A stretch of 64,000 nt of DNA from Perognathus longimembris pacificus (taxonomy: Eukaryota > Chordata > Mammalia > Rodentia > Heteromyidae). Made by a program: the position numbers and the translations under genes. The notes beneath the pieces are model-generated. The model saw nothing but the letters and a program-made list of their open reading frames with translations. It had not been told where the DNA came from and made no database searches. Positions 1 through 64,000 of this stretch are shown here, in pieces; within the stretch, counting starts at the first letter, position 1; every line of letters begins with the position of its first letter. The stretch is taken from NCBI RefSeq assembly GCF_023159225.1, contig NC_063176.1:4414963-4478962 (forward strand), written 5' to 3'.

Positions 1-124
1 AACTGTTTGCTTTAATTTCTGAGTTTTTCCTAATAAGGCATCTTCATTTTGTTTCCTGTTGTGTTGCCATCAACTACTTCTGCACTTACTCATGTTTTCA
101 GTATTTGTTTTTAGTCTTACTTAC

Positions 125-212
125 CAAGGAGGTCATTCTGGGGGAGCCATTTGTACAGCCGAGTATTGGGTCCTAAGGTGACTGGTTTCTTGCCTTCAAA
201 TCTCCAAATTAT
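125..212 (-). CDS. UGT2B: UGT2B exon 4
   Basis: This 88-bp exon was found by reading the minus strand: acceptor CTACCAG, then [20 protein letters not shown] and KWLPQNDLL, then donor CTTG|GTAAGT. Length, phase and the WLPQNDLL motif match exon 4 of the paralogue at 55919-56006. No stop is present. Confidence 0.93.
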
Positions 213-3200
213 CTGGTAGGGAAAGACACTGAATTTTTAACTTGTAAAAAGGCACACTTTAAAATTGACATGTGGCACAGTTAAATAACTTTCATTGAAC
301 GGGTAAAGAGAACAGGTGGTGTTAGTTAATGAGAATTACTGTAAAACTGAGAGGGAAAGGATACCAACCTTTCCTGTACTTATTTTCATATTCAACAAGA
401 TGGAATAGCATCACAATTTTTCACAGTACTAAGACAAATGATGTATTTCAGGGCAAATGAGGGCATTCAAGATATTTTTATGTCATATTCATAGATCTGG
501 TGCACAATAGCATTAAAAATTAATAAGACTGACATCATTACACGTAAATATGAACTAAACTGGCCTTCTTCCAGTCTTCGCTATTAACCTTTACAAAGTG
601 ATAGCATGGTAATATTCTCTTATTCTATGAAAATTAATTTGAGTTGAACAGTTTTCATTTGTTTTGCTTTTTTTCCCCTCTCCTTTATTTTCAAAGTAAA
701 GGACAAATGGTTACAATTTCCTATGTAAGGCAAGTCCATTACTTATCCTGCTTGTTAACTCCTCCCTCATTTCTCCCCATCTCCTCCTCCTCAGCTTAAT
801 CCCCCACCAGGAGTTGTATGGTTGGTTTACACAAATTGGTTTTGCCTGAATTGCTATTACAATGGTTTGTCTTTTTATCCATTGTCTCTCAATTTCGGTG
901 TTCCTTTCCTTTCCCCAGGTACAATACACGTATATCCAGGGTATACTATCTGGGGTAATAGGACAAGTTACAATAACAGTAGGAGTAAAAAACAGGAAAG
1001 AGAATATGAGAGAAAAAAGTACTGTTTCACATAGTATTTTGAAATTAATTACAACAATGATATACCACATATTCCTATGAACTGAGTACATTTTGCTTAG
1101 CAATATCTAATGTATTCATACGGGCATAGCTATTGAACTATTGTGATCTTCTGCTATGATGAACCTAAACATGTACTAATTATTCCCTGTGAGGGAAACC
1201 ATAGAGTTCATATTTCTTTGGGTCTGGCTCATTTCACTTGGTATGACTTTTTCAAAGTCCTTCCATTTTCTTATGAATGGGGCAGTATCATTCTTTTTGA
1301 CAGAGGCATAGAGTTACAGTGTGACACATTTTCTTGATCCACTCATCTACTGAGGGCCATCTGCCTATTTATGACAAATATTTTACATTCTCAGTTTTCC
1401 TTGGAGAGAAGTTATATGAAAAGTTATTGTTATGTTTGACAAAAACTGAAGCAAATGGCTCAGTATTTTGAAGTACAAAATACTTAGTATTATATTAAGT
1501 GATATTGTACTACATAATAGCAATATGGAGTGATTTCACAATACTGACATACAATTCATACTGTAAAAACCCCCCACAATACTGTAGGTTTTAAACTGGC
1601 CATTTTGCCTCCTCTAGATGTTTCTAATCCCCCTGGACACGTTGATCTGGACAGACGGACAAGTGGCCCTTAGAACCCATCATGGGGTAATTACCAAGGC
1701 CTTTGCATGGTACAACCCACATGAACAAGTCCAAGACAGCATGTTAAGGCTGCAACTCCTGCTTCATGACCAGCACGAGAACACATGTTATTTTTATACA
1801 GCATATCTTAAAGTCAAATTCCTCAACATGTGTGTAATCAATTCTTTATCAGCAATCAATTAATTCTTTTTACTAGTTACATAAACCTAATTTTAGATTA
1901 CAAATTATTAGTTGGGACATCTAGGAAAAATTGCAAGCTGAATTTTATGATCCTGACATCTACACCTACTGTCATTAATGAGGGAAAATCTTTAAATGTG
2001 GGAAATAGAGCTGGCATGTAGTTCATATGTCTCATGGCTGCTGAAAAGAATCCAAATGTTAATGATGTTACATTTATTCTTCAGTAGTCTCTGTGTACTT
2101 TCACATGGCGTGTACAGATCTGCTTTCAGATATGAGAAAGACCCAGTCCGGTAGGGAAAGTCGGTATTAATTACATTCTCTATTAGAAAGGCTGAATATA
2201 TACCTACAACACGGATGAATCTTCCTTTTTCTTTCTCTGAATACCCCATTGAGGGTACTCTCAATGGGTCAGTTTCAAAATTGGAAGGTAGGATTGAATG
2301 GGAACACTAACCTATATAATACAGTTCAAACCTTTTTTCTACAGGCTAAATGTTATTGTATGACTTAAATTATTGAGTGACATTTATCCTCTTTCTGAAA
2401 CATGCTTAGTGTATTGAGAGGGTGTAACCTTTCTGAAATGATGAAATTTAATGATTTCTTTGAAGTCTTGCTAACAATATTATGATAGTAACAACATTTC
2501 ACATTGTGCTCACTGCCTTCTATATCAAACTGTAACCCCTCTGTACTTCATTGTCACAACAAAGGAAAAAACAAAGCTTAAAAAATTCACATTGTGGCCA
2601 CTGTGTTTCTTTCTCATCACAAAATTCATGTGGTAGTAATTATCAATTTAACACAATACAAATTCCATACTACTTCAGCACCTGCCATGCATATCTGTCT
2701 TTGAACTGGATAAGGTAAATGAGAGCTATTGGAACAATGTATCTATCACTGGGAATCTAGTGTAATCAGGTATCTACAGAGTTTAAGCCCATTCAGTGAA
2801 GACCACTACTGAGGTACTACATCTCACCTTTTGTGGAATTTGTGCCAGTGCTGATGCAATTGCATTTGCGGTCTCCTCTGTTAGGTTAACACCCATTGAC
2901 CCCAGCGAAAACACCACCACACCATTGTCCCCAGAGCTCTGCACAAATTCTTCCATTTCCTGTGACAAAAAATTTGATTTATCTCTCTCTGTCTCTCTCT
3001 GTCTCTGTCTCTTTCTTTGCCTCTCTCTTTATCACACACACACAAACACATACACACACACACATACAAACAATAGTGAAGCAAACATTTAAAGATTTTT
3101 TTATGTCCAACTATCCAAGCATGGGTGGTTCTTTTTTGTAATCCATTCTACTAAGGAGGCAGAAATCTGAGGATTATGGTTCAAAGCCTGCCCAGGCAGA

Positions 3201-6200
3201 AAGTCTGTGGAACTCTCAGCTCCAATTAACCACCAAATTCTGGAAGTAGAATTGTGGCTCAAGTGGTAAAACACTTGTCTTCAGCACTGTGCCTCAGGTT
3301 CAATGATCAGACCTTGAGTCCAAGCCCTAGTTAGTATTGGAAAAAAATACTAAAATATGGAAAAAATTAATATCAGAAAATAACAGAGGAAGACATATTA
3401 ACACAGTTAAATACAGAAAACAAAAATTTCCATTCCCCATGTATAAAGTTACACTTACTAGTACCCAGTATCCTAGCATCATTGTGCAAAATATTGTCCA
3501 AACATTTCCATCTGGATGCTAAATTATTTCTCTAAGAATTTCCTTGATAAGCAAAATGTTTAGGTCTTGCAAATTGTTCTTAGAATCCCAATAGTTTTTC
3601 ATTAGTAATATTTTTCAATTCTCATTCTTCCACTGATTTCTGAGCATTGCCCATATACCATCTTACTATGAATGACTGAGAAACTTTCTATGATTACCTT
3701 CTCTGGTCTTTTAGTAATGTAATCTTCACTTTCCAAGAGTCTTTCACAGTATTTTTATTCCTTCTAATCTATCTTTTTAAATGGAGTGTAAGATTTGAGG
3801 GTTTGGGAATAACTAGTATTGCTGGTTTCTTGCTCATCTAACATTAACATCCATATATAGTAATCACTTCACAGTTTTATGATTGATACAGGATTCCATC
3901 TAGGTGTTGTATAATGAAGTGTTCATTAAACTGACATTGTTCTGAATGACTTGGTGGTTTCTGAAATTAAGAAACATGTGATGGTTCAAAAATTATTTTC
4001 AGTTGCAAGAATGCATTCCCCCACTTCCTGTATCTCTGTCACTGTAAGTGAAGATTTGGATTTAGTGAAGCTGAACCATGTTTATGGAACAAAAAATCAA
4101 ATAACAGACAAAAGGAACATATTTACCTTAGGCAAGGGTTTTGCAGGTTTGCAGTGGAGTCCTCCAACAAAGTCAAAATTTGGTAAAGTAGGACGAGGGA
4201 ATTCCAAGTCCCAGTAGGATCGAATAAGCCAGATTTCTGCTCTACTTGTTGTTTCCATTAAGGTAGTGGGTCGTCCTGAGTGGACAGGGATAGAGATGGG
4301 CAAAAGTTCATCATAAATAAGGATATGACTGTGTGTGATATTTTTCCTTCAACTTGATTCACATTAGGACCTAAAATGTTTATTATATAGAAACTTTGGC
4401 AAATATCCTCTGAAAGTATTTTAGAAATAACCAGAATATATAATTAAATTTATCTCATTCATGGCTAATAATTTATTAAATGAAGAAACATGATTGAAAA
4501 TGAAAGACAATAATCACAGGTACACTCACACTTTACCAGATTTTATAGTCATAAAATGGGTAATTAAAAAATAAATCACTAGAGGGGCTGGGGATATAGC
4601 CTAGTGGCAAGAGTGCCTGCCTCGGATACAGGAGGCCCTAGGTTCAATTCCCCAGCACCACATATACAGAAAACGGCCAGAAGCGGCGCTGTGGCTCAAG
4701 TGGCAGAGTGCTAGCCTTGAGCGGGAAGAAGCCAGGGACAGTGCTCAGGCCCTGAGTCCAAGGCCCAGGACTGGCAAAAAAAAAAAAAAAAAAAAATCAC
4801 TAGAAGTTATAGTTATCCAGTGTGTACTAAAACATTGGTTTATCAAGAATAGGAAACCTTTTAGATAATCCAGTAAATTGGACAGCAGAGGCTAATAATG
4901 TATCCCTAGCTACCCAGGATACCCAGATCTCAAAAAAAGGAAGTCTGAAGTTAAGATGGGCAGAAATATCCTCAAGACTGTCCCTCCAATGGAGTTGTGG
5001 TTCAAGTCAGAAAGTACAAGCCCAAACAAGTAAGCCAAGCAAACTTGAGGACTTTGAGTACAAACCTTGGTAAAAGTAAAAAGAAAAACAAGGAAGAGAA
5101 TACAAATAAAATATTTTGATTTAAATGAGGAAAATGATCAAGGGAAACAGTTTCTTATTTCCTACATACATAGGGATAATAAAAATGAATCTCCTATGTA
5201 TATATATTTTTTCATTTATCAGTCTCTTAGGGAAATAATTATTGATTTTGCTAATGAGGAAAAGTAAAGAATTTTTCATTGTGCATGAAGCTTTTCATAC
5301 GGGATGACCTGTTAGAGTCTCCTATATGGAGTGTCCTATACAGATAGGTAACTGTTCTCCTTCTGACACTGTAATGTGAGATTTTCCAGAGTCAGGAGTC
5401 TGGAAGACACCTTTACATCTCATTTAACTGTCTTACCTACAACAGACCAACTTCTCTTTCACGTGCATCTCAGAGTACCTCTTCCAAAGTTCAAGAAAGT
5501 TACTATCCTATCTGACTAAAAATGAAACCTGACTTACCTAAAACTTCACTGTACAAGCTACTCCACTTCTTTGATTCAAATGTTTCAAACCAAAAGTCAA
5601 AATACAGCATGCATATGAAATTTTTCACCCTCTCCATGAACGTCATCTGACCACTCAATCCTGACAGAATGACAGGCACATAAGAAGGAGGGACCAGAAG
5701 GCCTCCACTGTACTTCTCCGTTGTATAGCCGGGAAAGAAGCGGAGAGTGTACACCAAGGGAATCTCCAAGAGCTCAGCCAGAAGCTCCCCACAAGGGCCG
5801 ATGGCATCTGCAATCACAACATCGAATCTTGCTTTTCGTAGCTTTGACATCAGTTCCTTATTCAAAGCTGCTTCTTTACAAATATTGAGCCAAGTGTCAG
5901 AAAATTTCCTAAATAAGTTCTCCAATAATGGCGAATATGCCAAACAATTTGTTCTTGGCAATTCATATGTCGACAAATTGATAATTCCTGAGATAATATC
6001 TATCATTTCATCAGTATTGAAGGATGAAGGGAAAGTTTCAAATTTCATGCTGGATGTTTCATTGCTATCAACAAAAATAGCAGATGATGGTCTCACAACT
6101 GTTAGTTCATGACCCCTCAAGATGAGTTCATCCAGTATTACCTTCATATTTATCCAGTGGCTGTATTCCATCGGCCACACCAGTACTTTCCCACAGCTTC

Positions 6201-6261
6201 CAGAGCTAAAGTAACAATTCAGTTGCAGTAGCAGGAGAACCCAAATCCATTTCCCAGGCAT
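125..6261 (-). CDS. UGT2B: UGT2B UDP-glucuronosyltransferase gene, exons 1-4 (3' end outside window)
   Basis: UGT2B enzymes transfer glucuronic acid from UDP-glucuronate to steroids, bile acids and drugs on the lumenal side of the ER. Four exons are visible: 5538-6261, 4127-4275, 2828-2959 and 125-212. Their sizes (724, 149, 132, 88 bp) and phases match the family, all have AG/GT borders, and no internal stop is seen. Exon 1 encodes a signal peptide, a catalytic-type His at residue 35 and an Asp at about residue 152. Exons 5 and 6, which hold the UDP-sugar signature and the membrane anchor, must lie left of base 1. The gene is head to head with the pseudogene starting at 39936. The start at 6261 is chosen by alignment with that paralogue; the frame also has an upstream Met 16 codons earlier. 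Orthologue number cannot be assigned. Confidence 0.93.
213..2827 (-). other. UGT2B intron 3 with paralogous blocks
   Basis: This intron contains blocks clearly homologous, in inverted orientation, to intron 3 of the plus-strand pseudogene. Plus positions about 560-640 match about 55510-55570, about 1620-1750 match about 55350-55440, and about 2000-2260 match about 54820-55020. An L1 3' fragment at about 670-1395 is present only in this copy. The short frames at 1618-1863 and 1992-2264 fall in these blocks and are not genes. Confidence 0.7.
668..1395 (-). mobile_element. Old L1 3'-end fragment
   Basis: The plus strand shows the reverse complement of the L1 3' region also seen at about 28.1-29.0 and 41.7-42.4 kb. 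Shared pieces are a C/T-rich segment with CTCCCTCATTTCTCC, a stretch around ATGTACTAATTATTCCC, and TCCACTCATCTACTGAGG. It lies inside UGT2B intron 3 and has no coding capacity. Confidence 0.7.
2828..2959 (-). CDS. UGT2B: UGT2B exon 3
   Basis: This 132-bp exon in phase 0 runs from acceptor GTCACAG to donor AAG|GTGAGA. It encodes [20 protein letters not shown] and ends ALAQIPQK, the start of the UDP-glucuronate-binding C-terminal domain. It is open throughout. Confidence 0.95.
2980..3070. repeat. Compound microsatellite (CT)n/(CA)n
   Basis: A run of TCTCTCTGTCTC units passes into CACACACACA with interruptions, just 5' of UGT2B exon 3 in minus-strand reading. The paralogous intron at 54.16-54.22 kb has only a weak counterpart. 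Confidence 0.85.
3150..3346 (+). mobile_element. B1-ID chimeric SINE (degenerate)
   Basis: The order is GGAGGCAGAAATCTGAGGAT (B1-like), then CAGCTCCAATTAACCACC, then a tRNA-like GTGGCTCAAGTGG segment and a short A-rich tail. The same order recurs at 30.3, 45.4 and 59.0 kb. It lies in UGT2B intron 2. Confidence 0.75.
4127..4275 (-). CDS. UGT2B: UGT2B exon 2
   Basis: This 149-bp exon has acceptor CTCAG and donor AAG|GTAAAT. With the split Gly codon it encodes [20 protein letters not shown] and continues to KPAKPLPK, the normal end of UGT exon 2. No stop is present, whereas the paralogous exon at 44791-44939 carries a TGA. Confidence 0.95.
4584..4795 (+). mobile_element. Dimeric ID-type SINE with target duplication
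   Basis: It starts GGGGCTGGGGATATAGCC, has a GGTTCAATTCC B-box-like segment, a second tRNA-like half (GTGGCTCAAGTGGCAGAGTG) and an A-tail of about 20. The duplication ATCACTAGA flanks both ends. It lies in UGT2B intron 1. Confidence 0.92.
4870..5095 (+). mobile_element. Probable old B1-ID SINE
   Basis: Weak matches to the B1-ID order are visible (CCTAGCTACCCAGGATACCC, then GTTGTGGTTCAAGT and an A-rich tail). It is diverged and in UGT2B intron 1. Confidence 0.5.
5538..6261 (-). CDS. UGT2B: UGT2B exon 1
   Basis: This exon encodes the N-terminal, aglycone-binding half (241 codons plus one base). It opens with a basic-hydrophobic signal peptide ending in the [12 protein letters not shown] region, followed by SHWINMK, where the His is the catalytic base in this family. 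An Asn-Glu-Thr N-glycosylation sequon lies near residue 68. The segment [19 protein letters not shown] carries the partner Asp. The donor is TTTTAG|GTAAGT, read on the minus strand at 5537. The frame is fully open, unlike the paralogous exon at 39936-40658, which has a frameshift and a stop. Confidence 0.95.
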
Positions 6262-6348
6262 CCTTACTGACAGCACAGTGTCCGCCAAACTATGCTGACT
6301 TGGGCCCATGTCTTTTGTTTGGTATGTAAGAAAAAAATAGATCCTGAA

Positions 6349-6361
6349 GTTAAATTATAAC
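6349..6361 (-). promoter_or_regulatory. HNF1-like promoter element of the left UGT2B gene
   Basis: GTTATAATTTAAC (minus strand) lies about 88 bp upstream of the start codon. It resembles the HNF1 consensus known in liver UGT2B promoters. The equivalent GTTATACTTTAAC lies about 83 bp upstream of the pseudogene start, inside a conserved promoter block. The role is inferred from position and similarity. Confidence 0.6.
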
Positions 6362-6644
6362 TGGGGTCAATGAAAGTAAATATGTTTGATGTCCATTTCA
6401 TGTGCGTGGAAAGCTGGGCAGGTTTACAAAAGACATTTCATTCCCTGATGATTAAACAGGTAAATTCAACATTTCTTTTTGTAAGGATCTGCTTTCATGT
6501 TCCTAGGACTCATTGACCTTATATAGAAGACACCTGTCTTATGTAAGCCATTTCATGATTACTGAATTATGCCACATGAGCGGTGACTTGTCTTTGCATC
6601 CTCTTTGACACAGAAATGGACATGCCAATTTCATAGGGGCTCAG

Positions 6645-6780
6645 ATTTACTCTTTTTTTACTTTGTATGTCAGAGTGTGGTACAGAGGGGTTACAGATTC
6701 TTATGAAAGGCAGTGAGTACATTTCTTGTTCTCATTGTTTTATAACATGATTCAAGAAATACTTGTAGCAATTGTACTGA
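6645..6780 (-). mobile_element. Short L1 3'UTR fragment
   Basis: GTGGTACAGAGGGGTTACAG and the following ACATTTCTTGTTCT match the L1 3' end seen at 28.1 kb. It is short and diverged. Confidence 0.5.
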
Positions 6781-7434
6781 AATATAATTCACATTTTTAC
6801 AATTCAGTTTGAAGTATAGCATCAATTCATTGTAGTGTGCTTCCAAAGCCTGCAATTACTTTCGCTATCAAGTGTTCAAGCATTCAAGCACTCTAATAAG
6901 GAATCCTGAAAATGCGCTTAGGAAGTCATCAAGATGGCAAACTCAAAGCATTGTGAATGCTTCACCCAAAAGGAAGGACCTAATCAGCTAAAAACAGCAC
7001 TTATTCGCTCAGAGAGTATGAGGCAGAGTGCCTCAGGGAAATATGGTTGTAGTGGTGATAGAGACATGACAGAATGGAAGATATGAAATGGTCTGACAAA
7101 GAAGAAATCTAGCACATACAATCCACGTAAAAACTCTACATATGGACTGGATGTCTATGATATCTCACTAGACCTAATGGTCTACATTCCCCAAAAGAGC
7201 GAATGCATACCCTGTTGTTCTCTTGGAGCTTAGCTAGAATCACTTGCCCTAATCTGTTCTAGGTCCATCCCTTTCCCTGCAAATCGCAGAACATTTTTCT
7301 TTCCAACATTTGTGCAAAATTCCATTTGGTGTAAGTGTCAGTCCAACTGGGGTGAGATGTTTGCTTTGCCAGGAATGATGAGCATTTCTTTAGTTTGACT
7401 AAGAGAGTTTTCTACATTTAAAAATGTAACTCTT
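6781..7434. other. Upstream intergenic stretch, little recognisable
   Basis: AT-rich sequence between the UGT2B promoter and the SINE at 7435. About 7320-7425 contains TCCAACTGGGGTGAGATG, resembling the reverse strand of L1 ORF2 (compare 21180). No gene is seen in the remainder. Confidence 0.4.
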
Positions 7435-7646
7435 GGGGCTGGGGATATAGCCTAGTGGCAAGAGTGCCTGCCTCGGATACACGAGGACCTAGGTTCGATT
7501 CCCCAGCACCACATATACAGAAAACGGCCAGAAGCGGTGCTGTGGCTCAAGTGGCAGAGTGCTAGCCTTGAGCGGGAAGAAGCCAGGGACAGTGCTCAGG
7601 CCCTGAGTCCAAGGCCCAGGACTGGCCAAAAAAAAAAAAAAAAAAA
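7435..7646 (+). mobile_element. Dimeric ID-type SINE with target duplication
   Basis: Full-length copy starting GGGGCTGGGGATATAGCC with an A-tail. The duplication AAAATGTAACTC lies at 7421-7432 and again after the tail. Similarity to the 4584 copy is very high, so it is a young insertion. Confidence 0.92.
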
Positions 7647-7859
7647 TGTAACTCCTAACATACACATATATATTTAATGTGCTTTGCAAGATATCTCAAA
7701 CAGTAGAGAAAACCAAATGAATAAGGCACATTCTATTAAAAACTTTATTTAGGCCCAACAATAATGTCTCTTCTCTGTAATCTTAGCCATTTTGGACAAG
7801 GACACCATGTAGATCATGATTCAAAAACAGAGACAGGGGAGCCGACCGGACGCCTAGAG

Positions 7860-9568
7860 ATGACATTGCAGACTCAGCCTCCCCTCAAACAATGGGAGAC
7901 CCGCCCAATTCCGGGGGCTGGGCAGGGCCTGGGCCCCGGCCCCACCTTCCATTCTGCTGACTGGGTCCTACTTTAGTGACAAGACCTGGACAACCGCCAC
8001 TAACCAGAGAGCCCCCTCCTGTCCTTCCAAGGCCATCCTAGCAGACACGGAGCAGCAAGCAGTGTGAACGCTTCCAGACCTGCCTACAGTTCATTGTCTT
8101 CTGTCTACGGCACCTATGGAAATTCATTTTATGGACGCTATAGCCCTTGTAATTATGGACAGAATGGCCTGAGCTTTAACCGCCTCGGTGTAGATGAACT
8201 TCCACCCAGTAGATTTGTTCAGCAAGCAACAGAAAGCAGCAGAGGTGCATTTCTGTCCATCGAAAGTACCGTGCATGCATTTGCCTCTGTTAGTATCATG
8301 ATGAATGATACCTTTTCTGCTGTCTGTAGCAGTTTCCGGGCTGTATTGGATGTAGCAAATCAATTTCCCGACTAAAAATACACTTTACACAGGGTTTTTC
8401 AGCTAGTGCTTTAGTTAGGACTATAGGATACCTTTCTAGAGGAACACAGTAGATGATGGGTTTAAGAAAGGCTCAGAGAATGAAGACCTGTGGACAGAGA
8501 GCGAAGGAACTGTGGCCTCCCTCGGTGCTTTGGACCCAGCAGCTAACTCAGCAACATCTTGGCCAATATTCTCGTTCTTTGCTCTTATTCTTGGTGGTCC
8601 TTATCTCATCTGGAAGCTTCTGTCTACTCACAGTGATGAAGTAACAGGCATCTTCAACTGGACAAGTGGCGAGAATGACCACATAGTTGTAGAGCAAAAT
8701 ATGATTTTGCTGCTCTCTCTGGAGAAGAAATTTCTTTCTGTGCTGGTGATAAATTGAACTTGGCTCTCAACGAACAGCAACCCAACATGCGTGGCTGGCT
8801 TCTGGCAAGTCTTGATGGTCAAACAACAGGACTTATTCCTGCAAATGATGTCAAAATTTTGGGTGAAAGAAGAGGTAGAGAAATGGTAGAATTGAGTCAA
8901 ATTTCCCAGCAGCAACAGTCTTTTACCAACCCGACAGTAATTAAAGGAGCCACAGCTGCCAATTCCTTGGATGAACAGGAACCTGCCTTTCAATCTATTT
9001 GGGTTGAATCTAATAAGGTTCCTGGTACACCTGATTCCACAGGAAAAAGTGGAGATAAACAAGATCTTTGATATCTTTCATATTTGGGTGCAGTGGAACA
9101 ATACTTTAGAGTACTTTTAACAATCATTACTTATAAAGATTACTTATAAAGATTACTTATAAAGAAACTATTCTACAACTCAGTGAAAACATTTGTTATT
9201 GGCTATTCCAGTTGTTTTGCTGCTAGAAATTATTAAAGTTATACACTAATATGTTGGTCTAGAGACCTGGTTACATTTTACAATTTGTTGGACTACAAAG
9301 ACATTTGTTTCACTTGGATTTAAAGATTATAGAGATTACTTTCATTTTCCGTATTTTTAAATCCCTCAGCTTATTAAAACAGTAATTTTGATGAACTGTA
9401 GAATACTTCAGAAGGCATCATTAGTGCTTTTCAATGTTGTAGGTTAAGTGACCTGAAATCCTCAGAAATTGCACTATAACATACACATATCAGAATAGGC
9501 CAAAAAAGTAAAATTTTTACAATCATCAGTAAACTGAATAATAAAAATTTTCTGATCTGAAAAAAAAA
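7860..9568 (+). pseudogene. PEX13: PEX13 processed pseudogene
   Basis: PEX13 is the SH3-containing peroxisomal membrane docking protein for matrix-protein import. This copy has no introns. The N-terminal part (PPLKQWETRPIPGAGQG) is stopped by TAG at about 7974; further frames resume at NASRPAYSSLSS, FFALILGGPYLIWK and finally LNLALNEQQPNMRGWLLASL, ending DKQDL and TGA at 9069-9071. Several frameshifts and stops separate the blocks. A 3'UTR follows to an A-run near 9560-9568. The SH3 region GWLLASLDGQTTGLIPAN is recognisable. It is not expected to make protein. Confidence 0.9.
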
Positions 9569-11158
9569 CAACAGAAACAAACATCATACCAAAGTTCACA
9601 GGGAACAGAAAAGTTCAGATCACAGTTCACACAGGTCAGTAAAGGTCATAAAGCCCAAAACCAACAGCTGAATAGGGGTGTATTTTTCTGTCATCCTAGT
9701 CTCTGGAAATCGATACAGAAGGCCATGATAGTCTAAGCTGGACTATGATCAATTAAGAACCTATTTCAGATTCCTATTGTGTGTTATGAATTGCACCTGA
9801 TCATGAAAGGACTCTCACATGCTTACTTGGGTATTTCCATCCATAATATGTTTAGAACAAGGGTACGTTCTAAATGTTAACCTGTGATTTTAAGCAAGAG
9901 GCTGATTCAGAGTAATTATACAAATCAATGATTTATATTTACGAAAGAAAGTTTTGCAACCAAGAATGTGGTAAATGCAGGGTTATAAATTTCAATGCCT
10001 TTAATTTGAGAAAAGTTTATTGTGGATGTTTTTAAATATCCAGAAGTTAAATTGAAACATATTTTTATTTTACTGTATAATAGTTTTATTTTTCTCATTT
10101 TCTATTTTTACATTTTATCCACAAATTTATTTTACTAGAAATATTTGGTCCCTTTTAATCAGCTATTGATGGCATCATGAAATAAATTTAAGTGGTACGT
10201 AAACATTTACTAGTTCATGGTAGGATAATCTACAACACAATATGTTATGCCTAACTATCAAAACAACACCCTTTTTTGTCTAAGAAAGAAATTAAGGCAT
10301 GATCAAAATATGGCCAACAATTTGGGCTCATTAGACACTTGAATATGATTTTGTAGATATACTGGCTGGCACAATGTTGAAAAATCAATCCATTAGATTT
10401 AAATTTTTTTTTAAGTTCAGTTCATGTCTCAAACTAAAGAAAAATATCCACCAAGTATCATAATAGATCTTTTTAATGACTATATTTTTTAAACATTAAG
10501 GTTGTTGCTGGGGGAAACATCTTTTCTCTTTGAACATTTAATGCATTAAATAATGTGAAGAGAGAAGTAAGTTCTGTACAAACTAAGGGACACGTTATGA
10601 CATAGCCCCCACCCCGCCAAAGCTCAGTTTTGCAATGGTCTCCGCTAAAAGTAACAGTTCCTATGTAAGACAGAATTACTAGCATTATGGAGTTTACAAA
10701 GCCATCCTGCCATCACTTTTTCTAACAACAAAGATTACAGTGAAAGAATGATCAAAATGAAGAAATGCTTGTGCAAAACTGCCTTGTCCTTACTATCTAC
10801 AGCACTAGGGGGCAAAACTAAGGAACACACAATGACAATGAAGAAAACCCACACTGGAGGACACTCATTGGAGTTCAAACAACAGGGATGCTATCTACGA
10901 CTAAACATTGACAGGAAACGTGGCACCATGAGCAGCAGGAGCAACAGACGATTCGGCCATTGTGCCAGGTAAGGAAGCTGGCACTGGAATATGCCCACGT
11001 CTATCTCCACACCAGCCACCGCCTTACAGCCTAGAAACAGGTGCAAGGCTCCAAACTCACTCCATGTCTTCATTCTGCAACTTGTAGGTCGTAAAGGAGT
11101 ATTTAAGGGAGTCTTTTCCCTCACTCATAGGAGTGTTTCTTGCATCCCCTGACCATCC
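9569..11158 (-). other. ADSS2 pseudogene 3'UTR plus unassigned sequence
   Basis: No open gene. The part next to 11158 continues the transcript sense of the ADSS2 pseudogene without a break and is likely its 3'UTR, perhaps as far as about 10.4 kb. Between about 9.57 and 10.4 kb nothing is recognised beyond AT-rich DNA. Confidence 0.45.
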
Positions 11159-12313
11159 TTAAAAGAGTTGAATCATAGACTCTCTGGATTTACCTACACC
11201 AATCCATTTCACTGGAATCTGAAGCTCATCTTCAAAAAAGCGAACATAATGCTGCACATTTACAGGTAGTTCTTTAAACGTCCATGCATTCAGTATGTCT
11301 GTGTTCCATCCTGAAAGAGTCTTGTATTAGACCTCAACTTTATTTAAGACATCATGGTTTGCTGGAAAATGAGTTATGATTTCACCATCTAACTTGTAAG
11401 CCACTCCAACTTTGATTTCTGTAAACATGTCCAAAATGTCCAACTTGGTAAGGACCAATGCCGTAAATCCATTAATCATATTTGATTGAAACAAGGTCCA
11501 ACCAACCACATGTTCTTTTCCTTCCAGTAGTGACACCAAACTCCATACCCCTTGTTTGTAATAATTATCTGATTTCATTGTCCTGTTCCGTAGGGAAGGC
11601 GCCAATATCATCTCTGGTGGTATAAGTCTTCAATACTCCATACACTTTTCCATTGTTCTGAGGCGGCATACCCAAACCCATACAAACACTTCCAACCGTA
11701 CAGTTTGACGAAGTTTCGAAAGGGTAAGTCCCAAAATCAATATCTAGTAGTGCTGCATTTGCACCTTCTACCAAGATTTTCTTTGGAGGTACATGTAGGG
11801 CCTCATATAGGAAATAAACTCCATCTCTCACCATTGGTTTATTTTTTTCCATATAACCCTTGAGTTTCTGTAATTCACCTTCAATGTCTACTTCCAAAGT
11901 AGGATACATAGATTTGTACTGGTTAGCCAGAAATTTGAACCTCTCAGAGAAGCCACTGAAGTCAGACACAAGATCACACATCCAAAGTCCACTTCGAGCA
12001 GCTTTGGAAGAGTAAACTGGGCCAATGCCCTTTTTTGTAGTACCCAATTTTTTTTTTCCTGCTTGTTCTTGTCTTTGTTCCTGGATCCCAAATCAAATAC
12101 AATATGAGCTCTGTCAGATACAGCAAGTCTCTTTTCCCAGCCTTCTAGACCGTTTCCTTTTTGAACGTTTTTCCCTACTTCTTCAAACAATCCAGGCAGA
12201 TGAATTCCCACACCATTTCCAATGAATGTGGTAACATTTGCATTAATTATTCCACTCCCCAGTGTGCGGAGCTGAGCCAGAAGCAGGCTGTCCACCGAGA
12301 GCGCGTGGGCCGG
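11159..12313 (-). pseudogene. ADSS2: ADSS2 (adenylosuccinate synthetase) processed pseudogene
   Basis: Adenylosuccinate synthetase makes adenylosuccinate from IMP, aspartate and GTP. Intronless blocks on the minus strand are: [20 protein letters not shown] and [18 protein letters not shown] (from about 12.25 kb), [20 protein letters not shown] continuing for about 150 residues to [10 protein letters not shown] (ends near 11580), then [20 protein letters not shown], and a terminal segment ending ESMIQLF with TAA at 11159-11161. Frameshifts separate the blocks. The N-terminal P-loop region is missing or scrambled at the 5' end. The gene cannot be functional. Confidence 0.92.
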
Positions 12314-14370
12314 ACCCCATAAATATTTTTATCTGAGTAAAAATAGAAAATAACTGTTTTATGTAAAATTACAAAAACACAAAGAAATACACAATTGTTA
12401 TTATGAGAGTATAAGCGTCTTTATTTAAAGAGTAAAAATGTATGCAAAAACCCTCCTCCTTTTACAAAAGATTGCAAGTAGTTTTTCCTGGACACTAATG
12501 AAATATTGAAGTATCCATATTTTTATATGCTTTAGGTCTAAAGACATTAAGCTGCTTTTGTCATTAAGAATTTTTAAACATTCTTGTGCTATTTCAAAGA
12601 TACATACTTCTTTATAAAAGTAGCAAAAATGATGAACGCAGAAAATAGCAGACCTCACCAAAAATATCTGGAGGCACAGCCCTTAAAAAGAAATATCATA
12701 CTGGGGTATTACCATTCAGGGAAAATACAATTAATTTTCCTAATTTGACACAGATTGATACCAAAATGAATGGAATCAATTGATGTATGTGAACATCAAC
12801 CACACATGGAAATTCGGAAATTCTGTGTTATGTGTTTGACTTTTTTTCCAGTGCCAACACAAACTTTCAAGCCAGCAAGACAGTATGGAAGTTGGTCAAA
12901 TATAAACTTTGCAAGAAAAAAGATAGCTTTAAGACAAAAGTGAGTATTTCTTTATTTTGTATTCAGTACAAAAGATGATCAACAATATGTCTGTTTTCTT
13001 TGAATATATCATTCTACAGGGGAAAAAAACAACTAAGCATGAATTATAGTTTCTTAACAGTTACAGTTAATAGGAAACTGTCACCTCAATAAGGGCAACA
13101 GAATATTTTATTTTTCCGTTGAGAGATAGTACTTAAAATGCTTCTTTAATCAATTGGAAAAAATGAGACATGTCAGCTGTAATGGTGCATAAAATAATGG
13201 TGAGGAGAGAAGTGAAGAAGAAAGAGCATCTAACCACACGCCACAACTCTTCAAAGAACGAAAGAAAAACTTCCCAAGGGGGAAAACAGTTTTTTTTAAA
13301 AAATGATAAAAAGCATCTGAAGAATGCTTAAAGGAGAAAAAAAGCTTCTTTTTATTCCTTTCCTTCAAAACACACACATGGAATTTGAGATATAAAATCT
13401 GTTGTCTTCTTTTCTAAAAAATAATGTATCAAAAGAATTTCAAATCTAAAAGTCAAGATTCTTAAGCTCTTGAGATACCAGGTTATACTTTAGTATTTTC
13501 GTTTAAAACAGGAAATGACTTATCAATTCCATAGGACTTAAAGGGAAGGTGCAAAACTTTGATAGCTGCTACTGTGACCAGATAGATGTTAGGGGTTTCT
13601 ATATACTGTTACATGTTGTAACATTCTATTTGGACATTCTTAAAGCCATGGTGCCCAAATAAGTGCTAATAAAAGATATAGATTTTATTTTTGTTAGTTA
13701 TTTACTACAGAATCTTAAAGGCCTTATACAGTATAAATGAAGTAACAATGCAGTTTGAAATCCTATAGCCAGTATTGAAAATGACTTAAAGTTACCAGAT
13801 AAGGAAATCAGACCTGCTTTGTCTTCCGGTCCCTAAGATTCTGACTATGGTGCTCATTTAAGGCACCGCTTAGTGCTGGCAGTACCCGGCCCCTCCAATC
13901 AAGCAACTTCTAAAGCTGCTCTGGGGATGAATTTCAAAGGAAATAATGAGAGGTATTGAAAGGATTATCTTCAGAGTGGCCTTTCTGCTACAAAAGCTCT
14001 ACCCAGTCTCACATTTGACTTGCACATAACATTGTAGAAACAATGAGAGAGAATTTTTGTTAAAGCTATCTCTGTTTAGTGTTAGTTTGTAGTAAGGAAT
14101 TTCACATACAGATTACTTAACTAAAAGTAATTTAATAATTGTCCTTTTGAATATTTTTAAGCCTTCGTGTGTGTGTGTGTGTATGTGTGTGTCTGTGTGT
14201 TTGTGTGTAGGTATGAAGTGGTCAATTGAACATATATAGGTATTTGTACATGCACATATGATTCAAAAGGAAAAACATAAGGAAGAGGAAAGGTCTTCTT
14301 TAAAGAGAAGACTGCCAATAATGAAGCCTAGGCTTCTCTTTCATAAACTTTTAAAGTAACTTACTAGCAT
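12314..14370. other. Non-coding AT-rich stretch between ADSS2 and GABPA pseudogenes
   Basis: No convincing gene. The minus strand reads without an obvious boundary from the truncated GABPA coding part, so some of it may be GABPA 3'UTR joined by an internal deletion; this is not proven. It contains a GT microsatellite at 14167-14209. Confidence 0.4.
14167..14209. repeat. (GT)n microsatellite
   Basis: Interrupted GTGTGTGTGTGT run with GTATGT, GTCTGT and TTGTGT variants. Confidence 0.85.
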
Positions 14371-15055
14371 CTTGAAAGGGTTATCTGGAATAATTTGCAC
14401 AGGTTGATCAATTGCAACTACTTCATTCATCTCTTGTTCCTGGCTTGCCAACACATATTTTCAAAGTAGCTCCAGATGACTCCCAAAGAATTTCTCTCCG
14501 AGGAACCCGCTGAAAAACATCTTCTTGGCTGAGACTACGTAATTCTCTTCCTGAAACGTTGAGTGTGGTGAGGTCTGTATCAGTCATGCTGAACTCCTTC
14601 ATTACCCAAACCACCCAAACCACTTGGTCTGTGGACCACTGAATAGGGTCATAGGGTATCCCAAGGAGTTCCTGTTCCTTCCTATAACCTTCCAGTGCAG
14701 CAGCCCATCGTGGCACTTGTTCTGCAGTTTCATCTGTAATTGCCGTGATGTGTTTTGTACCATCGATGGTTATCACTTGGGCTTCCTCAACAAGATGGGC
14801 TTCTGCTTCCACCTGGTGTTCATCTGGATCAATCACCACTTCAACCGTTTCCACAGTTTTAACAATCTCAATCTCTATCAGCTCCTCTGCTTCTATTTTA
14901 GTCATGGTTGAAATATTTCAAATACTCAGTTCCACTCTGGAATCGGCCCGTTAGCCAGGTGGCGTCTCTTCGGGTGAGACCTGCAGCTCCCACGACTCCA
15001 AGCCGGAGGTCCCCGGCCCTGGCCCACGCGGATCAGGCTCCGAGAAAACCAGGAA
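14371..15055 (-). pseudogene. GABPA: GABPA processed pseudogene, internally deleted
   Basis: GABPA is the ETS-family subunit of GA-binding protein. The minus-strand frame starting at 14905 opens MTKIEAEELIEIEI and jumps directly to VETVEVVIDPDEHQVEAEAH; about a hundred residues of the normal N-terminus are absent. It then continues through EEAQVITIDGTKHITAITDE, RWAAALEGYRKEQELLGIPY and the pointed-domain segment QWSTDQVVWVVWVMKEFS. It frameshifts near 14430 and ends shortly after a segment equivalent to QIIP; the ETS domain is missing. A GC-rich 5'UTR precedes it to about 15055. No introns are seen. Confidence 0.88.
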
Positions 15056-15182
15056 CACATTAACAACCAAACAACTACATTTTGTTGTGTGAAATGCTTG
15101 TGATTCACATTCTTCCTAATTGCCAGCCCCTTATATGGCTGTAGTTTTCATTTCTTTGGGCCTCATTTAAGAAATCATCACA

Positions 15183-15394
15183 GGGGCTGGGGATATAGCC
15201 TAGTGGCAAGAGTGCCTGCCTCGGATACACGAGGCCCTAGGTTCGATTCACCAGCACCACATATACAGAAAATGGCCAGAAGCGGCACTGTGGCTCAAGA
15301 GGCAGAGTGCTAGCCTTGAGCGGGAAGAAGCCAGGGACAGTGCTCAGGCCCTGAGTCCAAGGCCCAGGACTCGCCAAAAAAAAAAAAAAAAAAA
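15183..15394 (+). mobile_element. Dimeric ID-type SINE with target duplication
   Basis: Full-length SINE with A-tail; AAGAAATCATCACA is duplicated on both sides. It lies just upstream of the GABPA pseudogene 5' end. Confidence 0.92.
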
Positions 15395-15464
15395 AGAAAT
15401 CATCACAGGGAATGGCAAGTGTTTTTTAAGCTACTTAAAGAGAAGCAGTAAAACAAAAACTTTA

Positions 15465-15780
15465 TGCTAGGTTTTTAAAGTAGGTAGCTGGTAAAGGAGA
15501 ACGCCACGCAGTATTCAGGCAACAGAGAAAGTTTATTACCGAACTGATGGCCTGTGGCCGAGGTGATCCATGGCCGGAGAGAAGGGAGAGAGAGAGAGAC
15601 CCCCACCCAGCCCTGCCTTATATCTAGGGCAGGGTAAGGGGTGTGGCCAGGTGGATTAGGAGGTGACCTCAGGGAAAGGGGAGGTAACTGCCTCCAGGTC
15701 TGCAGGTTACCCAGGTAACTGGGTGGAGACTTAATGAGGTGGGGGCATCTACATGGAGCCCTCAGGAAGAGGACCTTACA
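15465..15780 (-). repeat. 3' LTR of the 3.1-kb element
   Basis: On the plus strand it runs from TGCTAGG to CCTTACA. AATAAA lies on the minus strand near 15530. It differs from its partner at many positions, so the insertion is not young. Confidence 0.85.
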
Positions 15781-16204
15781 TTCCAGCCTTTTAATAGTTA
15801 TGAAAAAGGGCTAAGACTCTCTCTGGCTGCTTCCTGCTGGCAAGGGACATGGGCATTAGGGGTAAAAGGCAGAAATGTGGCCTCTCCTAGAGAAGGTGAG
15901 CAGCAGGGTCCCTTGCTGTTAGATGCCAGTCCTTGAATGAAGCCTGGAAGAAGTCTCATGAGGCAGGGGCTGGACAAAAAAAATATTAAGGCAAAAGGAA
16001 GGGCTTAGGGCACAAAATTAAAAATTGGATGACTTGGATAGTTCTTATACTCAGGTATGGACATTAGATGGACAAGCTACTATCTCTTGATCCCCCGGCT
16101 CTGATTAGTTTTGAAAGGGCGAGACAAAGTGACTCCATTTTGGATGCGATCATTTTCCTCTTACTCCACTCCATGATACTTGTTCCCAGAACTGGCTGAG
16201 TCCC

Positions 16205-16500
16205 AGTGGTCTAGGTGCTTGTTGCTGGGATGGCTTGCCCCCATTGGCATTCACGGGGTTTGAACTCAGGCCCTGGGCACTGTCCCTGAGCACTTCTGCT
16301 CGAGGCTAGCACTCTACCACTTGAGCCACAGCTCCACTTCCAGCATTTGGCTGGTAAGAGATAAGTCTCTTCAGCCATGCTTCCAGCCTGGCTCTTCGCT
16401 GGTTAATTGGGAGATGGAGTTTGAGAGATTTTCTGCCCGGGCTGGCTTAGAACTGCAATCCAAGGAGTCTTTGCCACAAAAGCCCTTTTTGATTTCCAAT
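16205..16500 (-). mobile_element. ID/B1 chimeric SINE, reverse orientation
   Basis: The reverse complement shows the tRNA-like half (plus strand CTCTACCACTTGAGCCACAG) followed by a B1-like half (plus strand GCCCGGGCTGGCTTAGAACT). It lies inside the 3.1-kb LTR element. Confidence 0.7.
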
Positions 16501-16514
16501 TAAAACAATAAGGA

Positions 16515-16737
16515 GGGCTGGGGATATGGCCTAGTGGCAAGAGAGCTTGCCTGGTATACATGAGGCACTGGGTTCGATTCCCCAGCACCACATATACAGA
16601 AAACGGACAGAAGTGGCGCTGTGGCTCTAGTGGCAGAGTGCTAACCTTGAGCAAAAGGAAACCAGGGACAGTGCTCAGGCCCTGAGTTCAAGGCCCAGGA
16701 CTGGCCAAAAAAAAATAATAAAAATAAATAAATAAAT
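16515..16737 (+). mobile_element. Dimeric ID-type SINE with target duplication
   Basis: It starts GGGCTGGGGATATGGCC and ends in A-rich AATAAATAAATA repeats. TAAAACAATAAGGA flanks both sides. It is nested in the 3.1-kb LTR element. Confidence 0.9.
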
Positions 16738-17347
16738 AAAACAATAAGGAGACCAAGGGGACTAGAGCTTACTTGTACCTTGTCAAGAACTGACCAAATA
16801 CTTGCCAGAATTCTGCAATGACAAAACTCAGTAGATGTGATGAGTTTTAGCACAGATATATAGCTAGATGGACATACTAACAAATGACGTTTACACATAC
16901 ATACACACATGGAACACACATACACACTGTGCACATAGGTCTTACATCATGCAAAAATGAATTTCAGCAGTAGACTCGGAATTCCAATAGTAAATGACAT
17001 TTTTTGTCAAATATTTTATAATCACATGGTTGGTTAGAAAAACAATTTTGCTAGCAAACAACAGTTTTCAGAATATAAAATGGAGAAACCATATTTTGAT
17101 AAACTCTAGTGGCAAGCCATGTTGAGGGGGGTGGAAGGAGGACACAAACACACTAATAGAGAACACGTGGCATGGCATAATGGCACCTGAGCTGATGCCT
17201 GTTAAATCCAATATCCATCACGTGGTCAATGCTAGAGAAGAGAACTTTTAAGATATCTTTGCTGACAAAGCACATTGGTGGTCAAGCCTCAGTATCGAAG
17301 GTCTGTGAAAATAGGCAGTTTGTGAGCAAGGCACACAACGATGGTAC

Positions 17348-17683
17348 TGTTGTGCCAAGTCGCGAAACCACCACCAAGAAGACCACCAAGACTCAGACAT
17401 TCCGAAATGCAAAAGCAAGGCAAGGCTTTATTTAAGCGAGCTGCAACTCGGGCCTCGTCCTACCCACCGACACAGCGGAGGTTAGGAGGGAGCCCCGAGC
17501 TGTGATTACACAGGGCTTATAAAGGCAAAGAACAAGGTTACAACAATCAGGTGTTCAAACAATCAAGATTAGGACATAGGTACAAATCTGATTGGCTCAG
17601 GGTTCGATTCTAAAATGGGGTTCACGTGGTAAAATGGGGTTCACGTGGTAAAATGGGGCCTGACTTCAAAGTCTGGCACTTCA
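17348..17683 (-). mobile_element. Solo LTR with 4-bp target duplication
   Basis: It begins TGTTGTGCCAAGTCGC and ends GGCACTTCA on the plus strand; GTAC precedes and follows it. AATAAA and TATAAG signals are on the minus strand. A second copy is at 32012-32328. This copy carries one extra unit of the GGGGTTCACGTGGTAAAAT tandem. A 4-bp duplication is typical of gammaretrovirus-like (class I) elements. Confidence 0.82.
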
Positions 17684-18256
17684 GTACGACTTGGGAATTT
17701 TATAAAGTAAGCAAGTAAGCAGAAAGATGAGAGAGAGAGGGAGAAAAAGGAAGAGAAAGAGAGGAAAAGAGAAAGATAGAGAGAGCCTGAATATAAGTGA
17801 CTTCTAACCATTTACCATTGCAGTGGCAAAAACTGTATCTGTTTCAGTATTTCGAGCAGGCCTCATTGCACTGCCGAGAGTCGTGCTAGCAGTTTCCCGG
17901 CTTGGATGTGACTGATGCAAAACCCAAAAAGCACGGGAGAGAGGCGCCTGGTGAGTGGATGAGCTTACCGGGCAGAAGCGGCAGGCAGAAGTGGCAGAAG
18001 CGGCAGAAGCTGCGGACAGAGCGGCAGAGAACCGGAGCAGCAGCAGTTTCACTCACCAGGGTAGACAAGTGGTGTGGAGGTGGATGTGGAGGCCAGCAAT
18101 GGTATTAGTGAAAAGTGCCACATGGCGACTCGCAGCAGTTGAGTTCGTGGAAAAAGGGCTGTCAGGACTGGGGATACTCCCAGAAAAAGAAGAAAAATAG
18201 AGGGGAATTCTGCCTGTCCTGACTCTTAAGCCCCATCCAAGTCTCAGCACCATATA
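17684..18256 (-). other. Leader region of the 3.1-kb LTR element
   Basis: The purine-rich stretch about 17725-17790 (GAGAGAGAGGGAGAAAAAGG) and a GGCAGAAG/CGGCAG repeat near 17965-18035 are the only notable sequences. Frames such as 17804-18052 are not gene-like. Next to the 5' LTR the minus strand reads TATATGGTGCTGAGACTTGG; the TGG may begin the primer-binding site, tRNA not assigned. Confidence 0.5.
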
Positions 18257-18572
18257 TGTTAGTTTTTTAAAGTAGGTACCCGGTAAAGGAGAACGCCACG
18301 CGGTATTCAGGCAGGAGATAAAATTTATTAGCGAACTGCTGGCCTGTGGCCAAGGTGATCCATGGCTGGGGAGAAGGCAGAGAGAGAGCGACCCCCACCC
18401 AGCCCTGCCTTATATCTAGGGCAGGGGTAAGAGGTGTGGCCAGGTAGATTAGGATGTGACCTCAGGGAAAGGGGAGGTAACTGCCTCCAGGTCTGCAGGT
18501 TACCCAGGTAACTGGGTGGAGACTTAATAAGGTGGGGCATCTACATGGAGCCCTCAGGGAGAGGACCTTACA
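18257..18572 (-). repeat. 5' LTR of the 3.1-kb element
   Basis: On the plus strand it runs from TGTTAG to CCTTACA; it is the partner of 15465-15780. TATA-like and AATAAA signals are on the minus strand. Confidence 0.85.
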
Positions 18573-18577
18573 CTTTA

Positions 18578-20480
18578 GAGTCAGGCATACAAGGTAGCTG
18601 AAGCTTATAATTCAGCAAGTGGGGAAAGCTGGTGCAGGAAGATCTTGATTTTGAGGCCAGATCATAGATAGTAACTGAAAATCTCTCAAAAGCAAGTACA
18701 AACATAAGGGCTGTGTATGAAGGTCAATGAACACAGTGCTTTTCTGGCAGGATTGTAGGCCTTTTTCAATTATTAGTGATGAAAAAAAAAGAATTCACAG
18801 ACACCAAATATACAGTGAAGAGAAAACTATGTAAAAGACTGATTCAAAATAACATGGAAAATGTTGATTAAGGCAAGCAAGGGAAAATAAAAATAAAAGA
18901 CATAAATTTTAAAACAAAAATGATACTCTCTGTGTCTCCTTTATTTTACATTTTCAGATCATATTTCAATCATTTAAAAATATTTGAGAATGAGAAAATA
19001 GCATTAATATCTTTGATTTTACAGTATCTTGTATTCTCTTGGAAATGTGCCTAGCACTAATACAGAGGTTGAATTTGACCAAAGTACAAAATATGCATGC
19101 AGAGAAACAGCAAGCTAAACTTTTGTACTGCCAATATAGGTTAATTTTACTCCCTTGTAAAAAAAGGGAAGACTACCATGGTTTGTATGAGCTAAAGAAA
19201 GTACAATCATAATAATATATTAGTTATATTGATACATAGCTGATTAATGTAAGTATTTTTAAGTTATTATTTTATACTAATTCTCATAGATAGGAATTAT
19301 TCTCAGTACTACTTTTTCTGTAAAGCTAATATAAAACCCAGGGCTTCAAACATGCTAGGACATTTCACTGCCACTGAGCTACACACACGTGCCTGACTAG
19401 ATTCTTGGTCAGAGTAAAACTGACAAAGGGAATCTTTTTATTGTAGGTCCAAGATGGGGACTCAAACGGGGTTCCTGACACTTTCATTCATTGGCTGGTA
19501 CTCTACCAACTGAGCAACTCCCCCAACTCCTGAACCTTAGATTATAGAAGATAATAACTAGAAAAATAATACAATAGCCTCTTATTTAAGTTTGCATTTA
19601 CTTCTGGTAGAAAAAAATTAACCTTCATATTATACAGATGTACTAGTCATTTTTTAAATATGATATATGAACACAAGGATATCAAAGAGTACAGCTAGTT
19701 AAAATTGTCATAAAATTATGACATTTTATGAAAGTTCTATATTTATACTTCCATTTCATTAAAATTGGTCTGTTCACCTTAACGTATTGCTATTACACAG
19801 AGGGGGGGAAAAGTTTATTTAATTGATGTTTCTACATTGAAGACAGTGCCCAAGTCGTCCAGTAGACAGCATCAAGCACTTGGAGCTACGAAGGTAGGCA
19901 GATGAATATTCGCTGTGTTCTGTGGAAATGTAGACACATCCTGTAGGGATGACCCATCACATTAGAAATTGGTTTTAACCTCGGTAACACTGGAGGAACC
20001 TGAATTTTTAGCGTTATTAACAGACCTTTTCCCAGTATAAATCTAATGCAATTCTTCATTAAATAAAGGCCCTTGGGGGAAATGTGTGCTTGGAATTACA
20101 TGGTTATTATTCTCAACTTGGGTCTTAATGAACGCCACTTTAAAAATGTAATTGCTTGTTGTACAATAATTATCCCATATATTGCTGATTTCTTCTTCCC
20201 CTTCCCAATTGGTAGTCAGTTTTCTGTTGCGAGAGCAAAATAACTGTGATAATCCATTTATGAGGAAGAAAGGTTCATTTGGCTCCCAGTTTCAGAGATT
20301 TTACTCCAGAGTCATGTGGAATGGTTTTGTTTACATGGCATGATTCTACTTTGTTCCATGATTCAGTAGGTTTGCAGAGAGTTGGGACTATGGCGAGCAA
20401 GAATATCATGTTGGGTGTGTCAGTAACTCTCTTTAGGCATGTAAATACAAAGAAAAATGAAGTAAATATATCCTTCAAGG
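18578..20480. other. AT-rich intergenic DNA with old repeats
   Basis: No gene. About 18585-18715 is possibly a very old SINE; about 19325-19400 and 19465-19530 look like reverse ID monomers (GGTACTCTACCAACTGAGCA). About 20225-20440 resembles an old interspersed repeat of unidentified family. Confidence 0.4.
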
Positions 20481-20680
20481 CCACATTTTTTTTATTATTA
20501 ATTGAACATAAATTTTTTTACAAGGTGTTGTGCAAAGAGGGTGCAGTTACAAAGTAGGGCAGTGTGTACATTTCTTGTGATATCTTACGACCTGTTTTTC
20601 TATCCCTTGTCTAAGTCAGGTAGACATATATACAATATACAATGTATCAAGAACATATACAGTCTTCACAGACTTGGTCT

Positions 20681-23600
20681 CTACTGTCTCTCCGTCTCCC
20701 TTTGTTGACAGTCATATATCAGGGAGATCATGCCCCTTTGTTTTCTGTGTTCTAGGCTTGTCTCACTCAACATTTTTTGTTTGAGTTCTGACCATTTCCC
20801 TGCGAATAACAATATTTCACCATTCCTAATCGCTATGTAGTATTCCATTGTGTATAAGTACCATATTTTTTGGATCCATTCGTCTGTGGAGGGGCATCTG
20901 GGTTGTTTCCATATTTTGGCTATTGTGAATTCTGCCGCGATAAACATGGAAGTACAAATGTCTTTTTGATATCTTGGGTTTTGCTGTTTAGGATAGATGC
21001 CTAGGAGTGGTATGGCTGGGTCATAGGGTAGGTCTATATTGAGCTTTTTGAGAAACCTCCATACTGTTTTCCAAAGTGGTTGTACTAATTTGCATTCCCA
21101 CCAACAATGGAGAAGGGTTCCTCTTTCCCCACAGCCCCTCCAGCATTTGTTGTTTCCTGAGTTCAGAGTATAGGCCATTCTAACTGGGGTGAGGTGGTAT
21201 CTCAGGGTTGTTTTTATTTGCATTTCCTTTACTAGCAGGGATGTTGAGCATTTCCTCATGTGTTTCTTTGCCATTTTTATATCTTCTCTTGTGAAGTCTC
21301 TCTTTAGCTCTTTTGCCCATTTCCTAATAGGTTTATTGGGCTTGGAGGGGCTTAGTTTTTTGAGTTCTCTGTAGATGACCGATATCAGGCCTTTGTCTGT
21401 TGCTGTGCTGGTAAATATCCTTTCCCATATCATTGGCTGTCTTTCTATTTTGGTGGCTATGACCTTAGCTGTGCAGAAACTTTTTAATTTGTAGTAGTCC
21501 CATTTGTCGAGTCTTTCCCCTATTTGTTGTGCCCCGGGGACTCTTCAGGAAGTTCCTTCCTGTGCCTATAAGTTCTAGTGTCGTTCCTACTCTGTCCTTC
21601 AGTAGTTTCAAGGATTCAGGTCTGATGTTGAGGTCCTTGATCCATTTTGAGTTGATCTTGGTGCATGGTGATAGGCTTGGGTCTACTTTGAGTTTTCTGC
21701 ATATGGCTGCCCACTTCTCCCAGCACCAGTAGGTGAAGAGGCTATGTTTATTCCATTGTATGTCTTTAGCTCCTTTGTCAAATATCAGTTGGTGGTAAGA
21801 ATGCGGTTTTATTTCTGGGTCTTCAATTCTAATCCACTGGTCTTCCGATCTGTTTTTATACCAATACCATGCTGTTTTTGTTATGATGGCCTTGTAGTAG
21901 AGCTTGAAGTCTGGTATTGTGATACCTCCTGCACTAATTTTTTTGGCCTAGATTTGTTTTGGCTATTCTAGGTTTTTTGCTGTTCCATATAAATTTATGG
22001 ATTGGTTTCTCTATTTCAGTGAAAAATGTGGGTGAGATTTTGATAGGTATCGCATTGAATTTGTATAACAATTGGGGCAATATGGCCATTTTCACTATAT
22101 TGATTCTGCCTACCCATGAGCATGGGAGGTCTTTCCATCTCCTTGTGTCTTCTTTGATTTCCCTTTTTAGATTTTTGTAGTTTTCATTGAATAGGTCCGT
22201 CACGTCCTTGGTTAAGTTGATCCCTAGGTACTTTATTCTTTTTTTGGCTACTGTAAATGGAATTGTTTCCATAATTTCCTTTTCTGTTTGTCTATTGCTG
22301 GTGTACAGAAAAGCTGCTGACTTTTGTGGGTTGATTTTGTATCCTGCTACTTTGCCAAATTGGTTTATTAGGTGTAGGAGTTTGGGTACTAAGTTTTTTG
22401 GGTCCTTCAGATATAGGATCATGTCGTCTGTGAATAGGGATAACTTGATTTCTTCCTTGCCGATGTGGATCCCTTTGATGTCCTCCTCTTGCCTTATTGC
22501 TATGGCTAGGGATTCCAGCACTATGTTGAACAGAAGTGGGGAGAGTGGGCATCCTTGTCTTGTTCCTGAGTTTAGGGGGAATGATTTAAGTTTCTCTCCA
22601 TTTAATATGATATTAGCAGTTGGTCTGTTGTATATGGCTTTTATTGTTTTGAGGAATGTTCCATCTATTCCTGTTCTCTCCAAAGCTTTTAATAGGTATG
22701 GATGTTGTATTTTGTCAAAGGCTTTTTGGGCATCGACTGAGATAACAATGTAATTCTTAATTTTAGATCTGTTTATGTGGTGAATTATGTTGATTGATTT
22801 ACAGATGTTGAACCATCCTTGTGACTGAGGGATGAAGCCTACTTGGTCATGATGTATGATTTTCTTGATTAGTTTTTGGATCCTGTTAGCTAATATTTTA
22901 TTGAGGAGCTTTGCGTCTGTGTTCATTAGTGATATTGGTCTGTAGTTCTCTTTTTTTGTTTGATCTTTGCCTGGTTTGGGAATGAGTATGATATTAGCTT
23001 CGTAGAATGAGTTTGGGATTTCTCCCTCTGTTTCTTTTTCATGGAAGAGTTTGAGGAGTATTGGTATTAGCTCCTCACTAAAGGTTTTGTGGAATTCATT
23101 GGTGAATCCATCTGTGCCTGGGCTTTTCTTACTAGGGAGGTTCTTGATTACCTCCTGTATCTCACTGTAAGTCATTGGTTTATTTACTTGATTTATTTCT
23201 TCTTGGTTCAGTTTGGGCAGTTTGTACTTCTCTAAGAATTGATCCATTTCTGTAAAATTATTGTTTTTTGCTGAGTAGAGGTTTTGGAAATAGCTCCTTA
23301 TGATTGTTTGAATATCGTGTGTACTTGTAATTTTTCTGGTGGAGTCCCTGATTTTACGTATGTGAGTCTCTTCTCTTCTTTTTTTTTTGTAAGTCTTGCA
23401 AGGGGTCTGTCAATTTTGTTTATTTTCTCAAAGAACCAGCTTTTAGTCTTATTTACTTGTTGAATGGTCTTTCTATTTTCAATCAGATTTATCTCTTCTT
23501 TAATCTTTGTGATCTCTCCCCTCCTAGTCGTTTTAGATTCTGTCATTTCTTGTTTCTCCAGTTGTTTTAGTTTCATCGTGAGGGTATTCACCTGCTCTGC

Positions 23601-24516
23601 TTCCATTCTCTTAATGTGGTTGCTGAGTGCAATGATCTTGCGCCTCAGTACTGCCTTAGCTGTGTCACATAGGTTTCTTTGTGATGTGTTCTCTTTGTCA
23701 TTGTGGCTTATGAATTCGTTGATTTCATCTTTAATTTGGTTTGTGGCCCAAGTGTTGGATAGCAGCATGGCGTTTAGCCTCCAAGAGTGTGTATAGTGTC
23801 TGTGGTTTCCTTTGTTGTTGAGGGTCACCTTTAATCCACTGTGATCAGATATAATACATGGGATGATGTCAATACTTTTGTATTTGCTGAGGTTCTTTGT
23901 GTGGGCTATGACGTGGTTTATTTTTGAATATGATCCATGGGATGCTGAAAAGAAGGTGTATTGGGTCTCTGTAGGGTGGAAAGTTCTATATAGGTCTGTT
24001 AGATCCATTTGGGAAATGGTGTTATTTAGGTCCTCAGCTCCCTTACTAATCCTCTGGGTGTTGGATCTGTCTCTTGGAGAGAGAGGAGTATTAAAGTCAC
24101 CCACTATGATTGTGTTTGTGTCTATCTTGCTCTGTAATTCTGTGAGAATTTGCTTGACATGTCGGGCCTCTTTTGTTCGGTGAGTATACATTTATCACCG
24201 TGATTTCTTGATTCTGGATTTTTCCTTGTATTAATATGTAGTGTCCTTATTTGTCTTTTTGAGTGGACTTTAATGAAAAGTCCAGCTTGTCTGAGATCAG
24301 AATGGGTACACCTGCCGTTTTGGTGGGTGCATTTGCTTGGTAGATCTTGCTCCATCCTTTCATTCGAGGCCTGTTTTTGTCCCTTGCTGTAAGGTGACAG
24401 CAGATGTCAACTTTTTGTTTGCGAATCCATTCTGCCAGTCTGCTCCTCTTTATCGGGGAGTTTAAACCATTTATATTTAAAGAGATCAAGGATAAGGGTG
24501 TTTTTTCTCCTTCCAT
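20681..24516 (-). pseudogene. L1 ORF2 (endonuclease-reverse transcriptase), broken
   Basis: The endonuclease starts MEGEKTPLSLISLNINGLNS at 24516. Where L1 normally has a conserved QETH motif, this copy reads DICCHLTARD, so the catalytic Glu appears removed by a small in-frame deletion. TAA follows near 24236, then a frameshift. The frame resumes at 24191 with GDFNTPLS and ISDHSGLK, shifts again near 23290, and the RT frame 23247-21934 holds [11 protein letters not shown] (FTDD, usually FADD). Multiple stops fill 21934-21433. The C-terminal frame 21433-20681 keeps the [18 protein letters not shown] zinc-knuckle-like motif. Confidence 0.9.
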
Positions 24517-24556
24517 TTTCTTGTTGGGCTGTTTTTTCCTCTTTTTTTTTCTGTCT

Positions 24557-25807
24557 TTAGTGAGCTGGTCTTTCTGCTGGACTTTGGCTATTGAAGTTTC
24601 TTTCTGATTCTGTCTGTGTGTCTTTTACGATCTCTGTTGGGTGGGGTTCCCCTCTTAATATTCGCTGTAGGGCTGGGTTTTTATTCACATACTCCTTTAG
24701 CTCCTCTTTGGTGTGGAAAGATCTGGTTCTTCCTTCGAATGTGAACTCCAATTTCGCTGGATATTTGATCCGAGGTTGTAAATTGTTATTCTGAAGTACT
24801 TGGATGGTGTTCTTCCACTCACTTCGAGCTTGGTAAGTTTGTGTGGATAAGTCGGATGTTATTCGAATCCTTTTCCCATTGAAAAAAGTTTCCTTCTTTG
24901 CTTTGGCTGAATTCAGAATTTGCTCTTTAATCTTGAGGTCTGTAGTCTTGAATATTATGTGCCTTGGGGTAGCTTTCCTGGGGTCTGGCCTGCCAGGTGT
25001 CCTATAGGCTTCGGTTACCTGGAAGGGGTCCCCTGTGAGATTGGGGAAGTTTTCTGCAATAACTTTATTGAGAACATGATTAAGCCCTCTGTTCTGGTAT
25101 TTGGCTCCTTCTTCTATTCCAATTATGCGCAGATTATACCTCTTGTCTTTGTCCATTAGTTCCTGGATTAGTCTTCCCTGAAGCTTCACCTTTTCTTGGA
25201 GTGTGGTCATTTTCTGGTTGTTGTCAGCTGCTTCATCGTCCAGGTGAGAGATTCTGGATTCTATGTGGTCCACTCTTTGTGTTATGGTTTCAATTGCGGA
25301 GTTTATGGATGTCAGAGAGCTATTTATGGTTGTCATATCAGCTCTGATCATGGAAATTTCTTCCTTTAAAGAGTTGTATTTTAAATCTATTTTTTCATGC
25401 ATTTCAATTCTCAGGATGTGGAGATTTTCTTTAAAGGCGGCTTGCATTGTATCCATTTTTGCTTCCATTTCTTTAAACGAGGCTTGCATTGTATCCATTT
25501 TTGCTTCCATTTCTTTCTTGGCTTCCTGGGTGTCCTTCCAGATTTCCGCTCTAAACTCCTGGAATTGTTTTCTGATTTCATTTCTGACGCTTTCTATCAT
25601 TCCTGTTAACATGGCCTCATTTGCTTTTTTAGTCTCCATCTCCTCTTCAGTCGTGCTGCTTTTTGGAGCTGGCGAGTTGGCTTGCCCTTGATGAACTGAG
25701 TTATGTTTCTTTGTGATTTGCGCATCTGGAGGTCTGTGTAGGTCCTTCCCTCCCTTCTGTGTAGGCGTGTCTACGGCAGCAGGTGCTGTCGCTGTGGCCC
25801 CACCCAC
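24557..25807 (-). CDS. L1 ORF1 RNA-binding protein (intact frame)
   Basis: This 416-residue frame encodes a typical L1 ORF1 protein: a disordered Lys/Thr-rich N-terminus, a long heptad coiled coil (residues about 65-215), an RRM-like middle (NLRIIGIEEGAKYQNRGLNH) and a C-terminal domain (IRITSDLSTQTYQARSEWKN). It binds L1 RNA as trimers. The coiled coil carries a 13-residue direct repeat, MEAKMDTMQASFKE followed by MEAKMDTMQAAFKE, matching a 39-bp tandem duplication near 25440-25520. The frame is still open although ORF2 is dead. Confidence 0.9.
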   Translation of the reverse strand: MGGATATAPAAVDTPTQKGGKDLHRPPDAQITKKHNSVHQGQANSPAPKSSTTEEEMETKKANEAMLTGMIESVRNEIRKQFQEFRAEIWKDTQEAKKEMEAKMDTMQASFKEMEAKMDTMQAAFKENLHILRIEMHEKIDLKYNSLKEEISMIRADMTTINSSLTSINSAIETITQRVDHIESRISHLDDEAADNNQKMTTLQEKVKLQGRLIQELMDKDKRYNLRIIGIEEGAKYQNRGLNHVLNKVIAENFPNLTGDPFQVTEAYRTPGRPDPRKATPRHIIFKTTDLKIKEQILNSAKAKKETFFNGKRIRITSDLSTQTYQARSEWKNTIQVLQNNNLQPRIKYPAKLEFTFEGRTRSFHTKEELKEYVNKNPALQRILRGEPHPTEIVKDTQTESERNFNSQSPAERPAH

Positions 25808-26913
25808 CAGTGCCGGGTACGCCTACCAGAGCGGGCGCTGTCGCCGAGGCCCCGCCCTCCTGTGTGCTGTTGTCCACTACAACATGAACTTTAGTGGGAT
25901 ATGCCTCCCAGAGCGAGCCCCGGGTTGTTGGGTTGTGCTTGCGCCCTCCCACGAGTTCCTTGGGGGAGGCGGTATGTGTGGGGCCCAGTGGGATCGACTG
26001 TCTGGGTGTGGCTTGGCACCCTCAGACCTCGCCTCCGCTGCAAGGGGGGGACATGATCAGGCTCAGGTGACCCTGCTGGGCTGGTATTGCCCACCAGCGA
26101 TCTGTGGTTTTAGTTGTAAGAGTCTGCGAGGTCCAGGCGCCTCGGGTGGGGCTTGCCCTGCCGGCCGTCTCCCGGCCCCTGTTGGGAAGGGGGCGGGGCA
26201 GGTTCTGCCAGTTCAGGAACCTGTGTGACCTTGGGGCTGCTCCGCCCTTCCCCTGCTAAACTGCCTTCCCAGCGCCTGATGGGGGCTCCCCGCCTGATTT
26301 GGGGGTTCTTTGTTCCCTCGGGGTGGGGAGGGAGAGGGAGGGGGATCTAGCTTCTTTGTCGGGCTTGGGTCTCTGATAGCTGGTCTCCCGTTGGGGGAGG
26401 GGATAATAACTCACTTTTGCTGATTTGTGTGTGTGTCCCGCGCAGCCATTGGCCCTCCAGGGGTTGGCGAAGTGTAGTGGTGGCTTCCCCATTCCCTCTT
26501 TCTGCCGCGCTGGGTTCCCTTGTCCGAACCCGGTGTGGACCCGAACTTCTCGTCGCTGCCGGTGTGTGTCTTGGTCCGCACCCTGCCTTGTGTCCGTGGG
26601 GTCTCCCGCTATATGAATTCTGCGCTCCTGGCAGCCTGTCTGCCGATCGCCGGGTTCCCCTTTCCCGGCCTGGCCCTGTTTGGGCCAGGATCGGCTGGTG
26701 GGGGGAGGGTGCCCCGGAGATTCTCCGGCTCCGTGTCCGTTTTTGGTTCTTCTTTTTTGCTCCTTTTTGTTTTCCTGCGTTTCTCCACTGCTTCTGGCTG
26801 CTGGTTTTGCTGGGTTCTTGGTGGGGTGTTGGGTATTGGAGTTTCCAGCTTGCTATTTAGTTGGAGCGAGTCGGGGTGCCTCCCTGTTCTGTTGGCGCCA
26901 GCTTTCTCTATCT
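25808..26913 (-). promoter_or_regulatory. L1 5'UTR, GC-rich
   Basis: This GC-rich stretch contrasts with the AT-rich surroundings and precedes ORF1 on the minus strand, where L1 carries its internal promoter. Open frames here on both strands are composition artefacts. Confidence 0.7.
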
Positions 26914-26923
26914 CCACATTTTT

Positions 26924-27742
26924 AATGATATAACTCCTTTACTCTAAACCTTTTTGCTTCCTTAAAGTTATGCTACCTAATAATATTGCCATCAGTTAAC
27001 GGGTGGGCCTCCAAACAGGCCTTCAATGGACCAACAAGATACAGTGTACATCATTCCTACTATACACACAGTTAGCGAAGGAAAACATTTCCCTTAGCAT
27101 TTTGTCAAAAACATGCAACAGTTTCTGAGGCATTTTTCATTGCCTCTTCATATTCAGGTACTTATTGTCACAATGAAATTATAACCCTACCTTTGAATAT
27201 AAAATTTCCAATATATAAAACTAATTATTGTTGTAAAGTCATTATTTATAGTATTGCAAAACTCGAAGTAGATAAAACATTTCCAAATTTTGACCATACA
27301 GGCTACATAAAATATAGATATTATTGTTGTTATTGTTAGTATTAAGTAGTCATAAAAAGTTGGTTGTTTACAGGTCCATAAATCATGTTATGAGCACAAC
27401 ATTTCCTCGTCAGTTTACCCCTTTCATCAGTCTCCTTCATTTCGTCCTTCACATTAGTGACATCAAGTTACTCTATTTTTGTCTTAAAATGTGTCAATTA
27501 TCTAAATAGATTTATTGGAAACACTATGATAAACCATCCTTGCAGTTCTCCAAGTAACAATGCTTTAATTTGTTTCAATAAATTTATGCCCTATGCTGGA
27601 ATAAGTCATTTTAAATCCCAGATGATAGTCTTCTTCTTGCCTGTGAAGATAATTTTAAGGCTAAAAATGATGGTCTTTCCCTCTAAATACAACTATTCTT
27701 TTTCAATCTAGATAATTTTAATGAGGCTAAAACTCTTCATAG
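26924..27742. other. AT-rich intergenic DNA upstream of orphan UGT2B exon
   Basis: No gene seen. No clear match to the intron 4 sequence of the pseudogene at 56007-56766, apart from an acceptor-like TTCATAG next to the orphan exon. Confidence 0.4.
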
Positions 27743-27962
27743 GTCATCCCAAAACAATAACCTTCATCACTCATGGTAGAGCTAATGGTGTCTACGAGGC
27801 CATCCATCACGGGGTTCCCATGGTGGGCATTCCTTTGTTTGGGGAACAACATGATGACATTGCTCACATGGTGGCCAAAGGAGCAGCTGTGCAAGTGGAT
27901 ATAAGAAAGCTATCAAGTAAAGACTTGCTCAGAGCACTTGAGACCGTCATTAACAACCCTCT
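27743..27962 (+). pseudogene. UGT2B: Orphan UGT2B exon 5 (relic gene copy)
   Basis: A 220-bp copy of exon 5, normal size and phase, after acceptor TTCATAG. It encodes [16 protein letters not shown] and continues [20 protein letters not shown]. The UDP-glucuronate signature normally has THGG; here it is THGR. The donor is GTGACT instead of GTGAGT. No exons 1-4 of this copy are found upstream and no exon 6 downstream, although intron 5 blocks near 29.93-30.9 kb are homologous to 58.9-59.9 kb of the pseudogene. The frame itself has no stop. Confidence 0.9.
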
Positions 27963-27979
27963 GTGACTATAACCTCAAG

Positions 27980-28045
27980 TGTGTGTGAGTGTATGTGTGA
28001 ATATGTGAGTGTGTGTGTATCTGTATGTCTCTGTCAGTGTTTTTG
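27980..28045. repeat. (GT)n-rich stretch
   Basis: GTGTGTGAGTGTATGTGTG run just after the orphan exon 5, in the same place as the (GT)n at 57019-57073 in the paralogue. Confidence 0.75.
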
Positions 28046-28104
28046 TTGAAAGACTGTCATGCTGTATATGCCCGGAGGGCCCCAAACACATAACCATCAT
28101 CTTT

Positions 28105-29930
28105 CAGCACTTTTTATTGTCAAGCTGATGTACAGAGGGGTTACAGTTCCATATATAAGATATAGAGTACACTTCTTGTCTAACTTGTTACCTCCTCCCT
28201 CATTTTTCTTCCACCTTCCCTCCTCCCCAATTCACCCCACTCCTAATTTGTTGAGTTAGTTTACCTCATAGTGTCTTCTAAGTATCGCTGTTACATTGGT
28301 TCTTACTTTATTCTCTGTGTTACAATTTTGATGTTTCCTTTCCCTTCCCTGATTCAGACAAACATATATAAAATGTTCAGGGTACCAAAATCAAATACAG
28401 TGATAGCAAGGGCTAAACCATATGGAAGATAAAAGGAAAAAAGAAAGAATTTCACATAGTGCATTAGAAATAACAACAGTGGGGGCTGGGAATATGGCTT
28501 AGTGGTAGAGTGCTTGCCTAGCATGCATGAAGCCCTGGGTTTGATTCCTCAGCACCACATAAATAGAAAAAGCCAGAAGTGATGCTGTGGCTAAAGTGGT
28601 AGAGTGCTAGCCTTGAGCAAAAGGAAGCCAGGGGACAGTGCTCAGGCCCTGAGTTCAAGCCCCAGGACTTGCAAGAGAAAAGAAATGACAACAATGATAA
28701 ACCACATATTTCCATAATTTGGAGTTCATTTCACTTAGCATCATCTTATGTGTTCATATGTAGGTAGCTATTGAACTATTGTAATAATCTTCTAGGACTT
28801 TTCTAGACATGTACTAATTATTAACAATGAGGGAAAGCATACAGCCTATGTTTTTTTGGGTCTGCCTTACTTCATTTAGTATGATTATTTCCAAGCTCTT
28901 CCATTTCCTTACAAATGGGGTAATGACATTCTTTCTGATAGAAGCATAGAATTCTATCATGTATATCTGCCACAATTTCTTGAGTCATTCATCTACTGAG
29001 GGAATCTCAGTTGGTTCCAATTTTTTTAACATGAAAAAACACATTTTTATTGCACTGAAGTTATAAAAACATAAAATTTCTAAGTGAGTCCAACCATAGA
29101 CACAATCCCTTTAAAGGTTGTTTTCCTGCATCTATGGTAATAGTGCTGCAATAAACATGATTGTGCTGGTAACTTTAGTGTGGTCTTGTTTGTGATCATT
29201 GGGGAAATGCTCCAAAGTGGGGTTGCTGGGTAATAGGGCAGTTTTATGTTTAGCCTTTTGAGGAACCTCTACACTTCTTTCCAGAGTGATTGAACAAGTT
29301 TACACTCTCAACCACAGACAGTGTAGTAGGGTGCGCTTTTGGCCACGTCTTACCAGCATCTGTTGTTTATAGTTTTCTTGATAATGGCCATTTCTACTGG
29401 GGTGAAGTGGAATCGCAATGTTGCTTTTATTTTTTTATGGGCAGGGTAGTTGAACAATTCTTCATGTGCCTTTTGGCCATTCTCATTTCCTCTTCAGAGA
29501 AGTCTCTCTTTAAGTCTTTAGCCCACTTATTGGTGGGGCCGTTTTTTCTTTGAGGATTTGTTTTAGGGGAACTTAATTTATTGAGCTCTAAGTATATTTT
29601 AGGTATGAGTCCTTTGTCTGTTGTATGGTCAGTGAAGATCTTCTCCCAATCTGTGAACTTTCTATTTATTTTTATATGTCCTTTGCCATGCAGAAGCTCT
29701 GCAGTTTAATGCAATCCCATTTATCCAACCTTTCTTTGATTTGTTGTGTTTTTGGCATTTATTAAGAAAGTTTCTACCTGTGCCAAGTATCCCTACTGCT
29801 TCTCCTATTCCTTCTTACAATTTATTCAGGCTATCTACTTTTACCTTGATTCTTTAATCCATTTGGAATTCATTCTGGTGCAGGATGGTATATAAGGATC
29901 TTGCTTTAGGGTTTTGTTTTTTTTACAGGT
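28105..29930 (-). mobile_element. Old L1 3' end and partial ORF2
   Basis: The 3'UTR (TGTACAGAGGGGTTACAG) and degenerate ORF2 C-terminal sequence read on the minus strand, parallel to the copies at 41.7 and 61.9 kb. A SINE is inserted at 28481. It carries no open coding. Confidence 0.8.
28481..28680 (+). mobile_element. ID-type dimeric SINE inside old L1
   Basis: It starts GGGGGCTGGGAATATGGC and has the second half GTGGCTAAAGTGGTAGAGTG. Slightly diverged, with a short A-rich tail. Confidence 0.88.
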
Positions 29931-30915
29931 GTTTTATTTTTACCTGTTGTATAACAAAAGTATATTAAGGTTAGTAACACCACTGATACTGCCTGAAAAT
30001 CAGCCATATCATTGAATTTTTTAAGTAATAAGGAGAAAAGTCACTCACTTTAAATGCAATTGCTATACTCTCCACCTATAGCACCTTGGAATTTACAGTT
30101 ATCAATCATAGTCTGTATATGCACGACTTCGCACAAATCGAGAAGAACTCAATTATTCCTATTTTTTCTATTTCTTATCTTTTTGTTGTATAATAGTAAA
30201 CATGCAAAAACGGAAGTTTCAGAAGGGGTTCATTAAAAAGAAACAGCAAGTAAATGGTAATAGTCGAACAAGTAAGTAATAGGATCAAGAAATACAAAGA
30301 AAGCTAGGTTCTAGTGGCTAAGTGCTAAGATCTTAGGATTGTGGTTTGAGGTAAAGCCAAGCAGGTAAGTTCCTAAGACTCTTATCCTTAATTAGCAATG
30401 ACAAGCCATTGTTGGAGGTATGGCTCAAGTGGTAGATTTCATCCCTTGAGCAAAGAAAGTTCAAGGACAGTTCCAAAGGCTTAAGTTCAAGCACTAAGAC
30501 CAGAACAAAAAGAAAAAAAAAGAAAAAAAGGAGGCAATCAATTTTACAGTTATATAATAATTAAGTATTAATAAAAAATAAACACAAACTACTGGAAAAA
30601 ATATCGAATTATCTTTCTATCTCTAAATTATGATGAAATTCTGAATTTCAAATAACATGTGCAATAATCCCTAAGCTTTGTTTTGCCTGTGACATTTGTG
30701 ATTCTACATCAGAAATTCTTGTGTTTAACAAGACTCTTCCAAATGGTTAAGTTAGTTTCATTAAGACACTCTTGTTCTCCACACTACCATGTCCAAAAAT
30801 ATAGCAGAAGAAAAGCATTTCCTTTTCTCTCCAAATTTTATACAATCTTGTTTATCATCCAAAGAAAACTTCAAACTCTATCTTTTCTAGTTCATTCCAT
30901 AAATTCCTCAAATGG
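29931..30915 (+). other. Relic UGT2B intron 5 sequence
   Basis: Blocks here match intron 5 of the pseudogene: ACAAAAGTATATTAAG near 29958 and 58925, a GAACAAGTAAGTAATAGG-like segment near 30266 and 58984, the shared SINE, and TAGTTCATTCCATAA near 30889 and 59867. Homology ends about where exon 6 should begin. Confidence 0.65.
30300..30515 (+). mobile_element. B1-ID SINE shared with paralogous intron
   Basis: Degenerate copy at the position equivalent to the SINE at 59030-59275 in the pseudogene, so this insertion predates the duplication of the two copies. Confidence 0.65.
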
Positions 30916-31387
30916 TAGAGTGCTCAAAAATTAAGATCTTCTGCACCAACTTAACCAATTGCTGCATTATAGACTTCAGCTATTATGCATGCCTAACTGT
31001 AAGGTTTTCTTAAATTACTGTTTAATTTTTAACAGCAGTGCAAAACACTTGCCATTCATTGTGAGGATTTCTTAAAAGAGGCTCCAAGAGATGAAAGTTA
31101 CAGTCATATAAGGGGTTTGCAAGTAGGAAGAATGTGAAATACAAGCAATTCACAGAACAAAATGTGTTTGTTCAATCATTAAGGTATTTCTAATGAAACT
31201 TCTGGATATTAAAAAAAATGAGCAATGAAACTTTCTTAAATTAAGGGCATTGAAATTTATAACCTTGAATTTACATTTCTCTCACATTCAAAGCCTTTCT
31301 TTTGTAAATAGAAATAACTGATTTGTGCAGTGACAATGAGTCAGGATCTTGCTTAAAAATCTAGATTGAACATTTAGAATGTACCTT
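30916..31387. other. Unassigned AT-rich DNA
   Basis: No gene or clear repeat. It separates the end of UGT2B homology from the ERV at 31388. Confidence 0.4.
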
Positions 31388-31928
31388 TGTGTGGGGCATG
31401 CCCAGATGCCTTGCCTCAGAGGAAGTCTCAGCCCGACCCGACTGTTTCCCAGCTCTGGGGTCACGTGTGGCTATTATGCCAGAAAGGCAGTTCTAGCTGG
31501 CCCCGCCTCCCAGCCTTGGGACCACGTGTGGCCAAGATGGGGCCTGGTGGTGAACCTGGAGGCGGTCCTGTGGGTTGTGATGTAAAATTAGGCCACCTCT
31601 TAGGATTGATCCTTCAGTCCTCCACCCTTGACGGACAGCTCAGGCCGCGCCTCACAGTCCCTGATAGATAGATGCACGTACACCCCTCCCCTTCCTGCCG
31701 ATCTTCAACCTGATTGGCTTCTGGGCCTTATTTAATAGAAGGATCTACCTCTATAAAGCGAGACGGGCTCAGACATTCTCCCAGACTCTGTCTACCTGTC
31801 CTCCGGCAAGGGAGGCTGGGTGCGGGTGGTCCATCGACCCTTCTCTTTTCTTGGCCCGCCCCAGTCGGGACAAGCTTCCCCATCTCTCCTGCAGGTCTGG
31901 AGAGCCCTAGGGGCCAAAAATCCCGACA
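31388..31928 (+). repeat. ERV LTR (left arm)
   Basis: Starts TGTGTGGGGCATGCC and ends CCCGACA before the primer site. Contains TATTTAATAG and TATAAAGCGA promoter-like sequence. Its inverted partner is at about 36375-36970. Confidence 0.75.
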
Positions 31929-31930
31929 CT

Positions 31931-31948
31931 TAACGCCCAACGTGGGGC
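31931..31948 (+). promoter_or_regulatory. Primer-binding site, tRNA-Lys1,2 type
   Basis: TAACGCCCAACGTGGGGC matches the primer site complementary to tRNA-Lys1,2 at 16 of 18 positions, directly after the LTR. It assigns the element to class II ERVs. Confidence 0.75.
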
Positions 31949-32011
31949 ACGAGCAAGCGTAGGTTTAGAGCTATCGGGGAGCCAAGTCAAGCGAGTTCCG
32001 AGAGGTAATGG

Positions 32012-32328
32012 TGTTGTGCCAAGTCGCAAGACCACCACCAAGAAGGCCACTGAGACTCAGACACTCCGAAATGCAAAAGCAAGGCAAGGCTTTATTTAAG
32101 CGAGCTGCAACTCGGGCCTCGTCCTACCCACCGACACAGCGGAGGTTAGGAGGAAGCCCTGAGCTGGGATTACACAGGGCTTATAAAGGCAAAGAACAAG
32201 GTTACAACAATCAGGTGTTCAAGCAAGCAAGATTAGGACACAGGTACAAATCTGATTGGCTCAGGGTTCGATTCTAAAATGGGGTTCACATGGTAAAATG
32301 GGGCCTGACTTCAAAGTCTGGCACCTCA
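32012..32328 (-). mobile_element. Solo LTR with 4-bp target duplication
   Basis: Second copy of the family at 17348, running TGTTGTGCCAAGTCGC to GGCACCTCA. ATGG flanks both sides (32008-32011 and 32329-32332). AATAAA is on the minus strand. Inserted into the ERV leader. Confidence 0.82.
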
Positions 32329-32989
32329 ATGGTATTCCTGGAAAAGACAGGGCAATCTCAAACACAGCATGATGATCCGGTGCTCAGGGTGCTGAGCCTC
32401 ATGCTTCATAGCATAAGTTTAGACATCTCAGCCTCCCAGGTCAAAAGGGTCTGGGAGACCTTGACACGTGCTGCGGCTTGGATGGTGGATTCTAATCTCT
32501 TCAGCTGGGCTATTTGGGACCCTGTATTACAAGTGGCGAGGAAGAGGGAAATTAACTTGGGAAAACTTCCCCCTCTTGGGGTTTACCCGACCCTATTCCC
32601 CCTCAGGGCCTGTTTCTCCCCAGGCCCCCAAAAGCCTGGGGACAGTAAAGGCCCTTTTCAGTCACTCACTCCCCTTGCTTCTTGGATGGAGGGGAGACGG
32701 CCCCCGGCTGCCCAGGAGGAGAAGGGCTTATTTGCTTAACATCTGCTTTAAAGGTTTTCTGTCCTTGTTATTGATGTTTGCTAAGTTTGGAGGTTCGGTT
32801 GAATTCTGCTTGTTGTTGGCTAAATCCTCAGTTTTCTCTACCATTGACCTCCTGGTGGACAATAGAATGAGTTTTAGCAAGGCTTTAACCAGCTCTGCCG
32901 CCATTGTGTGCGTGTTCTGTTCCTGACTTGTCTTCCATCTCCTGGACCTTCTCTGGTCATAGCATCCCACTTCAGCCCCCCATTGGAGG

Positions 32990-34080
32990 TGAACTGGTTT
33001 CTCAAAATGTAGCTCTTCTTTGCCAAATCTGTGAAATGCGTAAGCTCCTGACGTCCTTGAGCCATTTGAAAATTTTGAGGCTGTGCAGTCATTTGGTTCC
33101 CTCGTGCCAAATTTCCAGGCAGCATCTGGTGTCCTCTGAGATGCTGTAAAAAGATGGGCTCAGCCCGTTCCTTTAGTAAAGACTGGACTTGGATCATTAA
33201 GGGAGTAATTGGATTTTTATCTATTTTAATGTATGCTGACATCAGGGTTGATAACAAATTAACTACATACAAACTGTCAGAAAACAGGTTCATCAGCTGC
33301 TGGACATGGGTTAGTGCCAGGGCATCTGTGTACAGCTCTTTAAACTGTGCACACCCCGTAACTGCCTCAAAGTAGTGGGTGCCCTCTTCTCTATTGGCAG
33401 GGGAGGAGGTGGAGTATATGATCGTGGCAGATCCCGCTTTTCCTCCATCAGTAAAAACATTTACAGCTTTAATAAGGGTTTTGGTAGAGAAAAGTATGGG
33501 GGGAGTCCACTGTAACCTCAAAAATGAGGTTACCCATCTTGAAGTGCCACAGTGGCAGTCCAACTTCCCCATGAAACCCTCTAACGGATTAGACACCTGG
33601 TTATGGTTTCTTTTAACCCACTCAAAATCTGACAGCAGGTAGGGAATAACTAGTACATCAGGATCCTGCCCATAATGTCTCAGGGAAATATCCCTGCCCT
33701 TAATTACCAGGTCAGCTAGCTGGTCTAGCTGGGAGTAAACCCTGGGAGCCCTTCCTACTGATACATGTACCCATTGGAGAGGCTAGCCCGCCTGAGTAAT
33801 GGCAGCTGAGGAAAGCGCTGAGCTGGGAAGGATCCAAAGACAAAGGGGGCATTCGGGTCTATAACAAGCCAATTGTGCCATATTGAGGGCCGTCTGAATT
33901 TTTTTGAAATATTACTTGATGTGATGGAGTTATTGTAATAACATCAGTGGGGGCTTTATCCCTTAAAGAGGCAAAAAGCGGAAGCAGATCTTTTGTAGGC
34001 AGGTGAAGCCAAGGCCTTAACCAGTTAATTTTACCTAACAGTTTTGTAGCTTCACCAAAGAATAGATGCCATCAAATCAA
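32990..34080 (-). pseudogene. Class II ERV pol remnant (RT thumb to RNase H)
   Basis: Near 34040 the minus strand reads LLGKINWLRPWL, the RT thumb motif of class II elements. A frame at 33596-32874 contains VFTDGGKAG (first RNase H Asp), QFKELYTDALALTHVQ and LFSDSLYVV, then runs out near an integrase-like LTHFTDLAK. Stops separate the parts. RT palm, integrase core and env are not seen. Confidence 0.8.
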
Positions 34081-34890
34081 ATCATATCATATTATTTAAC
34101 CTTACCGGCAGCCATTAGAGAGCACAAATGAATAACAATCAAGAGGGCAAAGGGTCAGGACAATGTTCAGCTTCTTCCATCCCAAATTAGCAGGCCTCGT
34201 TAGCCATGTGTGATGGAGGCAGGCAGGAGAGATGGGTTGGACACCTCCTGCAGTGTTGCCTGCAAATTTCTACACAGACTCGTTAAAGATATTATTTTGG
34301 GAGCAGACTGTGGAGGCAGCTTCCTGTATCCACGGAACGCCATAGTCCATCCAGCTAACATACATGTCGACCTGGATCTTATAAAGCAAAGTGTTAATCC
34401 TGGATCAGAAAAATTGAGGTTAGTAGCCACATTTGCGCACTCGTTCCAAAATGACTCTGGTTCCTTGATCCTATAGAGTTTATGAGAGCACAGGAGAGAT
34501 AAATGGAGAAGTAAAATCTTAGTTTATACCAAAGAATTATCAGGATCAGATGTACACGTGACTTTTAGCATAGATAGACATAAAAAATAACACACTGTTT
34601 CTACATCATTATACTTGTACCACATGCTGTATATTTGAACCTTTTGGAATTTTTTTTTAGACACATTTGCTTGTACGGAAACATGATCACTTTGGGTTTA
34701 AAACCTGGGTTTTTTCTTTCAGTTTGGAGTCTGGTCATAAGAGTCAGGATTGTCTCCAGGCTGTTTACTGTGACCCCAACCACAGTCTGCAAAGATCAGT
34801 TTAACACAAGACTTAAAGCAAGTTAAAATAGTAGTCAAAAGCAAGTAATTTTGAAATGATGATGCCAGTTTTTACATGTTTTACCAACAG
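34081..34890. other. Unassigned stretch with short plus-strand frame
   Basis: The 88-residue plus frame 34210-34476 matches nothing I recognise and has no known signal or motif. The surrounding DNA is probably decayed ERV or unique sequence. Confidence 0.3.
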
Positions 34891-34912
34891 ACAGACAGAC
34901 AGACAGACAGTT
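34891..34912. repeat. (CAGA)n microsatellite
   Basis: About five to six consecutive ACAG tetranucleotides. Confidence 0.85.
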
Positions 34913-35980
34913 GTGCACAAGCTTTGGGGAGGCGCTTAGAATTTTTTTTAAATTGTCCATGTAAGTTTTCTGGAATTCCAGTGGCAAAATGATATTGTTT
35001 TGCCAATATTTTAGAACCACATGGTCAGTTAGAAAACAAAACTTTTCCTAGGTAACAAAAATTTTCACAGATTATTTGGCAAATGAAGAAGCCACATTTT
35101 GAGAAACCAGTTCAGCTCCAATGGAGGGCTGAAGTGTGATGCTATGACCAGAGAAGGTCCAGGAGATGGAATACGAGACAGGAACAGAACATGGACACAA
35201 TGGCGGCGGAGCTGGTCAGACCCTCAGCAGGCTCAGAGCAAGACACCTTCACCTTCCAGCATTTGAATTGCAAGGCACATTTGAATTACAAGATACATTG
35301 AACTGTAAGGCCACAGCTGCAGGTTTTAGGGTGGGGGGCAGGGTTACCAGGAACTGGAGTCTCCACATCCCTGCCCAGTTTCCAGGTATTCAGCACACAC
35401 ATTCCCTGGGGCATGGGTAGGCAAAACCCATTCTATTGTCCACCACAAGGTCAATGCTAGAGAAAACTGAGGATTTAGCCAACAACAAGCAGAATTCAAC
35501 CGAACCTCCAAACTTAGCAAACATCAATAACAAGAACAGAAAACCTTTAAAGCAGATGTTAAGCAAATAAGCAATTTTCCTCCTGGGCAGCCAGGGTGCC
35601 ATCTCCCCTCCATCCAAGAAGCTGGAGGAGTGGGAGTCTTAAAAGGGCCTTTACTGTTCCCAGGCTTTGAGGGGCCAGGGGAGAAACAGGCCTTGAGGGG
35701 GGATAAGATCAGGTAAACTCCGAGAGGGGGGTCCTCTCCCAAGTTAATTTCCCTCCTCCTTACCACTTGTTCTCCCCGTTTCCAAGTAGCCCAGCTGAAG
35801 AGATTGGCCTCCGCCAGTCAAGGTGCCCAGCACATCAAGGTCTCCCAGACCCTTTTGGCCTGGGAGGCTGAGATGTCTAAACCTATGCTTTGAAGCATGA
35901 GCCTCAGCACCCTGAGCACCAGGTCATCATGCTGTGTTTGAGATTGCCCCGTCTTTTCCAGGGATACCCTTACCTCTCAG

Positions 35981-36301
35981 TGTTAGGTTTTTAAAGTAGG
36001 TAGCTAGTAAAGGAGAATGCCACGTGGTATTCAGGCAGGAGAGAACGTTTATTACCGAACTGCTGGCCTGTGGCCAAGATGATCCATGGCCGGAGAGAAG
36101 GGAGAGAGAGAGAGAGAGCGACCCCCACCCAGCCCTGCTGTATTTAGGGCAGGGGCAAAGGGTGTGTCCAGGTGGATTAGGAGGTGACCTCAGGGAAAGG
36201 GGAGGTAACTGCCTCCAGGTCTGCTGGTTAACCAGGTAACTGGGTGGAGACTTAATGAGGTGGGGGCATCTGCATGTAGCCCTCAGGGAGAGGACCTAAC
36301 A
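35981..36301 (-). mobile_element. Solo LTR of the 3.1-kb element family
   Basis: A 321-bp LTR with terminal TGTTAGG and CCTAACA, flanked by CTCAG on both sides (5-bp duplication, as for the 15465 element). AATAAA is on the minus strand. Confidence 0.88.
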
Positions 36302-36355
36302 CTCAGAACTCACTTGTCCTTGCTCGCAGATAGCTCTAAACCTACACTTCCTTGT

Positions 36356-36373
36356 GTCCCACGTTGGGCATCA
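36356..36373 (-). promoter_or_regulatory. Primer-binding site of right-arm ERV
   Basis: Minus strand TGATGCCCAACGTGGGAC, a degenerate tRNA-Lys1,2-type site equivalent to 31931-31948. Confidence 0.7.
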
Positions 36374-36374
36374 G

Positions 36375-36970
36375 GTTTCGGGGTCTCAGCCACCAGTGCT
36401 CTCCCGACCTGCAGGAAAGAAGGGGAAGCTCATCTCGACTGGTGCAGGCCAAGAATCGAGAAGGTTCCATGGACTGCCTGCTCCCAGCCCCCACTCACCC
36501 GAGGACAATCAGACGCTTATGGGAGAATGTCTTGTGCATGTCACGCCTTATTGAATAGGTCAGAGAGCCGCAGGAAAGGGAGGGGTAAGTGCACCTATCT
36601 AGGGACTGTGAAAGGAGGGCCTGAGCTGTCTGTCAAGAGTGGAGGGCCAAGGAAAAAGAAGCCAGGGACAGTGCTCAGGCCCTGAGTCCAAGGCCCAGGA
36701 CTGGCCAAAAAAAAAAAGAAAAGAGTGGAGGGCCAAGGGACCAATCCTAAGAGGCGGCCTAATTCTATATCACAGCCCACAGGACCATCTCCGGGTTCAT
36801 CAGCAGGCACCATCTTAGGCACACGTGGTCCCTAGGCTGGGAGGCGGGGCTAGCTGGAACCTCCTTTCTGGGTTCTGGCATAATAGCCACACGTGGCACC
36901 AGGGCTGGGAAACAGGCGGGGCCAGCTAGTTGCCTCTTTCTGATGTAACATGCCTGGCATGTCCCACACA
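36375..36970 (-). repeat. ERV LTR (right arm)
   Basis: Inverted partner of 31388-31928; on the minus strand it starts TGTGTGGGACATGCC. Interrupted by a truncated SINE. Confidence 0.72.
36652..36720 (+). mobile_element. 5'-truncated SINE with 18-bp target duplication
   Basis: Only the last part of the dimeric SINE (AGCCAGGGACAGTGCTCAGG to the A-tail). AAGAGTGGAGGGCCAAGG is repeated at 36634-36651 and 36721-36738. Confidence 0.88.
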
Positions 36971-38267
36971 AGCCCCCAATCATAATACATCGTTCTGGGG
37001 CTATCCTTTTTCCTGCACCAATATGTAGGAAAGATACACTAAAAAATGTGAATTTAACTACAATTTGGGCTCAAAGTGAGCAGAGAGCCATCCTCAGTCT
37101 ATCTGCTTACTCTGTGGCAAGAATACAACTTTTGGAAAGGATGCAACCAAAGTCAAGACATTTGCATGTGCAGTTACTTGTAGATCCCCAGGGTTACTTG
37201 GGAAGCAGGTCTCACTCCTAATCCTGGATCCCGAGCCCTGCGTTCAGGAGCAAGGCCGGGGGCACGCTCAGCATAGGATTTTCTGGTGGGTGCTGAAGCT
37301 GTAACGTAAAATCTCTAGAAATATAATCCTAATATTTTAGCGTCCCCCACAACTTGATCCCCATCTTTATTGTTCATTTTTCAATATTTAAGGATTTTTG
37401 TCACTGTGTCAATCCGTCTTCTTATACCTTTGCAAGCCTGACACCTGCATTTCTTGGGCACCTAATTCAGGTAACTTAAAAGAGTCAGCTGCCTGTGCCC
37501 CACTAGAAATAGGAGCCTTAAGGAAACCCTTTATTTTTTGTAATAGCGCCACCTACTGAGAGAGGAGGCAGCATACATGAGGAAACATAATCCACTTTAG
37601 CTCTAGTGGTCAATTTTACCCCCACTTCCTATCTTCTCCTTAAGCGCCAACGTTTTCTCCAAATCACTGCCAGCTTACTTGTTCTTTCTGTCATATCCTG
37701 TAGTCAGCCCGAAGTCATGTAGGTCTAGACTCTTTTTTATGTAACCTAAAATGAAATGAACACTCAAGGAAGAAATTCATTCTCTCATGCTTAAGAAATT
37801 GCACCTTTGTAGTAGGCATCAAGTCAAAATTCCAAGCTTATTTTCTCCTAGAATTTAATTTCTCTGAGATTGTAATTTGGCAAGGTTTATGGAATGCATT
37901 CTATAGTACATTATTATCACATTTGTCTGAACAAGAGGAATTGTGGGTGCTGGAGTCTTCTGTTGAAAGCCGGAATAGATACTTCAAGAAAGTCCTTTAT
38001 GTTGAATTAATTACAGTACACTCCTTTTGTAATTAAAAATACTTTATTATGGGATTTTTCTTCATTTTACAAATTCTGGAGAGTGTTAACAGGCTGCCTA
38101 TCTAAAACCAGGCAACCTAGCTAACCTCACAATGCAATTACTGCCTAGAAAGGCAAAAGGTAATTTTTTCTTATGTAGCCTTTCATATTCTCTAGAATCA
38201 TAGTGTGTGTGGACTCAGAATACAGTCTAAAAACATTTGAAGAAATAACTCAGTCAAGAACATTTCT
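36971..38267. other. Intergenic stretch, no gene recognised
   Basis: Mixed-composition DNA. The first few hundred bases could be further ERV debris; no frames or motifs support a gene. Confidence 0.4.
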
Positions 38268-38372
38268 TTGAAGTGGCACTGTGGCTCAAAGTGGCAGAGC
38301 ACTAACTTTGAGTTGAAGAGCGCAGGGACAGTGCTCAGGCCCAGATTTCAAGCCCCATGAATGACCAAAAAA
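38268..38372 (+). mobile_element. Monomeric tRNA-like SINE half
   Basis: GTGGCACTGTGGCTCAAAGT to a short A-rich tail; only the second monomer of the SINE. Confidence 0.7.
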
Positions 38373-38479
38373 ACACAAAAACCCAATAAAAAAACACTTC
38401 TTTGGCCAGATAGGTAACATTTAGGCTTAATCAGTTTGGTGAGATACATGGAAAAATACCAAAACAGAGAAAATATTTT

Positions 38480-38678
38480 TTTTTTTGGCCAGTCCTGGAG
38501 CTTGGACTCAGGGCCTGAGCACTGTCCCTGGCTTCGCTTAGCTCAAGGCTAGCACTCTGCCACTTGAGCCACAGCGCCACTTCTGGCCATTTTCTGTATA
38601 TGTGGTGCTGGGGAATTGAACCCAGGGCCTCATGTATACGAGGCGAGCACTCTTGCCACTAGGCCATATCCACAGCCC
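38480..38678 (-). mobile_element. Dimeric ID-type SINE, reverse, with target duplication
   Basis: T-run, then GGCCAGTCCTGG through GGCCATATCCACAGCCC. GAGAAAATATTTT is at 38467-38479 and 38679-38691. Confidence 0.92.
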
Positions 38679-38691
38679 GAGAAAATATTTT

Positions 38692-39388
38692 ATACTACTA
38701 ATCTTTATTAGTATTAGGAATGATCATGATAAAATCTACAAATGATAATAATTCCAAAATAAAATAAGATTTCTTCATTAAACCACATTTAAAAATCAAA
38801 TGAAAATGTACAATGGAAGCATGCTTGAATGTTTTGGTGTGTTATATTTTTAAAGAAGAGAAACTTAATGCATTCACATTATTTTGAGGCAAAAATGAAC
38901 CTTTCTACATGGACTACCTAAGCCAAATTCCAGTCTATTAATGATTTCTTAACTACTTTCTGTAAGTCCACTAATGACTTTTTCAATGACTTTAAGAGCT
39001 TCTTGGTGAAAAGGCTTAGACATCAATTGATACATTATCTCATAATGAGTACATGTAGATTAGAAAAATTGAGGCAGAATAAAATCAATATTTAGACAAA
39101 CATTGATTTAGTTCAGAAATTCTTTTGTAATATGTAAGTGGGGTTATTATGGCCAAAGAAGTAAATGGAGAGGCTTATTTGTTCTGAATTAGGAAATAAG
39201 GAGTTCAAAGTAAAGTGCTCACAAAGACACTTATCATCTATTATATTGGTAATTTGTAAAATATTTAGGTGATTTCTATGGGTGACTACAGGATCAGTAT
39301 TCAAATTTTCCTAAGGAGAGAGAAAATTCACTAAGATTCTCCACTGATGATCTAGTCTGTTTTTTCAATATTGATTCTCCTCTGTTTT

Positions 39389-39440
<52 letters not shown>

Positions 39441-39840
39441 AGCGCATGTGTGTGTGTGTGTAGTTTACATACTTGTCTGGGTATGTTGTTCTATATTGCT
39501 TCCTCTTTGCAATGTATTTATGTTTGGCACAGACATAGTAGGAAACAGTTAACATTGATCACCTCAGCCATTCCACTAGAAGGAACTCAACAGTGCATGT
39601 GTTTGGAACAGGCAATGTCTCCACCCTTCTTTTCATTGCCCCTTTGATTTCATTTCACTGTAATCTGATTAGTCTCATATAAACATGCTAATTGTTGTTG
39701 AGATTTCATCCATGTCCTACCCACTGGGAAATTATATGAAATGTGTACTCAAAAAATACATATATATTTGTTTTATGAATCTGTCATTCTGTCAACGTGC
39801 TCTGACTGGTCATTTTACATATTTTATCTAATCAACCCAA
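38692..39840. other. 5' flank of UGT2B pseudogene
   Basis: AT-rich with a pure (GT)n block at 39391-39460. No gene. Homology with the left UGT2B promoter is visible only in the last few hundred bases before 39936. Confidence 0.45.
39391..39460. repeat. (GT)n microsatellite
   Basis: Long uninterrupted GTGTGTGTGT run followed by GCGCGAGCGC and more GT. The frames across it are artefacts. Confidence 0.95.
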
Positions 39841-39853
39841 GTTATACTTTAAC
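39841..39853 (+). promoter_or_regulatory. HNF1-like element of the UGT2B pseudogene
   Basis: GTTATACTTTAAC, 83 bp upstream of the ATG, in a promoter block conserved with the left gene (which has GTTATAATTTAAC). Confidence 0.55.
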
Positions 39854-39935
39854 TTCAGGATTGATTGTTTTCTTGACTATAAGCACAAGGCAAAGACAAA
39901 GTGAGCATAGTTCGAAGGAGCCAGTGCCAGTCAAG

Positions 39936-40658
39936 ATGCCTGGGAAAAGGATTTGGGTTCTCCTGCTACTGCAGCTGAATTGTTACTTTAGCTCTGGAAG
40001 CTGTGGGAAAGTACTGGTGTGGCCGATGGAATACAGCCACTGGATAATATGAAGGTAATACTGGATGAACTCATCTTGAGGGGTCATGATATAACAGTTG
40101 TGAGACCATCATCTGCTATTTTTGTTGATAGCAATGAAACATCCAGTATCAAATTTGAAACTTTCCCTTCATCTTCAAATACCGATGAAATGATCACTGT
40201 TTTCAGAGAATTCATAGAACTGTGGATGTATGAATTGCCAAGAACAACATGTTTGGCATATTCACCATTACTGGAGAACTTATTTATGAAATTTTCTGAC
40301 ACTTGGCTCAATATTTGTAGAGAAGCAGCTTTGAATACGGAACTGATGGCAAGGCTATGAAAAGCAAGTTTCGACGTCGTGATTGCAGATGCCAGCGGCC
40401 CTTGTGGGGGGCTTCTGTCTGAGCTCTTGGAGATTCCCTTGGTGTACACTCTCCGCTTCTATCCCGGCTACACAATGGAGAAGTATAGTGGAGGCCTTCT
40501 GGTCCCTCCTTCTTATGTGCCTGTCATTCTGTCAGGATTGGGTGGTCAGATGACCTTCATGGAGAGGGTGGAAAACTTCATATGCATGCTGTATTTTGAC
40601 TTTTGGTTGGAGACATATGACTCAAAGAAATGGAGTAACTTTTACAGTGAAGTTTTAG
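39936..40658 (+). pseudogene. UGT2B: UGT2B pseudogene exon 1
   Basis: It starts [18 protein letters not shown] with signal peptide as in the left gene. It is 723 bp, one base shorter than the left exon, because ATAAATATG has become ATAATATG; the frame hits TGA at 40050-40052. A separate CGA-to-TGA change, by comparison with the left copy, is at 40358-40360. The remainder is well conserved to donor TTTTAG|GTAAGT. Confidence 0.94.
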
Positions 40659-41690
40659 GTAAGTCATAGTTCATTATGAGTAGGAAAGAGTCATAACTTT
40701 TCTGAAAGGTGAGAGAGGTTTTCTAACATGCATGTGAAATAAGATAAATTTGTTTTTCGTATTTGGAACAGTTAAATGAAATGTAAGATTTTATACCAGA
40801 TTGCTGAATATGGAATAGCTTCCTTTATAGGGTCAGAGAGAAGACAATGGATGATTTCTTATATGGGAAACTCTCGGAGTTCATCCAGTTTGAAAAGCTT
40901 CATCAATGGTGAAAGTTGTCCATTTTTCTTTATTATCAAAATCACTAATTACATCCCTAAGACACTGATGGATGGCAATATGTAGACTGAGGAGATTCCT
41001 TTTATACTCTACCTATGGAGGCAGGAAGTACGAACTTGTTGCCCTTGATCAATTTCCTTAATTAAATTAAAATACTTTTATCTGTGTTCTCTTCCTTCCT
41101 TTTTCTTTTTGCTCATCCCAAGGTTTGAACTTAGGGATGTCCAGCTTGTTTAGCTTACTTGCTTAGTGCTGGTACTATACTACTTGAAGCATACTTCTAC
41201 CCAGGTTAGCCTTCAACTTAAGTCCTCCAATTCTCAGAATCTTGAGTCACTAGCATTACACAATGAGCCACTGTTGCCCACTTTTTGGGATTGTCTAAAA
41301 TTTTCTCTTGTTTCTAAGAGATACACTGTTTCATAGCAGATTCAACATAATTTGTTACTTTTTCAATCAAATGTTTCATAGAGGTAAAATCTAGTATACT
41401 GAGAAGATGCACATGATTATTCACTATCTTTACTAACATATTTCTTCATTTAATAAATATTAGCCATGAACACCCCAGTATTTCTGAAATTTTCCCCAGT
41501 GATATAAGCAAATGTGGCTATACAATAAAGAAACACTGTCAAGTACCATTTTTGTTTAATGTAGAAAACTATATTGAGAAGTTCAGAGAAAATAGTTTTT
41601 GTGACTATGATAGAATTATTAATTCTGGAGATGGAATTTTTATTTAATGGATAAAGAGAAAAGAAATTACAGTTAATTATACAATCACTT
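40659..41690. other. Pseudogene intron 1, 5' part
   Basis: No gene. Contains an old reverse B1-like SINE at about 41105-41285; otherwise AT-rich. Confidence 0.45.
41105..41285 (-). mobile_element. Old B1-ID SINE, reverse
   Basis: AAGGTTTGAACTTAGGGATG through CTCAGAATCTTGAGTCACTA resembles the reverse complement of the B1-ID family, diverged. Confidence 0.5.
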
Positions 41691-42686
41691 GTTCACATTT
41701 TTATTCACTTTAAAAATTTAATTTATTTATTTTCAAAGTGATGTACAGAGTGTGTACAGTCCTGTGTGTAAGGAGGTGAATGCATTTCTTATCCAACTTG
41801 TTACCACCTCCCTCATTTTCTCCAGCCTCCCACCTCCCCAGTTATCTCCCTCGTCCCCATGAGTTGTACAGTTGGTTTACAGCATATAGTTTTATGACTA
41901 TTGCCCTCACATTGGTTTGTCTTTTATCCTTTGTCTCTCCATTTTAATATTTCTCTTCCCCTCCCTAGTTCCAATAAACATGCATATTCAATACCCATAG
42001 TACCAAAATCAGTAATAGTGACATCAGGGGTAAAACCCTGCGGAAGAAAGACTGAAGAAAATGGCATAATTTCACATGGTATGTTGAAAATAATGACAAT
42101 GATAAACCACAAATTTCCATAATGTGGAGTTCATTTCACTTAGCATCATTTTATGTATTCAGATATATGTAGCTATTGAGCTATTGTGATCTTCTGCGAG
42201 GACTATCCAAGATGTGTACTAATTATTCCCAATGAGGGAATAACTTAGGGTCTGGCTGACTTCACTTAGTATGACTTTTTCCAAGTCTTTCCATTTCCTT
42301 ACAAATGGGGCAGTGTCATTCTTTCTGATAGAGGCATAGAATTCCATTGGGCACATGGACCACATGTTCTTGATCCCCTCATCTACTGAGGGGCATTGGG
42401 GTTGGTCTCACATTTTAGTGATGGCAAATTGTGCTACGATGAACATAGTTGTGCTGTTGGCTTTAGTGTGGTCTTGCTTGTCATCTTTTGGGTAAATGCC
42501 CAAAAATGGAGCTGCTGGTTCATAACTGAGCTCTATGTTTAGCCTCTGAGTAACCTCCATACTGATTTCCAGAATGGTTGAACAAGTTTACACTCCCACC
42601 AACATTGTAGGAGGGTTTCCTTTGGGTCACATTCCCTCCAGCATCTGTTGTTGTTAGTTTTCTTGATAATGGAATTCTATCTCTAA

Positions 42687-42765
42687 GCTAGAGAAGTGGC
42701 TAAGTGGTAGAGCACCTACCTAGCAAGCCCAAGTCCCTGGGTTGAAACCAAATTACTGGAAAAAG
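42687..42765 (+). mobile_element. Monomeric ID element
   Basis: GTGGCTAAGTGGTAGAGCAC through CCCTGGGTTGAAACC, then an A-rich tail. It splits the old L1. Confidence 0.75.
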
Positions 42766-43966
42766 TAAGTAAATAAACAGGAGCTCCCTTCAAATAATGG
42801 ACATTCTTACTGGGGAAAGGTAAAATCACAGTGTGGTTTTGCTTTTCATTTCCTTAATGGCCAGTGATATGAACCACTTCTTCATTTGTCTCTTGGACAT
42901 TCTCATTTCCTCTTCAGAGAAGTCTCTTTTAAGGTCTTTATCACATTTACAAAGGGAGCAGTTGTTTCTTTGAGGATTTGTTTTGGAGGACTTTCATTTT
43001 TTGTGTTCTATATACGTTTTAGATATGAGGCCTTTGTCTGCTGTATGGCCAGTGAAGACCTTCTCTCAATCTGTAGGCTATTTTTCTTGCTAGCTATGTC
43101 CTTTGCTGTACTAAAGCTCTGCAGTTTGATGCAACTCCATTTGTCCAAACTTTCTTTGATTTGTTGTGCTTTTGGGCCATTAATCTAAAAGTTTCAACCT
43201 GTGCCAAGGAGCCCAAATGTTTCTCCTATTCCTTCCCATGATGTGTTCAAGATATCTGATTTTACCTCGAGTTCTTTGATCCATTTGGAATTAATTCTGG
43301 TGCAGGATGATATATAAGGCTCTAGCTTGTTAGTTAAAGGTGTTTAACCAATTGTGCCAGCACCATTTGTTGAAGAGGCTGCCTTTCTTCCATCCTATTT
43401 TTAATTCCTTTATCAGACATTTAGTAGCCATAGTTTTGCACGTTCCTTTCTGGGTCTTCAGTTCTATTTTAGTTGGACCCCCGGTCTGTTCTTGTGCCAA
43501 TACCAAGATGTTTTTGATACTCTAACTTTGTAATGGAGTTTGAAGTTTGGTATTGTTATTCCTCCACCATGAATCTTCCTCCTTAGGACTGTTTTTCTTA
43601 TTCAGGATCTTTTATTGTTCCATATGAATTTTAGGATTGCTTCCTCTATTTCATTAAAGAATGGTATTGGGATATTGACAGGCATAGCTTTGAATTTGTA
43701 GACAGCCTTTGCCATTTTCACGATGTTAATCCTCACAATACAGGAGAATGGGAGATTTTTCCATTTCCTTATTTTTGCTTTAATTTTATTTTTCAGCTTT
43801 TTAAAGTGTTCCTCATACAGGTCTTTCACTTCTTTGGTTAAGGTTAATCCTAAATTTTTTGTGTTTTTCAGGCGATTTTATAAGGAGTTGCTTTCCTTAT
43901 TTCAGCCTCGCTCTTCATAGTGTGGGCATACAGAAATGCTGTTAATTCTTGAGGATTTATTTACTT

Positions 43967-44218
43967 ATTTAATATATATATTTATTATCAAACTGAAGTA
44001 CAGAGAGGTTACAGTTTCATACATTAGGCATTAGATACATATCTTGAACTGTTTGTTACCTTGTCCCTCATTCCACCCTCCCCCCTCCTCCTTTCCCTTT
44101 CCCCCCGCCTCCCCCATGAGTTGTTGAGTTCATTTACACCAAACAATTTGGCAAGTATTGCTTTTGTAGCTCTTTGTCTTTTTTTACCCTGGGTCTCCCG
44201 ATTTTGGTATTCCCTTTG
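43967..44218 (-). mobile_element. Nested L1 3' end
   Basis: A second L1 3'UTR (AAACTGAAGTACAGAGAGGT) interrupts the older L1 ORF2: sequence before it ends at CTTGAGGATTTAT and resumes at AAAGTTTTGTATAAGC, which are nearly adjacent in the copy at 63.0 kb. Confidence 0.7.
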
Positions 44219-44467
44219 CCAAAGTTTTGTATAAGCTCAAGTAACTTGGGAGTAGAGTCTATGGGTTTCTTTAAATACAGGCTCCTGTCCTCTGGAAAAA
44301 GAGAGAGTTTAACTTCTTCTTTCCCTATTTGGATCCCCTTTATATTTGCACCTTGCCTTATTGCTTTGGCTAGGAATTCTAGTACAATATTGAAAAGGAG
44401 TGGAGAGAGCAGACTTCCTTATCTTCCTCCTGATTTTAAAGGGAATGCCTTTAACTTTCAACATTAA

Positions 44468-44790
44468 GTACAATGCTAGCTGTAATACAGTTACTATTTT
44501 AATGATTATTCATGACTACTTATATAAGAAGGTACCATGGAAATAGTCTCTTACCAATTTTCCTTTCACACAGAAATATACAAATACCACACATGTACCT
44601 CCATAATTCATTACCCCCCAAAAAAACTATGCACGTAAATTACATCTCGTAGATTTGTTGATTTACCAACAAAAACATTTATTAATCATTAAGCATAAAT
44701 TACAGCAATCCTCTAGGAAAAAATAACTATGATTAGAAAAGACTCTGTTGTGTAATTATGTATTCTTTATCTTTTAAACTCTCCACTCAG
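44468..44790. other. Pseudogene intron 1, 3' part
   Basis: AT-rich, no gene or repeat recognised. Confidence 0.4.
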
Positions 44791-44939
44791 GACACCCCAC
44801 TACCTTATTGGAGACAATGAGTAGAGCAGACATCTGGCTTATTCGATCCTACTGGGACTTGTTATTCCCGTGACCTACTTTACCAAATTTTGACTTTGTT
44901 GGAGGACTCCACTGCAAACCTGCAAAACCCTTGCCTAAG
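44791..44939 (+). pseudogene. UGT2B: UGT2B pseudogene exon 2
   Basis: 149 bp with acceptor ACTCAG and donor AAG|GTAAAT. The frame reads [20 protein letters not shown] then hits TGA at 44871-44873 where the left gene has an Arg codon; the rest, through KPAKPLPK, is conserved. Confidence 0.94.
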
Positions 44940-45349
44940 GTAAATATGTTCCTTTTTGTCTCTGTTATTTGATTTCCTTTGCAATGCATATGGTTCTGCA
45001 ACACACAATCCTAGTCCTTGATAGTAAGATGACAGGTGAACAATGCTCAGAAATCAGTTGAGGAATCAGAAGAATAAAAAAAAATAGAGGGAAAAGCAAT
45101 TAGAATAGTAAGAACAATATACAAGAACTAAAATTCACCTAAGTAGCAAAAAGTTGTGAGAGAATTAACTTAGAAACCAGATGGAAATGTTTGGAAACTG
45201 TAGTATAATGATGTCAATATACTTCATACTACTATCTGTGCTCTTACTAGTTGCTAGTGGAAAATATTGGTGTTTTTATTAATCTCACTGTTGTTCCTCT
45301 GATAATTTCTGATAATATTTCATTTTCTCTCATTATATTGAAAAAACTT

Positions 45350-45557
45350 TTTTTTTGCCAGTCCACTATGTAGGTTTTGAACTCAAGGCCTGGCATTATT
45401 TCTGAGTTTCAGTGCTCAAGATTAGTGCTTATCTCTTGAGCCACAGCTCTACTTAGAGCTTTGTGGTGCTTAGTTGGAGATGAAAGTCTCACAGACTTTT
45501 CTACCCAGGCAGGCTTTGAAATGGGATCCTCAGATCTCAATCTCCTCAGTAGCTACC
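45350..45557 (-). mobile_element. B1-ID SINE split by the provirus (first part)
   Basis: Reverse SINE: tRNA-like half (CTCTTGAGCCACAGCTCTAC) followed by B1-like CAGATCTCAATCTCCTCAGT. It stops at the provirus border and resumes at 54096 with ATTATAGGCAAGCACCATCA. Confidence 0.85.
45552..45557. repeat. Target-site duplication of provirus (left)
   Basis: GCTACC, identical to 54090-54095; six bases as produced by class II integrases. Confidence 0.95.
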
Positions 45558-45926
45558 TGTTGAACCTGGGTAACTGCAGTCGAAATCAGGACACGGGGGA
45601 TGCAAGGCGAGTGAACCAATGCATACTTTATTCCAAGAAGGCCAGGGTTTATATAGGGTTAGAAACCAATTTTACAATTACAGGGTAAAAGATCAATACA
45701 GCATGACATTTGTCTCAAATACAAAAGTGGAGGAAATTTCCTACTGTGTGGGCAGGAACTTGGTACAAATGCCTTTCTAATAACAGGAGGTAGTGACTAC
45801 AAAGATTATTGATATCAAAACAAGGAACTGTATACAACCGAGGTAGAACTAATTATCTCCTAGCTACTATCTCCTTAAGGCTAGATAACATCAATCTTGA
45901 CTTCTCCAAATACTTGTGAAATAACA

Positions 45927-46062
45927 GTGAGGAGACTTTCCTGTTTACAGTGAAAATCTAGTGAGGAGACTTTCCTGTTTACAGTGAGAATCTAGTGAGG
46001 AGACTTTCCTGTTTATAGTGAGAATCTAGTGAGGAGACTTTCCTGTTTACAGAGAGAATCTA
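45927..46062. repeat. Four 34-bp direct repeats in LTR U3
   Basis: Four consecutive units starting GTGAGGAGACTTTCCTGTTT. Each contains GAGACTTTCC, close to an NF-kB site. Such repeats act as enhancers in retroviral LTRs; the role here is inferred. The same array is at 53731-53866. Confidence 0.92.
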
Positions 46063-46081
46063 ACACTAAAGGCAGCTGGTC

Positions 46082-46109
46082 TAGCAAGTCTCCTAAGGGA
46101 GACTTGCTA
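46082..46109. repeat. Perfect 12-bp inverted repeat in LTR
   Basis: TAGCAAGTCTCC, a TAAG loop, then GGAGACTTGCTA. A hairpin in U3 next to the direct repeats; also in the other LTR at +7804. Confidence 0.85.
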
Positions 46110-46285
46110 AGTAGGGGGAAAAAGGAGATTCTCACAACAACTGGTGGCTTCCTTTGGCCCACAAACACCAGAAACTCCTTTCTGGGAATGTGTTCCCAAG
46201 GGCCTATTAGTGTGCTAATAAGGCATCAGAGTAACCGTGCCGGGGCTAAATTTTTCCACTGGTTGGAGACTTTAATTCTCCAACA

Positions 46286-46299
46286 ATTCCCCCTTTTTT
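46286..46299 (-). promoter_or_regulatory. Polypurine tract
   Basis: Minus strand AAAAAAGGGGGAAT directly before the 3' LTR; it is the plus-strand primer site for reverse transcription. Confidence 0.88.
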
Positions 46300-46300
46300 A

Positions 46301-48313
46301 TTAATTTTCCACAGCCGCTTCTCTAGAAAGATTAAGGGCAGTGAGTAAAACATCAGAGGAATTCTTCCTAGTGTAACGCTTCATTATAGCTATGATAGAA
46401 CAATATCCTAAGAAAAAGACACATATCATAAGTATTAAGGCAATAAAAGCACTTCCAACACTATGGGTAATACTTTGCCACCACCCCCTAGGGTCTAGTC
46501 CTTCTAAGGTCTGAGCTAGTCCTTGGGCTATGTCATCAATAGAGGAGGCATCTGGCAATTCCTTTTGAAAAGCTTCAAAAACCTCCCTGTACAAGCTTTG
46601 TTCACTTAACGTACCACTTAGTAGGGCTCCATCTATAAGCATTTGTATATCATTCCATTCATATTCAGAGGCATTATATTTATAAGGTGTTACACAGACA
46701 TGACTAGAATTCCAATCACAAGTCAAAAACAATCGTTGCTGCAAAGCCAGGTATTTCTGTCCAAGCCAAAACACTCCTCCTTTAACAGCTTCTAACTCAT
46801 CTTGAAGGTGGGCATTTACTTCCAGCTGGTGTTGCCACAGATTGTGGGAGTCCTGGTGCCACTGCACCATAAAGTCATGAGTTTGTACAGATTGTCGCAA
46901 TGCAGCTCCGGATACTGCTGCAGTTGTAGCAATGGCAATCAGTCCAACAAGTCCTGCAATAATCAGTCCAATGGCACGACGACTCCTCTTCAGAAGCCGC
47001 TTAAAAAACTGCATTACCAATCCTTGTACAGGTCCTCCAGCCCAGGGACGATGCATGCGAACAGGAACCCAAAGGGAGTTGCGCTGGGTTAGAATCATGA
47101 TCCTATCTTGACTAAAATTAAAGGTGACATTGTTATTCAAGCAAGTATACAACTTACAATTTATGCAGGTAATGGCATTCTTAGTTATGTTTATGGGGCC
47201 GACCATCAGTACATGTGGAAAATGAACACAAGCAGAGATATTATAGGTCTTTACAACTGTGAAGTTGTAGGAGGCCGAGGATCCTTTAGTTCCTGAGTAA
47301 GTTCCATTGGCCAGCAATACAGGAGCCAGAGAAGCTGCTAATTTCCAGAGATGACGTTGTGGAGGAAATAGCCTGTCTCCATGGGCGAGAGCAGGCCGGG
47401 GGTCACCAAAGCCTGCTCCAAACCACCCTAAAAGCTGTTTAGCAGACATGGCATTGGACATATTCATAGTTAAAGTAGGGTCACAAGATGAGTTATATTC
47501 AGTGCAGTTTTGCAACCACACACCAAAAGGTCCCCAATCATACCAAGTATGTCGGGATGTATTCCAAATAGTTGGAAAAATTCCTCGACAATTTTCCCAA
47601 CGTCTTTCAGTAAAGTTCAGGTTCAGGTAAGTAAAATTGTCACATTTAGGCAGGCCAGTAGGGCTAGGATAATTATCTAATTTATAGGTATGAGATCCCA
47701 CAGACCAGGAAGACAGTCTAATCAGCCGAGTTCTACTGGAGTTATATGAACCTCCATGCTGAATCCAATATTGATATCTAAAAGGGTAACATGGGGAGCG
47801 GCCTAGGCAGATAGCCTTAGAGAAGTGAGAGTAAGAAAAGTTAAAAGACCGTCCTTCTTCCATAGGAAAAACTGGAGTACCGGACCCGTAAGGGGGAGAG
47901 AGTAAATCGGGAATAGATGTAGAAACAGAGATGGGGGCTTCTGTCCATAGATATGGACGTAATAAGGGAGGGTTAGGAATATAGGCCCAATACATTACCT
48001 CTGAGGTGGCCCCTGCCGTAGTAGAGTTGCAGGTTATCAGAGCACACATAGCCAGGAATAGGTGTTCAGAAGTCAACGCTTTTCCGGTGGATGCTACTAC
48101 CTTCTGGGCTTTATCAGCCAGAGCTTTTACCTGTCCCCAGGAGGGTAAAGGGGCTGTACTTGCTCTTCGAGGCTTTTTACGGAGACTGAGGGCAGCCATG
48201 GCTTGGATTGGGATCATCTCGTCGCTTGGATGAGGACGTCTTGTCCTGATCTTGATGTTCTGTGGGCACTCTTTGCCGGACCCATCGGAGTGGGTGCCAG
48301 AAGGATTGGCCAT
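46301..48313 (-). CDS. env: Provirus env glycoprotein precursor
   Basis: An uninterrupted 670-residue frame overlapping the end of pol by 137 bp. In order: a long N-terminal leader with basic patch RKKPRR (residues 45-50), a hydrophobic signal segment about 84-100, a Cys- and sequon-rich surface subunit, a furin-type site RSRR at 443-446, a fusion-peptide-like hydrophobic stretch from 447, a heptad region, a Cys pair in the TM ectodomain (near LTCDWNSSHVC), a membrane span about 621-644 and a short tail. Many Asn-X-Ser/Thr sequons are present. The arrangement is betaretroviral. No break is seen. Confidence 0.93.
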   Translation of the reverse strand: MANPSGTHSDGSGKECPQNIKIRTRRPHPSDEMIPIQAMAALSLRKKPRRASTAPLPSWGQVKALADKAQKVVASTGKALTSEHLFLAMCALITCNSTTAGATSEVMYWAYIPNPPLLRPYLWTEAPISVSTSIPDLLSPPYGSGTPVFPMEEGRSFNFSYSHFSKAICLGRSPCYPFRYQYWIQHGGSYNSSRTRLIRLSSWSVGSHTYKLDNYPSPTGLPKCDNFTYLNLNFTERRWENCRGIFPTIWNTSRHTWYDWGPFGVWLQNCTEYNSSCDPTLTMNMSNAMSAKQLLGWFGAGFGDPRPALAHGDRLFPPQRHLWKLAASLAPVLLANGTYSGTKGSSASYNFTVVKTYNISACVHFPHVLMVGPINITKNAITCINCKLYTCLNNNVTFNFSQDRIMILTQRNSLWVPVRMHRPWAGGPVQGLVMQFFKRLLKRSRRAIGLIIAGLVGLIAIATTAAVSGAALRQSVQTHDFMVQWHQDSHNLWQHQLEVNAHLQDELEAVKGGVFWLGQKYLALQQRLFLTCDWNSSHVCVTPYKYNASEYEWNDIQMLIDGALLSGTLSEQSLYREVFEAFQKELPDASSIDDIAQGLAQTLEGLDPRGWWQSITHSVGSAFIALILMICVFFLGYCSIIAIMKRYTRKNSSDVLLTALNLSREAAVEN

Positions 48314-50804
48314 CTCCTATAGAAACATAAGCATAGCCTCGCCCCTGGGTTAACAACTCCCCGGGGACCCAATCTAGCCCAACCCCCAATCTAATCCAAA
48401 CCGGCTGCGGTTTGTTTTGCATAGGCGGAGCTAGGAAGTGTCGCTCAGCTCTTGCTAAAACATCTCCTTGAGGCAAATTTAAAAAGTTAAGGACAAATAA
48501 TGCTTCTGCAATAACAGCTCGGGCTGTTTTGTAAATACTTTTCATAGAAGTTGCATATCCCTCAGTACTATCCATACTCCCCCTCTTTAGTTTTTTAATT
48601 TGCGTTTTTAATGTATAATGAGCTCTTTCTACTATACCTTGACCTTGAGGATTGTATTCAATTCCTGTAACATGAAGAATGTTATGAAATTCTAAAAATT
48701 TTCGTACTTGTTTACTGGAATAAGCTGGTGCATTGTCAGTTTTTATTTGAGAAGGAATCCCCATGACTGCGAATGTTTCTAGTAAATGTTGAATGACATG
48801 AGTCCCTTTTTCCCCTGGTAGAGGAGTTGCCCAAATAAAAGAAGAATATGTATCAATGGATACATGCACATATTGTAAGCGGCCAAATTCAGGGATGTGT
48901 GTTACATCCATTTGCCAAATTTCGTTGGGAGCTAATCCTCGAGGATTCGCACCGTGGGGAAGAGTTCGCAGATGCAAGGGTCTGCAAGTAGGACAGTTAG
49001 CAATGATTTGTTTAGCTTGTTTAAAGGGAATTTTATAAGTAACATGTAAATGACCTGCATTAGAGTGCCGGGCAGCATGATCTTCTTCTGCTGAGGCAAA
49101 AGAGACTAAAGCATCTACTTTAGCATTACCGTATGCCATAGGACCTGGCAAATTAGAATGAGCTTGAATATGGACTACATACAAAGAGTGTTGCCTCTGG
49201 CGCAACAGGTTCTGTAATTGTTTAAATAGTGAACTTAGTGGGGGTTTTATTTGAGAAATAACAGCAGAGTATATATTGCATAAAACATGTGCTGCATAAG
49301 CAGAGTCAGTAATTAAATTAAAAGGTATCAAGAAATTTTCCAGAGCATATATAATAGCCTGTAACTCATTTTGTTGTGCTGATTGCCAAGGGGTAAAGAA
49401 AACTTGATATTTATCTTCTGTCCAGAAAGCACATTTGTTATTTTTAGTACCATCTACAAAAACATTGGGAGCATTTAGAATGGGCTCAGAGAGTAAAATA
49501 TTATCAATAACATAAGTTTGTCTTTGAAAAAATTGCCAAAGAGGACTAGAAGGTAAATGGTATAAAATTTCCCCTGTAAAGCCATTTAAAGCCAGAGGGA
49601 GAAGATCAGAGGTTTGTAACATAAACTCAAACTGCTGTTTAGGTATAGGGGTGATAATGAAGTAGGCGTCTTGCCCACTGATTTGCAGGCATCTCTTACG
49701 GCCTTGCATGATAATGAAACTGATCATCTCTGGGTAGGTGGTTAACGTTTTGGAGAAGGTGTGTTTGGTATATATCCATTCCAAAGGCTTATTGTACTGA
49801 GCTAGCACCCCTGTAGGGTAGTCTTTGGTAAGTAAAATTAGCAACCCAATAGGGGCAGATAAGTCTACCCAAGCTAAGGAATTTTGAGCCAGGGCCTTTT
49901 CCACTAGGAGTAGCTCCTGACGTGCCTCATCAGTTAATTCTCGGGGGCTTTTTAAGTCCGAATCTCCTTGAAGGATGGAAAATAGATTATGCAGCGCATA
50001 TGTGGGAATTCCTAAGGAAGGGCGAAGCCAATTGATGTCCCCTAATAACTTTTGAAAGTCATTGAGAGTTTTTAACTCTTCAGTACGGATTTTTATTAAT
50101 TGAGGGGTAATTGCTTGTCTCCTAACTAAATACCCTAGATACTTAAATGGCTCTTCTGTCTGGATCTTATCAGGGGCAACTATCAAACCATACTGTTGCA
50201 GATGCAAAGGCAAAATTTTCAATAACTCCGATAGAACATCTTTATTAGGTGCAGCAAACAGCAAATCATCCATGTAGTGAATACATAAAACTTGAGGAAA
50301 TCTTTTTCTAATAGGTTCTAATGCTCTGGCTACAAAAGTCTGACACATAGTAGGTGAATTCATCATGCCTTGGGGCAAAACTTTCCATTGAAACCGTCGA
50401 TGGGGTCCTTGGAGGTTTATTCGAGGCAAAGAAAAAGCAAAACGTGAGCGGTCTTCAGGGTGTAAAGGAACAGTAAAGAAACAATCTTGCAAATCTATTA
50501 CTATAATATGCCAATTTTCAGGAATCATGGATGGCTGGGGCATGCCAGGTTGTAAAGCACCCATAGGTATCATAGCTGCATTTACAGCTCGTAAATCAGT
50601 GAGTAGTCTCCATTTGCCAGATTTCTTTTTAATAACAAAAATAGGAGAGTTCCAGGGAGAGGTAGATACCTCAATATGATTTTTAGCTAACTGATCTTTA
50701 ACAAGCTGTTCCGCAGCCGCCAATTTCTCTTTAGACAAAGGCCATTGCTCAATCCAGACTGGACGATCTGACCGCCAGGAAATCTTAATGGGAGAGACAT
50801 CCAT
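48177..50804 (-). CDS. pol: Provirus pol: reverse transcriptase, RNase H, integrase
   Basis: An open frame of 875 residues from the first Met. RT has YMDD at residues 177-180 (plus 50265-50276) and the thumb motif LLGDINWLRP. RNase H has VFVDGTKN, QQNELQAI and LITDSAYAA. Integrase has a zinc-binding His/Cys set (HSNAGHLH and CPTC) and the D,D-35-E core visible at WQMDVTH, KTDNAPAY and QGIVERAH. All catalytic residues are in place. The frame opens a few codons before 50804, after a TAG, and lies +1 (or -2) relative to pro rather than the -1 expected. The end overlaps env. Confidence 0.94.
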   Translation of the reverse strand: MDVSPIKISWRSDRPVWIEQWPLSKEKLAAAEQLVKDQLAKNHIEVSTSPWNSPIFVIKKKSGKWRLLTDLRAVNAAMIPMGALQPGMPQPSMIPENWHIIVIDLQDCFFTVPLHPEDRSRFAFSLPRINLQGPHRRFQWKVLPQGMMNSPTMCQTFVARALEPIRKRFPQVLCIHYMDDLLFAAPNKDVLSELLKILPLHLQQYGLIVAPDKIQTEEPFKYLGYLVRRQAITPQLIKIRTEELKTLNDFQKLLGDINWLRPSLGIPTYALHNLFSILQGDSDLKSPRELTDEARQELLLVEKALAQNSLAWVDLSAPIGLLILLTKDYPTGVLAQYNKPLEWIYTKHTFSKTLTTYPEMISFIIMQGRKRCLQISGQDAYFIITPIPKQQFEFMLQTSDLLPLALNGFTGEILYHLPSSPLWQFFQRQTYVIDNILLSEPILNAPNVFVDGTKNNKCAFWTEDKYQVFFTPWQSAQQNELQAIIYALENFLIPFNLITDSAYAAHVLCNIYSAVISQIKPPLSSLFKQLQNLLRQRQHSLYVVHIQAHSNLPGPMAYGNAKVDALVSFASAEEDHAARHSNAGHLHVTYKIPFKQAKQIIANCPTCRPLHLRTLPHGANPRGLAPNEIWQMDVTHIPEFGRLQYVHVSIDTYSSFIWATPLPGEKGTHVIQHLLETFAVMGIPSQIKTDNAPAYSSKQVRKFLEFHNILHVTGIEYNPQGQGIVERAHYTLKTQIKKLKRGSMDSTEGYATSMKSIYKTARAVIAEALFVLNFLNLPQGDVLARAERHFLAPPMQNKPQPVWIRLGVGLDWVPGELLTQGRGYAYVSIGDGQSFWHPLRWVRQRVPTEHQDQDKTSSSKRRDDPNPSHGCPQSP

Positions 50805-50811
50805 CTGGACA

Positions 50812-51474
50812 TCAAGGGAAAACTAAATGAGCTCCCCATTGTTCTAAGACATCTCGCCCAATGATGTTAATAGGTACTTCTAAAACATATGGCTTCACAA
50901 TGGCATGCTGGCCTTCACCATCAGCAATATCCTGATATTCAACACTCTGTTTGATAACTGAAACTGGTGTACTACTGACACCTTTTATATCACACTGGAT
51001 TGTTTGAGTAACCCAGTCTCGGGGCCACTCAGTCTGTCTGATTATAGTTATGTCTGAGCCAGTATCCAACAGTCCTTTAAATTGCTTGTCTCCTATGTAA
51101 AATTTACGACAAGGTTGCTTCTTTGCTATATTTAAGGTCCAGAAAACATAATGGGGGTCCGTACTGCCAAATCCTCCTTTACGGGGGTTTGCAGAAGATG
51201 ATATAGATATGTAAGGAAGCAAAATTAATTGTGCAATACGATCCCCAGCATTAATCTCATAAGGTACAGGGGAGGTCATAAGGACTAGAATCTCTCCCAT
51301 GTAGTCGGAGTCAATTACTCCTGGTATAACTAACACCCCTTTTGCATTTAAACTAGAACGCCCCATAAGGAGGCCCCAGGTCCCCGATGGCAAGGGACCG
51401 TATATGCCAGTTTTAACTCTGATGGGAGCGGAGTTAGCAGGGAGAGTTAAGGTCTGGCTTGAGGGAAGGTCCAC
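50812..51474 (-). CDS. pro: Provirus pro: dUTPase plus aspartic protease
   Basis: Frame of 220 residues, open further upstream and reached by -1 slippage at 51567-51573. The N-terminal part carries dUTPase motifs: VDLPSS, GLLMGRSS (33-41), GVIDSDYMGEI (52-62), GDRIAQLILLP and KGGFGST. The C-terminal part is the protease, with LLDTGSD (catalytic Asp137) and IIGRDVLEQWG. The frame stops right after this, with no glycine-rich G-patch tail as many betaretroviral proteases have. Confidence 0.93.
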   Translation of the reverse strand: MDLPSSQTLTLPANSAPIRVKTGIYGPLPSGTWGLLMGRSSLNAKGVLVIPGVIDSDYMGEILVLMTSPVPYEINAGDRIAQLILLPYISISSSANPRKGGFGSTDPHYVFWTLNIAKKQPCRKFYIGDKQFKGLLDTGSDITIIRQTEWPRDWVTQTIQCDIKGVSSTPVSVIKQSVEYQDIADGEGQHAIVKPYVLEVPINIIGRDVLEQWGAHLVFP

Positions 51475-53093
51475 TGCAGCGCTCCCGCTAGTGGCTGGTT
51501 GTAGTGAAAAGACGGTGGGAAAGCCTCGTTTGTTGGAGCGGGGCCACGAGGCTGGCCCCTTGCCCCGTTTCCCGAACGCTTAGCACTTCCTCCCTGCACT
51601 ACTCCCGATGGAAAGGAAAGTATGTTCCCTTCAATGTCAGTTTTAGACCGACATTCCCGGGCCCAATGCGCCCCGCGTCTGCAGCAAGGGCATTTCCCCG
51701 GCGGCTTTGTATTAGCCGATTTTCTCTTAACACAATTTCTTTTAGTATGTCCCTTGTCTCCACAGCCAAAACATCTAAGTTCCCCAGAGTCGGGCAATTT
51801 TAGATTGGCGGCCAAAGTCTGTCCCAGCAGCCTCATCTTTTGAGAGTCCGAATATACATTCCGACAAGCCTTGGCATATACTAGTATATCCCCAGTCTCT
51901 TTAACAGGCAAAATAGCACGCTGACAATCCTCATTAGCATTCTCAAATGCTAGTAATTTAATTAATTGATCACGAACAGCCGCATCTTGTACTGTCCTAT
52001 CGATGTTCTTTTGAAGGCGCGCTATGAAGTCTAAGTAGGGTTCCTGGGCTCCTTGAATAATACGTGCCCAGGAACCTTCTTTTTCGCCTTCGGGACGTAC
52101 TCGACCCCATGCCTCTAGGCATATTTCCTGCAGCTGCTCGTGAATCTCTCTAGGGATATTTACTTGGTCCTGAGCGCGCTTATAATCCCCAGTGCCTGTT
52201 AGCATAGCATGTGTAATCCTGCGGAGGGCAGGATTACGGGACTGAGCATTTTGGGCTGCCTTAGTGGCGGCACCATCACTGTACCACATTAACCATTGTA
52301 GATATTCCTGAGGCTTTAATAGCGCTCTACAAATAACTTTCCAATCCTCAGGAGCCAAGTTTCCATAGGCAGAGACAATTGATGACATTAGTTCTTTAAC
52401 ATATGGCGCCTGCGGTCCATATAAGGTTACCGCCTTCCGTAGCTGAGTTAGGTGGGCCATATCTATACTCTCATAACGAGGGGGCTGTGCTACCCCATCC
52501 ACCGGAGGGGGTCTAATGACGGGGAAGGCTCTGTAGCTCCGAAGAGGAACAAAGCCCTCAGAGTCAGAATCAGAAGAGGGAAATAGAGGCAGTTTTGGCA
52601 ACTGTGGTCTTTTCTTTTTAAGCCTCATTTTCGTAGCAGGTCGCGGTGGATTGCTAGAGCATCTGTAGCTCTCAGACTGCCCTGCTGAGCTATATGAATT
52701 GGCCTCATTCTCTGAAGAGGTATGAGTAGCAGCCACAGATTTAGCTTTAGGTGCTACCTTTTCTCTGTCAACACTAGCAGGAGACTGCTCAGATGTAGCC
52801 ATCTCTTTTAACTCCTGCCCGATTTGAGTTTTTACCTCTTCGGGCAAATTATAAGTCTCCATGGCTTTCTCCACGTCAGCCTCCAGTTCGGCCGCTGTTG
52901 TTCTGACGGCATTCCGACACATCATACTTAGAGCTGCACGTGTTAATGCCCAAATAGACCAAAAGGTAACTGGAACTTTCTCACCATGCCTATATGCCTT
53001 TTCCACATTATTCTTTACACGTTCCCAGACTTCTAGATCTAAAGTACCTTCCTCCGGGAACCATGGGTTAAACTCCACCACCACTTGTACCAT
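51447..53093 (-). CDS. gag: Provirus gag polyprotein (main frame)
   Basis: Frame of 548 residues. It includes the matrix-like NPWFPEEGTL segment, a PPRY late-domain motif (204-207), the capsid with a major homology region QGAQEPYLDFIARL (347-360), and two nucleocapsid knuckles, CFGCGDKGHTKRNC (441-454) and CPCCRRGAHWAREC (468-481). The first Met here is probably not the natural start: a separate frame beginning MGQAKS at 53185, with a myristoylation-type Gly2, runs into this region but is displaced relative to it near the TGGTGGTGG run at about 53078-53087. The C-terminus overlaps pro. Confidence 0.92.
   Translation of the reverse strand: MVQVVVEFNPWFPEEGTLDLEVWERVKNNVEKAYRHGEKVPVTFWSIWALTRAALSMMCRNAVRTTAAELEADVEKAMETYNLPEEVKTQIGQELKEMATSEQSPASVDREKVAPKAKSVAATHTSSENEANSYSSAGQSESYRCSSNPPRPATKMRLKKKRPQLPKLPLFPSSDSDSEGFVPLRSYRAFPVIRPPPVDGVAQPPRYESIDMAHLTQLRKAVTLYGPQAPYVKELMSSIVSAYGNLAPEDWKVICRALLKPQEYLQWLMWYSDGAATKAAQNAQSRNPALRRITHAMLTGTGDYKRAQDQVNIPREIHEQLQEICLEAWGRVRPEGEKEGSWARIIQGAQEPYLDFIARLQKNIDRTVQDAAVRDQLIKLLAFENANEDCQRAILPVKETGDILVYAKACRNVYSDSQKMRLLGQTLAANLKLPDSGELRCFGCGDKGHTKRNCVKRKSANTKPPGKCPCCRRGAHWARECRSKTDIEGNILSFPSGVVQGGSAKRSGNGARGQPRGPAPTNEAFPPSFHYNQPLAGALQWTFPQARP
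51567..51573 (-). promoter_or_regulatory. Gag-pro -1 frameshift slippery site
   Basis: GGGAAAC on the minus strand, placed as G GGA AAC in the gag frame, the canonical betaretroviral heptamer. The -1 frame is open from here through pro. Confidence 0.9.
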
Positions 53094-53185
53094 TCGTCTA
53101 TCTGTGAGCGGGAGACTATAGCTCCATTCCGCTTCAGTACGTGGTGGATAAGGTTAGAAAATGGAGTTGATTTAGCTTGTCCCAT
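53094..53185 (-). pseudogene. Out-of-frame gag N-terminus
   Basis: A frame from the ATG at 53185 begins MGQAKSTPFSNLIHHVLKRN and continues to DEWYKWW; it is typical of the start of a myristoylated matrix protein. It differs from the main gag frame by an indel (net one lost or two gained bases), so the two are not contiguous in this copy. Confidence 0.75.
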
Positions 53186-53341
53186 AACCCCGTAATATTA
53201 AAAATAGGAGCTCACCACACAGATCCCTTGTCTCCTGTGAACTATACACACAGATCCCTTGTCTCCTGTGAATTAAAAATATCTCTCACCTCACTCGAGA
53301 GCTCGGCAGTTCCGCAATCTCCTGTGGATCAATTGTCAGGT

Positions 53342-53359
53342 CCCTGGGTCCGGACGCCA
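53342..53359 (-). promoter_or_regulatory. Provirus primer-binding site
   Basis: Minus strand TGGCGTCCGGACCCAGGG, two bases after the 5' LTR. The TGG start is as expected for a tRNA 3' CCA complement; I cannot name the tRNA. Confidence 0.7.
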
Positions 53360-53361
53360 GA

Positions 53362-54089
53362 TGTTGAACCTGGGTAACTGCAGTCGAAATCAGGACACGG
53401 GGGATGCAAGGCGAGTGAACCAATGCATACTTTATTCCAAGAGGGCCAGGGTTTATATAGGGTTAGAAACCAATTTTACAATTACAGGGTAAAAGATCAA
53501 TACAGCATGACATTTGTCTCAAATACAAAAGTGGAGGAAATTTCCTACTGTGTGGGCAGGAACTTGGTACAAATGCCTTTCTAATAACAGGAGGTAGTGA
53601 CTACAAAGATTATTGATATCAAAACAAGGAACTGTATACAACCGAGGTAGAACTAATTATCTCCTAGCTACTATCTCCTTAAGGCTAGATAACATCAATC
53701 TTGACTTCTCCAAATACTTGTGAAATAACAGTGAGGAGACTTTCCTGTTTACAGTGAAAATCTAGTGAGGAGACTTTCCTGTTTACAGTGAGAATCTAGT
53801 GAGGAGACTTTCCTGTTTATAGTGAGAATCTAGTGAGGAGACTTTCCTGTTTACAGAGAGAATCTAACACTAAAGGCAGCTGGTCTAGCAAGTCTCCTAA
53901 GGGAGACTTGCTAAGTAGGGGGAAAAAGGAGATTCTCACAACAACTGGTGGCTTCCTTTGGCCCACAAACACCAGAAACTCCTTTCTGGGAATGTGTTCC
54001 CAAGGGCCTATTAGTGTGCTAATAAGGCATCAGAGTAACCGTGCCGGGGCTAAATTTTTCCACTGGTTGGAGACTTTAATTCTCCAACA
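53362..54089 (-). repeat. Provirus 5' LTR
   Basis: 728 bp, identical to 45558-46285 except one base. Contains promoter (TATATAAACCC), AATAAA, four 34-bp repeats (53731-53866) and the 12-bp hairpin. Confidence 0.97.
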
Positions 54090-54095
54090 GCTACC
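54090..54095. repeat. Target-site duplication of provirus (right)
   Basis: GCTACC, identical to 45552-45557. Confidence 0.95.
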
Positions 54096-54120
54096 ATTAT
54101 AGGCAAGCACCATCAGCACA
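54096..54120 (-). mobile_element. B1-ID SINE split by the provirus (second part)
   Basis: ATTATAGGCAAGCACCATCA continues the SINE interrupted at 45557. Confidence 0.8.
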
Positions 54121-54227
54121 TTGCTACTTCGATATAACCAAACTTTCAGTCATGTTTGCTTGACTGTTATTTGTATGTGCTGTTGTCTGTGTGCATGTGA
54201 GAGATGACGTACACTTTTTCTTCACAG

Positions 54228-54359
54228 GAAATGGAAGATTTTGTGCAAAGCTCTGGGGACAATGGTGTGGTGGTGTTTTCTTTGGGGTCCATGGTTGGTA
54301 ACCTAACAGAAGATACAGACAATGCAATTGCATCAGCACTGGCACAAATTCCACAGAAG
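54228..54359 (+). pseudogene. UGT2B: UGT2B pseudogene exon 3
   Basis: 132 bp, acceptor TTCACAG, donor AAG|GTGAGA; encodes [20 protein letters not shown] onward. Open, but belongs to a disabled gene. Confidence 0.94.
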
Positions 54360-55918
54360 GTGAGATGTAGTACCTCAGTACTCGTCTTCATTGTATGGGA
54401 CATAAACTCTGTACATATCTGCCTGTACTAGTTTCCAGTGACAATAACTCCAATCTATCTTAAGAAACTAAAATTAAAAATATGCATAGAAGATGCTGAA
54501 ATAGCATGGAATTTTCGATTTTTTTAATTTACAGTGAATGAAACATGAATTTTTTCAACAGCAAGAAACACGGAAGTCACAAGGTGAAATGTTATTATCA
54601 TAATATTGCTAGCAAGACTTCACAGAAAGCATCAAATTTCATCCAGTGATCACAATTCTAATCCTGTCAATACACTAGACAAGCTTCAGAAGGGAGGTAA
54701 ACTACACTTAATAATTGGAGTCCTAGAATAGCATTTGACATGCAGTTTAGTGTAGATTGATATATTATATAGTTTAGTGTTCCTAAGTAATCCTTTCCTC
54801 CAATTGTGAAATGGATCCATGAGGAGGTTATTCAGAGAAAGCAAAGGGGAGGTTTTTCTCTACTACCATGTATTCATTCAGCTTTGTTCATTAAGAGAAA
54901 AAAATAAAACCAACCTTTCCTACTGGACTGGCCCTTATTCATATGTGAAACCAGATCTCTACAGTTCTTGTGAATGTGTGCATAGTCGCCTGAAAAATAA
55001 AGGTAGCATCATTACAATTTAGTTTCATTTCAGCAACCCTATGACTTATGAATAACAAGCCAGATCTATTTTCTACTTGCAGTGATTTTTCCCAGAGTAG
55101 TGATAATCAATAAGTTTAGATGTCACTATCATGAATTTATGTTCAAAATTTCCTAGACTTCACAACTAACAATTCGTAATCTAAACCTAGTTTCATGAAA
55201 TTACTAAAACGAATTCATTTATCACAAAAAGTTGTTTACATAGATTTGATCAGGTTTGTCAAAAAATAGTTACAAAAATAACATTTGCTTGTGTGCTGGT
55301 CATGAGGAAGAAGCCTTAACATGCAGCACAACAGTGTGTATTGTTGATGTGAGTGTTACTAGTAGGCCTTGGCAACCACCACAGGATTGGTTCTAAGTCC
55401 ATTTGTCTGTCTGTCCAACCCTTCTCTCCAGGGGCAACTGTGACTATAAACTATTTGTCATGAATAGGCAGTAAAAACCAAACAAAACATTTTAAACTAA
55501 AATAACACTCTTTGGAATAAGAGAATATTACCCGAATGTCACTTTGTAAAGACTAATAGCTGAAATTGGAAGATATTAGAACTAGTTTAGTAAATATTTT
55601 TGTGTAAAGAGGTAAATCTTAGTAATTTGATACTTATCTTGCAACAGATCTATAATTTTGACCATGTAAAAATACCTTGAATACATTTATTTGTCATGTA
55701 TTACATTAATGTGTCTAAGTACAGTAAAGTTATGATTGCATTCAATGTTATTGATTAGAAAATTGAGAATGAGAAGAGTTAAAATCCCTTGGCTCTCAAT
55801 CTTGTAATTGTCCTCGATATGACCCATCTTGTTGTCTTTTCCTTTATCCATTCTATGAAAATGATTTAATTAAAATCTGACATGTTAAACTTAAAATTAC
55901 AATATCTTTACCTAACAG
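54360..55918 (+). other. Pseudogene intron 3
   Basis: Homologous in blocks to intron 3 of the left gene (213-2827). No repeat insertion recognised. Short frames here are intronic. Confidence 0.65.
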
Positions 55919-56006
55919 ATTCTTTGGAGATTTAATGGGAAGAAACCAGACAGCTTAGGAAAGAATACTCGGCTGTACAAGTGGCTCCCCCAGAATGACC
56001 TCCTTG
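55919..56006 (+). pseudogene. UGT2B: UGT2B pseudogene exon 4
   Basis: 88 bp, acceptor CCTAACAG, donor CTTG|GTAAGA; encodes [20 protein letters not shown] and KWLPQNDLL. Open. Confidence 0.94.
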
Positions 56007-56766
56007 GTAAGACAATGAAAAATCAAATACCAAAAGCATGAGTAGCTGTAGAAGTAGTTGATGACAATACAACAGGAAACACATGGAGATTTGCTAGCAA
56101 AAACTCAAAAATGAAACCAAAATTTTATGTTTATGAACCCATTCTATGGAAAATAAGCTTTAACAGTTTGTGTTGAGTATATTATTTTTCAAAGTATATT
56201 TAACATTGACAAAGAATTTTGTATAATTATCTGAGGTCATCTATCTGTCCCTAATTTCAATCATTACATTAGCAGTTCTCCTAATGTAGGGTGAGGATTT
56301 GCAATGCCACTGAAACAAATACCTTTGTCTTATTATGAATAAGTCTGAATAAAAAGTCTTGTTTCTTAAGAGGAAGTGATAATACACTGTTTCCAGCATC
56401 CCACTTTCATTTGGCTAATGCTCTACTTTTAAGTTTATGAGAGCATAATCTGATGTGAACTTTTCTTTTGATTCAGAAATTGCTCTCTAATTTACATTGG
56501 GTGCTTTTGCTATCTAGTCAACTGAACGTTATACATTCAATTTCAAATCTCAATTTGCAAAAACCTAAGGCACATACCCTAAGAATTTTACTAATATCTC
56601 AAGTCAATTAAGTGCTACGTGAGGTGAGATAAGAAAGCCATGTAAATGTAATTTCATAGGTTCAATAATTGTTATTTAGAAAAGTTTGTTCTTTTCACTG
56701 CCTCATATTACACATTGTCACTAAGAAGTTTAATGAACCATTTTACTGAAATTCACCAATTTGTAG
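56007..56766 (+). other. Pseudogene intron 4
   Basis: AT-rich, nothing else recognised. Confidence 0.5.
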
Positions 56767-56986
56767 GTCATCCCAAAACGAAGGCCTTCATCACTCACGG
56801 TGGAGCTAATGGCATCTACGAGGCCATCCATCACGGGGTTCCCATGGTGGGCATTCCTTTGTTTGGGGAACAACATGATAACATTGCTCACATGGTGGCC
56901 AAAGGAGCAGCTGTGCAACTGGATATAAGAACACTATCAAGTAAAGACTTGCTCAGAGCACTGGAAACCGTCATTAACAACCCTCT
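56767..56986 (+). pseudogene. UGT2B: UGT2B pseudogene exon 5
   Basis: 220 bp, acceptor TTGTAG, donor GTGAGT. Encodes [20 protein letters not shown] and [20 protein letters not shown], the UDP-glucuronate signature with THGG intact. Open. Confidence 0.95.
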
Positions 56987-57018
56987 GTGAGTATAACCTT
57001 GAGTATGTTTTTTTGTGG

Positions 57019-57019
57019 G

Positions 57020-57071
<52 letters not shown>

Positions 57072-57073
57072 GA
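57019..57073. repeat. (GT)n microsatellite
   Basis: GT repeats with TTGTGT interruptions in pseudogene intron 5, at the same offset from exon 5 as the GT stretch after the orphan exon at 27962. Confidence 0.9.
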
Positions 57074-57944
57074 GGGTGTGTTTCTAGTCATTAAACCTAG
57101 GGAATTGTTCCTCATAGATAAATACCCACTCTTCTGGTAGTATGCTTATGTTTAAGCGTCTGAACCATCAGTTCAGAGTTACCATCAGGTTAGAGTTGAT
57201 TACTATCGAAAGACTTCATCATTAACCTAACATGTATGTAAAAACATCACAATAGCCCTGTGTGTGCGCATGTCAGTGTGTATGGTGCAACATGATTGTG
57301 CTATACAGGTCAGGGTGGGTTTAAACTCTTGATCATCATCTTTTAGCTTTTGGAATGCTGAGATTTCAGGGATGTGGTATAATTTCCAGCAATTGTAAGT
57401 TGATATTTTCACCACAGATTTCAATGGAAAATAATTTTCAAACCCTTGAGAATTCTAAAACAGGGCAAAAGTGGACTGAAAGGAATCACTTCGGACGGTA
57501 ACAGAATGGCTGCAAGGAAGTTGAGGAAAGCAATGAATTGGGGGAACATGAACGTTCCCTCTATTAATATCATGCATTAATCCAGTTCAGTTATAACACT
57601 TTTTGCAGCCTAAGATCTCACTAGTTAGTTTTTATAAAATGTAGGTTTATAAAATCAATACTCGAGAAATGCTATATGTTGCTATAGGAAAAAGGATGAA
57701 CATATCTATCATTTCAGTTTTGGTTTCTTTTTGGTTTCCTTAAAAAAAAAAAAGACTTCTACAATGGTGTATATTGTGGTTAAACAGTAAGATATCAAAT
57801 CTCTAATTGCTATTGCATTTTATGATGCCTAAATTATCTATGTGAATTCTTTAATGCTGTCAGTAGGACTTTTGAATTTACCTGATTAACCCTATTAGAA
57901 AAATATTGTGGATATTATTAGATCCTCAGAGATAAGGTTATCTT
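57074..57944 (+). other. Pseudogene intron 5, 5' part
   Basis: No gene or repeat recognised apart from an A-run near 57740. Confidence 0.45.
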
Positions 57945-58148
57945 TTTTCTTTTTTCTGCAAGTCCTGGGCTTTGAGTCAGGGCCTGAGCACTGTCCCTGG
58001 CTTCTTTTTGTTCAAGGCTAGCACTGTACCACTTGAGCCGTAGCACCACTTCTGGCTGTTTTCTGTATATGTGGTGCTGGGGAATCGAACCCTGGGCTTC
58101 ATGTATACGAGGCAGGCAATCTTGCCATTAGGCCATATTCCCAGCCCC
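57945..58148 (-). mobile_element. Dimeric ID-type SINE, reverse, with target duplication
   Basis: T-rich start then GCAAGTCCTGGG to CATATTCCCAGCCCC. AGATAAGGTTATCTT is at 57930-57944 and 58149-58163. Confidence 0.93.
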
Positions 58149-58424
58149 AGATAAGGTTATCTTAATGAGAAACATTATAATTAAAAAAATTAACCTCAAA
58201 AGTAGAAGTTACAAATTGCTGTTTAATAGCCATAATTTGCCATTCAAGTTATGTCAGTATATGTAATAATTTCATTAATACTACTATCAATTTACTCTTA
58301 GGAGCAATATTCTGTATGTCTCTCCTTTCACCATGACTGCAAAATAAAGCTTTATGTTTTGGAATGTACATAAAGTAATAGTATAGCAGGTACATTTAAA
58401 AGCAATTTTGCACTGATGCTGTTT

Positions 58425-58650
58425 CAAGGCACTGGGGTTTGAACTCGATGCTTGTTTAGCTCATTTACTTCCTCAGCTGGCGTTCTGCCCCTTGAGCTCT
58501 GACTCCCATCCTGCTTTTCGATGGATATTTTGAAGATGAAACCTAAGGACTTTTCTGTCCGGTCTACTTTGAGCTGTGCTTGTTATGCCCCCAACCTCCT
58601 GGGATAGACAAGATTACAGGCAGGAGCTATCAGCCTCTGGCTCTCACTTT
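58425..58650 (-). mobile_element. B1-ID SINE, reverse
   Basis: CACTGGGGTTTGAACTCGAT through CCTCCTGGGATAGACAAGAT and TACAGGCAGGAGCTA; degenerate. Confidence 0.65.
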
Positions 58651-59029
58651 GATTTTCAAACACATATTGGACTCCTAGAAAATATTTTGTGAGGCATATT
58701 TTCTCTTCCTTCCTATGAAAGCCAATGTGTCTTTTATAGACTGATTGGATGTAAAAGTAACTGTCTGAAGTATTGTTTTTTTTTTAAATTTTGAATAGGT
58801 ACAATGTTGATACTGAAAAATAGCAGGGGTGCATTAATTAGAGAATGCATACTAAAGCTTATGGTATCACACATTTCAGTAGTTCTCAATGTATTTCACT
58901 CTGTTTTTACCCACTACATTACAAAAGTATATTAAGTTCAGTACCCATTTGAAGGAAAAGGTAACTTATAGAATAACAGTGGAACAAGTAAGTGTTAGGG
59001 TCAAGAAATTAGAAGGAAGTCTGTGTTCC

Positions 59030-59275
59030 AGGGCTGATGCCTGAAATCCTAGCTACTCAAGAGGGTGGGATCTGAGGACGGAGGTTTGATGTCAGGACAA
59101 GCAGGAGAGTCCATAACATTCTTATTTCCAGTTAACAAAAAATGAGCCAGAAGTAGAACCCTGGCTCATGTGGTGAAACTCTTCCTTTGAGAAAAACAAA
59201 TATTCAAGGACATTGCCAAGGCCTTGAGCTCAATTTCTAGGACCAAATTTTCAAAAGAGAGAGAGAGAGAGGCAC
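59030..59275 (+). mobile_element. B1-ID SINE
   Basis: GGGCTGATGCCTGAAATCCT, AGCCAGAAGTAGAACCCTGG, ending in a GA-rich tail. At the same relative place as 30300-30515. Confidence 0.75.
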
Positions 59276-59604
59276 TAAACTTTTATTTTTATAAAATAAT
59301 TAAGCAAAGATAAAAGGTCAATATAACTCAGGGTGTGGAGAGGGGGACCAACTTATGCACCAAATTATCCGTCTGTCTCTAACTTAAGATGCAATTCTGA
59401 ACTTTGAATAACAGGTGCGTTCATAATTGTTTACTGGATAAATTAAGCATAGTTTTGCCTTTTGAAAATTAATTGATTCTGCTATTTTTATTAAATCTTG
59501 CTTTTAAATTTTCTTTATAAATTGTTATTTCTAATGTCATTAAGAAGCTCCATCCTTTCACATTAAGATGTCTATGAAAACAGTAGAGAAAATCAATTCT
59601 TTTT

Positions 59605-59810
59605 CCTGGGCACTGTCTCTGAGTTCTTCATCTCAAACCTAGTGAGTTACCAGTTAGGAGAAAAGAACCTCTTCCAGTTTTCTCATGGATATATGGAGAT
59701 TTGAGTCTTATGGGCTTTCCTGCTCGGGCTTACTGTGAACCAAGATCCTCAGATCTCAGCCTCCTAAATAACTAGGATTACTGGCATGAACCACAGTTGC
59801 CCAGCTCTCT
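59605..59810 (-). mobile_element. B1-ID SINE, reverse
   Basis: TCCTGGGCACTGTCTCTGAG through CTCAGCCTCCTAAATAACTA and ATTACTGGCATGAACCACAG. Confidence 0.7.
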
Positions 59811-59906
59811 TCAACTTTTATGGAATCATTTTTAACACTGACAGAAATCTTCTAACATATTTCTAGCTCATTCCATAATTGGATGTCAATTTGATTTGCC
59901 TTTATC

Positions 59907-60185
59907 TATAAAAAGAATGCTATGTGTTTATCAACCATTCACCATGATCAGCCTATAAAGCCTCTGGACCGAGCTGTGTTCTGGATCGAATTTGTCATGC
60001 GCCACAAAGGAGCCAAGCACCTGAGGCCACTTGCCCACAACCTCACCTAGTACCAGTACCACTCTCTGGATGTCATTGGCTTCCTGCTGGCCTGTGTGGC
60101 CACCGTTCTGTTCCTTGTCATAAAATGTTGCTTGCTTGCTTACCAAATGTTTTTTAAGATGGGAAAGAAGAAAAAGAGGGAATAG
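59907..60185 (+). pseudogene. UGT2B: UGT2B pseudogene exon 6
   Basis: Encodes the C-terminal part: [20 protein letters not shown], then TAG at 60048 where the family has Trp, then the membrane anchor [18 protein letters not shown] and a Lys-rich cytosolic tail (dilysine-type ER retention region) ending with TAG at 60183. The sequence just upstream (GCCTTTATCTATAAA) lacks an acceptor AG. Confidence 0.92.
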
Positions 60186-60961
60186 AGCTTTCAACACCAA
60201 ATGGAATGGATTAAGAGCCTACGAATCAAGACCATTCTAAAGAATTAGAGCACAAACAGTATGGGAGAGATTCTCCTTCACGTTTTACCAAACCGTTATA
60301 CCTTCTGGATATTCCTGTGGATCTTACTCCAGATTAAACATGAAATAATGTACAATTCTAATTTCAGAATTCCTCAAAAAGTTTCACTTCCCTGGGTTAT
60401 GTCGTTCTTATTACTGAATCAAGTGGGACCAGAGGAAATTTGAGCCTGTTGATTTGAGTGAAGCATAAAACCCAAAGTTTTATTTTGCATAACCAAAAGG
60501 GAATATTTTAATAAAACATAATCAGATGGACTTTTTCATATCTGTTCAAAACAGAAAAGAGAGGGATGGGTTAAAAGAGGTAACCAATATTATTCAGACT
60601 TCTGGAATATGGGAGACAATCGACAATAACTGAAGTTAACCTCTGTTGAGTCAAAGCCAACTGAGATTTTCATAAACATAAAAAACATGTAAGAGGAAGT
60701 GAGGAAAGGAGAATCAAAGGGGACTGCAGATCTATCTGAAAATAAATAACTACAAAAGAAGTGAAAAATTACTGATAATGGCATGCCTTGGGTGGAAGAG
60801 CTTCACGTTGTCCATTGTCCATTCTAGGTGTGTCTTGTTCCCATGAGCAAAAAAATATTGTGGTCTCCTGAAATGACCAACACATCACTTGGTGTAGGTT
60901 GTAGCCAGGATATATCTGATCAATTTTCTCAGCAATGTTGTTGCTATGTGTTTAGCAGCAT
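60186..60961 (+). other. 3' flank of UGT2B pseudogene
   Basis: Probably 3'UTR then intergenic DNA. Contains TTTTAATAAAACATAATCAG near 60510 (possible polyadenylation signal). No other gene. Confidence 0.5.
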
Positions 60962-61464
60962 TGTTGGACCCTGGTAACTGCAGCCGTAGTCAGGACACCG
61001 GGAATGCACAGGCGAGTGGACCAATGCACACTTTATTTTAGGAGGGCCTATTCTTATATACTGTTTTAGGAATAGGGTAAAGTTCAAACAGAGAGATATA
61101 CATCATAAGATAAGACTCATCTAAACATGGTTACAATCGCCAATACATCATAGGATTAGACTGGTCAAGGCAAGGCTGCATTTATCTCCTAACTGCTTGT
61201 TTATGCTGCATTAACTATCTTAACCATAAAACTCCCCCCACACAGAAAAACCCCCTCCCCATGTAACTGTGTACATGAATCTTGCAAGGACCTCTCATAT
61301 CAGGGGAGGAATGTCTCATGATCAATTGGTTTCCTTTAGCCATCAAACACAGAAAATTCCTTAATGGAGGTGTGCCCCCATTGGCCTCTTAGATTGCTAA
61401 TAAGGCTTTAGAAAGTCAATGCTGAAGCTGAGTCCACCACAGGTCAGAAAATCATTCTCCCACA
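60962..61464 (-). mobile_element. Solo LTR related to the young provirus
   Basis: Starts TGTTGGACCCTGGTAACTGC and ends TTCTCCCACA; CAGCAT flanks it at 60956-60961 and 61465-61470. AATAAA on the minus strand. Homologous to the 728-bp LTR at both ends but only 503 bp and lacking the 34-bp repeat array. Confidence 0.92.
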
Positions 61465-61507
61465 CAGCATGGAATAATATGTAGTGCACATCCCTCATGG
61501 AATTAAG

Positions 61508-61508
61508 G

Positions 61509-61599
<91 letters not shown>

Positions 61600-61618
61600 G
61601 GAGAGAAAGAGTTTGTGT
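61508..61618. repeat. (GT)n(GA)n microsatellite
   Basis: GTGTGTGTGT followed by a long GAGAGAGAGA run with a few AAAG interruptions. Frames across it are artefacts. Confidence 0.95.
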
Positions 61619-61884
61619 GTGGTTTTTGTTGTTGTTTTGGAAGATCTGTAGAGTCCCAAAGGCTTTCATTTAATGTGGGCCACCAAGTAAAATCTTCATT
61701 GGTAAATGAAGGATTTTTCTCCTATAGCACCTTGAGTTCTCAAGTGATCATTTTGTGTCACTGAATAATCCCATATAATGGTGTAGCAAGAAAATGTGTG
61801 TTTCTTCCTTTAAAGAGACTGGGAAAACTCTTCAAGACAATTTCTGTCTTACTAGGGTGTAATGCTACATTTCCTTCCTCTTGA
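61619..61884. other. Spacer before the L1
   Basis: No gene recognised. Confidence 0.35.
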
Positions 61885-64000
61885 TACACAACTTCCTTGA
61901 TGTAGAGCACTTTTTCATATGTCTCATGGCCATTCTCACTTCCTCATCACAGAAGTCTCTTTTTAAGTCTTTAGCCTACTTTTTGCGGAGGTTATTGGTT
62001 CTTTGCTGTTTTGTTTTGGAGGAATGTAATTTTTTTAGTTCTGCACATATTTTAGATATGAGGTCTTTGTCTGTTGTATGTCCAGTAAAGATCTTTTCCC
62101 AATCTGTGGGCTTTCTGTTTATCTTGTGAGCTATGTCCTTTGCCCTGCAGAAGCTCTGCAGTTTGATGCAGTCCCATTTATCCATCCTTTCTTTGATTGG
62201 GAGCAGTTCTGGGTCTTTGTTAAGGAAGTTCCATCATGTGCCAAGGAACCCAAGTGTTTCTCCGACTCCTTCCTTTAGTGTTTCCAGGATGTCTGTTTTA
62301 ATTTCTTTGATCCATTTGGAATTGATTTTGGTGCAGGGTGATATATAAGGATCTAGTTTTAGTTTGTTGCATGCGTTGAACCAGTTTTGCCAGCACCATT
62401 TGTTAAAGAGGCTGTCTTTCTTCCATCCTATTTTTTTAGCTCCTTTATCAAAGATTAAGTAGGCATAGTTCTGTGGGTTCATTTCTGGGTCTTCAATTCT
62501 GTTCCATTAGTCTTCAGGTCTGTTCTGGTACCAATACCAAGCTGTTTCTATTACTATAGCTTTATAATACAGCTTGACATTGGGTATTGTAATTCCTCCA
62601 CCACTGTCATTTCTGCTTAGGATTGTTTTTGCTCTTCTGGGTCTTCTATTGTTCCATATAAATTTCTGGATTGCTTCATCTATTTCATTAAAAAATGGTG
62701 TTGAGATATTAATGGCTATTGCATTGAATTTGTAGATAGTCCTTGGCAATATTGCCATTTTGATTCTATTAATCCTCCCAATCCAGGAGCACAGGAGGTG
62801 TTTCCATTTCCTTAGTTCTGCCTTAATTTTGTTTTTCATGTTTTTAAAGTTCTCTTCATAGAGGTCTTTCCCTCTTTGGTTAAGGTTATTCCTAGGTATT
62901 TTATGTTTTTTGAGGCTATTGCAAAAGGAGTTGCTTTCCTGATTTCAAATTCTGCTTACGGGTCATTAGCATATAGAAAGGCCATTGAGTTTTGAGGGTT
63001 TATTTTATATCCTGCAACTTTGCCAAAGTTTTTGATCAGTGCTAGCAGCTTGGGAGTAGAGTCTAGTGGATTCTTTAGGTATAGGATCATGTCATCTGCG
63101 AAGAAAAAAAGTTTAACTTCATCTTTTCCTATTTGGATTCCCTTTATCTTTTCTTCTTGCCTAATTGCTCTGGCTAGGAATTCTAGTACTACGTTGAAGA
63201 GAAGGGGAGAGAGTGGACATCCCTGTCTTGCTCCTGACTTTAAAGGTAATGGCTTTAGTTTTTCACCATTTAGAGTTATGCTTGCTGTTTTTATATTCAG
63301 GAGTGTTCCTTGGAATCCCAGTTTTTCCAGGGCTTTTATAGCATAAGTGGGTGCTGGATTTTATCGAATTCCTTTTCCACATCCAGAGATATAACCATGT
63401 GGTTCTTTACCGTGCTCCACTTGATGTGGTGGTACATTAATTGACTTGCATATATTGAACCAACTTTGCATCCCTGGGATGAATCCAGTTTGATCATGGT
63501 GTATGATTTTTTGATGACCTGTTGAAGTCAATTAGCTAGAATTTTGTTGAGAATTTTTGCATCTATGTTCATCAGGGAAATCGGTCTATAGTTCTCTTTC
63601 AGTGATGAGTATTTTCCTGGTTTTGGGATGAGGGTTATACTGGCTTTGTAGAATGTGTCTGGTAGTGAACTTTCCGTTTCAATTTCATTGAAGAGTTTGA
63701 GAAATATTGGTGTGAGTTCTGTTTTGAAGGCCTTGTAGAATTCGGCTGTGAATCCGTCTGGATCTGGGCTTTTCTTGGATGGGAGATCACTCATTGTCGT
63801 TTCTATTTCAAAGACAGATATGGGTCTGTTCAGAAGGTTTAAATCTTCATGGTTGAGTTTGGGGATATCAGTTTTTTTTAGTAAATCATCCATTTCTTCC
63901 AAGTTCTCGAATTTGTTGGCATAAAGGTTTGCAAAATAGTCTCTTATTGTGCTCTGAATTTTGGGTATTTCTGTGGTGATGTTACCTGTTTTATCTCTGA
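61885..64000 (-). mobile_element. L1 ORF2 fragment running off the window
   Basis: Minus-strand ORF2 in several frames: 63902-63528 ([20 protein letters not shown] and [20 protein letters not shown]), 62839-62507 ([20 protein letters not shown]), 62482-62234 and 62185-61976. Frames are separated by stops, so it is dead. The 5' part lies beyond 64000. It is a different, older subfamily than the L1 at 20.5 kb. Confidence 0.9.

What the first reader, a model, noticed from the sequence alone, without database searches (positions are those of the whole stretch)
45558..54089. Very young class II provirus with four long coding frames in a UGT2B pseudogene intron
The two 728-bp LTRs differ at a single base (45639 A, 53443 G) in my end-to-end comparison, about 0.14 percent. 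Flanking GCTACC is perfect, and the SINE it interrupted joins cleanly across the site. Pro, pol and env have all visible catalytic or processing motifs. Such low LTR divergence implies integration well under a million years ago at ordinary rodent rates, so it may be polymorphic in the species and its family may have been recently active.
Basis: partly seen in the sequence, partly recalled or inferred. Interest (0 to 1): 0.9.

Follow-up and report, generated by a model that had tools for sequence, protein, structure and literature searches.

The report
Young rodent retrovirus, unusual pol layout
A retrovirus inserted itself recently into this rodent's genome; it belongs to the branch of a retrovirus found in the brains of sick cattle, and its whole family carries its polymerase gene in an unexpected reading frame that natural selection has nevertheless kept working.

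Summary
In detail: minus-strand provirus 45558-54089, two 728-bp LTRs with one difference, GCTACC repeats, four long frames, intron 2 of a UGT2B pseudogene.

Beyond it: (1) Pol and Gag trees place it in a clade with bovine retrovirus CH15, an apparently exogenous cattle betaretrovirus. (2) The host genome holds many sisters; four other LTR pairs differ at 0 of 694 positions, so the family was recently active. (3) Pol is +1, not -1, to pro. This is not damage: 36 of 37 copies read (own copy included) keep the spacing, and pol is under purifying selection against four older copies (dN/dS 0.11-0.19, dS 0.12-0.41). Pol is therefore probably made by another route than -1 slippage; candidates are its own AUG after a spliced or restarted start, or a +1 slip at the pro stop. 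(4) The primer-binding site is not tRNA-Lys3 but identical in 8 of 8 copies read.

This copy's own defect is gag: its MGQ start lies out of frame, as in 6 of 8 copies read. Polymorphism is untested. LTR age about 0.1-0.3 My (upper limits 0.6-1.7).

The parts
45558..46285 (-). 3' LTR of the provirus (728 bp, TGTTG...CAACA)
   Evidence: ungapped comparison, one difference
53362..54089 (-). 5' LTR of the provirus (728 bp)
45552..45557 (.). target-site duplication GCTACC, left
54090..54095 (.). target-site duplication GCTACC, right
45926..46062 (-). U3 array of four 34-bp units; the other LTR carries the same array
53342..53359 (-). primer-binding site, not an exact tRNA-Lys3 match; same 18 letters in 8 of 8 copies read
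53289..53290 (-). best-scoring splice-donor-like site, leader (GAG|GTGAGA), 1st of 330 GT sites
   Evidence: approximate recalled weights
53039..53185 (-). matrix start MGQ..., 48 codons to a stop, in another frame than the rest of gag
51447..53153 (-). gag frame, 568 aa stop to stop, first ATG 53093; rest of MA, CA, two CCHC zinc fingers
51567..51573 (-). GGGAAAC heptamer in phase for gag to pro -1 frameshifting; present in 4 of 4 older copies checked
50812..51579 (-). pro frame, 255 aa: dUTPase and aspartic protease; no G-patch
50802..50825 (-). pro/pol junction: pol-frame TAG, then CCT-TGA (pro stop), 7 bases, pol ATG directly after CAG; splice-acceptor-like (9th of 466 AG sites)
48177..50822 (-). 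pol frame, 881 aa (ATG 50804): RT, RNase H, integrase; +1 relative to pro; under purifying selection in the family
46301..48316 (-). env frame, 671 aa (ATG 48313): HERV-K/HML-type SU and TM; acceptor-like site just before the ATG (2nd of 466)
46287..46299 (-). polypurine tract AAAAAAGGGGGAA
   Evidence: same core as CH15 (paper)
60962..61464 (-). older related solo LTR, 503 bp, ATGCTG repeats, 364 of 444 aligned columns identical (82.0%)

Best explanation
This is a young copy of a recently active, env-bearing endogenous betaretrovirus family of the bovine retrovirus CH15 lineage. Shown: ordinary retroviral integration into a SINE in an intron of a UGT2B pseudogene, antisense to it; a gag-pro junction with an in-phase -1 slippery heptamer; a pol frame that is +1 to pro, a layout kept across the family, old copies included, while pol, pro and env stayed under purifying selection. 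Inferred: because selection kept pol working with this layout, Pol reaches the ribosome without a -1 pro-pol slip. The pol AUG lies 7 bases after the pro stop and directly after a CAG that scores as a splice acceptor, so my first choice is translation from its own AUG on a spliced RNA; a +1 slip at CCU-stop and restart after the pro stop are close rivals. This particular copy is probably defective in Gag, because its myristoylation-type start is out of frame.
For: LTRs 727 of 728, TSD, empty-site paralogue. Trees: Pol 30 rows, clade with CH15 100/100; Gag 14 rows, 9-row clade 100/100. Frame offsets. Of 40 scored junction matches (321 candidates) I read 37, the window's own included: no net length change over 50850-50780 in 36; in the other (L059) the lost base lies after the pol ATG; pol-frame TAG 37, pol ATG 37, pro stop 37 (36 TGA, 1 TAA). 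The copy at C27, with 35 mismatches in 351 columns, has both frames open there. dN/dS window against four older copies: pol 0.11, 0.15, 0.11, 0.19; env 0.23, 0.37, 0.17, 0.23; pro 0.20, 0.53, 0.18, 0.28. Young pairs with identical LTRs. Best leader donor 1st of 330, env acceptor 2nd and pol acceptor 9th of 466.
Against: No transcript, protein or read was seen. Splice weights were approximate and recalled; eight AG sites score higher than the pol one. Many junction copies lie on small unplaced contigs and may repeat one insertion; the clearly independent older copies are four (C27, C1, C22, C19). A young copy (C8) gives pol dN/dS 0.46 on only 5 synonymous and 8 other changes. RNA downstream of the pro stop is not unusually stable (z -0.57; 53 of 200 shuffles as stable), which does not help a structured frameshift. 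The Pol tree lacks JSRV and MMTV; CH15's authors name JSRV as its nearest relative. CH15's own pro/pol relation and Env were not seen.
Confidence: 0.68

Rival explanations
1. Pol is made as Gag-Pro-Pol by a +1 slip at CCU-stop, as at antizyme-type sites (recalled), not from its own AUG.
For: CCT before a stop in 36 of 37 copies; pol frame opens just before the stop after a conserved TAG. Copy C27 differs between stop and AUG only at pol third positions.
Against: One old copy (C19) has CGT there; no unusual RNA structure downstream; a conserved AUG would not be needed.
Confidence: 0.3
2. Termination at the pro stop and restart at the pol AUG 7 bases on.
For: Stop and AUG kept in 37 of 37 copies, spacing included.
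Against: An AUG overlapping UGA lies nearer, in a third frame, though older copies C27 and C1 lack it.
Confidence: 0.17
3. The +1 layout is a defect and the family moves only with proteins made by other elements.
For: Many copies also have gag frame breaks (6 of 8 5' ends read).
Against: pol, pro and env dN/dS well below 1 in most comparisons; older independent copies share the layout.
Confidence: 0.12
4. Older provirus with LTRs made alike by gene conversion.
For: An older related solo LTR lies nearby; sequence-alike sisters exist that could convert it.
Against: Long open frames, perfect TSD, clean SINE join.
Confidence: 0.06
5. The gag frame break is a base-calling error and this copy is fully coding in Gag.
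For: 2 of 8 5' ends read have the start in frame.
Against: No homopolymer of 4 or more in 53040-53110; breaks are common in sisters.
Confidence: 0.15

Closest known systems
Bovine retrovirus CH15 (BoRV CH15), unclassified betaretrovirus
   Same: Same clade in Pol and Gag trees; gene order, polypurine core, pol/env overlap; listed Pol starts with M just before the same conserved stretch.
   Different: RT-RNase H 55%, Gag 42% identical. CH15 has an exact tRNA-Lys3 site and LTRs of 348-607 nt (paper); argued to be exogenous in cattle. Its pro/pol relation was not seen.
HERV-K (HML-2)
   Same: Best solved-structure matches for Env (9nnd) and RT (7sr6, listed only as 'Polymerase'; that it is HERV-K is recalled); neighbouring Pol branch.
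   Different: 49% in RT-RNase H; outside the 100/100 clade; -1 pro/pol relation (recalled).
Automatically named 'ERV group K' proteins of marmots and pinnipeds
   Same: Same Gag clade (Marmota flaviventris, Neomonachus, Zalophus, Halichoerus); 3 of 4 Env hits are Mirounga, Marmota monax, Halichoerus.
   Different: Env 39-43% identical; their DNA was not seen.
Foamy viruses (recalled), for mechanism only
   Same: Pol from its own AUG on a spliced RNA, if the first-choice route is right.
   Different: Not relatives; the route is unproven here.

Membership tests
Betaretrovirus-like (class II) ERV | dUTPase and protease in a separate pro frame | tested here: met
Betaretrovirus-like (class II) ERV | Pol phylogeny within betaretroviruses | tested here: met
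   (JSRV, MMTV not in the tree)
Betaretrovirus-like (class II) ERV | gag-pro -1 frameshift site | tested here: met
   GGGAAAC in phase; 4 of 4 older copies
Betaretrovirus-like (class II) ERV | pro-pol -1 frameshift (usual, recalled) | tested here: not met
   +1 here and in the family. Kept in the group by phylogeny and domains, as a variant.
BoRV CH15 clade | Pol groups with CH15 to the exclusion of HERV-K, SRV, IAP | tested here: met
   100/100
BoRV CH15 clade | Gag groups with CH15 | tested here: met
   9 rows 100/100; the window outside the other 8 (98/97), midpoint rooting
BoRV CH15 clade | tRNA-Lys3 primer site | tested here: not met
   two mismatches and a two-base gap to Lys3, identical in 8 of 8 copies read; a CH15 trait, not known to define the clade
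BoRV CH15 clade | Env related to CH15 Env | not tested
   CH15 Env not among the hits
Fully coding provirus | continuous gag from its myristoylation-type start | tested here: not met
Insertionally polymorphic ERV | empty allele in other individuals | not testable with these tools
   one assembly held; no individuals

The most novel reading that the evidence does not exclude
In this lineage, perhaps in the whole CH15 clade, Pol is translated from its own AUG on a spliced RNA, as in foamy viruses, and not as a frameshifted Gag-Pro-Pol. How Pol is packaged would then need another explanation than fusion to Gag. Odds were raised from 0.08 in my returned draft because the host-genome search then showed the layout to be family-wide and pol to be under selection.
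Probability: 0.3. Interest if true: 0.8.

Novelty: new variant of a known kind. Interest (0 to 1): 0.6.

Why it matters
Betaretroviruses are taken to make Pol by two -1 slips (recalled); a recently active family that keeps pol, pro and env under selection with a +1 pro/pol relation does not fit that and is easy to test with RNA data. It also gives the cattle-brain virus CH15, whose discoverers could not fully exclude an endogenous origin (PMC8686636, passages read), a young multi-copy rodent relative, with marmot and pinniped relatives, for dating and tracing its spread.

Tried and rejected
Rejected on new evidence: my draft view that the pro/pol offset and the primer site were damage of this copy; both are family traits. 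Viral-contig scans with Pol, a Pol alignment, Gag and Env alignments: 0 confirmed loci. tRNA and Rfam scans of the window: 0. A tRNA-like pattern ending in the primer-site complement: 0 exact matches in the host genome, so the primer tRNA is unknown; recalled tRNAs match at most 11 of 18 ungapped. Squirrel as host dropped: 0 matches of the motif. The composite SINE is recalled as pocket-mouse/kangaroo-rat type; its recalled name gave 0 papers; one Env hit is a Perognathus gene model, 73% over 13% of Env. Host remains a lead. A forkhead-motif shuffle test used threshold 4 with 3 observed and is not used. A simple splice-motif scan gave no convincing Rec-like exon. No long LTR frame (longest stop-free stretch 95 codons, antisense), so no MMTV-like sag seen.

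Papers: PMC8686636 abstract, section 7 and passages; all others in search listings only. Searches that showed no endogenous CH15 relative: (open-licence papers; two searches were swamped by unrelated matches).
Full report
Observation. The provirus runs from 45558 to 54089 on the minus strand. LTRs of 728 bp differ at one position, no gap; GCTACC flanks them. Gag, pro, pol and env frames of 568, 255, 881 and 671 aa are open, with betaretroviral domains and motifs DTGS, YMDD, HHCC, DDE and RSRR. Residues D457, E486, D506 and D570, which I take for the RNase H site, are invariant with three relatives.

Setting. A recalled UGT2B probe finds plus-strand exons at 39957-40663, 44790-44939, 54225-54362, 55916-56008, 56712-56984 and 59907-60143, with stops in the first, second and last and a frame change in the first. 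The provirus is in intron 2, ending 135 bp before exon 3, antisense. A second copy lies on the minus strand; its intron at 3347-3041 aligns across the empty-site join (71%, 315 columns). This is a paralogue, not an empty allele.

Age and activity. One difference gives 0.11-0.31 My at 6.0e-9 to 2.2e-9 per site per year, upper limits 0.64-1.74 My (rates assumed). In the host genome the LTR search scored 40 of 1808 candidates, so counts are lower bounds. LTR pairs: 0 of 694 at C4302, C5486, C28 and C2; 1 of 728 here; 1 of 691 plus 2 gaps at C18; 11 of 728 at C8; 4, 4 and 6 of 727 (one gap each) at C4828, C1275 and C6169, which share one target repeat and may be one insertion. C6055 pairings give 17 of 729 twice and C789 0 and 3 of 728; C789 looks like a tandem repeat of a solo LTR and C6055 is rearranged, so I do not date these. 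Solo LTRs at 98-99% with matching 6-bp repeats also occur (L003, L006, L009). An older solo LTR, 82.0% identical, lies in this window. So the family has been active for long and until recently.

Kinship. Pol: 456 database proteins passed, 120 listed; the top three (56, 56, 54%) are two unnamed metagenomic Pols and CH15. A tree of 28 of those 120, the window and a HERV-K chain puts the window with these three at 100/100. Gag: 13 of 15 hits (P0134, P0139 left out) plus the window: CH15, Marmota, three pinnipeds, three unnamed rows and the window form a clade of 9 at 100/100; the window is outside the other eight, 98/97, with midpoint rooting. Env: 4 hits, from elephant seal, woodchuck, grey seal and a Perognathus gene model. 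CH15's authors place it nearest JSRV among the viruses that they compared; JSRV and MMTV are missing from my tree.

The pro/pol junction. Gag to pro is -1 with GGGAAAC in phase; pro to pol is +1, with pol in the frame of gag. Pro ends just after the protease; no G-patch is found and there is no room for one. My returned draft called this probable damage. The host genome says otherwise. Of 40 scored junction matches I read 37, the window's own among them (three partial ones, on C4169, C1965 and C1943, not read): 36 keep the 70-bp spacing, and the exception changes after the pol ATG; the pol-frame TAG, the pro stop and the pol ATG are present in 37 of 37. Several copies have gaps elsewhere in the stretch (L053, L058, L062, L063, L066). 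Four older copies on separate contigs (C27, C19, C1, C22) differ from the window at pol dS 0.37, 0.12, 0.41, 0.37 with dN/dS 0.11, 0.15, 0.11, 0.19; among all ten pairs of the five fetched copies the ratio is 0.11-0.35; the young C8 copy gives 0.46 on 13 changes. These four copies carry decay of their own (1-6 stops, 1-17 frameshifting gaps in pol), which can only raise the ratio. Pro (0.18-0.53) and env (0.17-0.37) are also below 1. A pol gene that was not translated would not keep this pattern. Hence, I infer, Pol is expressed with this layout.

How. The pol AUG is 7 bases after the pro stop, directly after CAG, with CTCAT and TTTTCCCTT upstream. With approximate recalled weights this acceptor ranks 9th of 466, the env acceptor 2nd, and the leader donor 1st of 330. 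CH15 and two relatives have Pols listed as starting with M at the matching place, but gene callers force a start. A +1 slip at CCU-stop and restart are the close rivals; a structured stimulator is not evident (z -0.57).

Primer site. The 18 letters differ from Lys3 but are identical in 8 of 8 leaders read, from at least five target sites; three further 5' ends (L019-L021) aligned too briefly and were not read. The primer tRNA was not found.

Gag. Relatives P0126, P0127, P0128 and P0130 start MGQ (of seven printed). Here the MGQ start at 53185 is in another frame than the rest. Of 8 leaders read, 2 have it continuous into the PWFP stretch; 6, this copy included, do not. So this copy probably makes no normal Gag, and such breaks are common in the family.

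LTR. U3 holds four 34-bp units with GAGACTTTCC; three have TGTTTAC, like NF-kB and forkhead sites (recalled, untested); the older solo LTR has neither.

Verdict. The finding is real. The provirus is a young copy of a CH15-lineage family; the surprise is the selected +1 pro/pol layout.

Noticed in passing
60962-61464 (-): Older related solo LTR with perfect ATGCTG repeats, 82% identical, lacking the U3 motifs.
   Followed up: yes
45926-46062 and 53730-53866: Four-unit 34-bp U3 array with NF-kB-like and forkhead-like motifs (names recalled); some family LTRs are 694 bp long, the length expected with one unit fewer (not aligned).
   Followed up: partly
53342-53359: Family-wide primer site matching no recalled tRNA exactly; primer unknown.
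   Followed up: partly
host genome C28, C2, C4828, C1275, C6169: LTR pairs only about 6.6 kb apart (7.8 kb here), suggesting a shorter, perhaps non-autonomous subfamily, also young.
   Followed up: partly
host genome C24:5641297-5643233: Two partial LTR matches (548 of 728) in opposite orientation about 0.8 kb apart.
   Followed up: no
123-6261 (-): Second UGT2B-like copy, inverted; its four exons in the window show no stop in the aligned parts.
   Followed up: partly
27739-27960 (+): Isolated UGT2B exon-5-like fragment.
   Followed up: no
20681-25822 (-): Long minus-strand frames in shifting phases, perhaps a decayed LINE-1 (guess).
   Followed up: no
4569-4795, 7420-7646, 15168-15394, 16499-16725: Composite SINE, copies 86-95% like the reference, recalled as geomyoid type.
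   Followed up: partly
P0004 (protein, not in window): A Perognathus olfactory-receptor gene model contains an env fragment 73% identical to this provirus, probably a mis-annotation over an older ERV.
   Followed up: partly
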